Assembly: GCA_023701125.1 (NCBI GenBank)
Contig: JAMPXO010000048.1
Location: 1 to 35,258, forward strand
DNA from: Vicinamibacteria bacterium
GTDB lineage: Bacteria > Acidobacteriota > Vicinamibacteria > Fen-336
Length of the DNA: 35,258 nucleotides
Direction of reading: 5' to 3'
Part shown: in pieces, positions 1 to 35,258 of the stretch
Numbering within the stretch: the first letter of the stretch is position 1
How the letters are laid out: each line of letters begins with the position of its first letter
Position numbers and translations under genes: made by a program
Notes under the pieces: model-generated
Seen by the model: only the letters and a program-made list of their open reading frames with translations
Database searches by the model: none
Told to the model about the DNA's origin: nothing

Positions 1-173
1 CGGGCGGCTCGCGCCAGGCAGAGCCTGACGCTCGGGCCCTCGGGGGCTCCGTCGCGAACGGACGCTCCTCCGCCCCCGAACCCCCGTCGGGCGGCTCGCG
101 CCAGGCAGAGCCTGGCGCTCGGGCCCTCGGGGGCTCCGTCGCGAACGGACGCTCCTCCGCCCCCGAACCCCCG
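1..173. repeat. Two tandem copies of an 87-bp palindromic repeat
   Basis: Copy 1 spans 1-87 and copy 2 spans 88-173. They differ by one base (A at 28 against G at 115). Each copy holds two dyads. The first is GCGCCAGG-cagag-CCTGGCGC, perfect at 98-118 and with one mismatch at 11-31. The second is TCGGGGGC ... GCCCCCGA, at 40-47/72-79 and again at 127-134/159-166. The unit is 29 codons long and is open in the reading frame of the GNAT gene that follows. It therefore behaves as a coding repeat unless that gene starts downstream of it. The left end is cut by the window edge, so more copies could lie upstream. Confidence 0.9.
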
Positions 174-641
174 GGGCTGCCCGCGGGCGTCGTCGTCGAG
201 CGCACCACGAACGATGCGGACTGGGTGCGGCTGGTCGCGGCGGGCTTTGCCGCCGGGGAGCCGCACGTGGGTGGCGGGCCCGAGCACGGTCCCGGCCCGA
301 GCGCCGACGACCTGGCCCCGATCATGGCCTCGTTCGTTCATCCCGACATCGCCCGCTATCTCGCCCGCGTGGATGGCGCTGCGGCCGGTGGCGGTGCGGC
401 GTGGGAGCGCGACCGCGTGCTGGGAGTGTTCGGGACCGCGACCCTGCCCGAGTTTCGACGCCGTGGCGTGCAGGCCGCGATCACCGTGGCCGCGCTGCGC
501 GACGCGTCGCCGGCCGCGGACCTGGCGATCGCCACGACGGCGCCCGGCAGCACGTCGCAGCGCACGTTCGAGCGGCTCGGCTTCCGCGTGCTCTACACCC
601 GCGCGATCTTCGTGCGCGCGCCGCAGGTGACGGCGGCGTGA
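3..641 (+). CDS. GNAT family N-acetyltransferase, C-terminal part (left-truncated)
   Basis: This is the C-terminal part of a GNAT acetyltransferase, which transfers an acetyl group from acetyl-CoA to an amine; the substrate is unknown. The acetyl-CoA-binding signature is visible as LPEFRRRGVQAA, followed by the PGSTSQRTFERLGF segment typical of the last strands of the fold. The frame has no stop from the left edge to the TGA at 639-641. The first roughly 58 codons are two copies of a 29-residue unit (SGGSRQAEP ... SSAPEPP), and recognisable GNAT sequence resumes at about GVVVERTTNDADW. In relatives a variable linker precedes that point, so I infer that the repeat sits in a linker and the true start is off the window. 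An alternative is a GTG start at 225 (138 aa) with the repeat intergenic. The stop overlaps the next gene by four bases. Confidence 0.72.
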   Translation, partial: GGSRQAEPDARALGGSVANGRSSAPEPPSGGSRQAEPGARALGGSVANGRSSAPEPPGLPAGVVVERTTNDADWVRLVAAGFAAGEPHVGGGPEHGPGPSADDLAPIMASFVHPDIARYLARVDGAAAGGGAAWERDRVLGVFGTATLPEFRRRGVQAAITVAALRDASPAADLAIATTAPGSTSQRTFERLGFRVLYTRAIFVRAPQVTAA

Positions 642-1165
642 GCGAGGCGCCCGACCTGACAGCCGTCGAATCGCGGCGGCTGGTGCTGCGCCGGCTGTGC
701 GAGGACGATCACGCCTTCCTGCTCGACCTGCTGAACCAGCCCTCGTTCGTGCGCTTCATCGGCGACCGCGGCGTGCGCACCGTCGAGCAGGCGCGGAAGT
801 ACGTGCGCGACGGGCCGCTGGCGTCGTACGCGCGCCACGGCTTCGGCCTGTTGTGCGTCGAGCTGCGGCGCGGCGGCGCTCCGATCGGCATCTGCGGCCT
901 GCTCAAGCGCGACGTGCTGGACGACCCGGACCTCGGCTTCGCGTTCCTGCCCGACTACTGGGGCAAGGGCTACGCGCAGGAAGCCGCGCAGGCCGTGCTC
1001 GACGCGGCCCGCGACCGGCTGGGCCTGCGCCGGGTGGCGGCCATCACCCAGCCCGACAACGCCGCCTCGATCCGCCTGCTCGAGAAGCTGGGCTTCGTGG
1101 GCCAGGACACGGTCGGCCTCACGGAGGGCGAATCCGAGCTGCGCCTGTTGATGCTCGCCCTCTGA
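638..1165 (+). CDS. GNAT acetyltransferase, RimJ/RimL-like
   Basis: A 175-residue GNAT enzyme of the ribosomal-protein or small-molecule N-acetyltransferase type. It opens with the family's ESRRLVLRRL strand. It has the acetyl-CoA loop as LPDYWGKGYAQEA, then the QPDNAASIRLLEKLGF motif near the C-terminus, all typical of RimJ/RimL/SpeG-like proteins. The chosen start is the GTG at 638, which overlaps the upstream GNAT stop (GTGA), indicating translational coupling. The length fits the family. The substrate cannot be told from sequence. The gene ends 7 bp before the convergent amidase gene, with no room for a separate terminator. Confidence 0.88.
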   Translation: MSEAPDLTAVESRRLVLRRLCEDDHAFLLDLLNQPSFVRFIGDRGVRTVEQARKYVRDGPLASYARHGFGLLCVELRRGGAPIGICGLLKRDVLDDPDLGFAFLPDYWGKGYAQEAAQAVLDAARDRLGLRRVAAITQPDNAASIRLLEKLGFVGQDTVGLTEGESELRLLMLAL

Positions 1166-1172
1166 GCCCGCT

Positions 1173-2792
1173 TCAGCGCGACGTGGTGCGGCCGGCCAGG
1201 TCGACGCTCGGCCGCAGCCGCGGCACGAAGCGGTGGTGGGTGGCCTGCTCGAACGCGTACGCGTAGCGGATCAGCTTCGCGTCGCTCCACGCGGCGCCGA
1301 AGAAGCTGAGGCCCACCGGCAGCCCGAACACCGCGCCCATCGGCACCGTCACGTGCGGGTAGCCGGCGACGGCCGCTGCGGTCGACGAGCCGCCGAGGTA
1401 GTGGTCGCCGTTGACGGGGTCGATCGGCCACGCCGCCGAGTCCGTCGGCGCCACGAAGCCGTCGAGCTGGTGCTTCGCGAGCGCCGCGTCGAGGCCCTCG
1501 TCGCGGGTCAGCCGGCGGCAGGCCGCCAGCGCGTCGAGGTAGGGCTGTTCCGTCAGCGGCCCCTTGGCCTCCGCCGCGATCAGCGTCTCGTGGCCGAAGT
1601 AGCGCAGCTCGCGCTCCGCCTCCGCCTCGTTGAAAGCGATCACGTCGGCCAGCGAGCGCACCTTCGCGCCGGGCCCCGCCGCCTTCAGGTAGGCGTTCAG
1701 GCCGTCCTTGAACTCGTAGAGCAGCACCTCGAACTCGTGCTTGCCGACTTCCTTGAGCGTCGGCATCTCCACGTCCACCAGCACCGCGCCCGCTTTCTTC
1801 AGCTCGCCGAGCGCCGCCTCGAACAGGTGATCGACGCGGCGGTGGAAGCCGGCCATCTCGCGCACCACGCCGAGGCGGGCGCCCTTCAGGCCGTCGGCGT
1901 CGAACGCACCGGTCAGGTCGTAGACGTGCCCGCGCGACGCGGCGGTCGCCGGGTCGCTCTCGTCGATGCCGCACATCGCGAACAACAGCCACGCCGCGTC
2001 CTTGACCGTGCGCGCCATCGGCCCGGCGGTGTCCTGGCTGGCGGCGATCGGGATGATGCCGCGGCGGCTGACGCGGCCGAGGGTCGGCTTGATGCCGACG
2101 ATGCCGTTGATCGCGGCGGGCGAGACGATCGAGCCGTCGGTCTCGGTGCCGACCGCGACCAGGCACAGGTTGGCGCTGACGCCGCCGCCCGAGCCGGACG
2201 ACGAGCCCGACGTGTTGCGGTCGAGCGCGTACGGGTTGCGGGCCTGGCCGCCGCGGCCGCTCCAGCCGGAGATCGAGCGCGACGAGCGGAAGTTGGCCCA
2301 CTCCGAGAGGTTGGTCTTGCCGAGGATCACCGCACCCGCGGCGCGCAGCCGCTCGGCGACGTGGGCGTCGCGGGCGGCGACGTGGCCCTCGAGCGCCAGC
2401 GAGCCGGCCGTCGTCTGCATCTTGTCGCCGGTGTCGATGTTGTCCTTGATCAGCACGGGCACGCCGTGCAGCGGCCCGCGCGCCCCCTTCTTCGCGCGCT
2501 CCTCGTCGAGTGCTGCGGCGATCGCCAGCGCACTCGGGTTGATCTCGATCACGTGGCGCAGCTCGGGCCCGCGCGCGTTGAGCGCGCCGATCCGCTCGAG
2601 GTAGGCCTCGGCCAGGTCCTCGGCCGTCAGGTCGCCTGCCGCCATCGCCTTCTGGGCCTGGTCGAGGGTCAGCTCCTCGAGCGGGAAGTCGTTGATGGCG
2701 GCGGCCTCGGCGGCGGCCGCCTCGGGAGCCTGCGCGGCGAGCGCGCTGCTGGCGGCGAGAGAGAGCTTGAGGAACGCGCGTCGTTCGGCCAT
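1173..2792 (-). CDS. Amidase signature family enzyme with Tat signal
   Basis: A 539-residue amidase signature hydrolase that cleaves amide bonds; the substrate is unknown. The Ser-cisSer-Lys triad can be read directly: Lys116 in LIKDNID, cis-Ser197 in the GSSSGSGGG loop, and nucleophile Ser221 in TETDGSIVSPA. The 24-residue spacing between the two serines matches the family. The N-terminus has a twin-arginine motif (ERRAFLKL) and an alanine-rich stretch up to about residue 30, so export in folded form by Tat to the periplasm is likely. The ATG at 2792 has a GGAGG Shine-Dalgarno six bases upstream. The gene follows the quinone oxidoreductase on the same strand with a 25-bp gap. It could equally be called a GatA-like amidase, but no GatB or GatC is nearby and the export signal argues against a tRNA amidotransferase role. 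Confidence 0.93.
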   Translation of the reverse strand: MAERRAFLKLSLAASSALAAQAPEAAAAEAAAINDFPLEELTLDQAQKAMAAGDLTAEDLAEAYLERIGALNARGPELRHVIEINPSALAIAAALDEERAKKGARGPLHGVPVLIKDNIDTGDKMQTTAGSLALEGHVAARDAHVAERLRAAGAVILGKTNLSEWANFRSSRSISGWSGRGGQARNPYALDRNTSGSSSGSGGGVSANLCLVAVGTETDGSIVSPAAINGIVGIKPTLGRVSRRGIIPIAASQDTAGPMARTVKDAAWLLFAMCGIDESDPATAASRGHVYDLTGAFDADGLKGARLGVVREMAGFHRRVDHLFEAALGELKKAGAVLVDVEMPTLKEVGKHEFEVLLYEFKDGLNAYLKAAGPGAKVRSLADVIAFNEAEAERELRYFGHETLIAAEAKGPLTEQPYLDALAACRRLTRDEGLDAALAKHQLDGFVAPTDSAAWPIDPVNGDHYLGGSSTAAAVAGYPHVTVPMGAVFGLPVGLSFFGAAWSDAKLIRYAYAFEQATHHRFVPRLRPSVDLAGRTTSR

Positions 2793-2817
2793 GAAGACCT
2801 CCGCCGGGAGTCTAAGT

Positions 2818-3786
2818 CTAAGGGATCAGCAGCAGCTTGCCCGTCGTGGCCCGGGACTCGAGCGCCCGGTGCGCGTCCGCGGCGTCCTGCATCGGGAACG
2901 AGGCGCCGATGCGAAGCCGCAGCCTGCCCGCCTCGACCGCGCCGAGCACCGCGCTCGCCCGCGCCTCCAGCGCAGCGCGGTCGGCGGTGTAGTGGAAGAG
3001 CGACGGCCGGGTCAGGAACAGCGAGCCGTGGCGGTTCAGGAGCTGCGGGTCGAACGGCGCGACGGCGCCGCTCGACTGGCCGTAGAGCGCCATCGTGCCC
3101 AGCGGCCGCAGGCAGCGCAGGCTCTTGTCGAACGTCTGGGCGCCGACCGAGTCGTACACGACGTCCACGCCGCGGCCACCGGTCAGCCGCCTTACCTCGA
3201 CCTCGAAGTCGTCGCGGGAGTAGACGATCACCGCGTCGGCGCCGGCTTCTCGTGCGAGTTCCGCCTTGGCGTCGGTGCCGGCGGTGGCGAGTACCCGCGC
3301 GCCTTTCGCCGTCGCCATCTGCACGAGCAGCAGGCCCACGCCGCCGGCCGCGGCGTGGGCGAGGCAGGTGTCGCCGGCCTTCAGCGGGAAGGTCGACTCC
3401 GCCAGGTAGTGGGCGGTCATGCCCTGCAGCAGCGCCGCGGCCGCCGACTCGTGGCTGACCGCGTCGGGCACGCGCACGCACTGCTCCGCCTTCACCAGCG
3501 CCTGCTCCGCGTAGGCGCCCTGGACCTGGACCGAGGCGACGCGGTCGCCGACCGCGAGGCCACCGACGCCGTCGCCGAGCGCGATCACCTCGCCCGACGC
3601 CTCGCCACCGGGCGTCTGCGGGAGCGGGCCGGGGTAGGCGCCCGTGCGGCGGTAGACGTCGATGAAGTTGACGCCGATGGCGTGCACGCGCAGCAGCACG
3701 TGGCCGGGCGGCGGAGTCGGCGGCGCGACCTCCTCCAGGCACAGGACCTCGGGGCCGCCGAACGCGCTGACGCGGATCGCTTTCAT
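2818..3786 (-). CDS. Zinc-independent quinone oxidoreductase (zeta-crystallin-like)
   Basis: A 322-residue medium-chain dehydrogenase/reductase of the NADPH:quinone oxidoreductase type. It opens MKAIRVSAFGGPEVL, then has the GVNFIDVYRRTGAYP segment of the QOR subgroup. The nucleotide-binding glycine motif is AAAGGVG, and the protein ends with the usual TTGKLLLIP. The cysteine and glutamate zinc ligands of alcohol dehydrogenases are absent, which fits the subgroup. Length matches the family (about 325). The frame stays open far upstream across the pirin gene, but family alignment and the divergent pirin start fix the ATG at 3786. Only 39 bp separate it from the pirin start, so the two promoters must overlap. 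It probably reduces quinones or activated alkenes in the cytoplasm. Confidence 0.93.
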   Translation of the reverse strand: MKAIRVSAFGGPEVLCLEEVAPPTPPPGHVLLRVHAIGVNFIDVYRRTGAYPGPLPQTPGGEASGEVIALGDGVGGLAVGDRVASVQVQGAYAEQALVKAEQCVRVPDAVSHESAAAALLQGMTAHYLAESTFPLKAGDTCLAHAAAGGVGLLLVQMATAKGARVLATAGTDAKAELAREAGADAVIVYSRDDFEVEVRRLTGGRGVDVVYDSVGAQTFDKSLRCLRPLGTMALYGQSSGAVAPFDPQLLNRHGSLFLTRPSLFHYTADRAALEARASAVLGAVEAGRLRLRIGASFPMQDAADAHRALESRATTGKLLLIP

Positions 3787-3825
3787 GGTGGCTAGCGTAA
3801 CGCGCTCCTGCGGTAAGTTAAGAAG

Positions 3826-4659
3826 ATGAGCCTGAGACCCGTCGTGCGCGTGGTGCGCGGCATGGAGACGTCGGACGGCGCGGGCGTACGGCTCGTCCGC
3901 ATGCTGGGCACGCCGGAGCTGTCGGACCTCGACCCGTTCCTGATGCTCGACAACTTCAAGTCGGACTCGCCCGACGACTACATCGCGGGCTTCCCGGACC
4001 ACCCGCACCGCGGCTTCGAGACCGTCACCTACATGCTGGCGGGTGCCATGGAGCACCGCGACCACCGCGGCAACCGCGGCCTGCTCGGCCCCGGCAGCGT
4101 GCAGTGGATGACGGCGGGCCGCGGCATCGTGCACTCGGAGATGCCGCGCCAGGAGAACGGGCTGATGTGGGGCTTCCAGCTCTGGATCAACCTGCCGGCG
4201 GCGCTGAAGATGTGCGAGCCGCGCTACCAGGACATCGCGGCCGAGGGGATTCCCGAGCGCATGGTGGGCGACGCGCGGGTGCGGGTGATCGCGGGAAGCT
4301 CGGGCGACGTCGCGGGCGCCGTGCAGGAGATCTACACGAACCCGCTGTTCCTCGACGTGGCGCTGCCCGCCGGGGCGACGTTCGAGCACCCCGTGCCCGC
4401 CGGGTACTCGGCGTTCGCCTGCGCCTTCGAGGGCGCCGTGGCGTTCGACGGTCACGCGTGGCCCGTGCAGGCCGGCCAGCTCGCGGTCTTCGGCGATGGC
4501 GACGCGGTGAAGGTCACCGCTGGCGACAGCGGCGGTCGCTTCATCCTGCTCGCGGCCCAGCCGCTGCGCGAGCCGATCGCCCGCTACGGCCCGTTCGTGA
4601 TGAACACCCGCCAGGAGCTGGAACAGGCCTTCGCGGACTTCCGGTCCGGCAAGTTCTAG
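3826..4659 (+). CDS. Pirin family protein
   Basis: A 277-residue bicupin of the pirin family. The N-terminal metal site is intact: His59 and His61 in DHPHRGFET, and His103 and Glu105 in GIVHSEMPRQ, the positions that bind iron in characterised pirins. The C-terminal cupin (about 160-250) lacks such ligands, as usual. Family members act as quercetin-2,3-dioxygenases or as redox-sensing partners of other proteins; which applies here cannot be told. It is divergent from a quinone oxidoreductase, a pairing that suggests a shared response to quinones or electrophiles (inference). No strong Shine-Dalgarno is seen before the ATG. The gene ends 27 bp before the convergent next gene, with a GC-rich hairpin between them. 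Confidence 0.93.
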   Translation: MSLRPVVRVVRGMETSDGAGVRLVRMLGTPELSDLDPFLMLDNFKSDSPDDYIAGFPDHPHRGFETVTYMLAGAMEHRDHRGNRGLLGPGSVQWMTAGRGIVHSEMPRQENGLMWGFQLWINLPAALKMCEPRYQDIAAEGIPERMVGDARVRVIAGSSGDVAGAVQEIYTNPLFLDVALPAGATFEHPVPAGYSAFACAFEGAVAFDGHAWPVQAGQLAVFGDGDAVKVTAGDSGGRFILLAAQPLREPIARYGPFVMNTRQELEQAFADFRSGKF

Positions 4660-4663
4660 GCCA

Positions 4664-4676
4664 CGCCCCCGGGGCG
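4664..4676. terminator. GC-rich hairpin between convergent genes
   Basis: CGCCCC-C-GGGGCG is a perfect 6-bp dyad in the 27-bp gap between the ends of the pirin gene and the convergent secreted-protein gene. There is no T-run on either side and the loop would need to open by a pair or two. At best it is a weak bidirectional transcription-end signal. Confidence 0.25.
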
Positions 4677-4686
4677 GAGCCCGGTC

Positions 4687-5481
4687 TCAGCGCAGGGCCG
4701 CGCACCCGGCCGGGCATTGGCCGGCGCGGATCTCGAATGGCTTGCCGTCGGTGCGCTCGCACAGCGCACCCGCGCTGTCGGTGCAGAACGACCGCCGCCC
4801 CGTCTCCCCGGGCGTGAGCGGCACGGCGGTGTAGGCGTAGGTGCGGACCCGGTCGCGAGCCCCGTTCGTCGCGAGCTCTCCCGCGTGGAGGGTGAAGCGA
4901 TAGCCGACGGCCTCGGCCTCCCCGAAGCTCGGGTCCAGAAAGCCGATCGTCGAGGCCACGCCGCAAGCGGACGGGGTCACCAGGCACTCGATCGAACCCG
5001 CGTAGGCGCCGCCTCCGACGGCGGCCAGCGTCGCCTGGGCGCTGGCCATCGTGCGCACGCGGCCGATGGCCGCCGACTCGAACGACGAGATCCGCGCGTC
5101 GCCGAGCTGGCGGATCAGGTCCGACCAGGTCATGTCTTCCTGGAGGCCGAGCACGCCCCAGCGCCCCTGACGCGCGAGCCACGTGGCCCCCGTCATGTGC
5201 GGCGCGTCGGTGCAGCCGATCGAGAGCAGGCCGCCCCGGAAGACCTCGCCCTCGCGCCACAGGATCTCGGCGAAGTGGCCGCAGCCGTCGCTGCCGGGGA
5301 TCGCCATCTGGCGGGCGACCGACACGGAGGCCCGCGTTCCGCCAGGCGCAAACGCCGGGAGTCGCCGCACGAGGTCGCCGATCACTTCGTCGGCGAGCCC
5401 GGGCCCCGCGCCGGCGGGCGACTGGACGAACAGCGGCGGGCACAGCAGGCTCAGGGCCGCGACGACGGGGAGAATGCGCAT
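4687..5481 (-). CDS. Secreted protein with pilin-like C-terminal region
   Basis: A 264-residue protein of unknown function. A signal peptide is clear (MRILPVVAALSLLCPPLFV, cleavage near residue 27). The first half of the mature protein (about 30-130) matches nothing I know. From about residue 130, the run SSFESAAIGRVRTMASAQAT, then a glycine/alanine stretch, paired cysteines, FLDPSFG, GYRFTL and YAYTAVPLTPGETGRRSFC, strongly recalls the post-cleavage helix and beta domain of acidobacterial and deltaproteobacterial type IV pilin-like proteins. There is no prepilin peptidase site before that helix. Six cysteines sit in the last 120 residues, suggesting disulphides in the periplasm. The ATG at 5481 has GGAGGG six bases upstream. 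The pilin resemblance is from pattern memory, not a search. Confidence 0.78.
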   Translation of the reverse strand: MRILPVVAALSLLCPPLFVQSPAGAGPGLADEVIGDLVRRLPAFAPGGTRASVSVARQMAIPGSDGCGHFAEILWREGEVFRGGLLSIGCTDAPHMTGATWLARQGRWGVLGLQEDMTWSDLIRQLGDARISSFESAAIGRVRTMASAQATLAAVGGGAYAGSIECLVTPSACGVASTIGFLDPSFGEAEAVGYRFTLHAGELATNGARDRVRTYAYTAVPLTPGETGRRSFCTDSAGALCERTDGKPFEIRAGQCPAGCAALR

Positions 5482-5546
5482 GGCGCCCTCCGATCGGAGC
5501 TCAGTATGCGCCGCGCCGTCCGCCGTCTCAACGCGCGGCGCCGGGC

Positions 5547-6389
5547 CTACTCGCCCTTTTTCGCCTCGTTCCAGAGCGCGTCCATTTCCGCGAGGTCGGA
5601 GTCGGCGGGCTTCTTGCCGCGCTGCTCGAGGCGCGCCTCGACGTGGCGGAAGCGGCGGCGGAACTTGCGGTTGGCGGCCTTGAGCGCGCTCTCCGGGTCG
5701 ACCCCGAGCAGCCGCGCGACGTTGACGACGCTGAACATCAGGTCGCCGATCTCCTCTTCGATCGCGGCCGCGGCCGGGCCCGTGCCTGCGCCGCCGCGGG
5801 CGGCCTCGCGCAGCTCGCCCAACTCTTCTTCCAGCTTGCCCATGGCGGCCTCGGCGTGCGGCCAGTCGAAGCCGACGCGGGCGACCTTGGTCGTCATCTG
5901 GAACGCTTCCATCAGCGCGGGGTGGGCCTTGGACACCGAGTCGAGCATCGATGCGCCGGCCTTGTCCTTGCCCTTGGCCTTGCGCTCCTCGGCCTTCAGC
6001 GCCTCCCAGTTGCGCAGCACCTCGGCCGAGTTGGACGCGTCGTCCTGGCCGAACACGTGGGGGTGGCGGCGGACCATCTTGTCCGTGATGGTGGCGACCA
6101 CGCCGTCGATGTCGAACGTGCCGTTCTCCTGCGCCATGTTGGCGTGGAAGACGACCTGCAGCAGCAGGTCTCCCAACTCGGAGCACAGTTCCTCGGGGTC
6201 GCCGGCGTCGATCGCCTCGATCACCTCGTAGGCTTCCTCGAGGGTCATCGGCTTCAGGCTCTGGTGGGTCTGCTCGCGGTCCCACGGGCAGCCGCCCGGC
6301 GCGCGCAGCTTCGCGATCAATCGCACAAGTCGCTCGAAGCGGGCGCCGGTCTCGGCGCTCGGCGGGGCAGGCAGCTCGGGCTCGCTCAT
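5547..6389 (-). CDS. mazG: Nucleoside triphosphate pyrophosphohydrolase MazG
   Basis: A 280-residue MazG that hydrolyses NTPs and dNTPs to the monophosphate plus pyrophosphate, cleaning the nucleotide pool. The N-terminal domain has the signature LRAPGGCPWDREQTHQSL (about 28-45), EEAYE at 51-55 and ELGDLLLQVVFHA at 71-83, giving the magnesium-binding ExxE and ExxD residues. A second MazG domain follows (EEELGELREA and EEIGDLMFSVVNVARLLG). The two-domain layout and length fit the E. coli-type protein. The start at 6389 is an ATG that overlaps, on the opposite strand, the leader of the next gene, so the two divergent genes share about 43 bp of control region. Confidence 0.96.
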   Translation of the reverse strand: MSEPELPAPPSAETGARFERLVRLIAKLRAPGGCPWDREQTHQSLKPMTLEEAYEVIEAIDAGDPEELCSELGDLLLQVVFHANMAQENGTFDIDGVVATITDKMVRRHPHVFGQDDASNSAEVLRNWEALKAEERKAKGKDKAGASMLDSVSKAHPALMEAFQMTTKVARVGFDWPHAEAAMGKLEEELGELREAARGGAGTGPAAAAIEEEIGDLMFSVVNVARLLGVDPESALKAANRKFRRRFRHVEARLEQRGKKPADSDLAEMDALWNEAKKGE

Positions 6390-6432
6390 GCGCTATTCTC
6401 TCCCGCCGTCCCTCCGAGGAGCGACCGCTTTC

Positions 6433-6882
6433 ATGCGCATCTTCGCCGCCCTGCTCGTGTCGAGTCTGGCCTTCGTCCCGACCGCCGGGGCCGCGGCGCC
6501 GCCTGCCCCGGTCCAGGCTCCCGAGCCGTTCGTCGTGGAGTTCTATTACAAGGTCCAGTGGGGCCACGCGGAAGAGTGGCTCGGCCTCGTGCGCAAGAAC
6601 TACCTGCCGCTGCTCGAGGCCGACCTCAAGCGCGGTCGCGTGCTCGACTTCACGCTGCAGGAGCCGCGCTACCACGCGACCGAGGAGTCGCGCTGGGACT
6701 ACCGGATCACGGTCGTCTACCGCGACGCGGCGGCGGCCTACGCCCCGGGCCTCGACGCCGAGGCTCGCAAGGCCCTGTTTCCGGACCAGGAGACGTACAA
6801 GCGCGAGGAGAGGCGCCGCTTCGAGATCGTGCTCGCCCACTGGGACGTCCCGATCAAGACCGGCCCCCTCGCGGCCAGGTAG
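6433..6882 (+). CDS. Small secreted protein of unknown function
   Basis: A 149-residue protein with a signal peptide (MRIFAALLVSSLAFVPTAGAAA). The mature part is one compact domain rich in aromatic and charged residues: VVEFYYKVQWGHAEEW, then a LEADLKRGRVLDF segment, then WDYRITVVYRDAAAAY, and LFPDQETYKREERRRFEI near the end. I recognise the pattern as a conserved hypothetical secreted protein, possibly of ferredoxin-like (dimeric alpha-beta barrel) fold, but cannot name a function. I chose the ATG at 6433 because GAGGAG lies 11 bases upstream and it places the signal peptide at the N-terminus. The in-frame ATG at 6388 would add 15 residues with no signal character. Confidence 0.82.
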   Translation: MRIFAALLVSSLAFVPTAGAAAPPAPVQAPEPFVVEFYYKVQWGHAEEWLGLVRKNYLPLLEADLKRGRVLDFTLQEPRYHATEESRWDYRITVVYRDAAAAYAPGLDAEARKALFPDQETYKREERRRFEIVLAHWDVPIKTGPLAAR

Positions 6883-6901
6883 CCCGCAGCCTCGCGCGAA
6901 G

Positions 6902-8488
6902 TCAGCGGGAGGGGCGCCAGCCGGGGCCGTGCAGGACCTGGCCGGGGCGGGCCTCGGTCGGGCGGCCCGCGTCGATCACGGGCACGCCGTTGACCAGCAC
7001 CAGGTGGAAGCCCTCCGAGTAGGCGTGGGGTGCCGCGAACGTCGCGCGGTCGGCGACCGTCTTCGGGTCGAACACGACCACGTCGGCCGCGAGGCCGGGC
7101 CGCAGCAGGCCACGGTCGCTGAAGCCGAAGCGGTGGGCGGGCAGCGACGTCATCTTGCGCACGGCCTCCTCGAGCGAGAGCAGCCGGCGCTCGCGCACGT
7201 AGTGGCCCAGCACGCGGGCGTTGCTGCCGTAGCCGCGTGGGTGCGGCTTGCCGTTGCCGAAGGTGGGGATGCCGGCGTCCGAGGCCACCGCCGACAGCGG
7301 CCACGCCAGGATGCGGTCGACGTCTTCGTCGCTCATCCCGAAATAGACCATGCCGGCGCCGCCCTGCTCCATCATCTCGAGCACGGTCGCGATCTGCGCC
7401 TCGAGGCTCTTCTGGCCCTGGCCGCGCGTGATGTCGAGGATCGACTGGCCCTCGCGCGCGGGGTCCGGCTCGTAGCGGGCGACGACCGCGTAGCCGAGGT
7501 CCTTGCGCCCGTTGCGCTTGCGGATGTTGTCCTTCATCTCGTGCGCGATCCGCTCGCGGGTGGCGCCGTCGGCGAGGCGCTGCTTCAGCGCGTCGCCCCC
7601 GCCCTCGAGCGCCCACGACGGCAGCATCACCGACAGCGACGTCGCCGAGGCGGGGTAGGGGTACTGGTCGACCGCGACGTCGATGCCCGCCGCCCGCGCC
7701 TGCTCGACCAGCGCGATCGTCTCGTCCGAGCGGCCCCACAACTTCTTGTGCGAGACCTTGAAGTGGGAGATCTGCACGGGCAGGCCGGCGCGGCGGCCGA
7801 CGTCGATCGCCTCCACGATCGCCTCCTTCACCTTGTCGCCCTCGGAGCGCATGTGGGTCGCGTAGATCCCGCCGTGGCGGGCGGCGACGCGGGCCAGCGC
7901 CACGACCTCGTCGGTGTCGGCCCAGGTGCCGGGCGTGTAGATCAGGCCGGTGGCGAGGCCGACGGCGCCCGCGCGCATCGCCTCGTCGACCAGCGCCTGC
8001 ATCTTCGCCAGCTCCTCGATCGTCGGCGGACGCCGCTCCATGCCCATCGCGGTGCGGCGCACGGTGTTGTGGCCGACCAGCGAGGCGGCGTTGAGGCCGA
8101 GGCCGCCGCGCGCGATCTCGTCGAAGAACGCGGCGAGGTCCGGCGCGGAGCCGCCGCAGTTGCCGGTGACGATGGTGGTCACGCCGTCGTGGACGAAGTT
8201 GAGCGCGGCCGGTCGCTCGCGCAGGCCCTCCTCGGCGTGGGCGTGGACGTCGATGAAGCCGGGGGCGACGACCAGCCCCTTGGCGTCGATCTCGCGGACG
8301 CCGCGGCCCTCGAAGCGGCCGATGCCCGCGATCTTCCCGTCCTGGATCGCGAGGTCGCCCTCGCGCCACGGGGCGCCGGAGCCGTCAACCAGCCGGCCGT
8401 CGCGGATCACGAGGTCGTATTGCGGGGGCTCCTGGGCGCTGGCGAGGAGCGGGAAGGCGAGGAGGAGGGCGGCGGCGCGCATTCGCAT
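6902..8488 (-). CDS. Secreted D-aminoacylase (N-acyl-D-amino-acid deacylase family)
   Basis: A 528-residue amidohydrolase that removes acyl groups from N-acyl-D-amino acids. It begins with a signal peptide (MRMRAAALLLAFPLLASAQ), so it acts in the periplasm or outside. Metal-site residues are His82 and His84 in GFIDVHAHAE, the bridging-type Cys111 in TGNCGGSAPD, His212 in ATHMRSEG, His242 in QISHFKVSHK, and Asp404 in VASDAGIPT. These match the D-aminoacylase branch of the amidohydrolase superfamily. ATGs at 8488 and 8482 are both possible starts and neither has a clear Shine-Dalgarno. Only 19 bp separate it from the divergent PhzF-like gene. A role in recycling D-amino acids from peptidoglycan or peptides is likely (inference). 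Confidence 0.93.
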   Translation of the reverse strand: MRMRAAALLLAFPLLASAQEPPQYDLVIRDGRLVDGSGAPWREGDLAIQDGKIAGIGRFEGRGVREIDAKGLVVAPGFIDVHAHAEEGLRERPAALNFVHDGVTTIVTGNCGGSAPDLAAFFDEIARGGLGLNAASLVGHNTVRRTAMGMERRPPTIEELAKMQALVDEAMRAGAVGLATGLIYTPGTWADTDEVVALARVAARHGGIYATHMRSEGDKVKEAIVEAIDVGRRAGLPVQISHFKVSHKKLWGRSDETIALVEQARAAGIDVAVDQYPYPASATSLSVMLPSWALEGGGDALKQRLADGATRERIAHEMKDNIRKRNGRKDLGYAVVARYEPDPAREGQSILDITRGQGQKSLEAQIATVLEMMEQGGAGMVYFGMSDEDVDRILAWPLSAVASDAGIPTFGNGKPHPRGYGSNARVLGHYVRERRLLSLEEAVRKMTSLPAHRFGFSDRGLLRPGLAADVVVFDPKTVADRATFAAPHAYSEGFHLVLVNGVPVIDAGRPTEARPGQVLHGPGWRPSR

Positions 8489-8507
8489 GGGCGTATTCTG
8501 GACCGCC

Positions 8508-9293
8508 ATGAAGCTCCAGATCTTCCAGCTCGACGCTTTTTCGGATCGCCTGTTCGCGGGCAACCCGGCCGCGGTCTGTCCGCTGCCCGGCTGGGCGCCG
8601 GACGCGGTGCTGCAGGCGATCGCCGCGGAGAACAACCTGGCGGAGACGGCGTTCCTCGTCGGCGGCAACGGGCGCTACCACATCCGTTGGTTGACGCCCG
8701 AGGTCGAGGTCGACCTCTGCGGCCACGCCACGTTGGCGAGCGCGTGGGTCGTGTTCCACAAGTTGGAGCCCGGCCGCGCAGAGGTCACCTTCGACTCGGC
8801 CTCGGGCCCGCTCACGGTGCGCCGTCGCGACGAGCTGCTGGAGCTGGACTTCCCGGCCCGTCCCGCGACGACCGCTTCGGCCCCGGTCGGCCTCGCCGAG
8901 GCGCTGCGTGCCGCGCCGCTCGAGAGCTGGTCCTCGCAGCGGGACTGGCTGGCGGTGTTCGCGACCGCGTCCGACGTGCGCGCGCTGCGGCCCGACATGC
9001 ACCGGCTGCGCGAGCTGGGCGTCGCGGTGGTGGCCACGGCCCCGGGCGAAGACGAAGGCTGTGACTTCGTCTCCCGTTTCTTCGCGCCGGCGCTGGGCGT
9101 CGACGAGGACCCGGTCACGGGCTCCGCCCACTGCGTGCTGGCCCCGTTCTGGCACCAGCGCCTCGGCCGCAACCCGCTGCACGCCCGCCAGGTCTCGAAG
9201 CGCGGCGGCACCCTGGAGTGCACGGTGGCGGGCGACCGCGTCCTGATCGCCGGCGCAGTCACCCCGTACCTGGAAGGCATGATCGAGGTCTGA
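8508..9293 (+). CDS. PhzF family isomerase/epimerase
   Basis: A 261-residue protein of the PhzF (phenazine biosynthesis-like) family, which shares the diaminopimelate epimerase fold but uses a glutamate base. The conserved N-terminus is LQIFQLDAFSDRLFAGNPAAV, with catalytic Glu46 in NNLAETAFLV. The CGHATLA loop is at 71-77, and DEDPVTGSAHC at about 199-209 completes the active site. There are no other phenazine genes, so a phenazine role is not implied; most such orphans are isomerases of unknown substrate. It lies next to and divergent from the secreted D-aminoacylase. The start is the ATG at 8508, fixed by family alignment. The frame is open well upstream but antisense to the aminoacylase. 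Confidence 0.92.
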   Translation: MKLQIFQLDAFSDRLFAGNPAAVCPLPGWAPDAVLQAIAAENNLAETAFLVGGNGRYHIRWLTPEVEVDLCGHATLASAWVVFHKLEPGRAEVTFDSASGPLTVRRRDELLELDFPARPATTASAPVGLAEALRAAPLESWSSQRDWLAVFATASDVRALRPDMHRLRELGVAVVATAPGEDEGCDFVSRFFAPALGVDEDPVTGSAHCVLAPFWHQRLGRNPLHARQVSKRGGTLECTVAGDRVLIAGAVTPYLEGMIEV

Positions 9294-9298
9294 AGTCC

Positions 9299-9742
9299 GT
9301 GTCGCGCCGACGGCGGATCGCGGACGTCGCGTTGGTGGCGGCGGGCCTCGCCTGGACGGGCTGCTGGTTCTGGGCCTTCAGCTTCGGTTTCAGCGACTCG
9401 TTCTTCGAGCACAACCGCCACTCGCGGATCCCGCCGCTGATCGCCGCGACGCTGGCCGCCGCCGGCATCTTCACCAGCTTCGTCGTGCAATGGCGGCGAT
9501 CGGGATCGATCCAGGGCGCCTTCGTCCGCCACGTGGCGGGTGTCGTCGTGGCGATGGGCCCGTTCCTGATCCTCCCGGCCCTGCTCAGGCACGCCCCTCG
9601 CCACTGGCGTCCGTCGGCCGACGACGCGATGGGCATCGGCATCGACTTCCTGGTGCTGACGGCGCTGGCGGTCGCCTCCGCCGTCGTGCTGCCCGCGGCG
9701 CTCGGACTGCGCAACGCCTGGCGAGCGCGAGGGAGAAGGTAA
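9299..9742 (+). CDS. Four-helix membrane protein, unknown function
   Basis: A 147-residue protein with four predicted membrane helices: around DVALVAAGLAWTGCWFWAF, PPLIAATLAAAGIFTSFVV, VAGVVVAMGPFLILPALL and DFLVLTALAVASAVVLPAAL. The positive clusters at the N-terminus (SRRRRIAD) and C-terminus (RNAWRARGRR) suggest both ends are cytoplasmic. I do not recognise the family. The likely start is the GTG at 9299, five bases after the PhzF-like stop, so the two are probably co-transcribed. The stop lies one base from the 3' end of the oppositely oriented tRNA-Leu gene. Confidence 0.68.
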   Translation: MSRRRRIADVALVAAGLAWTGCWFWAFSFGFSDSFFEHNRHSRIPPLIAATLAAAGIFTSFVVQWRRSGSIQGAFVRHVAGVVVAMGPFLILPALLRHAPRHWRPSADDAMGIGIDFLVLTALAVASAVVLPAALGLRNAWRARGRR

Positions 9743-9743
9743 A

Positions 9744-9828
9744 TGCCGGAGGAGGGAATCGAACCCTCATGAGGACAAGCCCCGCGGGATTTTGAGTCCC
9801 GTGCGTCTGCCAGTTCCGCCACTCCGGC
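9744..9828 (-). tRNA. tRNA-Leu (anticodon CAA)
   Basis: An 85-base cloverleaf on the minus strand. The acceptor stem is GCCGGAG/CTCCGGC with discriminator A. The anticodon stem CGGGA/TCCCG encloses the loop CTCAAAA, giving anticodon CAA for UUG codons. The T arm is GAGGG-TTCGATT-CCCTC. A long variable arm confirms the leucine class. The CCA end is not encoded. A TAAACT box (9846-9851 read on the minus strand) lies about 20 bases upstream and could be its -10 element, but no good -35 is seen. There is no sign of an integrated element at the tRNA. Confidence 0.97.
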
Positions 9829-9873
9829 GCAGCGTGAGGAAGCCCAGTTTAGCCGGAGGTATCCTCTCCGCGC

Positions 9874-11505
9874 ATGCGCCTGCTCGTCCTGACCCTTCTG
9901 CTCGTCGCGCCGCTCGCCGCCGACGCTCCCCCGGGTGCCGATCCACGCGCGCTCTGGGAGGGCTGGGCCGACACCCGCTTCGTCACCACCAGCGCGCCGT
10001 GCCTGAAGCCCGCCGACCTGCAGGAGCAGCTGCGAGCGCTCGCGGCGAAGCATGCCGGCGCGCTGAAGCTGGAAGAAGTCGGACGCTCGTTCCAGGGCCG
10101 GCCGATCTCGATGCTGACCGTGGGGCGCGGCCCGCGGAAAGTCATGCTGTGGTCGCAGATGCACGGCGACGAGCCGTCGGCCACGCCTGCGCTGCTCGAC
10201 CTCGCCGACTTCCTGCTCTCGCGCCAGGACGACCCCGTCGCTCGCCGCATCCTCGACGGCAGCACGCTCTACCTGGTGCCGATGCTGAACCCCGACGGCA
10301 GCGAGACCTACGAGCGCCGCAACGGCCAGGGCATCGACATCAACCGCGACGCGCTCAACCTGGCGACCCCCGAGGGCCAGTTGCTGAAGGCCCTGCGCGA
10401 CCGGCTGCAGCCGGACCTGGGCTTCAACCTCCACGACCAGAACCGGCGGACCGCGGTCGGCGACAGCGGACAGCTCGCCTCCATTGCCGTGCTCGGCGTG
10501 GCCGGCGATCAGGCGCTGACGATGACACCGGGCCGGGCGCGCGCGATCCGCGCCTGCGCCGCGATCAGCCGCACGTTGCACGAGTTCATCCCCGGCGCCA
10601 TCGCCCGCTACGACGAGGACTGGAGCCCGCGCGCGTTCGGCGACAACCTCACCGCCTGGGGCACGCCGGTGGTGCTGATCGAGAGCGGGGCGGTGCCCGC
10701 GGGCATGGCCTTCCACGACCTGACCCGGCTCAACTTCGTCGCCCTGCTGGCGACCCTGCACGACCTCGTCGCCGACGACCTCGCGGGGCACGACGCCGCG
10801 ATCTACGAGCGGCTGCCGCGCAACCAGACCGGGGCGTGGGCCGACCGCATCGCCCACGGCGCCCTCGTCTGGCACCCGCGCGCCGGCGCGCCGACCCGCG
10901 CCGACCTCGCCTTCGACATCCGCCGCTCCGATCGGGAGCGGGCGGGTTGCGCGGCACCGCGGCCCGTCTCGACGCTGGTCGAGGTCGGCGACGCCCGCTT
11001 CCTGGGCGGCCAGCGCCTCGACCTCGCGGGCGCGGAGATCGCGCCGCCGCTGGTGGCGTCCGCCGACGCCGCCGCGGCCTGGCTCGACGAAGCCGCGCTC
11101 GCTCGTCTCGCCCGGCTCGGCGTCGGCACCCTGCGCCTGCACGGCGAGCCCTCGCTCGCGGTGCTGCGCGCGCTGGACGCCGGCCGCCGCGGCGGCACGG
11201 TCGCGCTGGTGCGGGTCGGCGCCGATGCGCCGCGAGCCTGGCTCGACCTGCGCGAGGCCCCGCGCGCGCCTGCCTCCCGCACGCTGGGCGACCTGGCCGA
11301 CGCGCTCGGCGGACCGGCCTGGCGCGAGGCCGCCCGCGGCCTCGACGACGGCGCGCTCGTCGCGCGGCTGACCACCGGCGCCCGCTTCCTGCCCGGCACC
11401 CCGGCCTCCTTCATGGTGTTGCGCCGCGCGCCCGGCGGAGACCTGACCACCACGACGGTCGAGCGGATCGTGCTCGACGGCCTCGAACCGGGAGTTCAGC
11501 CGTGA
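9874..11505 (+). CDS. Secreted M14 family zinc carboxypeptidase
   Basis: A 543-residue metallopeptidase with a signal peptide (MRLLVLTLLLVAPLAADA). The M14 zinc ligands are His97 and Glu100 in QMHGDEPSATP, and His187 in FNLHDQN. NPDGSETYERRNGQGIDINRD supplies the substrate-binding Asn/Arg motif, and the general base is Glu270 in VVLIESGA. The catalytic domain ends near residue 310. The remaining roughly 230 residues are an alanine/arginine-rich C-terminal region with a possible beta-rich domain, which I cannot assign. GGAGG is 14 bases before the ATG. The stop overlaps the next gene by GTGA. It is likely a periplasmic peptidase; whether it acts on peptides or on cell-wall peptides is not resolved. 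Confidence 0.9.
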   Translation: MRLLVLTLLLVAPLAADAPPGADPRALWEGWADTRFVTTSAPCLKPADLQEQLRALAAKHAGALKLEEVGRSFQGRPISMLTVGRGPRKVMLWSQMHGDEPSATPALLDLADFLLSRQDDPVARRILDGSTLYLVPMLNPDGSETYERRNGQGIDINRDALNLATPEGQLLKALRDRLQPDLGFNLHDQNRRTAVGDSGQLASIAVLGVAGDQALTMTPGRARAIRACAAISRTLHEFIPGAIARYDEDWSPRAFGDNLTAWGTPVVLIESGAVPAGMAFHDLTRLNFVALLATLHDLVADDLAGHDAAIYERLPRNQTGAWADRIAHGALVWHPRAGAPTRADLAFDIRRSDRERAGCAAPRPVSTLVEVGDARFLGGQRLDLAGAEIAPPLVASADAAAAWLDEAALARLARLGVGTLRLHGEPSLAVLRALDAGRRGGTVALVRVGADAPRAWLDLREAPRAPASRTLGDLADALGGPAWREAARGLDDGALVARLTTGARFLPGTPASFMVLRRAPGGDLTTTTVERIVLDGLEPGVQP

Positions 11506-12626
11506 ACGCAGCCGATTGGGAAGACCTGCGCCGCGACTTCCCGGCGCTGGCCGACAACGTCTACCTCAACAGCGCCGCCGCCGGCCCCACCCCGCGCCCG
11601 GTGCGCGAGGCCGTGCACGCGTACTACCGGGAGCTGGAGGAGGGCGGCGACCGCTCGTGGGACGCCTGGCTCGAGCGCCGCGAGCAGATCCGCTCCGAGG
11701 TCGCCGCCTTCGTCGGCGCGGACGACGACGAGATCGCCTTCGTCAACAACACGTCGGAGGGCATGAACGTGCTCGCCGACCTGCTCGCCGCCGACGGCGG
11801 GGTGCTGACCAACGAGCTCGAGTTCCCGACCGTGACCCTGCCCTGGGTCCATCGCGGCGCCGCGGTCCACTTCCAGCCGGCGATCGAGGGGCTGGTGCTG
11901 CCGGACCTCTACACCGAGGCCCAGTCTCCGCGCTCGACGACGCTGCTGCTGTCGCACGTCCAGTTCTCGAACGGCTGCCGCCAGGACCTCGCCCGCTTCG
12001 GCGCGATCAAGGGCGATCGCCGCTTCGTCGTCTGCGCGAGCCAGTCGGCCGGCGCGTTCCCGATCGACGTCGGCCGCGACGACGTCGACGCCCTCGCCTG
12101 TTCCGGCCACAAGTGGCTGTGCGCCGGCTACGGCGCCGGCTTCCTCCACGTCTCGCGCGCGCTGTGGGCCCACCACGCGCCGCGGGCGGTGGGCTGGCTG
12201 TCGATGCAGGACCCGTTCCGCTTCGACAACCACAACGTGCGGCTGCTGCCGTCCGCCCGCCGCTTCGAGCTGGGCTGCCCGGCCTTCGCCGGCATCTTCG
12301 CGCTGGGCGCCGCGCTGCGGTACCTGCAGGCGATCGGTATCGGCGCGATCGCCACCCGTGTGCTCGAGATCAACGCCTACCTGGTCGCCAGGCTGCAGGC
12401 CAAGGGCTTCGACGTGCTCTCGCCGCAGGGCGAGCACCAGTCGGGCCAGACCCTGGTGGCGGTCGCCGAGCCGGAGCGGGCCGTCGCGTTCCTGGCCGAG
12501 CGCTCCGTGATGGTCACGCCGAAGCCGGAGGGGCTGCGGATCGCCACCCACTTCTTCAACAACGAAGAAGACGTCGACGCCTGCGTGCGAGCCCTGCTCG
12601 AGTACCGCAGCGGCGGCCTGCTGTAG
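11502..12626 (+). CDS. Class V aminotransferase-fold PLP enzyme
   Basis: A 374-residue PLP enzyme of the class V aminotransferase/cysteine desulfurase superfamily. The N-terminus DNVYLNSAAAGPTPRPV is the usual substrate-cradle segment. NNTSEGMN binds the cofactor phosphate, and the PLP lysine is Lys204 in CSGHKWLCAGYGAGFLHV. Oddly, the residue three before the conserved Gln (Gln181 in VVCASQSAGA) is Cys178; in most relatives (VDGAQ or VDATQ) it is the Asp that pairs with the pyridine nitrogen. No cysteine desulfurase loop cysteine is evident near the C-terminus. The start is a GTG overlapping the M14 stop. The substrate is unknown; the context (a peptidase) suggests amino-acid metabolism rather than Fe-S assembly, as no suf or isc genes are nearby. 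Confidence 0.86.
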   Translation: MNAADWEDLRRDFPALADNVYLNSAAAGPTPRPVREAVHAYYRELEEGGDRSWDAWLERREQIRSEVAAFVGADDDEIAFVNNTSEGMNVLADLLAADGGVLTNELEFPTVTLPWVHRGAAVHFQPAIEGLVLPDLYTEAQSPRSTTLLLSHVQFSNGCRQDLARFGAIKGDRRFVVCASQSAGAFPIDVGRDDVDALACSGHKWLCAGYGAGFLHVSRALWAHHAPRAVGWLSMQDPFRFDNHNVRLLPSARRFELGCPAFAGIFALGAALRYLQAIGIGAIATRVLEINAYLVARLQAKGFDVLSPQGEHQSGQTLVAVAEPERAVAFLAERSVMVTPKPEGLRIATHFFNNEEDVDACVRALLEYRSGGLL

Positions 12627-12650
12627 CCGGGGAGGGCCTCCCACCGGTTT
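12627..12650 (+). terminator. Possible terminator after the aminotransferase gene
   Basis: Immediately after the aminotransferase stop there is a stem, CCG/GGGAG pairing with CTCCC/CGG with a two-base bulge, followed by GGTTTG. The T-run is short, so this is a weak rho-independent terminator at best. Its position between two transcription units supports it. Confidence 0.35.
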
Positions 12651-12680
12651 GCAGAATCGCCCGTATCTCTTTACAGGGCG

Positions 12681-12709
12681 TTGACTTCGGGCTCGGCGTC
12701 CATTAGGCT
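12681..12709 (+). promoter_or_regulatory. Sigma-70-type promoter upstream of the HU gene
   Basis: TTGACT (12681-12686) matches the -35 consensus at five of six bases. It is followed after 17 bases by TAGGCT (12704-12709), a three-of-six -10. Transcription would start near 12716, giving a leader of about 40 bases. The position in the 131-bp gap before the nucleoid protein gene fits. Confidence 0.45.
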
Positions 12710-12757
12710 TCTCGCTCACAGACCGTCAAAAAAGGGCCGCCCGGGTAACCTGAAAAA

Positions 12758-13078
12758 ATGACGAAGGCCGACCTCATCAACATCGTCGCCAAGCGCCTCG
12801 ACATCACGCAGGTCCAGTCCGGGATCATCGTCGAGGCGGCGCTGCGCGCCGTCGTCAACGCGCTGCAGGCGGGCCAGGAGGTCGAGATCCGCGGCTTCGG
12901 CAGCTTCCGCTTCCGCAACCGCGCGCCGCGCAAGGGCCGCAACCCGAAGACCGGCGAGAAGGTCGACGTGCCGCCGAAGAAGATCCCGTACTTCAAGATG
13001 GGCAAGGAGTTGAAGGCCCTCCTGAACATTGCCGAAGAGATCGAGAACCCCTCCCCGACGGAGGGCGGTCCGGTCTGA
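12758..13078 (+). CDS. HU/IHF family DNA-binding protein
   Basis: A 106-residue nucleoid-associated protein. It opens MTKADLINIVAKRLDITQ, has the GFGSFRFRNRAPRKGRNPKTGE segment that forms the DNA-inserting beta arm with its conserved proline region, and continues KKIPYFKMGKELKALLN. VPPKKIPYFK is closer to IHF-like members than to classical HU. It is about 12 residues longer than the usual 90-95 because of an acidic, proline-containing tail. It bends DNA, probably as a dimer with itself or a partner elsewhere. The ATG is preceded by an A-tract (GAAAAAATG) and no clear Shine-Dalgarno. It heads a four-gene run with signalling genes. Confidence 0.95.
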   Translation: MTKADLINIVAKRLDITQVQSGIIVEAALRAVVNALQAGQEVEIRGFGSFRFRNRAPRKGRNPKTGEKVDVPPKKIPYFKMGKELKALLNIAEEIENPSPTEGGPV

Positions 13079-13096
13079 TCGACCGGGCGCGGAGCC

Positions 13097-13858
13097 ATGG
13101 CGTTCCCGCTCGAAGGTGACCTGGCCCGCTTCGACTTCGCGGAGGTCGTCCAGGCCCTCCACCACAGCCGCCGCAGTGGCCTGCTGAGGCTGACCCGCGG
13201 CCTCCACACCAAGCAGATCCTCGTCGAGCAGGGTCGGCTGGCGTTCGCCTCGTCGAGCGACCCGGACGAGCGGATGGGCGAGATCCTGCTCCGCCGCGGT
13301 CGCATCACGCTCCAGCAGTACCAGACCGCCTCCGCCGCGCTCGGCCCGGGGCGCCGGCTGGGCACGCTGCTCGTCGAGCGTGGAGCGCTGGCCGCGGGCG
13401 ACCTGGTGCGGGCCGTCGTCGACCACAGCCAGGAGATCCTGTGGGCCGCTTTCCAGTGGTCCGAGGGGCACTACAAGTTTGAAGAGGGCGGCGGCCACCC
13501 CGAGATGATCACCTTGCGCATGAGCACGCCCGAGATCGTGGTCGAGGGCCTGCGCCGGGTGACGAGTTGGAGCCGCATCCAGCGCGGCTGCGGCGGCGCG
13601 GAAGCGCGCTACCGGGTGGCCGCGGACGCGCTGGCGATCGCCGAGCAGGCGCGCCTCACCCCGGCCGAATCCGAGTTGCTGCTGGTGCTCTCCGCCGGTG
13701 GCGATTGGACGGTCGGCGCGTTGTGCGAACGCTCGGCGCTCAACAGCTTCGAGGTCTGCCGTACACTCTGGGCTTATCGGGTGGTCGGGCTGGCGGTCCG
13801 CGGCGCTGCGGAGGCCCTGCCCGAGGACGAAGGACTCGACCTGGTCCTCGAGGATTGA
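13097..13858 (+). CDS. DUF4388 domain protein
   Basis: A 253-residue cytoplasmic protein. The N-terminal roughly 100 residues (FDFAEVVQALHHSRRSGLLRLTRG, then the QILVEQGRLAFASSSDPDERMGEILLRRGRI segment) are a typical DUF4388 (PATAN-like) domain, known from regulatory proteins of Deltaproteobacteria and Acidobacteria with gliding or two-component systems. The C-terminal part (about 190-250) looks like a small helix-turn-helix-like region (AESELLLVLSAGGDWTVGAL, then SFEVCRTLWAYRVVGL), consistent with the winged-helix tail often seen in these proteins. GGAG precedes the ATG. It sits 18 bp after the HU-like gene and 11 bp before the PilZ gene, so the three are very likely one operon. Confidence 0.87.
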   Translation: MAFPLEGDLARFDFAEVVQALHHSRRSGLLRLTRGLHTKQILVEQGRLAFASSSDPDERMGEILLRRGRITLQQYQTASAALGPGRRLGTLLVERGALAAGDLVRAVVDHSQEILWAAFQWSEGHYKFEEGGGHPEMITLRMSTPEIVVEGLRRVTSWSRIQRGCGGAEARYRVAADALAIAEQARLTPAESELLLVLSAGGDWTVGALCERSALNSFEVCRTLWAYRVVGLAVRGAAEALPEDEGLDLVLED

Positions 13859-13869
13859 CGGGAAAAAAA

Positions 13870-14220
13870 ATGGACAAGCGCGAAGCGCCCCGGGTGGCGC
13901 CCTACCTCGCCTCGTGCCGGGTGGTGGACGGCGAGCGCAAGACACCGGGTTACATGTCGGACCTCAGCACGAAGGGGGCGCGCGTCGCCTGCGAAGGGCC
14001 GGCCCCTGCCCAGGGCGCGTCCGTCGTGCTCGAGGTGCGGCTGACGGGCCGCAGCACGCACTCGCGGCTGGGCGGGCTCGTCAAGTGGAGCCGCGGCCCC
14101 GAGGCCGGCGAAGAACTGAGCGCGTTCGGATTCGTCTTCCACGACCTGACGCCGGCCCAGGCGGCCGAGGTCGAAGAGGCGATCGCAGAATTCAAGCGTC
14201 GCGCGGCCGCGCTTTCCTGA
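13870..14220 (+). CDS. PilZ domain protein, probable c-di-GMP receptor
   Basis: A 116-residue single-domain PilZ protein. Both halves of the c-di-GMP site are present: the N-terminal RxxxR as Arg4 and Arg8 (MDKREAPRV) and DxSxxG as Asp31, Ser33 and Gly36 (DLSTKGAR). The rest is a beta barrel with GGLVKWSRG and GFVFHDL. The start is the ATG at 13870, eleven bases after the DUF4388 stop and placed directly at the end of a run of eight A residues, with GG before the run. The extended frame upstream is antisense-like arginine-rich sequence and is not used. It likely relays c-di-GMP level to a partner, plausibly for surface polysaccharide or motility given the neighbours (inference). Confidence 0.93.
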   Translation: MDKREAPRVAPYLASCRVVDGERKTPGYMSDLSTKGARVACEGPAPAQGASVVLEVRLTGRSTHSRLGGLVKWSRGPEAGEELSAFGFVFHDLTPAQAAEVEEAIAEFKRRAAALS

Positions 14221-14235
14221 GAGGAGCTTCGCAAC

Positions 14236-14637
14236 ATGGGGCAGGACCGTGAAACGCGGCAGCGCTGGGAGCCGGGCCCGGACGAGCCCCCGGCCACGGA
14301 CGACTGGCTGGCCCTCTCCGACGACGACCTGCTCGCGAGGATCGAGAGCCTGCCGGACGGGCACGAGTCCGACAAGCACCTGATGGCCGTGGTCTGCTCC
14401 AGCCGTCACTTCTTCATCCGCCAGGAGGCGGCCAAGCGGATCGTCGACGGCCACCTGCTGAAGGAGCACTCGAACGATCGCCACATCGGCCAGATCCTCG
14501 TGCGGGCGATGAACCGCCACGACGACCTCGCCTACCTCGAGCGCCTCGTGCGCGAGACCCGCCACCTGGAAGTGCGCAAGGCCGCCGAGTCGCAGCTCGA
14601 GCGGTTGCGCGCCCGGTTCACGCCCTCCACGGAGTGA
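14236..14637 (+). CDS. Small helical-repeat (HEAT-like) protein, unknown function
   Basis: A 133-residue soluble protein. The first 30 residues are acidic and proline-rich, probably disordered. The rest looks like three or four helix pairs: HLMAVVCSSRHFFIRQEAAKR, then HIGQILVRAMNRHDDLAYLERL, then RHLEVRKAAESQLERLRARF. The alternating FIRQEAAKRI and LEVRKAAESQL lines are HEAT/PBS-lyase-repeat style. I do not know a named family. GAGAGGAG precedes the ATG. It is 15 bp after the PilZ gene, so it is probably a partner in the same regulatory operon. Confidence 0.82.
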   Translation: MGQDRETRQRWEPGPDEPPATDDWLALSDDDLLARIESLPDGHESDKHLMAVVCSSRHFFIRQEAAKRIVDGHLLKEHSNDRHIGQILVRAMNRHDDLAYLERLVRETRHLEVRKAAESQLERLRARFTPSTE

Positions 14638-14638
14638 G

Positions 14639-14657
14639 GCGGGCTCCGCGGACCCGC
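14639..14657. other. GC-rich interrupted palindrome between genes
   Basis: GCGGG-C-TCCGCGGA-CCCGC can pair almost end to end, with one unpaired C. It fills the start of the 36-bp gap between the helical-repeat gene and the membrane-protein gene. With no T-run after it, it could be an attenuator or RNA-stability hairpin separating the regulatory genes from the polysaccharide genes. A similar string (GGCTCCGCGGAACCCGC) lies at 17889-17905. Confidence 0.3.
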
Positions 14658-14673
14658 GCGCGCTGAGACTGCG

Positions 14674-16191
14674 ATGAGCCTCGCCGAGGGGCTGGGTTTC
14701 GTCCGGGTCGACCCGGTCCTCGACATCGCCGCCCACCGCTGGTCGCTGGTCCTGCTGGTCGTGGCCTGGGCGCTGGCCGCTGCCCGCGGCCACCGCCGGC
14801 TGGCGCTGGCCTTCGGGCTCGCGTGGGCGTTCGCCGGCCCGCTGTTCTGGGCGCTCGCGCTCGGCCGCCCGCTCGGTTACGGTCTCGACCCGCACGCCAC
14901 CCGTGGCACCGCCGAGCTGGTGGTGGCCGCTGCCAGTGGCCGGGCGGGGGAGGCCGCGATCGCCGGCGAGCCGGTGGCCATCTCGCTCGCGGCGCGGCTG
15001 GCGGTGGGCGGGCTCGGTGACGCGCCGCTGATCGCGCTGGCGGCGCTGGCGCCCGCGCTGGTCGCCCCGCTGCTGGCGCTGGCGGCCTTCGCCTGTGGCC
15101 GCGGCGAGCGCGCCGCCGCGCTCGCCATCCTGCTGCTGGCACTCGCCACGGGCGACCTCGACGCACTGCGAGGCACGGGCCTGACCTCGGGTGTCGCCTA
15201 CCGACCCGAAGCGGCGCTGGTCCTGCCGATCGCCCTGGCGGCCGCGCTGCTCGTGGCCCGGCTGGCCCGCGGCGGACTCGTGCTCGCGGCGCTGGTCGCG
15301 GCGGCGGCGCTGTCCGTCGTGCTGCGTGGCCTCGGGCTGCCGGCGCCCGCCGCGCCGCCGGTGGTGCCGATCGAAGAGCTGGCCTGGGCGCTGACGCTGG
15401 ACCACGGCCTGCTGCTCGCGCTGGCGGCGCTCCGCCTCTGGCAGTGGCGGCAGGGCGGCGACGCGACCGCCGAGGACCGCGCCGGCGCCGGTTTCGCCGC
15501 CGCGGGACTCGCCCTCGGGCTGGCCGGGGTGGTCGGTCTCGGCCCGCTCGCCGCGGACCCCTGGCCGGGCCACGTCGGCTGGCGCCTGGGGCTGTTGCTG
15601 CTCGCCTCCGGCGCGGCGCTCCCGCTGCTGCACGAGCTCGTCGACCTGGTTGCAGGCCTGCCTCGGTTGCGAACGCTCCTGGACCGGCCGCGCGAGGACG
15701 TCGCTGCGGTGCTGCTGGTGCTGGTCGTGGCGCCCGGCTCGTTCCTGGCGTGGTGGGCCCCGCACCGGCTCGACCCGCTCGTGCTGGAGAGCCTGGAGCC
15801 GCTGTCGCCGCGGACCACCGAGGCGGCCGCCTGGCTGGCCGCGAACACCCCGGCCGACGCGGTCGTGCTGTGCAGCACCAACTACCTGCCCGAGGTGCTG
15901 CTGGCCGGCCGCCGGCGCGTGTTGCGCGCGCCGGCGCTCGGCCAGCCCGAGGACGGCGAGCGCCGCGACCGCGCCGAGCGGTCCGCGCTGGCGGGCCGCG
16001 AGAACCCCACGCTGTACGCCCGCTACGGCCTGCGCTACGTCTTCATCGGCCCGGGCGACTTCCGCGAGCACGGCATCGCCTGGCCGTACGAGCTCGACGA
16101 CCGGCCCGGTCTGATCCTGCGCCACACGGCGCCGGGTGGCTTCCGCGTCTACGAGCTGCGCGGCACCGGCGAAAGTCGCGAGGGCGGCTAG
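14674..16191 (+). CDS. Polytopic membrane protein, GT-C/DUF2298-like
   Basis: A 505-residue integral membrane protein with about ten hydrophobic segments between residues 20 and 380. A soluble C-terminal tail contains the pattern TTEAAAWLAANTPADAVVL and YARYGLRYVFIGPGDF, ending FRVYEL. That tail pattern, a WL..NTP strand and a YG.RYV..G strand, is typical of membrane proteins of the DUF2298 and related GT-C-like groups that handle polyprenyl-linked sugars or surface glycans. No catalytic Asp motif of the kind seen in the other two large membrane proteins here is obvious, and it lacks the 48-residue module. It is 16 bp before a GT2 gene, so they are likely partners. The start at 14674 has only a weak Shine-Dalgarno. 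Confidence 0.8.
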   Translation: MSLAEGLGFVRVDPVLDIAAHRWSLVLLVVAWALAAARGHRRLALAFGLAWAFAGPLFWALALGRPLGYGLDPHATRGTAELVVAAASGRAGEAAIAGEPVAISLAARLAVGGLGDAPLIALAALAPALVAPLLALAAFACGRGERAAALAILLLALATGDLDALRGTGLTSGVAYRPEAALVLPIALAAALLVARLARGGLVLAALVAAAALSVVLRGLGLPAPAAPPVVPIEELAWALTLDHGLLLALAALRLWQWRQGGDATAEDRAGAGFAAAGLALGLAGVVGLGPLAADPWPGHVGWRLGLLLLASGAALPLLHELVDLVAGLPRLRTLLDRPREDVAAVLLVLVVAPGSFLAWWAPHRLDPLVLESLEPLSPRTTEAAAWLAANTPADAVVLCSTNYLPEVLLAGRRRVLRAPALGQPEDGERRDRAERSALAGRENPTLYARYGLRYVFIGPGDFREHGIAWPYELDDRPGLILRHTAPGGFRVYELRGTGESREGG

Positions 16192-16207
16192 AATCGCCCC
16201 GCCCGCC

Positions 16208-17164
16208 ATGTACGAAGGTCATTTCGTCAGCGTCGTCGTCCCGGCCCACAACGAGGAGCACCTGATCGACCGCACGCTCGACACGATGCCCGCGCTGGTC
16301 GACCGCATGATCGTGGTCGACGACGACTCCACGGACGGCACCGCTGCCCGGCTGCAGACCGCCCAGGCCCGCCACGGCGAGCGGCTGCGGGTGATCCGCC
16401 ACGAGACCAACGGCGGCGTCGGCGCGGCGATCGTGACGGGCTACAAGGCCGCGATCGAGGAGGGCCGCGAGGGCGGCTTCGTCGTGGTGATGGCGGGCGA
16501 CGCGCAGATGGACCCGGCCGACCTCCCGCGTCTCTTGGCCCCGCTCGCCCGCGGCGAGGCGGACTACTCGAAGGGCAACCGGCTCTTCACTGGTGAGGCG
16601 TGGAAGGTGATCCCGCGCACCCGCTACCTCGGCAACGCGGTGCTCTCGCTGCTGACCAAGATCGCCTCCGGCTACTGGCACGTGGCCGACAGCCAGACGG
16701 GCTACACGGCGATCACGATCGAGGCCCTGCGCGTGGTCCAGCTCGACCGCCTGTACCGTCGATACGGCTTCCCCAACCACCTGCTGGTGGAACTCAACAA
16801 CTGGGACTTCCGGGTCCGCGACGTGCCGATCCGGCCCGTCTACGGCATCGGCGAGAAGTCGGGCATCCGCCTGCACAAGGTGATCCCCACCATGTCGTGG
16901 CTGCTGGTCAAGTGCTACTTCTGGCGGATGAAGGAGAAGTACATCATCCGCGACTTCCACCCGCTGGTGTTCTTCCTGGCGGGCGGACTGGCGCTGACGG
17001 GGCTCGGGCTGGCGCTCGGTTTCTACATCGTCTACCTGCGCCTCTTCCACGACGCGCTGTCGCCCAACGCGGTGATCTTCGATGCGCTGCTGCTGATCAT
17101 GGGCGCGCAGATGTTGTTCTTCGCGATGTGGATGGACATGGAGCACAACAAGGACCTGAAGTGA
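16208..17164 (+). CDS. GT2 glycosyltransferase, polyprenyl-phosphate type
   Basis: A 318-residue family 2 glycosyltransferase. The GT-A fold shows SVVVPAHNEEHLIDRTLD at the N-terminus, MIVVDDDSTDGT (DDDS at 38-41) and GDAQMDP with the metal-binding aspartates at 98-102. Two membrane helices follow at about 255-280 and 290-312. This layout matches dolichol/undecaprenyl-phosphate mannosyl- or glucosyltransferases that make polyprenyl-phosphate sugars as donors for GT-C enzymes. That fits the large membrane proteins in this locus. The start is the ATG at 16208, since sequence before it is out of family; there is no Shine-Dalgarno. It is followed after 22 bp by the acetyltransferase gene. Confidence 0.92.
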   Translation: MYEGHFVSVVVPAHNEEHLIDRTLDTMPALVDRMIVVDDDSTDGTAARLQTAQARHGERLRVIRHETNGGVGAAIVTGYKAAIEEGREGGFVVVMAGDAQMDPADLPRLLAPLARGEADYSKGNRLFTGEAWKVIPRTRYLGNAVLSLLTKIASGYWHVADSQTGYTAITIEALRVVQLDRLYRRYGFPNHLLVELNNWDFRVRDVPIRPVYGIGEKSGIRLHKVIPTMSWLLVKCYFWRMKEKYIIRDFHPLVFFLAGGLALTGLGLALGFYIVYLRLFHDALSPNAVIFDALLLIMGAQMLFFAMWMDMEHNKDLK

Positions 17165-17186
17165 GGCCCGCGGGCGGGGGGATCCG

Positions 17187-17765
17187 ATGAGCGACTACTT
17201 CGTCCACGAGAGCAGCTACGTCGACCAGCCCTCGCAGATCGGCGCGGGCACGAAGATCTGGCACTTCTGCCACGTGCTGAAGGACGTGGTGATCGGCGAG
17301 AAGTGTTCGTTCGGGCAGAACGTCGTGGTCGGGCCGAAGGTCACCATCGGCAACGGCGTCAAGGTCCAGAACAACGTCAGCATCTACGAGGGCGTGACCC
17401 TCGAGGACGACGTCTTCTGCGGCCCGTCGATGGTGTTCACCAACGTCATCAACCCGCGCAGCGAGATCATCCGCAAGGACGAGTACCGCAAGACGTTGGT
17501 CAAGAAGGGCGCCTCGATCGGCGCCAACGCGACGATCGTCTGCGGCGTCACCATCGGCCGCTTCGCGTTCATCGGTGCCGGCGCGGTGGTCACCCGCGAC
17601 GTGCCCGACTTCGCGTTGATGATCGGCAACCCCGCGCGGCGCAGCGGCTGGATGTGCCGCTGCGGCGTCAAGCTGGCCTCGCCCGACGAGGGCGCCGTCA
17701 CCTGCGAGTCCTGCCACACCCACTACGCGCTGGACCGCGGCCTGCTGCGCCTGGCCGCGGGGTAG
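17187..17765 (+). CDS. wbpD: WbpD-like UDP-2-acetamido-3-amino-uronate N-acetyltransferase
   Basis: A 192-residue left-handed beta-helix acetyltransferase. The hexapeptide coils run from IGAGTKIWHFCHVLKDVVIG through GKNCSFGQNVV-type turns. The strings NNVSIYEGVTLEDDVFCGPS, FTNVINPRS and VKKGASIGANATIVCG are the hallmark of WbpD/WlbB enzymes, which acetylate the 3-amino group of UDP-GlcNAc(3NH2)A to give UDP-2,3-diacetamido-glucuronic acid for O-antigen. After the helix, four cysteines (157, 159, 173, 176; GWMCRCG and CESC) look like a small zinc knuckle. The start is well supported (GGGGGGAT before ATG). The partner enzymes WbpA, WbpB and WbpE are not in the window. The precise substrate is inferred from family. 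Confidence 0.9.
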   Translation: MSDYFVHESSYVDQPSQIGAGTKIWHFCHVLKDVVIGEKCSFGQNVVVGPKVTIGNGVKVQNNVSIYEGVTLEDDVFCGPSMVFTNVINPRSEIIRKDEYRKTLVKKGASIGANATIVCGVTIGRFAFIGAGAVVTRDVPDFALMIGNPARRSGWMCRCGVKLASPDEGAVTCESCHTHYALDRGLLRLAAG

Positions 17766-17785
17766 GCATCGCGCCCGTGATGGCA

Positions 17786-17799
17786 CCGGGGCGCCCCGG
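17786..17799. other. Perfect 14-bp palindrome in a convergent intergenic region
   Basis: CCGGGGCGCCCCGG lies in the 142-bp gap between the ends of the acetyltransferase gene and the convergent GT4 gene. It could act as a transcription-end hairpin or a protein-binding dyad; there is no T-run. The rest of the gap (17766-17907) holds no convincing gene. It contains GGGGGCTCCG at 17811-17820, which also occurs in the repeat unit at the left edge of the window. Confidence 0.3.
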
Positions 17800-17907
17800 A
17801 CGGCTGCGGCGGGGGCTCCGCACGCTGCGCGGGGCGATCACCTTCGCGTGGCTGGTGGCGGACTGCGTCGCGAGCTGCGGCTGGCGGCGGCTCCGCGGAA
17901 CCCGCTC

Positions 17908-19107
17908 TCAGTCCCCGGTCGCTCCGGCGCGAGGGCACTGAACCCCACCGCGGGCCAGCTCCTCGTACAGGTCGGAGTGGCGCGCCACGGCGACGTCCCA
18001 GCCGAACTCGGCCACCGCCCGGCGACGGGCCGTCGCGCCCAGCGCCTGGCGCAGCTCCGCATCACGCGCGAGGCGGACGATCGCCTGCGCCATCGCCGCG
18101 GGCGCGCGGGCGGCCACCAGCAGGCCGCAGGTCGCGTCGCCGAACTGCTCCCGCACGCCGCCGACGTCGGTGGCGACGATCGGAAGCCCGGACGCCATCG
18201 CCTCCAGCACCGCGTTGGGGAAGCCCTCCTCGTGTGACGCCATCAGGAAGAGGTCCGCCGCCGACATCAAGCGTGGCACGTCCGTGCGGGCGCCGAGGAA
18301 ACGGACCTCCGACGCGACGCCCAATTCGGTGGCGAGGCCGCGCAGGGCGGCCTCCTCCGGGCCGGCCCCCGCGAGCACGAGGCGCAGCCCGGGGACCTCG
18401 CGCCGGGTCGCCAGGAACGCGTGCAGCGCGTCGCGGTGGCCCTTGTACGAGATCAGGTTGGCGACCATCAGCACCGCGAGCTCGCCGTCGGCGAGACCGA
18501 GCTCGTGGCGAGTCGCCGCCCGGTCGGCGCGCGACGCGTACTTCGCCAGGTCCACGCCGTTGTGGATCACCCGGAAGCGGCGGGCGACCCCGCGGTCGCG
18601 GGCCACGGCCGCCCTGCGCACGGCCTCCGAGTTGCCGACGATGGCGGCCGTCAGCCGGTGGCCGATGCGCTCGACGGACGAGTAGGGGAAGCGCTGCTCG
18701 ATGCCGAGCCCCAGCGAGCGCACGCCGGAGGCCGTGGCGATGCCGCCCACCTTGGCCGCCGCCAGCGCGGCCAGCGCGTAAGTCGGGAACAGGAAACCGT
18801 GGACGACGTGGGGCCGTTCTTCGCGGAAGCGGACGATCAGGCCGCGCAGCCAGTTGACCCAGGTCCACGGCGAGGGCGTCCCGGGCTGCACGAGCGCCAC
18901 TCGCAACCCCGTGGCGCACACCTCGTCGAACATCGCCCCACGGTGGGTGAGCAGTGCGACCGACACCGCGAAGCGGTCCGGGTCGAGCCGGCGGGCGAGT
19001 TCGACGACCTGGCTCTCGGCGCCGCCGCGGTCCAGCGAGGCCACCACCAGGCAGAGCCGGATGCGCCCGTCCCCGGCGGCCGGGGCGTGGGGCAGGGGCG
19101 TGGTCAA
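17908..19107 (-). CDS. GT4 family glycosyltransferase
   Basis: A 399-residue GT-B retaining glycosyltransferase. The acceptor-domain start is IRLCLVVASLDRGGAESQVVELARRLD, the hallmark opening of GT4 enzymes. HNGVDLAKY precedes the donor domain. The EX7E motif is in EEGFPNAVLEAMASGLPIVATDVGG from about residue 293. It is cytoplasmic or membrane-associated and adds a sugar to a growing glycan. The likely start is a TTG at 19107 whose TTGA overlaps the stop of the asparagine-synthetase-like gene; ATG and GTG alternatives near the N-terminus are absent. The long open frame further upstream is the antisense and out-of-frame shadow of that gene. It is co-transcribed with it. Confidence 0.9.
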   Translation of the reverse strand: MTTPLPHAPAAGDGRIRLCLVVASLDRGGAESQVVELARRLDPDRFAVSVALLTHRGAMFDEVCATGLRVALVQPGTPSPWTWVNWLRGLIVRFREERPHVVHGFLFPTYALAALAAAKVGGIATASGVRSLGLGIEQRFPYSSVERIGHRLTAAIVGNSEAVRRAAVARDRGVARRFRVIHNGVDLAKYASRADRAATRHELGLADGELAVLMVANLISYKGHRDALHAFLATRREVPGLRLVLAGAGPEEAALRGLATELGVASEVRFLGARTDVPRLMSAADLFLMASHEEGFPNAVLEAMASGLPIVATDVGGVREQFGDATCGLLVAARAPAAMAQAIVRLARDAELRQALGATARRRAVAEFGWDVAVARHSDLYEELARGGVQCPRAGATGD

Positions 19108-20957
19108 CTCGGGCCGGCGCCGCGTGCGCGGCCGGCGGCGTCGAGCACCTCGCGGCACCACAGCTCGAGCATCAGCAGCGCCCACAGCCGCGGCCCGTGC
19201 TCCTCGCCGCGCTGGTGGGCGTCGATCAGCGCCTCGATCGCGACCGGGTCGAAGAAGGGACGCTGGCGGGCGCGGGTCGACAGCAGCGTGTCCCGCAGCA
19301 GGTCGCGCAGTTCGCCCCGGAACCAGGGGCCGAGCGGGATCCCGAAGCCCATCTTCTTGCGGTGCAGCAGCGCGTCCGGGACCAGCCCGGCGAGCGCCCG
19401 CTTCAGCACGATCTTGCCGGTGCCGTTGCGCAGCTTGAGGCGCTCCGGCAGGCGGGCCGCGAACTCGATAAGGCGGTGGTCGAGGAACGGGCAGCGCACC
19501 TCGAGGCTGCTCGCCATGCTGGCGATGTCGACCTTGACGAGCAGCGCCTCCGGCAGGTAGCTCATCGTCTCCACGTAGAGCGTCTTGTCGAGGAAGCCGT
19601 CCGCGGCCGCCCGGTCGTACAGCTCGCCCAGGTAGGCGTAGGTGTCGCTGCCAGCGACCGCCGCCTTCATCGCCCCGGAGTAGACGGCCTGCTTCTGCTC
19701 GGGCGTGAAGTAACTCATCATCAGGTAGTAGGGATCGCGGGACGGCTCGGCGGGCGGCGCGGGCCGACCCAGCAGCCGCCCGAGCAGGCCCGACCAGCCG
19801 GACGGCGCCGCCTGCCCCGGGTCGTAGCCGAGGTACTTGTAGCGCTCGTAACCGCCGAACAGCTCGTCGCCGCCGTCGCCGCTCAGGGCCACGGTCACCG
19901 ATTCGGCGGTCATCTTCGCCAGGTAGTAGGTGGGCAGCGCCGAGGAGTCCGCGAACGGCTCGCCGAAGTGGCGCGCGAGCTGCGGCAGGACGTCGGCGGC
20001 CACCGGTCGCACGACCTTCTCCGAGTGATCGCTGCCGACGTGCTGCGCGAGCTGGCGCGAGAAGGGAAGCTCGTCGAAGGCCCCTTCTTCGAAGCCGATC
20101 GAGAAGGTGCGCACCTGGCCGAACTCGCTCATCAGCGCCACGACGCCGCTGGAGTCGACGCCGCCCGAGAGGAACGCGCCGAGCGGCACCTCGCTCATCA
20201 GCCGGCAGCGCACGGCTTCGCGCAGCAGCGCGCGCAACTCGTCCGCAGCGTCCGCTTCGCTGATCTCCCGCTTCGGCCGATAGGACAGGTCCCAGTAGCG
20301 GCTCACCTCGACCTGGCCGTCGCGCAGCCGCAGGAAGTGCCCGGGCGGCACCTTCTTGACCCCGCGGAACGCCGAGCGGGGCGCGGGCACGTACTGGTAG
20401 GTCAGGTACAGGTGGATCGCCTCCAGGTCGGCCTCGGGCGCGAGGTCCGGCGCCTGCAGCAGCGCGCTCGGCTCGCTCGCGAAGCTGAGCCAGGTCTTGC
20501 CCTGGTGGTACCACAGCGGTTTTTTGCCGACCCGGTCGCGAGCCAGGATCAGCTCGCGCCTGCGGACGTCCCAGATCGCGAACGCGAACATCCCGACCAG
20601 CTTGCCGAGGATGTCCGTGCCGTACTGCTCGTAGCCGTGCAGCACGACCTCGGCATCGGACTTCGTGCGGAACACGTGCCCGAGCGCCAGCAGCTCCTCG
20701 CGCAGCTCGAGGTAGTTGTAGATCTCGCCGTTGAGCTCGATCCAGGCCGACTCGTCCTCGTTGGCGATCGGCTGATGGCCGCCCGCGACGTCGATGATGG
20801 ACAGTCGCCGGAACGCGAAGCCGCAGGGGCCGAGCTGGAGGACGGACCCCTCGTCGGGCCCGCGGTGGAGCTGGGCGTCGCCCATCCGCCCCAGGACCCC
20901 CGGATCGGGATGGGGTCCCCTGGCGTCGAGCGCCACCTGTCCGGCAATTCCACACAT
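19104..20957 (-). CDS. asnB: Glutamine-dependent asparagine synthetase-like amidotransferase (first copy)
   Basis: A 617-residue AsnB-family protein. Met-Cys2 begins the class II glutaminase domain (MCGIAGQVAL, HRGPDEGSV, then NGEIYNYLELREEL). The ATP-pyrophosphatase loop SGGVDSS is at 264-270, and the C-terminus keeps DGGDELFGGYERY and EVRCPFLDHRLIEFA. The start is the ATG at 20957 because Cys2 must become N-terminal; a longer open frame (to 21023) would destroy it. GAGGAC precedes the start. AsnB homologues inside O-antigen loci (for example WbpS of Pseudomonas aeruginosa) amidate uronic acids. With the WbpD-like enzyme nearby, a sugar uronamide role is more likely here than asparagine synthesis, but both are possible. 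Confidence 0.95.
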   Translation of the reverse strand: MCGIAGQVALDARGPHPDPGVLGRMGDAQLHRGPDEGSVLQLGPCGFAFRRLSIIDVAGGHQPIANEDESAWIELNGEIYNYLELREELLALGHVFRTKSDAEVVLHGYEQYGTDILGKLVGMFAFAIWDVRRRELILARDRVGKKPLWYHQGKTWLSFASEPSALLQAPDLAPEADLEAIHLYLTYQYVPAPRSAFRGVKKVPPGHFLRLRDGQVEVSRYWDLSYRPKREISEADAADELRALLREAVRCRLMSEVPLGAFLSGGVDSSGVVALMSEFGQVRTFSIGFEEGAFDELPFSRQLAQHVGSDHSEKVVRPVAADVLPQLARHFGEPFADSSALPTYYLAKMTAESVTVALSGDGGDELFGGYERYKYLGYDPGQAAPSGWSGLLGRLLGRPAPPAEPSRDPYYLMMSYFTPEQKQAVYSGAMKAAVAGSDTYAYLGELYDRAAADGFLDKTLYVETMSYLPEALLVKVDIASMASSLEVRCPFLDHRLIEFAARLPERLKLRNGTGKIVLKRALAGLVPDALLHRKKMGFGIPLGPWFRGELRDLLRDTLLSTRARQRPFFDPVAIEALIDAHQRGEEHGPRLWALLMLELWCREVLDAAGRARGAGPS

Positions 20958-20985
20958 CGGAGGTCCTCGGCCCGCACAAGCGCAG

Positions 20986-21009
20986 GGCCTGCGGATTCTC
21001 AGGCAGGCC
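20986..21009. other. Stem-loop in the divergent intergenic region
   Basis: GGCCTGC and GCAGGCC form a perfect 7-bp stem around a 10-base loop (ggattctcag). It lies 29 bases upstream of the first asnB start, within the 139-bp gap that also serves the divergent 1080-residue membrane protein. It could be a leader hairpin or an operator dyad. Confidence 0.35.
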
Positions 21010-21032
21010 TCGGGCGGGAGCAAGCCGGAGGT

Positions 21033-21061
21033 TTGTGGGCCTCGGAGGGTCCAGCTAAACT
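21033..21061 (+). promoter_or_regulatory. Possible promoter for the large plus-strand operon
   Basis: TTGTGG (21033-21038), 17 bases, then TAAACT (21056-21061, four of six -10 matches) lies 35 bases before the ATG of the 1080-residue protein. The -35 half is weak. It would drive the run of genes from 21097 to 30520. Confidence 0.3.
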
Positions 21062-21096
21062 GAACTTTTGTCTCGGGTTGGTGGGCCGGCGGGGAA

Positions 21097-24000
21097 ATGA
21101 CTGATCGGGCGCAGAAGGTCTATCGCTGGGCGCTGGGTGGGCTGGCCCTTCTGGCGCTCGCCGTCGGGCAGACGGGGGTCCGCCGGTCGTTCGAGTTGCA
21201 GCCCTCCACGTTCCAGCCGGTCAAGGACTTGGCGTTCTCCGCCCCGCTCTCCCGGCCGGCCGTCTCGGCGGCCTCCGACTCCAACGACGATCCACAGCGT
21301 TCGTCGCTGATCCTGTTCGAGGATGGCCGGCCGCTCGGCCCGGCGCACTCGCTCCACGAGTCGATCTGGACGAAGGGGGGCGGGGCGTATTCCCACTGGG
21401 GCGACAGCGTCATCTTCTCGACCTCGGACAACTCCGACCCGCGCACCAACGGCCGGCGCTACGAAATCTCCGCGCGCGTGCCGCGCTCGGCTCTCTTCCG
21501 CGGTCTCGCCGTGGCGGCCGCCAGCGCCGCCCTGCTCGCCCTGCTCTGGCCCATGCGGGTCCGCGTGCGTGCCGCCTTGAGAGCGGGACTCGAGCCCGCG
21601 GGGTGGCTGCGGCGCGCTGGCCGGCTGGCGCTGGTCGCCGTGGCGCTCGCCCTGGCCCCGGACATCTCCACTTCCCCCGTCGCCGGCCTGACGGCCGTCG
21701 CCGCGATTGCCGGCCTCGCCGCCTACGCCGTGCGCGGGGCGTGGCGTTCCGAAGCCGCGCAGCCGCTGCCCGGCGCGTGGCCGTGGGTCTGTGCGGGCCT
21801 CTCCTTCATCGCGCCCGCGTACCTCCTGCAGTACCTGTCCACGCCGGTCGCCCCCGATTCCTTCAGCTACTGGATGCCCTGGGACCTGCTGGGCGTGCGC
21901 CTGATGACGACGCCCCCGATGCGGCCGCCGTTGCTGCCGGTGATCCATGCCCTGTTGGACGGGATCGGGGCGGAAGGGGGCGTGCTGATCGCCGGGCAGG
22001 TGATCCTGCGCGCCGTCGGGGTCCTGCTGGTCACGCGCGCGCTCGCGCGCCTGGACGCGTGGGTCGGCCTCGTGGGCGGACTGCTGCTGGCGCTGGACCC
22101 CGTGAGCGCGGGCCAGTCCCTGCAGTACCTGAGCGAGAGCGTCCACGCGTCGCTGTGGCTCGTCGTCCTGAGCCTGCTGCTGGAGATCCGCGGGCCGGCG
22201 AGGCCGCTGCCGCTCCTCTTCGGGGTCGTCCTCGGCATCGCGGGCATGGTGCGCACGATCGGGGCGCCGATCGCCGCCGCCAGCCTGGCCGCCGCTTCCG
22301 TCCTGGCGCGCTCGCGGACCTGGGTGGCGCGGACCGCGCTCGGCGTGCTGCTCGTGGTCGCGCCGGCCGCTGGCCTCAATTGGCTGCAGACGAGCCACGC
22401 CTGGGGCTCGCAGGGCCTGTACCTGGCTTTCCCGCTCTTCATCCAGAAGCAGTTCCTGGCGTCGAACGGCCCGGCCTCCCAGCGCATCCACCTCGACCTG
22501 GCCAGGTGCGGCCTGGAGGGTCTCGAGCAGCAGGTCGTGCTGAACAACTCGAACGAGAACATCCTGACCCGGTTCAATCCGTGCCTGGTCCGCGCCGCCG
22601 GCGGGGATCTCGGCCGCCTGGACCGCGACTACTCGCGGGCGTACCGCGAGGCCTGGCTCGCCCGCCCCTTCAGCTTCGCGTGGGCGACCGTGAAGGAGTC
22701 GCTGCTCTTCTTCGCCGAGCCGTTGTCGGCGGCCCTCTGGGCGGACCAGTCGTTCGCGACCCTGACCGACGTGGACGAGTTCTGCCAGCCGCGCGCGAAC
22801 GAGGCCACGCGGGGTTTCCGCGCCTTCGTGTGCCCGCTTCCTTTCCCGGCCCCGGACCCCGACCTCTGGATCTTCCGCATCTCGCGGCTGACCCGCCACG
22901 TCTATCAGCCGTACCTGCACTTCACGGAGGCGCCCTGGTCGGCGATGCCGGCGCAGGCCGAAGCCGTCGGCCTCGCCGCGCTGGCCTGGATGGCCTGGCT
23001 CGCGTTCGTCGCGCGGCCGTCGCTGCGCCCCGCGGTGCTCCTGACCTCCCTGCTGCTCGTCCTGCACGCCGTGGGCACCGCCCTGGGACAGGCGTCGATG
23101 CTGCGCTACACCGCGCCGATGGCGCCGCTGTTCCTGATCCTGACTGCCGTTTCCGTGGCGACCGTCCTCGGCAGCCTCGGCTGCCGGGTGCCGGCGGCCC
23201 TGACGCCCGCCGCTGGCGCGCCGCGGGACCGCGGCCGCCGGGTCGTGGCGATCCTGGGTCCCGCCCTGCTCGCGGCGATGGCGACGGTGGTGTCGGTCGT
23301 GACGATCGAGGTCGGCCTGCGGCTCGTGGAGCGGATGGGCACCGCGCCCCCGCCTCCGCCGACGCTGCGCCGCGACCCGCGCCTCGGCTGGAACAGCATC
23401 CCGAGCGCGACGCCGCTGGGGGAGGGGCCGGACCAGATCCTGTTCGTCGGCGACAGCTTCACCCAGTCCTCGAGTTGGCCGCGCCAGGCGCTCGACCGGG
23501 TTCGCGCCGCCGGCCGGCCCACGTTCGGCGGCTGGAACCTCGGGGTGGCCGGGTACGGCACCACCCAGGAGTGGCTCAAGACCCGCGACTGGATCAGCCA
23601 GTCGGCGGTGCGGCCGCGCGCCCTCGTGCTGCTCGTCTACCCGTGGAACGACCTGCGCGACAACCTCGCCACGCCCTCGATCTACTACAACCACCAGACC
23701 CGGCAGCGGCCCTACTGGGTCAGGAACGGCGGGGACTGGACCCTCTCCACGCCGTTCTTCTGGCCCGACTTCCTCTACAACGCGAAGCTCACGGAACGCC
23801 TCGTCCGGTTGTACGACGCGCGCGACGCTCGACGCCACCAGGCGCGGAGGGTGGACGGCGCGGCGCTCTCGGGGGGCGACCTCCGCCTCGGCTACGCGGA
23901 CCCCCGCTCCTGGGACCCGCTCTACCGGACCCAGGCCCAGGATCTCCCGTACGTGAGCGAAGCGTGGCTGAGCACCGAGCGGACGCTGGTCGAGCTCCGG

Positions 24001-24339
24001 GACCTCGCGCGAGCGGCCGGGGCGCCGCTGGTCGTGCTCGCCCTCGACAACGCGTTCACGGTGGACCAGGACGTGCTCGACCAGTGGGTGCCGCAGCGGG
24101 AGGGGTTCGACCCCTTGCTGCCGCTGGCCCGGATGGACGCGCTGACCCGCAAGCTGGGGATCGACTTCACCGACCTCCAGCCGCGGCTGCTGGCGCGCGC
24201 GCGGGCCGTGGGCGGCAAGATCTACAACGGGCCGCCCGGCAACCTGTCGGGGCACCTCGAGCCGCACGGCGACGAAGAAGTGGCGCGCGCCGCGGCCGAG
24301 GCCGTCCTGCGCGCGCTGTCGCGACCGGGAGGCGCCTGA
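21097..24339 (+). CDS. Membrane protein: 48-residue module, GT-C-like core, SGNH domain
   Basis: A 1080-residue protein with three parts. After one membrane helix (about 9-27) comes a module (core 75-122) shared with two other proteins of this locus (EDG, LGP, H..H, SHWG, SDNSDP, RRY). About ten membrane helices follow (132-745). A loop APDSFSYW with Asp254 and the segment RPPLLPVIHALLD resemble GT-C/GT39-type active-site loops. The C-terminal 300 residues are an SGNH-like domain: nucleophile Ser787 in FVGDSFTQS, and His1053 in LSGHLEPHGDEEVA, but the usual Asp of the final block is replaced. This implies a sugar transfer plus acyl transfer or removal function on the periplasmic side (inference). 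Four bases of poor Shine-Dalgarno (GGGGAAATG) precede the ATG. The stop is two bases before the next gene. Confidence 0.88.
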   Translation: MTDRAQKVYRWALGGLALLALAVGQTGVRRSFELQPSTFQPVKDLAFSAPLSRPAVSAASDSNDDPQRSSLILFEDGRPLGPAHSLHESIWTKGGGAYSHWGDSVIFSTSDNSDPRTNGRRYEISARVPRSALFRGLAVAAASAALLALLWPMRVRVRAALRAGLEPAGWLRRAGRLALVAVALALAPDISTSPVAGLTAVAAIAGLAAYAVRGAWRSEAAQPLPGAWPWVCAGLSFIAPAYLLQYLSTPVAPDSFSYWMPWDLLGVRLMTTPPMRPPLLPVIHALLDGIGAEGGVLIAGQVILRAVGVLLVTRALARLDAWVGLVGGLLLALDPVSAGQSLQYLSESVHASLWLVVLSLLLEIRGPARPLPLLFGVVLGIAGMVRTIGAPIAAASLAAASVLARSRTWVARTALGVLLVVAPAAGLNWLQTSHAWGSQGLYLAFPLFIQKQFLASNGPASQRIHLDLARCGLEGLEQQVVLNNSNENILTRFNPCLVRAAGGDLGRLDRDYSRAYREAWLARPFSFAWATVKESLLFFAEPLSAALWADQSFATLTDVDEFCQPRANEATRGFRAFVCPLPFPAPDPDLWIFRISRLTRHVYQPYLHFTEAPWSAMPAQAEAVGLAALAWMAWLAFVARPSLRPAVLLTSLLLVLHAVGTALGQASMLRYTAPMAPLFLILTAVSVATVLGSLGCRVPAALTPAAGAPRDRGRRVVAILGPALLAAMATVVSVVTIEVGLRLVERMGTAPPPPPTLRRDPRLGWNSIPSATPLGEGPDQILFVGDSFTQSSSWPRQALDRVRAAGRPTFGGWNLGVAGYGTTQEWLKTRDWISQSAVRPRALVLLVYPWNDLRDNLATPSIYYNHQTRQRPYWVRNGGDWTLSTPFFWPDFLYNAKLTERLVRLYDARDARRHQARRVDGAALSGGDLRLGYADPRSWDPLYRTQAQDLPYVSEAWLSTERTLVELRDLARAAGAPLVVLALDNAFTVDQDVLDQWVPQREGFDPLLPLARMDALTRKLGIDFTDLQPRLLARARAVGGKIYNGPPGNLSGHLEPHGDEEVARAAAEAVLRALSRPGGA

Positions 24340-24341
24340 CA

Positions 24342-26249
24342 ATGTGCGGCATCGTCGGCGTCGTCTTCGCGGATCCGCTGCGGCCGCCTTCGCCCGCGAC
24401 CGAGGCGGCGCTGGCGCGCGCGGTCGACGTGATGTCCCACCGCGGCCCCGACGGGGAGGGCCGGGTGTCCGCGACCGGCATGGCGTTCGGGCACCGTCGG
24501 CTGTCGATCATCGACCTCGCCAGCGGCGGCCAGCCCATGCGCTACCAGCAGGGCCGGTACGTGATCACGTTCAACGGCGAGATCTACAACTACCGCCAGT
24601 TGCGCGACACCCTGCTGGGCCTCGGTCACGAGTTCGCGACGGCCAGCGACACCGAGGTGGTGCTGGCCGCGTACGCGCAGTGGGGCGAGGCGATGCCGGC
24701 GCGGCTGCGCGGCATCTTCGCGTTCGCGATCTGGGACTCGGTGGACCGCCGCGCTTTCCTGGCGAGGGATCACCTGGGCGTCAAGCCGCTGCTGTACCTC
24801 GAGCGCGCGGGCGAGTCGCTGGCCTTCGGCTCGGACCTGAAGAGCCTGCTCGTGCTCGGTGGCGATCGCCTCGGCATCGACCCGGAAGCGCTCTCCGACT
24901 ACCTGGCGGCCGGCTATCCGCAGTCGAACCGCACGATCGTGCGCGAGGTGCGCCGCCTCGAGCCGGCGCAGTTCCTGGTCTACGAGCGGGGGCGAGCGCG
25001 GATCGGCTCCTACTGGGACCTGGCGGAGTGCTACCGCGCGCCCAGGATCCAGGGCCGCCTGCCCGAACTGGCGCTCGCCTTCGAGGAGAAGTTCGCCGAC
25101 AGCGTGCGCGCGCAGATGGTCAGCGACGTGCCGGTCGGCGCGTTCCTCAGCGGGGGCCTGGACTCGTCCTCGGTGGTCGCCCAGATGCGCCGGCGGCAGC
25201 CGGGCGAGTTGTTCACGTTCAGCATGGGCTTCGCCGAGAAGACGTTCAGCGAGCTCGACCACGCGCGGGAAGTCGCCCATCACTTCGGCACTCGCCACGT
25301 CGAAGACGTCGCCAGCCCCGATCCCGTCGACTGGGCGGACTTCGCGTGGCGGATCGGCGAGCCGCTCGGCGACACGTCGCTGATCCCCACCTTCCTGGTC
25401 TCGGGGCTGGCTCGGCAGCACGTCAAGGTCGTGCTCAGCGGGGACGGCGCGGACGAGTGCCTCGCCGGCTACGACACGTACGTCGCCGACAAGCTCCATG
25501 GCGCCTACCGGTGGGTCCCCTCGCTGCTCCATCGCCACCTGATCACGCCGCTGGCCGCGCTGCTGCCACACTCGGGCCAGAAGGTCGGGCTCGATTACAA
25601 GATCCGGCAGTTCGTGCGGTTCGGCCAGGCCGCATTCCCCAGGGCCCACTTCGGATGGCGGGAACTGTTCGACGCGGAGGAGCGGCTCCAGCTCGGGACG
25701 GAGCCCGCGCACGCGCCGTGGGCGCACGTGGAGGCGACCATGGGCGAGCTGGCGGGCGCCTCGCGCCTCGACCAGACGCTGTACTCCGACACCAAGACGT
25801 GGCTTGCCAACGACATCCTGACCAAGGTGGACAGGGCGACGATGGCCGTGGGCCTCGAGGCGCGCGTGCCGTTCCTGGACCCGGATCTCGTGGAGTTCTG
25901 CGCGCGGCTGCCGGTGGAGGCCAAGATGAAGGGCTTTTCGAGGAAACGAGTGCTGAGAACGACAGCGACGAAAGACCTGCCGAAGTCGATCCTGGAGCGA
26001 CCGAAGAGCGGCTTCAACGCGCCGGTCTCGCGCTGGCTGCGAGGCTCGCTCGGAGGCACGCTCGAGGACCTCGTCGGCCGCACGAAGCTGATCGACGGCC
26101 GCTCGCCGCGGCTCCGGCAGTTGATCCAGGAGCACGGTTCGGGCCTGCGGGACCACGGCTTCAAGCTGTGGTCGCTGACCGCCCTGCTGCTGTGGGAGCG
26201 CGAGGTCTGGGATCGCACGGCCGGGACCACGGCCGTGGGAGGAGCATGA
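24342..26249 (+). CDS. asnB: Glutamine-dependent asparagine synthetase-like amidotransferase (second copy)
   Basis: A 635-residue AsnB-family protein. Cys2 starts the glutaminase domain (MCGIVGVVFAD, MSHRGPDGEG, then NGEIYNYRQLRDTL). The pyrophosphatase loop SGGLDSS is at 270-276, followed by SGDGADECLAGYDTY. The C-terminal part has ANDILTKVDRATMAVGLEARVPFLDP. It belongs to a different branch from the first copy (different N-terminal spacing, DGADECLAG against DGGDELFGG), so it is not a recent duplicate. It begins two bases after the 1080-residue protein and its stop overlaps the next start (ATGA). In this context it probably amidates a uronic acid or another carboxyl of a glycan precursor rather than making free asparagine (inference). 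Confidence 0.95.
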   Translation: MCGIVGVVFADPLRPPSPATEAALARAVDVMSHRGPDGEGRVSATGMAFGHRRLSIIDLASGGQPMRYQQGRYVITFNGEIYNYRQLRDTLLGLGHEFATASDTEVVLAAYAQWGEAMPARLRGIFAFAIWDSVDRRAFLARDHLGVKPLLYLERAGESLAFGSDLKSLLVLGGDRLGIDPEALSDYLAAGYPQSNRTIVREVRRLEPAQFLVYERGRARIGSYWDLAECYRAPRIQGRLPELALAFEEKFADSVRAQMVSDVPVGAFLSGGLDSSSVVAQMRRRQPGELFTFSMGFAEKTFSELDHAREVAHHFGTRHVEDVASPDPVDWADFAWRIGEPLGDTSLIPTFLVSGLARQHVKVVLSGDGADECLAGYDTYVADKLHGAYRWVPSLLHRHLITPLAALLPHSGQKVGLDYKIRQFVRFGQAAFPRAHFGWRELFDAEERLQLGTEPAHAPWAHVEATMGELAGASRLDQTLYSDTKTWLANDILTKVDRATMAVGLEARVPFLDPDLVEFCARLPVEAKMKGFSRKRVLRTTATKDLPKSILERPKSGFNAPVSRWLRGSLGGTLEDLVGRTKLIDGRSPRLRQLIQEHGSGLRDHGFKLWSLTALLLWEREVWDRTAGTTAVGGA

Positions 26250-26992
26250 ACAAGCCGAACGCCGTATCCGACGGGGTGCCGCTGGGCAGCGATACGCTCT
26301 CGCCGTCGCTGCGCCACGCCACGAACTACTACGCCTGGATCGCCGAGCAGTTCCAGGCGACGCTCGGCCGCCGGGTGCTGGACATCGGCGGCGGGCTCGG
26401 GCCGCTGCTGGACCACGTCGTCGCCGAGTCGCGGGAGATCCTCTCCGTGGACCTCGACGCCGGCGCCGTCGAGGAGATCCGCGCGCGGTTCGTGGACCAG
26501 CCCTCGGTGACGTCGCGGGTGTGCAACATCCTCGACGACCAGGACCTGGCCGGCCTGATCGCGGCGAAGTTCGATTCGATCCTGTGCGTGAACGTGCTGG
26601 AGCACATCGAGGACGACGCCGCCGCGCTGCGGGCGATGGCCCGGGTGCTGCCCGCCGGGGGAGTGCTCAACCTGCTGGTGCCGGCCCACCCCTTCCTCTA
26701 CGGCACGCCCGACTCGCTCGCGGGGCATCACCGGCGGTACCGGCGCCGGGACCTGACCCGGCTCGTCGAGCAGGCCGGCTTCTCGGTGCAGCGGGCCTAC
26801 TTCTTCAACGGCTTCGGCGCCATTCCCTATTTCCTGAACGCGCGCATCCTGCGGCCCAAGAGCCTGTCTGGAGCGGTCGACACGCAGATAGTCGTGTACG
26901 ATCGCTACTTCGTGCCGGTGCTGCGGAAACTGGAGCGCTGGGGCCGGCCCCCGTTCGGCCAGTCCCTCGTCGTCGTGGGTCAGAAAGCGTGA
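26246..26992 (+). CDS. Class I SAM-dependent methyltransferase
   Basis: A 248-residue methyltransferase. Motif I is RRVLDIGGGLGPLL (about 42-55), the acidic residue after strand 2 is in SVDLDAG, and CVNVLEHIEDDAAALR is the post-I/motif II region of the Methyltransf_11/23 group, followed by VLPAGGVLNLLVPAHP. The C-terminus has GHHRRYRRRDLTRLVEQAGF, commonly seen in enzymes near sugar and glycan genes. The start is the ATG at 26246 overlapping the AsnB stop, with GGAGG just upstream. The stop overlaps the GT2 gene (GTGA), so the three are translationally coupled. The acceptor is probably a sugar hydroxyl or carboxyl. Confidence 0.92.
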   Translation: MNKPNAVSDGVPLGSDTLSPSLRHATNYYAWIAEQFQATLGRRVLDIGGGLGPLLDHVVAESREILSVDLDAGAVEEIRARFVDQPSVTSRVCNILDDQDLAGLIAAKFDSILCVNVLEHIEDDAAALRAMARVLPAGGVLNLLVPAHPFLYGTPDSLAGHHRRYRRRDLTRLVEQAGFSVQRAYFFNGFGAIPYFLNARILRPKSLSGAVDTQIVVYDRYFVPVLRKLERWGRPPFGQSLVVVGQKA

Positions 26993-27882
26993 CTGCCATC
27001 AAGCTAACCGTCCTGATTCCCGCCTACAACGAAGAGGCGGCGATCGCAGAAACGGCCCACCGCGTCCAGGCCGCTCTCGCGGCATCGGACGGCGCCGCCG
27101 AGATCATCGTCATCAACGACGGCTCGTCGGACGGGACCGGTGCGGCCGCCGCGGCGGCCGGGGTGAAGGTGCTCCACCACCCGATCAACGGCGGCTACGG
27201 CCGCGCGCTGAAGACGGGGGTCCGGGCCGCCACGGGGGACTGGATCGCGATCGTCGACGCGGACGGCTCGTACCCGATCGAGAAGCTGCCCGAGCTGCTG
27301 GCCGACGTGCCGGCCTTCGACATGGTCGTCGGCGCGCGCCAGGGGGCCAACTACAAGGGCTCCTTCATGAAGTGGCAGGGCCGCAAGGCGCTGACGGCGC
27401 TGGTCAAGTTCGTCACGGGCGTCGACGTCCCGGACGTCAACTCCGGGATGCGGGTGTTCCGCAAGAGCGTCGCGCTCGAGAACCTGGACCGCTTCAGCAA
27501 CGGCTTCTCGTTCACGACGACGCTGACGCTTGCCATGTTCAACCAGGGCTACTTCGTGAAGTACGTGCCGATCCACTACGCGGCGCGCATCGGCAAGAGC
27601 AAGGTCCGGATGGGTCGCGACACGTTGCGCACGATCCAGATCCTGGTGATGGCGATCCTCGCCTACAACCCGATCAAGCTGTTCCTGGCGATCTGCGCCA
27701 TGACGGCAGGGGTGGGCGTCCTCGGCGCCGGCTTCGTGACGTTCTCGCTGGGGCCGGGCGCCGGCGTGTTCCTGCTGACGCTGGTCGCGGCCAGCGTCGC
27801 GGTGCTGTTCGGCATGGGCCTCGTCTGCGATCTGCTGCGCCGCCCCTCGAAACCCGCCGAGCTCGAGCGACAGCGGGCGTGA
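26989..27882 (+). CDS. GT2 glycosyltransferase, DPM1/GtrB-like
   Basis: A 297-residue family 2 glycosyltransferase. LTVLIPAYNEEAAIAETAHR begins the GT-A domain, VINDGSSDGT carries the first Asp, and DADGSYP (90-96) the metal-binding DXD-type triplet. NGGYGRALKTGVRAATGDW is the usual linking segment. Membrane helices follow from about 215 (NPIKLFLAICAMTAGVGVLGA and FLLTLVAASVAVLFGMGLV), as in polyprenyl-phosphate glycosyltransferases. Start GTG at 26989 overlaps the methyltransferase stop. Together with the GT2 at 16208 the locus has two enzymes able to make lipid-linked sugars, in line with several GT-C-like proteins that would use them. Confidence 0.92.
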   Translation: MTAIKLTVLIPAYNEEAAIAETAHRVQAALAASDGAAEIIVINDGSSDGTGAAAAAAGVKVLHHPINGGYGRALKTGVRAATGDWIAIVDADGSYPIEKLPELLADVPAFDMVVGARQGANYKGSFMKWQGRKALTALVKFVTGVDVPDVNSGMRVFRKSVALENLDRFSNGFSFTTTLTLAMFNQGYFVKYVPIHYAARIGKSKVRMGRDTLRTIQILVMAILAYNPIKLFLAICAMTAGVGVLGAGFVTFSLGPGAGVFLLTLVAASVAVLFGMGLVCDLLRRPSKPAELERQRA

Positions 27883-27884
27883 CC

Positions 27885-28703
27885 ATGGCCACTTCGCGCG
27901 ATTCGGCGTTGCGAGAGAAGTCGATCAGCGACTTCGGCGAGCAGTGGACCGAGTTCACCCGCAACGAGGGCTACTACGCTTCGGCCGAGCTGCTGCGCGA
28001 CATCGTGGAGCCGCTGCTCCCGGTCTCCGCGGTGCGCGGCGCGCGGGTGGCGGACATCGGCAGCGGCACGGGCCGGATCGTCCGCATGCTCGCCGACGCG
28101 GGCGCCGCGAGCGTCGTGGGCGTCGAGCCGTCGGAAGCGTACGGCGTGCTCGTGAAGAACGTCGCGGACCTGGGAGAGCGCGTCACCTGCGTGCGTGGCA
28201 GGGGTGAGGCCCTGCCCGGCGACCAGGCCTACGACCTGGCGTTCTCGATCGGGGTGTTGCACCACATTCCCGATCCCGGGCCGGTGGTGCGCCGCATCCA
28301 CGAGGCCCTCCGCCCCGGCGGCCGGGTCCTGATCTGGCTGTACGGCCTCGAGGGCAACGGGCTGTACCTGGCCGTGGCCCGGCCGCTGCGGGCCGTGACC
28401 CGGCACCTGCCGCACGGCCTGCTCAACGCCACCGTCCAGCTGCTGGACCTGCCGCTCCGCGCCTACATCGCAGCCTGCCGCCGCCTCGGTTCGCTGCCGC
28501 TGGCCGAGTACATGCGCGGGCACCTGGGCAAGCTCGACACTTACGCGCGGCGGCTCACCATCTACGACCAGCTCAACCCGGCGTGGGCGAAGTACTACTC
28601 GCGCAGCGAGGCGGAGGCCCTCCTCGCCGATGCGGGCTTCGTCGACGTCCGGAGCCATCACCGTCACGGATACAGCTGGACTGTCATCGGGACCCGGGCC
28701 TAG
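27885..28703 (+). CDS. Class I SAM-dependent methyltransferase
   Basis: A 272-residue methyltransferase. Motif I is RVADIGSGTGRIVRML (54-69), then GVEPSEAYGVL for motif II, SIGVLHHIPDPGPVVR and ALRPGGRVLIWLYG. The GVLHHIPDP string and the later LPLAEYMRGHLGKLDTYARRLTIYDQLNP place it in a Methyltransf_11-type group found with O-antigen genes. The ATG at 27885 is preferred; a GTG at 27879 overlapping the GT2 stop (GTGACCATG) would add two residues. The substrate is unknown. Confidence 0.9.
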   Translation: MATSRDSALREKSISDFGEQWTEFTRNEGYYASAELLRDIVEPLLPVSAVRGARVADIGSGTGRIVRMLADAGAASVVGVEPSEAYGVLVKNVADLGERVTCVRGRGEALPGDQAYDLAFSIGVLHHIPDPGPVVRRIHEALRPGGRVLIWLYGLEGNGLYLAVARPLRAVTRHLPHGLLNATVQLLDLPLRAYIAACRRLGSLPLAEYMRGHLGKLDTYARRLTIYDQLNPAWAKYYSRSEAEALLADAGFVDVRSHHRHGYSWTVIGTRA

Positions 28704-28718
28704 TCGCCCGTGATCCCG

Positions 28719-28740
28719 GGCCCGCGGATCGAACGGGCCT
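28719..28740 (+). terminator. Possible hairpin in the 56-bp gap before the TylF-like gene
   Basis: GGCCCG (28719-28724) pairs with CGGGCC (28734-28739) around nine bases, followed by TCTTGG. It is in the largest gap of the otherwise tightly packed plus-strand run. Without a longer T-run it is only a weak terminator or attenuator candidate. Confidence 0.3.
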
Positions 28741-28759
28741 CTTGGAACTGTAGCGGCGC

Positions 28760-29638
28760 TTGATCACGAGAATCCTGAGGCGACTGAGAGCCGCCGCCAC
28801 GGCGCTGGCCGGGGGCGAGCCGGAGAGGGCGCCCGCCGAGCCCGCCGCGAACGCCCGCCAGGCGCTGGCGGCGGCCCTGCCGTTGCCGCTGCTCGAGCTG
28901 CTGGCGCGCGGCCTCGAGCCCGAGCTGCCAGAGGTAGAGCGGTACCGGATCGCCGAGGGCCTCTCCACGGCCGTCTATCCCCAGTACAAGTTCAGCGAGT
29001 ACGGACGCATCTTCCTCGACGACCGCGAGTTCCTCGCGGCGTACGAGCGGTTCATGGACGCCGGCAACTGGCACTCCCTCGACCGCAAGTACACCCTCGT
29101 CCAGTTGCTGAAGCTGGCGCTCGACCTGCCCGGAGACGTCGCGGAGTGCGGCGTGTACAAGGGGGGATCGGCCTGGCTGATGTGCCAGGCGATCCGGCCG
29201 GTCGGCAAGGTCAACCACCTGTTCGATTCGTTCGAGGGCCTGTCGCAGCCCGGCCCCGATGACGGGACCTACTGGAGCCCGGGCGGACTCCGCATCGACG
29301 AGAGCGTCGTGCGCCGGAACCTCGCCGAGTTCGACAACGTGGAGTTCCACAAGGGCTGGTTCCCCGCGCCTTTCGAGGCCGTGCGCGAGCGCCGCTTCGC
29401 GTTCGTCCACGTCGATGTCGACCTGTTCCAGCCGACCCTCGACGCGCTGGAGTTCTTCTACCCGCGCCTCGTTGAGGGCGGCGTGATGTTGTTCGACGAC
29501 TACGGCTTCGTCACCTGCCCGGGAGCCCGCCTCGCCGTCGACCAGTTCTTCGAGAGCCGGCCCGAGCGGGTCGCCCTGCTGCCGACGGGCCAGGCCTTCG
29601 TCGTCAAGAAGGCCGAGCGCCCGTCCGCCGCGAGCTAG
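28760..29638 (+). CDS. TylF/MycF-like O-methyltransferase
   Basis: A 292-residue protein of the macrocin-O-methyltransferase (TylF) family, metal-dependent enzymes that methylate sugar hydroxyls. DVAECGVYKGGSAWLMCQ is motif I. HLFDSFEGLSQPGPDDG and FVHVDVDLFQPTLDALEFF follow, with the acidic metal ligands at HVDVD and in LFDDYGF. The first 75 residues are an arginine/alanine-rich leader not typical of the family. The start is taken as TTG at 28760, since no ATG or GTG lies in frame before the conserved part begins; there is no Shine-Dalgarno, so the true start is uncertain. It is 18 bp ahead of the FkbM-like gene. Confidence 0.88.
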   Translation: MITRILRRLRAAATALAGGEPERAPAEPAANARQALAAALPLPLLELLARGLEPELPEVERYRIAEGLSTAVYPQYKFSEYGRIFLDDREFLAAYERFMDAGNWHSLDRKYTLVQLLKLALDLPGDVAECGVYKGGSAWLMCQAIRPVGKVNHLFDSFEGLSQPGPDDGTYWSPGGLRIDESVVRRNLAEFDNVEFHKGWFPAPFEAVRERRFAFVHVDVDLFQPTLDALEFFYPRLVEGGVMLFDDYGFVTCPGARLAVDQFFESRPERVALLPTGQAFVVKKAERPSAAS

Positions 29639-29656
29639 AGGGGACCTTCACCGGCC

Positions 29657-30520
29657 ATGCTCAGCACCAAGCAGAAGATCGCGATCGCCCGCCTGGCCCA
29701 GGCCGTGGTGATGGCCGCCCGCCGCCTCGCAGGGCTGGGCGCGGAGACCCACGTGACGAGGAACGGCGCTCGCTTCGCGCTCGACCTGCGCGAGGGCATC
29801 GACTTCTCGATCTGGCTGCTCGGCACGTTCGAGCCGGAGACGGTGCGCTGCTATCAGCAACTGCTGCGGCCGGGGAACGTCGTGCTGGACATCGGGGCCA
29901 ACGTCGGAGCGCACACCCTGTTCCTGGCCCGCGCCGTGGGCGAGACGGGGCGGGTGGTCGCGATCGAGCCCACCGATTACGCGTTCTCGAAGCTGTCCGC
30001 CAACTGCGCGCTCAACCCCGAGCTGGCGGAACGCATCCAGTGCGTGCAGGCGATGCTGGTGGCCTCGGAAGACGGCGCTCCGGAGACGCCGCGGCTGTAC
30101 TCGAGCTGGCCGCTGGCGGAGGAGCGGGAACTCCACGGCATTCACCAGGGCCGGCTGATGACGACGTCGGGCGCCCGCGCCCGGACCCTCGACTCGGTCG
30201 CGCGCGAGCTGGCGCTGGACCGGGTCGACTGCATCAAGCTCGACATCGACGGCTTCGAGTGCGGGATGATCCGTGGCGCCGGCGAGGTGCTCGAGCGCTG
30301 GCACCCGACGATCGTCATGGAACTCGCTCCCTACGCGCTTCGCGAGCAGGGGGAGAGCCTGCACGCATTGCTCGGGCTGCTGGCCGGGCACGGCTACGCG
30401 CTGTTCGACATGGCGACGGGGGAGCCCCTGTCGCCGGACGCCGCCGTGCTCGAGGCCCGGATTCCGCAGGGCGCCAGCTGGAACGTGCTGGCGCGAGCGG
30501 CAGGTACCGTCTCGGCCTGA
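29657..30520 (+). CDS. FkbM family methyltransferase
   Basis: A 287-residue FkbM-type SAM-dependent methyltransferase. GNVVLDIGANVGAHTLFLAR (about 73-92) is the characteristic motif I, VVAIEPTDYAFSKLSAN is motif II, and CIKLDIDGFECGMIRGA is the family's later KxDIDGxE motif. The first 45 residues are helical and basic. Family members methylate hydroxyls on glycans or macrolides. The start is the ATG at 29657, 18 bp after the TylF-like stop. The stop TGA is two bases from the stop of the convergent gene, so there is no terminator between them. Confidence 0.94.
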   Translation: MLSTKQKIAIARLAQAVVMAARRLAGLGAETHVTRNGARFALDLREGIDFSIWLLGTFEPETVRCYQQLLRPGNVVLDIGANVGAHTLFLARAVGETGRVVAIEPTDYAFSKLSANCALNPELAERIQCVQAMLVASEDGAPETPRLYSSWPLAEERELHGIHQGRLMTTSGARARTLDSVARELALDRVDCIKLDIDGFECGMIRGAGEVLERWHPTIVMELAPYALREQGESLHALLGLLAGHGYALFDMATGEPLSPDAAVLEARIPQGASWNVLARAAGTVSA

Positions 30521-30522
30521 CC

Positions 30523-33201
30523 TCAGCGCCCGGCGCTGTCGACGCGCGAGAGCGACGCGGCCTGGAAGAAGGGCTCCCGATCGGCCCGGCCCGTGCTGAA
30601 GGTTCCACAAACGGCGGCCCGGCCAGTGGGGCCGGGCTCGGTGCCGGGGGGCAGGACGAGCCACACGGCGAGCCCCGTCGACAGGTCGACCGTCGCCGTC
30701 AGCACGGCCCCGGGCCGTAGCCGCGCGGTGTCCGAGTTGAGGAAGTAGCCAAACGTCGGGCGCAGGTCGCGCCTGCGGACGCGGGTGGCCGGAGCCGTCG
30801 CGCTCGCGTCGTCCGTGATCGCCAGGTACGCGCCTTCCGGGATGTCGACCAGCAGCGCCCGCTCCCCCGCGGGGCAGCCGGGCAGCGGGGGCTTCGGGCC
30901 TCGCCCCGACCACATCAGGCCGATCGGGCCGAGCATCACGACGGCCGTCAGCCCCAGCGCCAGGTGTTGCGCCAGCGGGCCCGGGGCCGCGGACGGCACG
31001 GCCGCCTCGGGAGCGGCGGCCGACCGCGGACCGAAACGCCGGACCAGTTCCGCGAGGGCGGCGAACGGCACGGCGACGCCGGTCGCGGTCAACAACGCGA
31101 CCAGCGGCATCGTCGCGGCGTAGACGCGGAGGCCGGCATCTCCGGGCGGCAGGAACGGAATCGACAGCAGGTGCCCGGCGGCGCCGAACAGCAGCACGCC
31201 GCTCATGGGCTTTCGGAAGCGCACGGCGCAGGCGATCAGCCCCAGAGCCGCCAGCGCGTAACACGTGGCCTGGAACTCGGGCGAGCGCACGCCGTCGACC
31301 ACGAACGCGAAGGCGTGGTAGCGCGATCCGGTCAGGCCGAGGTACTCCTCCAACGCCCGGGCGCCGCCTTCGATCAGGCCCATGGGCCGCGCCTGGAACG
31401 CCTGCCACGCCAGCGCGTAGATCTCTCCGCCTTCCCGGGCCTCGGGGTGGTCCACCAACACCTGGTTCCAGCCCTTGCCGCCGACGACCAGCCCGTAGAT
31501 CACGTACGAGAAGTTGGAGAACGCCTGTTGTTCGTTGGTCGGCCTGGCGAGGACCTTGACGAGGGCGAGGCTCAGCAGCGAGGCGACGAGCACCGACGCG
31601 AGCGCGCCGGCACCGATCCGCAGGCGAGCGGGACGGTGCCGGAACTCCCAGACGGCCGCAGCGACGAGCGCCGGCAGCACGAAGAAGGCGCCGGCTCGCG
31701 CCATCAGGGCCAGGGTCAGGAGCCCGAGGCCGACGCAGTAGCCGCGGGGGTCGTCCGTGCGCACGCCGCGCGCGATCGCCGCCAAAGCCAGGGCGCCCAT
31801 CGCCAGCCCGAGGTTCTCGGTCAGCGTGGTGCCGAGGCCACCGTCGACCCGGTAGAACAGGAAGAGCAGCACGAGCGCGGCGGCCCCTGCGATCGGGCCG
31901 AGACTGGCCCGCCACTCGCGGGCGAGCAGGAACGCCGCGACGGCGTTGAGCAGCACCATCAGAGCGATGCTCAGTTGCAGGTTGCGGTCGGTGGCCGCCA
32001 GCAGGGTCGAGAGCAGGCCGACGAACAACGGTCGCCGCGACGACCAGCCGAGTGGCTCGCCCGACAGCAGGCGCAGGGCGTCGGCGTAGTAACCGCCGGC
32101 GTCCGAGGCCGGGAGCAGGCCGCCCACGGCGCTCGAGTGATTGACGACGTCCTGCCAGAGGGCCCGGAGCGGGAGCGCGAACAGGACCACGGCGATGGCC
32201 AGCGCGCCCACGGTGCCGAGCCAGCTCCTCCGGTACAGGAGCAGCGCCACCGGAACGCCCGCCCAGGTCAGGACCGGCAGCGTCAGGTGGTACGAGTCCG
32301 CCAGCAGCGACGGCGGCAACTCCACGAGCAGGGCCGCGGCGAACAGCGCGGGCACGACGGCCAGCGCGACGATCCGCAGCCCCCTGCCGCTCGGGCCCGG
32401 GGTCTCGAACGGCGCGTGGACCTGGTCCAGTGCCCGCGCGAGACGGGCGGAGCCGGAGGCGACGAGGTCGACCACGACCTGGCCCGCGAGCGCAAGGCCG
32501 GGCTGCGAGAGCGCTCGTCCGCCCCGCACCGCCAGCACCCCGGAGGTGAGAAGGGCGACGCTCCAGACGCCCAACTCGAAGACGGGGTCGACCCCGGTCC
32601 ACTCCAGGCCCCACGTCGATCCCGCCGTGAAGGCGCAGGCGCCACCGCCGATGGCCGTCATCAGGGCCGTGGCCCGGCGCGGCAGGCTCGGGTCGGGGAG
32701 GAGCCACGGCCGCCACCGCCGGCTCGCGAGCAGGACGCAGGCGATCCATGCCCAGAGCACCGACATCGGCAGCGTGGCCGCCGTCTCGACGAGGTAGCGC
32801 CGCCCGTTGGCGCGTGGGTCGGTCCGGTCGGAGGACGAGAAATAGAGGACCTCGCCCCAGTGCGAGAAGCGCCCGCGGCCGTTTGCGCGAAGGCCCTCGT
32901 GCTCGGTGTGGGCCGGGCCGAGTGGCACGCCGTCCTCCAGCACGGAGGCCGCCGAGTGTCTCGGCCGCTCCGGGCTGTCCCCCTCTGCCGCGAGCAGGGG
33001 CAGCAGCCGCGAGGGCCGCATGGGCGCGACGAAACCCTCGCCCGCGTCGCGTCGAATCGACTCCGGGGCGAGGGGCTGCCGCTCGGGCACGCCCCACCCG
33101 AGGCCGCACACGATGGGGACCAGGCTGAACGCCAGCAACCGCGCCGCGCGCAGCACCCGTTGGCGCGCCTCGGCGGGCGCCAGCGGGGCGGCCGCGGTCA
33201 T
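30523..33201 (-). CDS. Membrane protein with the 48-residue module and GT-C-like core
   Basis: An 892-residue protein. One membrane helix (about 20-37) is followed by the shared module (core 89-136: EDG, LGP, H..H, SHWG, SSDRTDP, NGRRY). About twelve membrane helices run from 145 to 770. The loop LPASDAGGYYADALR, then SSRRPLFVGLLSTLL, is the counterpart of APDSFSYW and RPPLLPVIHALL in the 1080-residue protein, so the two are distant paralogues. The C-terminal 120 residues (DIPEGAYLAITDDASATA onward) form a beta-rich soluble tail in place of the SGNH domain. The start ATG at 33201 overlaps the upstream methyltransferase stop (ATGA). Probably a polyprenyl-phosphate-sugar-dependent transferase (inference). 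Confidence 0.85.
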   Translation of the reverse strand: MTAAAPLAPAEARQRVLRAARLLAFSLVPIVCGLGWGVPERQPLAPESIRRDAGEGFVAPMRPSRLLPLLAAEGDSPERPRHSAASVLEDGVPLGPAHTEHEGLRANGRGRFSHWGEVLYFSSSDRTDPRANGRRYLVETAATLPMSVLWAWIACVLLASRRWRPWLLPDPSLPRRATALMTAIGGGACAFTAGSTWGLEWTGVDPVFELGVWSVALLTSGVLAVRGGRALSQPGLALAGQVVVDLVASGSARLARALDQVHAPFETPGPSGRGLRIVALAVVPALFAAALLVELPPSLLADSYHLTLPVLTWAGVPVALLLYRRSWLGTVGALAIAVVLFALPLRALWQDVVNHSSAVGGLLPASDAGGYYADALRLLSGEPLGWSSRRPLFVGLLSTLLAATDRNLQLSIALMVLLNAVAAFLLAREWRASLGPIAGAAALVLLFLFYRVDGGLGTTLTENLGLAMGALALAAIARGVRTDDPRGYCVGLGLLTLALMARAGAFFVLPALVAAAVWEFRHRPARLRIGAGALASVLVASLLSLALVKVLARPTNEQQAFSNFSYVIYGLVVGGKGWNQVLVDHPEAREGGEIYALAWQAFQARPMGLIEGGARALEEYLGLTGSRYHAFAFVVDGVRSPEFQATCYALAALGLIACAVRFRKPMSGVLLFGAAGHLLSIPFLPPGDAGLRVYAATMPLVALLTATGVAVPFAALAELVRRFGPRSAAAPEAAVPSAAPGPLAQHLALGLTAVVMLGPIGLMWSGRGPKPPLPGCPAGERALLVDIPEGAYLAITDDASATAPATRVRRRDLRPTFGYFLNSDTARLRPGAVLTATVDLSTGLAVWLVLPPGTEPGPTGRAAVCGTFSTGRADREPFFQAASLSRVDSAGR

Positions 33202-33995
33202 CCGCGCGGGCTCGCCGTCGCCGCGGTCGGGACGCGCCGCAGCACGATCGTCGCGAACATCGCGAGCTGCCCCATCAGCGGCTGGAGCGCGCGCTCCAGC
33301 CCGCGCCAGGCCCCGTAGCTCCAGCCGGGCATCAGGCTGCGCAGCGAGACGCCGCCCGAGACCAGGTAGCAAAACGGCATGCCGGGGCGGATCACCTCGA
33401 TCCGCCACGCCGGGAACTCGCGCTCGAAGGTCGCGCGGTCGCGCTCGAACACGATCCAGGGCAGGGCGCCGTTGGCCCCCGACAGCGGCCCGGTGGTGGC
33501 GAACTCCCAGCGCGGGGCCTCCGGCAGGAACGGCTCGTGGTGGAAGCTGCCGTAGACGAAGCGCGACCAGGGCGTCACCCACGGCTCGACCAGCACCATC
33601 GCGCCGTCCTCGCGCACCGCTTCCGTCGCTTCCGCGAAGAAGCGGCGGACGTCCGGGACGTGGTGCAGCACGTCGGTCATCACGATCGCCCGCAGGCTGC
33701 GGGGAGCGAATGGCAGGTGGCAGCCGTCCAGCACCACGCTCATGTCGGGACAGTGGAAGATCTCGGAGCGGATCACGTCCGGCACGTGCTCGTGCAGGAA
33801 GCCGGCCCCGGAGCCGAGTTCCAGCACCCGCCCCGGCCCGGGCGGCAGGTGACGCGCGACGTCGGAGTACCACTCCTCGTAGATCCGCCGCAGGAACGGC
33901 TTGGTGGCGATCACCTGGCGCCGCACGTGAGTCGTGGCAGGAGAGTCGAGCGGCAGACCCCGGGTGAGCGGATTTTCGAGCAGTCGTTTGATCAT
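33198..33995 (-). CDS. Class I SAM-dependent methyltransferase
   Basis: A 265-residue methyltransferase. GRVLELGSGAGFLHEH (55-70) is motif I. AIVMTDVLHHVPDVRRFFAEA is the Methyltransf_11-type middle motif, and VREDGAMVLVEPW follows. The C-terminal half contains FHHEPFLPEAPRWEFATTGPLSGANGALPWIVF, a pattern of an uncharacterised methyltransferase branch I have seen near polysaccharide genes. It starts at the ATG at 33995, with only a weak Shine-Dalgarno, and overlaps the next gene by ATGA. The 63-bp region to the divergent module-bearing gene must contain both promoters. The substrate is unknown. Confidence 0.9.
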   Translation of the reverse strand: MIKRLLENPLTRGLPLDSPATTHVRRQVIATKPFLRRIYEEWYSDVARHLPPGPGRVLELGSGAGFLHEHVPDVIRSEIFHCPDMSVVLDGCHLPFAPRSLRAIVMTDVLHHVPDVRRFFAEATEAVREDGAMVLVEPWVTPWSRFVYGSFHHEPFLPEAPRWEFATTGPLSGANGALPWIVFERDRATFEREFPAWRIEVIRPGMPFCYLVSGGVSLRSLMPGWSYGAWRGLERALQPLMGQLAMFATIVLRRVPTAATASPRG

Positions 33996-34058
33996 GGGAG
34001 CCGGGCGCGAGCGGGCCGCAGGCCGAAATGTTAGCCTTTTTCCTTTCCTGGAGGGCCC

Positions 34059-35120
34059 TTGGGTTTCGGACGACCGGTCGCGTTTCCCCTCCTCCGAGAG
34101 CACGCGCGCCGGCCGTGGTCCGGGCACGCGATCTGCCTCGGCCGGGCGGACGTCCACTTCGGGCACGAGGCGCTGCTGAAGATGGCGGGGCTGACCGGCG
34201 CCCGCCTCGACCCGGGCGTGGCGCCGACGCCGTCGCACCGTGACGACCTGGCGGCCCGCGGCTGCATCTCGGACCGCAGCCTGTTCGCGGCGCTCGGCTT
34301 CGCCAGGCTGTCGACCCTCGACCTCAGCAACTTCGAAGGCGCGGAGATCCAGTTCGACCTCAACTCGGCGGAGTTGCCGGCGTCGCTCCAACAGGTCTGC
34401 GACGCGGTCTTCGACCACGGCACGATGGAGCACGTCTTCCACGTGCCCCACTTCTTCGCCAACGTGCACGGGATGCTGAAGGTCGGCGGCCGGGTCGTGC
34501 ACTGCTCGCCCACCGCGAACTGGATCGACCACGGCTTCTACATGTTCTCGCCCACGTTGTTCCTCGACTTCTACGAGGCCAACGGCTGGCGGGTCCACGC
34601 GCTCGAGATCGTGCGCTTCGACCCGCAGAAGCAGGACGCCGAGACGCCCTTCTTCGCCCGCTACGAGCCGGGCGTGCGCATCCCGCCGCCGTCCGAGCAC
34701 GAGTCCTTCCTGACGGTGTGCATCGCCGAGAAGCTGGAGCACAGCACCGCCGGGGTCGTGCCCCAGCAGGGCTATTACCGTCGCACCCCGGGCTGGCAGG
34801 AGGAGGCGGAACCCGAGGGCCTGACGACGCTGGCGCTGCGGCCACCGTTCCAGCCCGCGGGCGGCAACTGCTGGCTGGCCGACCTGAGCCGCCTCGCCGC
34901 GGACCGCGGCGACTCGATGACCGAGCCGCAGCGCTCGCCGCTGCGCGTGCTGGAGGACGGCACGCGACTGGGACCGGGGCACAGCGTCCACGACACGATC
35001 CGCACCACCGGCCGCGGCCGCTACAGCCACTGGGGCCAGACGCTCTACTTCTCGACGAGCGACAACTCCGACCCCAACTCGAACCGCCGCCGCTACGAGG
35101 TGAAGGTCCGCCCGGCCTGA
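34059..35120 (+). CDS. Methyltransferase-like protein with C-terminal 48-residue module
   Basis: A 353-residue protein. Residues 1-285 are a methyltransferase-like fold. The usual glycine-rich loop is replaced by HAICLGRADVHFG, but LDLSNFEGAEIQFDLNSA, CDAVFDHGTMEHVFHV and LKVGGRVVHCSPT fit the strands and motif of an atypical class I branch with HGFYMFSPTLFLDFYEANGW. After an internal Met287, residues 299-346 are the shared module (EDG, LGP, H..H, SHWG, SDNSDP, RRY), and the protein ends seven residues later. The start is a TTG with GGAGGG three bases upstream; an in-frame TAG at 34032 rules out anything longer. This copy has no signal peptide or membrane helix, unlike the other two, so the module here should be cytoplasmic. 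Confidence 0.85.
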   Translation: MGFGRPVAFPLLREHARRPWSGHAICLGRADVHFGHEALLKMAGLTGARLDPGVAPTPSHRDDLAARGCISDRSLFAALGFARLSTLDLSNFEGAEIQFDLNSAELPASLQQVCDAVFDHGTMEHVFHVPHFFANVHGMLKVGGRVVHCSPTANWIDHGFYMFSPTLFLDFYEANGWRVHALEIVRFDPQKQDAETPFFARYEPGVRIPPPSEHESFLTVCIAEKLEHSTAGVVPQQGYYRRTPGWQEEAEPEGLTTLALRPPFQPAGGNCWLADLSRLAADRGDSMTEPQRSPLRVLEDGTRLGPGHSVHDTIRTTGRGRYSHWGQTLYFSTSDNSDPNSNRRRYEVKVRPA

Positions 35121-35136
35121 CCCGCGGGCCCCGGCG

Positions 35137-35258
35137 TCAGCCCTGCCGGGGTCCCTTGACGGCGACGTGGAGCAGCCGGCTCGCCCCGCCCATCACGCTG
35201 TCGATGTGGTTCAGGACCTGGTGGATGTGGAGCGGGACGATCTCCGGGCGACCCGGCA
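35137..35258 (-). CDS. C-terminus of an unrecognised protein (truncated by window edge)
   Basis: The minus-strand frame is open from the right edge to a TGA at 35137-35139 and reads about 39 residues ending HIDSVMGGASRLLHVAVKGPRQG. The composition looks coding. It converges on the module-bearing methyltransferase gene with a 16-bp gap. I cannot assign a family from so short a piece. Confidence 0.6.
   Translation of the reverse strand, partial: PGRPEIVPLHIHQVLNHIDSVMGGASRLLHVAVKGPRQG

Follow-up and report, generated by a model that had tools for sequence, protein, structure and literature searches.

A dispersed palindromic element, probably inserted in frame in many genes, in a genome of the Vicinamibacteria

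At the very start of the 35,258-nt stretch of Vicinamibacteria DNA analysed here (the window, contig C194 in a genome assembly of 5.41 Mb and 254 contigs), a GNAT acetyltransferase gene is read without interruption out of a tandem palindromic repeat, raising the question of whether such a repeat can form part of a coding sequence and, if so, how it came to lie there. The explanation that I favor, at a probability of roughly 0.8, is that the repeat belongs to a genus-specific, non-autonomous, interspersed palindromic element that inserted at many sites and whose frame-preserving copies were retained in genes.

The repeat array and the GNAT gene

Two tandem units occupy positions 1-86 and 88-173 at a spacing of 87, with one difference in 86 (99% identical), just where the first-pass annotation had placed two near-identical 87-bp units. 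They hold two copies of an 84-nt core termed subfamily A (GGGCGGCT...ACCCCC, tandem unit of 87), one at 2..85 (+), recognized by repeat comparison, and one at 89..172 (+), recognized by repeat comparison and a covariance model, and between them lies a GTC trinucleotide (86..88, +) of the type GWC, assigned from the sequence and from flank statistics. The frame from 3 to 641 (+) has no internal stop in the ORF reading and is indeed open through both copies into the C-terminal part of the GNAT gene, which is recognized from the ORF, Pfam, homology and a contig join described below: its end resembles GNAT (PF00583, E 7e-4, slightly under the Pfam cut-off), and native GNAT sequence (GLPAGVVVERT...) follows the array at 173..638 (+) by homology to orthologs in two congeners, G001 and G002. 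An AlphaFold2 model of the window fragment, with no alignment supplied, was uninformative (mean pLDDT 35).

Since the window is a contig, the assembly breaks off within both the array and the gene. The missing half is found on contig C183, where a gene on the minus strand (MSNRPVVLHADLTLARR...) runs for 121 codons and then enters the repeat in the same frame. The end of C183 and the start of the window share an exact overlap of 114 nt, across which the unit at 2..85 matches the second C183 unit exactly, and when the two are joined there the GNAT gene has 362 codons and three units, with a stop only at its terminus. With the two GNAT halves minus the array as query, each congener returned one uninterrupted gene, 75-76% identical (the site in G001 being defined by protein match), preceded in both by the C183 neighbour and followed by the window's second GNAT gene (638..1165, +), which thereby serves as a synteny marker for the join. 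The genome is a metagenome-assembled genome (MAG), and the join is based on overlap, homology and synteny; since four other pairs among the contig ends compared share 149 nt and one further pair shares 122 nt, 114 nt differs from the assembler's usual overlap length and the number of units is provisional. Given the C183 half, the shared frame, the overlap, the synteny and the uninterrupted congener genes, the GNAT array sits within one open frame, and it would have three units provided that the contigs truly meet at this overlap. Extension to the left has thus located on C183 the N-terminal part of the gene together with one or more additional units, and the converse possibility, namely a stop codon further upstream or a GNAT gene starting at 225, either of which would leave the repeat purely intergenic, is contradicted by the C183 half and congener synteny.

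Elsewhere in the window, a tRNA-Leu (CAA) at 9744-9828 (-) is the sole Rfam 15 match at the gathering score in a search of the window only, the element itself matching no curated RNA family there. As read from their translations, asparagine-synthetase-like ORFs lie at 19104-21023 (-) and 24239-26249 (+) amid glycosyltransferase- and methyltransferase-like genes, and three proteins (21097-24339, +; 30523-33873, -; 34059-35120, +) share by eye a motif of ~50 residues, DG..LGP.H..H......G.G.YSHWG....FS.SD..DP..N.RRY; Pfam gave a match in none of these three, and the motif is possibly a small uncharacterised domain.

A dispersed element with two hairpins

Beyond the window, the element comprises subfamily A and a subfamily B (GGGTTCC...ACCCCC, core mostly 81 or 82 nt, tandem unit 84-85), and folding predicts two hairpins in both alike. 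The earlier proposal of two hairpins per unit is borne out by folding z scores of about -2.2 to -3.3 and by paired changes over 35 aligned copies, in which standard pairs make up 98.4% of paired cells, five pairs changed on both sides, and the covariation score was unmatched by any shuffled or slid version of the alignment. The ends show a weak GGGTT/AACCC complementarity, by eye only, and no clear terminal inverted repeats. Searching the whole genome for further copies of the 87-bp unit with the covariance model yielded at least 150, far beyond chance; in 1.68 Mb sampled as stretches, 200 copies fell into 153 loci, 116 of them with a single copy and 37 with two to five, and extrapolation from 12 copies in 262 kb (every seventh contig, picked irrespective of the repeat) suggests a genome total of about 250. 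Partial copies covering only model positions of about 2-53, the first-hairpin side, were seen at L025:6462, L036:9371, L120:11426, L131:5543 and others, and may represent a shorter related element; when the hit list was inspected for pairs of partial copies (first- or second-hairpin) bounding a larger autonomous element, none stood out.

A search of relatives gave clear matches to the element in the two congeners only (27 and 45 model hits), with two weak DNA matches of 23-36 nt in other relatives, and an exact core pattern across GTDB genomes, in a search that may omit records very near the window's genome, was found only in the MAGs ACD2 and ACD1 (Acidobacteria/Vicinamibacteria). By sequence comparison the element thus appears specific to one Vicinamibacteria genus among these relatives. 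The congener ACD2 has in-frame copies in two genes, one resembling kinases and the other lipases; in the former (L065:2275-5064, protein-kinase-like), a subfamily A copy lies in frame between the DFG motif and GTAAY, the activation-loop region.

Could the GNAT array simply be a linker expanded locally by slippage or unequal recombination, with no mobile element involved? The head-to-tail units of equal length and 99% identity are what this process would leave, and the uniform orientation within every cluster (no mixed orientation among the 153 loci) is as tandem duplication predicts; however, the unit is single at 116 of the 153 loci, whose surroundings are unrelated, A and B copies stand side by side in the arrays at L030:4337 and L031:8425, and the same sites are empty in congeners, which makes this account improbable. 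The first-pass annotation had offered slippage or recombination in a linker as one origin of the repeat, and this part of its proposal fails for the dispersed copies, yet local tandem duplication may contribute to arrays, and the GNAT array may have grown from one unit to three in this manner.

The position of copies relative to genes bears on the favored reading, that of an inserted, dispersed element. Genes were called by a custom script, not an established gene finder, using a hexamer model for which this genome, after masking of the repeat, was the training set. Of 121 full-length loci clear of stretch ends, 39 lie inside predicted genes, 43 overlap the end of a gene or adjoin it and 39 are intergenic, so that the palindromic element occurs outside genes as well as in frame within unrelated ones. 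Given that 94% of the sequence is called coding, genes are strongly depleted in copies, and copies are rare between divergent genes (7/81 loci) and frequent between convergent ones; the depletion and the divergent rarity are as expected if most insertions in genes and promoters are lost. At 37 of the 39 in-gene loci the gene's own frame is the best coding frame on either side, and among classified in-gene copies 20 are read in sense and 15 in antisense, in several frames, with subfamily A using one frame per strand. An open frame by itself is weak evidence, because most frames of the element lack stop codons and the genome has a high GC content. The view of a dispersed element whose insertion into coding sequence is tolerated draws support from copy number, congeners that lack the element, 39 further in-frame loci and synteny over the contig gap.

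An alternative about as improbable as local expansion is that the element is of the REP/REPIN type, moved by a RAYT (Y1 transposase). Many-copy short palindromes, mostly between convergent or co-directional genes and rare between divergent ones, are typical of REPs (PMC3733652), and intragenic REPs of the GTAG and CGTC superfamilies, for example in uvrA of Opitutus terrae, are in frame and encode 20-30 residues (PMC3733652), features that the present element resembles. In contrast to REPs, which are 20-40 bp single hairpins found mostly as head-head dimers, the GTAG type being linked to tyrosine transposases (PMC3733652), the present core has 81/84 nt with two different hairpins and forms head-to-tail arrays, with no head-head pairs among the 153 loci; and the Y1/RAYT domain (PF01797) gave no match in this ~95% complete genome, whereas 5 of 14 control genomes were positive.

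Carrier genes and codon-sized inserts

If in-gene copies of the favored inserted element were retained only where they preserve the frame, their lengths should be whole codons, and cores divisible by three make up 25 of 30 single copies inside coding sequences versus 9 of 26 between them (p=3e-4), a contrast that is partly by construction since a frame-breaking copy would be classed outside genes. In 82 of 107 clusters the core is directly preceded by GTC, GAC or ATC, and an identical triplet flanks 23 of the 107, with 13.6 expected; where the right-hand triplet is GAC, GAC also stands at the left in 8/9 (p=2e-5), GTC pairs show no excess over chance (p=0.20), and a left ATC is hardly ever matched. 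This suggests a 3-nt target repeat of the type GWC, a duplication that would not be universal given the chance-level GTC matches and the nearly unmatched ATC, and a core of 81 or 84 nt plus 3 nt gives a whole number of codons.

An element-free relative in G001 or G002 could be aligned across the site in 26 of the 40 carrier genes, one of them GNAT, in a comparison that did not query every gene; identity was mostly 64-88% (a few at 45-55%), in the same frame on both sides. Size differences were taken at the protein level, since DNA alignments had scattered gaps, and the commonest net gain is exactly 28 residues, seen in 9 of the 19 single copies of subfamily B and in one unclassified copy, with 23-35 in the others. 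When HisF is compared with HisF-LUCA, the two align to residue 137, 28 extra residues follow, and the alignment then resumes there; DTD is likewise split by its insert, a solved structure aligning on both sides in HisF and DTD alike, and Pfam domains continue across the insert in HisF, DTD, MoeA, an AMP-binding enzyme and a glycosyltransferase. A search of the genome for a second copy of HisF, DTD, TrpD or MoeA found none, and for RecQ a 32% paralog is present. HisF, TrpD and the window acetyltransferase therefore appear to carry extra loops of 28-29 residues, or multiples thereof, encoded by the repeat; the inserts are presumably translated, and their effect on the proteins is probably near-neutral. 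The genes hisF and trpD lie near each other on contig C239 (L094:9838-10707 and L094:13334-14443), with one insert antisense and the other sense, both in frame.

It is very unlikely that the element is instead removed before use, by RNA excision, translational bypass or an intein-like step, leaving normal proteins: strong hairpins and conserved enzymes hit with no second copy found would suit such removal, but the element is far shorter than known introns and inteins, has the negative Rfam result in the window noted above, is read within genes in both orientations, and would need neither frame-preserving length nor stop-free frames if it were removed. Still less probable is that the carriers are decaying pseudogenes with accidentally open frames, which the stop-free element and GC-rich genome would make cheap, for coding signal and identity to relatives persist on both sides in the same frame, and for HisF, TrpD, DTD and MoeA the genome search gave no second copy.

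Under the favored reading of a genus-specific inserted element, spread presumably by transposition, an insertion would usually add a core and a repeated GWC, that is 84 or 87 nt or 28 or 29 codons, and with stops nearly absent from most frames, readthrough of an in-gene copy would give a hydrophilic loop. Frame-preserving copies at tolerant places would then be retained by purifying selection and others removed; most surviving copies lie between genes or near gene ends. A further copy could join an old one head to tail to give arrays such as that in GNAT.

Relation to known elements

The closest comparison is with the Rickettsia palindromic elements (RPE), which integrate in frame into unrelated genes (PMC10969869), one carrier enzyme, Gmk, being translated and active (PMC2229807), and which measure about 105-150 bp in Rickettsia according to Ogata et al. 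2000 and 2002 as relayed by later papers (PMC10969869, PMC2229807). Like an RPE, the present element is an interspersed palindrome found between genes and in frame in unrelated conserved genes, where it adds some tens of residues; unlike RPE, it has a core of 81/84 nt with two distinct hairpins and 84/87-nt increments, occurs in both orientations, several frames and head-to-tail arrays, and resides in a GC-rich acidobacterium with a 5.4-Mb genome. The original comparison with Rickettsia thus holds for the way of working, the likeness to RPE being one of described features. Bacterial MITEs such as Correia/NEMIS, ERIC and QMITE of Coxiella also make in-frame fusions (PMC2229807, PMC5896051), and the element resembles these in being small, non-autonomous and occasionally fused in frame with an apparent short target repeat, but differs in its lack of clear terminal inverted repeats and in that no parent insertion sequence was found. 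Searches of open-access literature turned up no description of this element, which is most aptly classed as a new family among the protein-coding palindromic elements.

As to what moves it, DDE_Tnp_1 gave no match in the genome with controls positive, and a single rve domain match lies at a contig edge; MAG assembly easily loses repeats and insertion sequences. A tentative and rather doubtful extension would be that the element is still mobile in a whole-codon quantum (81/84 nt and the 3 nt of a duplicated GWC) and is driven by a system that is neither Y1 nor DDE_Tnp_1 and that routinely writes loops of 28-29 residues into conserved enzymes.

It is in Rickettsia that protein-coding palindromes are best known, and there a reduced genome under relaxed selection offers a natural explanation. 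Some forty in-frame cases in a 5.4-Mb acidobacterium would place the same process in a large genome, with carriers that include apparent sole copies of HisF, TrpD, DTD and MoeA, and since the element-free congeners provide clean before and after pairs, both the acceptance of such loops by proteins and the mover of the element become directly testable.

Follow-up and report, generated by a model that had tools for sequence, protein, structure and literature searches.

The window, that is, the whole 35,258-nucleotide stretch of DNA analyzed here, encodes three different proteins that share a domain of about 95-100 amino acids (aa). This domain is probably a glycan-recognition (carbohydrate-binding) module, and it is unnamed in the libraries that we searched. 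An earlier note had described a 48-residue repeat in these proteins, and translation and ungapped alignment reproduced its positions, residue ranges and degree of identity. The copies lie at 21319-21462 (plus strand), 32794-32937 (minus strand) and 34953-35096 (plus strand), correspond to residues 75-122 of a 1080-aa protein, 89-136 of an 892-aa protein and 299-346 of a 353-aa protein, and share one residue across all three sequences at exactly 24 of the 48 positions. Pairwise ungapped comparison over 48 residues gave best scores of 170, 176 and 178, whereas the maxima of 100 shuffled controls per pair were 62, 34 and 40; the three-way repeat is therefore real and far above chance. When the 5.4-Mb genome was searched with one copy, the other two were recovered at E values of 2.5e-17 and 7.8e-17, and the next match had an E value of 0.12.

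The 48-residue limits proved too short, as profile matches revealed a longer unit whose C-terminal half is formed by the repeat. In the 1080-aa membrane protein (21097-24339, plus strand), the full domain occupies 21181-21480 (plus strand; match to profile A4, residues 40-139 in the open frame that begins at 21064). Hydropathy analysis placed no hydrophobic segment before it and about 10 after it; a short hydrophobic stretch under the hydropathy threshold can be seen by eye at the N terminus, as can, in the C-terminal stretch, a GDS motif reminiscent of SGNH hydrolases. A Pfam search with this protein gave no match. The 892-aa membrane protein (30523-33201, minus strand) comprises one N-terminal helix, the domain (32779-33084, minus strand; residues 414-515 of the open frame 30526-34323) and, according to hydropathy, about 12 more hydrophobic segments, with a weak glycosyltransferase signal in Pfam (PMT_2, E value of 0.017, under the cutoff). 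Its AlphaFold2 model was poor overall (pLDDT of 49) and was used for the N-terminal helix, the domain and the second helix only; residues 38-143 had high pLDDT and were flanked by helices 10-36 and 146-167. In the methyltransferase-like protein of 353 aa (34059-35120, plus strand), the domain is C-terminal (34830-35111, plus strand; residues 266-359 in the open frame that begins at 34035), and the stop follows 2 residues past its end. The methyltransferase matches of this protein in Pfam (E values of 0.01-0.08) were all under the cutoff, and hydropathy analysis found no transmembrane segment.

AlphaFold2 modeled the isolated domain of the methyltransferase-like protein with a pLDDT of 95.6 and a pTM of 0.88, which predicts an independent fold; the repeat is the conserved half of this mobile, beta-rich domain. 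In domain numbering, residues E44, G63, G65, D80, P84 and Y91 were invariant in 108 of 108 members; part of this invariance is due to ascertainment, because the pattern used for the genome scan was built from the motif itself and the best 80 matches were kept. The putative site residues are H56, S68, H69, W70, D80, D83, N87 and R89. The residue after SDP was N in 41 and R in 25 cytoplasmic hosts versus 13 and 50 exported hosts (Fisher p of 2.5e-6); this association ignores relatedness and depends on a crude hydropathy rule, and nothing was concluded from it. The motif had been thought to be confined to this locus, which the scan contradicted: 186 stretches were confirmed in many bacterial phyla, and Foldseek detected the domain in five giant-virus proteins. 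Four 13-residue matches from a first scan of viral contigs, in proteins resembling phage structural proteins, were rejected as chance.

No Pfam or NCBIfam family matched the domain significantly. Searches with the 108 members yielded nothing under an E value of 0.07 in Pfam and nothing under 0.05 in NCBIfam, while hmmsearch of PDB sequences with profile A4 returned a single unrelated match (E value of 1.4). The earlier note knew of no named domain with this pattern, and these results, together with the fold predicted for the domain alone, support an undescribed independent domain, which has invariant polar and aromatic residues. We found no published description of it, although one using other wording would be missed. 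Fn3_assoc (PF13287) and the chitobiase C-terminal domains served as one comparison. One member had a subthreshold match to Fn3_assoc on the SDGSDP loop (residues 82-105, E value of 0.32, 11.6 bits against a gathering score of 23); this family was seen in 2 of 108 members, with a best E value of 0.18. The best Foldseek match in the PDB had an E value of 0.13. The closest solved chains were parts of XylC (GH120, 3vst; Z of 8.2 over 91 residues, rmsd of 3.2, 18% identity) and of BT_1002 (5mqp; Z of 7.7 over 85 residues, rmsd of 3.0, 11% identity), both with marginal Z scores at a level that the tool describes as possibly mere common arrangement, and neither chain appeared in the PDB sequence search. 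BT_1002 belongs to family GH141. A GH141 paper (PMC12786026), searched for mentions of a sandwich domain, gave none.

The proteins that carry the domain are unrelated in fold, and the recognizable ones are mainly glycan enzymes or modifiers of glycans or small molecules. The partners include methyltransferases, glycosyl transferases of group 1, GT61, FkbM, Stf0 sulfotransferases, radical SAM/SPASM proteins and MocA-type oxidoreductases, and Pfam has no family for many host proteins. Pectate lyases, PcRGLX rhamnogalacturonan lyases and sulfatases carry it as well; in family lists of up to 25 entries, pectate lyases accounted for 9 of 62 N-terminal hosts and PcRGLX lyases for 4 of 55 other hosts, and the less obviously glycan-active transglutaminase-like and PhyH proteins for 3 of 62 and 1 of 55, respectively. 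The suggestion that the domain marks glycan-assembly proteins thus survives in that the hosts are glycan related, but not in the restriction to assembly. The domain occurs at either end of many unrelated catalytic folds, often flush with the terminus. Two proteins contain three domains and little else (L046, 332 aa; L074, 365 aa, with no Pfam family), and several proteins of 134-229 aa consist of one helix (two in L153) and the domain. Because it is present without any recognized enzyme, binding fits better than catalysis. The genes beside the hosts also speak for a glycan role: in raw counts, taken without control regions, they included glycosyl transferases of group 1 (15 of 121), GDP-mannose-dehydratase/epimerase (11) and ABC2_membrane (6). 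As a class, carbohydrate-binding modules (CBMs) are similar in being small, independent and fused to lyases and glycan enzymes, in some cases as tandem copies, and the domain likewise has a discrete predicted fold (pLDDT of 95.6) and is contiguous with pectate lyases, PcRGLX lyases and glycosyltransferases. In contrast to CBMs, which are not typical of soluble biosynthetic enzymes, many hosts here are such enzymes without an export signal, and carbohydrate binding by the domain is a prediction.

The architectures that point to polysaccharide recognition are those of export ATPases. The product of L049:9098-10192 is an ABC ATPase (ABC_tran at 61-192) with the domain at its C terminus, and its gene adjoins an ABC2_membrane gene; no Wzt_C match was present at an E value of 0.001. 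The C-terminal beta-sandwich of Wzt is a proven polysaccharide-cap-binding domain (PMC9445017). The beta-rich domain of L049 holds the same place as Wzt_C (PF14524), C-terminal to a polysaccharide-export-type ATPase; however, it has its own conserved core and many other enzyme partners, and three ATPases have both domains, in the order ATPase-domain-Wzt_C (L080, L082 and L034), with the Wzt_C match outside the domain. At E values of up to 10, the 108 members gave matches to 5 listed families, none of them Wzt_C. The Wzt domain was also absent from the structural-neighbor (VIA) list, an absence that excludes nothing. The combination of ATPase, C-terminal domain and gene for a Wzm-type permease is one of many architectures.

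Under glycan recognition, the domain, placed at an enzyme terminus or behind the first membrane helix, would bring the enzyme to, or let it select, the polysaccharide that is the product or the degradation target of its locus. In the window, the methyltransferase-like protein is presumably cytoplasmic, and the two multipass membrane proteins have the domain near the N terminus before the membrane core, probably in the periplasm; the same or a related glycan might accordingly be recognized from both sides of the membrane. Glycan reading requires cytoplasmic and secreted hosts to have one type of ligand in common. The core is unusually invariant for a reader of many glycans, which suits a shared ligand or a structural function as well.

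We therefore weighed other readings. The domain could be a structural element that shapes the catalytic site without binding glycan alone, like the insert of GH120 XylC; the best structural neighbors are those parts of XylC and BT_1002, and the Ig-like beta-sandwich of XylC helps to organize the active site (PMC6887791). The XylC sandwich is inserted within the core domain, unlike the mobile terminal module here. We consider this reading unlikely, as the domain is joined, at one terminus or the other, to a wide range of unrelated catalytic folds and also occurs with no recognized catalytic partner. Alternatively, the ligand could be a carrier or common headgroup, such as a polyprenyl-pyrophosphate-linked glycan, and not the sugar chain itself. 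This would agree with the strong invariance across phyla and with the many hosts in which the domain adjoins the first membrane helix, but it is made very improbable by the pectate and rhamnogalacturonan lyases that have the domain; to our knowledge, secreted degrading lyases never meet such a carrier. Hence, of the earlier idea of a common glycan or carrier, the glycan remains plausible given the export ATPases, while the secreted lyases speak against the carrier.

The clustering of copies bears on the two remaining alternatives. Of the 82 host genes in the 20 multicopy genomes, 61 had another host gene at a distance of no more than 20 kb, and pairs of this kind occurred in 16 of the genomes. 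Such clustering, and partners such as export ATPases, methyltransferases and sulfotransferases, would fit homotypic docking, in which copies bind one another and hold the enzymes of a locus as a complex. Against this, a single host gene was found in 15 of 35 carrier genomes (some incomplete; isolates of L041, L048, L104 and L110 included), so that a second domain-bearing protein is seemingly not needed. Moreover, copies of the same locus were barely more similar than those of different loci (mean identity of 42.6% versus 41.0%), and cytoplasmic and exported hosts of one locus could not meet; docking is thus unlikely. Recent local duplication of a segment within one lineage, suggested by three copies inside 14 kb, is hardly credible and, as the sole explanation, was refuted by nearest-match counts and the tree. 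For 72 of 78 copies the best match lay in another locus, and for 6 (7.7%, somewhat over the 2.2% expected at random) in their own. The window copies were 57%, 52% and 52% identical to their best copies elsewhere versus 41-49% among themselves, and they did not group together in a tree of 134 rows and 98 columns; its resolution was poor, with 78 of the 131 inner branches open, and it was used solely for this point. The two membrane hosts are dissimilar outside the domain (best ungapped score of 40), and the domain occurs in many phyla.

Glycan recognition hence remains our preferred reading. Glycan-recognition modules have chiefly been associated with degradation and with Wzt; if the domain binds glycans, one recognition module would serve biosynthesis, export and degradation alike. 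Tentatively, this undescribed module may even be a general "polysaccharide tag reader": fused to the export ATPase, the surface enzymes and the enzymes that transfer, methylate and sulfate within one glycan pathway, on both sides of the membrane, it would let all of them act on the same nascent polymer. Whole glycan loci may have carried it between bacterial phyla and to giant viruses, where its hosts would be enzymes of the same types. The domain connects glycan genes of giant viruses with bacterial ones. Being widely shared, highly conserved and unnamed in the tested libraries, it would offer a sequence handle on the proteins of a glycan locus that act on the same polymer, a handle that would reach many proteins without a family match, and it would become directly testable which of the enzymes encoded in one locus have a substrate in common.

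The three segments of the presumed polysaccharide locus that the earlier note had singled out (21319-21462 (+) in the 1080-residue membrane protein, 32794-32937 (-) in the 892-residue membrane protein and 34953-35096 (+) in the 353-residue methyltransferase-like protein) were found as described, with 24 of 48 positions identical across all three. Their pairwise ungapped scores ranged from 170 to 178, compared with at most 62 in shuffled sequences (100 shuffles per pair), and a search of all 254 contigs of the genome (5.4 Mb; the window is the whole of contig C194) with one copy returned significant E-values for the other two only. The 48-residue module is therefore real but was drawn too short: comparison with other genomes revealed a conserved N-terminal part, exemplified by PF.P.GG..W...LP......D....S, which brings the unit to approximately 95 residues. 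A family-profile search of the open frames of the window recovered three full domains, at 21181-21480 (+), 32779-33084 (-) and 34830-35111 (+), with E-values of 1e-31 to 1e-38 from a profile that itself includes these copies, and nothing else below an E value of 7. Because the contig stops at 35258, just 138 bases past the third host gene, the locus is truncated, and additional copies may lie beyond.

The domain was also new to the resources searched, as the earlier note had suspected. Among 108 members, there was no Pfam match under an E value of 0.07 and no NCBIfam match under 0.05; the PDB sequence search gave a single unrelated chain (E value of 1.4), and Foldseek against the PDB gave nothing under 0.13. 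The domain is thus undescribed in these family libraries, in PDB sequences and in the literature searched. The top structures in VIA-align were XylC (3vst; Z of 8.2) and BT_1002 (5mqp; Z of 7.7), a level that possibly reflects just a common arrangement.

AlphaFold2 predicted the domain alone with a mean pLDDT of 95.6 and a pTM of 0.88 from an alignment of 108 copies, comprising the three window copies and 105 of 121 candidate stretches; the 16 left out mostly had inserts or were truncated or divergent. The model contains strands at residues 2-5, 17-20, 40-44, 67-70, 73-76 and 91-95 and a helix at 56-61. The 892-residue protein was modeled poorly overall (pLDDT of 49), but its domain (38-143), flanked by helices 10-36 and 146-167, was predicted with high confidence. 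In the alignment, E44, G63, G65, D80, P84 and Y91 are invariant (108/108), and S38, H56, S68, H69, W70, F76, S77, S79, D83, N87, G88 and R89 occur in at least 90 % of copies, figures inflated by the scan itself, which used a pattern derived from this motif and retained just the best 80 matches.

The supposed confinement to one locus did not hold. Scanning 84,980 species genomes yielded 186 confirmed stretches, with 76 loci kept, across many phyla, including Alphaproteobacteria, Planctomycetota, Pedobacter and relatives, Armatimonadota, Chloroflexi, Acidobacteriota, Verrucomicrobiota and others. This wide presence is sparse and patchy: counting the window's own genome each time, the domain occurred in 4 of 100 relatives, in 6 of 193 genomes from the window's class and in 3 of 396 from its phylum, and it was present in 13 of 294 genomes of Planctomycetota, the phylum of locus L043, three of them already known carriers. 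A genome of the window's phylum that is not listed in its class (G376) gave eight matches on contigs C17, C32 and C98, and a radical SAM protein, an FkbM protein and one of Wzt type were among its scanned hosts.

Beyond bacteria, Foldseek against predicted viral structures found five clear relatives (E values of 5.7e-12 to 9.4e-9, TM of 0.80-0.92, identity of 31-42 %) in the giant viruses Hyperionvirus and Harvfovirus. Their hosts, labeled galacturonosyltransferase-like, glutamine amidotransferase type 2, radical SAM, methyltransferase and uncharacterized, are enzymes of much the same kinds as the bacterial hosts. In an IMG/VR contig (L148:4341-5258), a methyltransferase-like protein ends in the domain and has relatives in further IMG/VR contigs (L149-L152); judged by eye, its gene adjoins genes resembling phage tailspike and lysozyme, so the domain seems to occur in some phages as well. 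A search of phage records found none with the domain. The sole plasmid record found was pDCAR1 of Solidesulfovibrio carbinolicus (L146:14791-16482), where the domain lies in an SGNH/GDSL protein encoded in an island that also contains asnB, glycosyltransferases, transposases and recombinases; this island is a possible vehicle of domain transfer.

In 118 nonredundant host frames, the domain lay near the N terminus in 62, at the C terminus in 35 and otherwise in 21, commonly starting about 10 residues from the N terminus, ending 1-5 residues from the C terminus or following closely behind a helix. A simple hydropathy rule, which overlooks some signal peptides, found no membrane segment in 70 of 127 hosts (a set that includes those of the window and the viral loci); in 34 the domain follows a helix or signal, in 13 it lies between one helix and further helices, and in 10 it comes first, with helices after it. 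The methyltransferase-like window host belongs to those without a segment. The 892-residue protein has one helix ahead of the domain, and the hydrophobic stretch of the 1080-residue protein is short and falls below the hydropathy call; in both, several Arg or Lys residues precede this stretch, which suggests that the domain would lie outside the cytoplasm.

Partners were scanned with Pfam in the 62 N-terminal hosts and 55 of the 56 others (L102 omitted). Among the families listed (the best 25 of 29 and 25 of 50, respectively), N-terminal hosts carried pectate lyase (9/62), methyltransferase (7/62), MocA-type oxidoreductase and radical SAM (5/62 each), transglutaminase-like (3/62) and sulfatase (1/62) domains, and the others methyltransferase (5/55), PcRGLX (4/55), radical SAM and ABC ATPase (3/55 each) and sulfatase, GT61, FkbM and Stf0 (2/55 each). 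Many hosts had no family match.

Neighboring proteins, 121 of 135 candidates (14 were dropped by a size limit), were collected by crude gene finding in 67 loci, skipping six second loci from the same genomes. The raw counts, which cover domain-bearing loci only, were 15 for group 1 glycosyl transferases, 11 for GDP-mannose dehydratase/epimerase, 6 for ABC2_membrane, 4 for DegT and 3 for GT2. In the window, asparagine-synthase-like genes flank the 1080-residue protein gene: one at 19104-21023 (-), matching Asn_synthase and GATase_7, and one at approximately 24340-26249 (+), assigned by eye. Neither contains the domain in the profile search; the giant-virus glutamine amidotransferase does. A tRNA-Leu (caa) gene at 9744-9828 (-) separates housekeeping-like genes from the presumed polysaccharide region.

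Host genes also cluster. The 35 whole genomes drawn from 37 of the 76 loci (two loci share one genome) held 114 matches in 97 host genes, with at least two host genes in 20 genomes and one only in 15; in 16 of the 20, at least two lay within 20 kb. These genomes were picked for holding a match and some are incomplete, which limits the figures to carriers of the domain rather than bacteria in general. In loci encoding two or more host proteins, six of 78 copies (7.7 %) were most similar to a copy from the same locus, against 2.2 % expected at random, so a slight local kinship exists. Mean identity was 42.6 % within and 41.0 % between loci, and the window copies all matched best elsewhere, at 57 % (L042, Sedimenticola), 52 % (L095, Planctomycetia) and 52 % (L050, Magnetospirillum). 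Loci therefore seem to gather already-fused genes far more than to duplicate the domain in place.

What the domain does is best approached through hosts of the export-ATPase type and hosts without a recognised enzyme. The protein at L049:9098-10192 is an ABC ATPase (61-192) with the domain at its end, has no Wzt_C match at an E value of 0.001 and is encoded beside an ABC2_membrane gene; in loci L080, L082 and L034, the order is ATPase, domain, Wzt_C. The C-terminal domain of Wzt, according to PMC9445017, recognises capped O antigen ahead of export. Proteins of L046 and L074 consist of three copies of the domain and little else, the latter with no Pfam match; by hydropathy, others of 134-194 residues, such as those of L051, L076, L099, L108, L147 and L154, comprise a helix and the domain, and that of L153 (229 residues) two helices and the domain. 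These architectures would be explained more easily by binding than by catalysis. The earlier note had proposed recognition of a common glycan or carrier; the binding itself, any ligand and the residues involved are inferences. Collectively, the domain is real and widespread, and its best explanation is that it probably serves as a glycan-recognition module.
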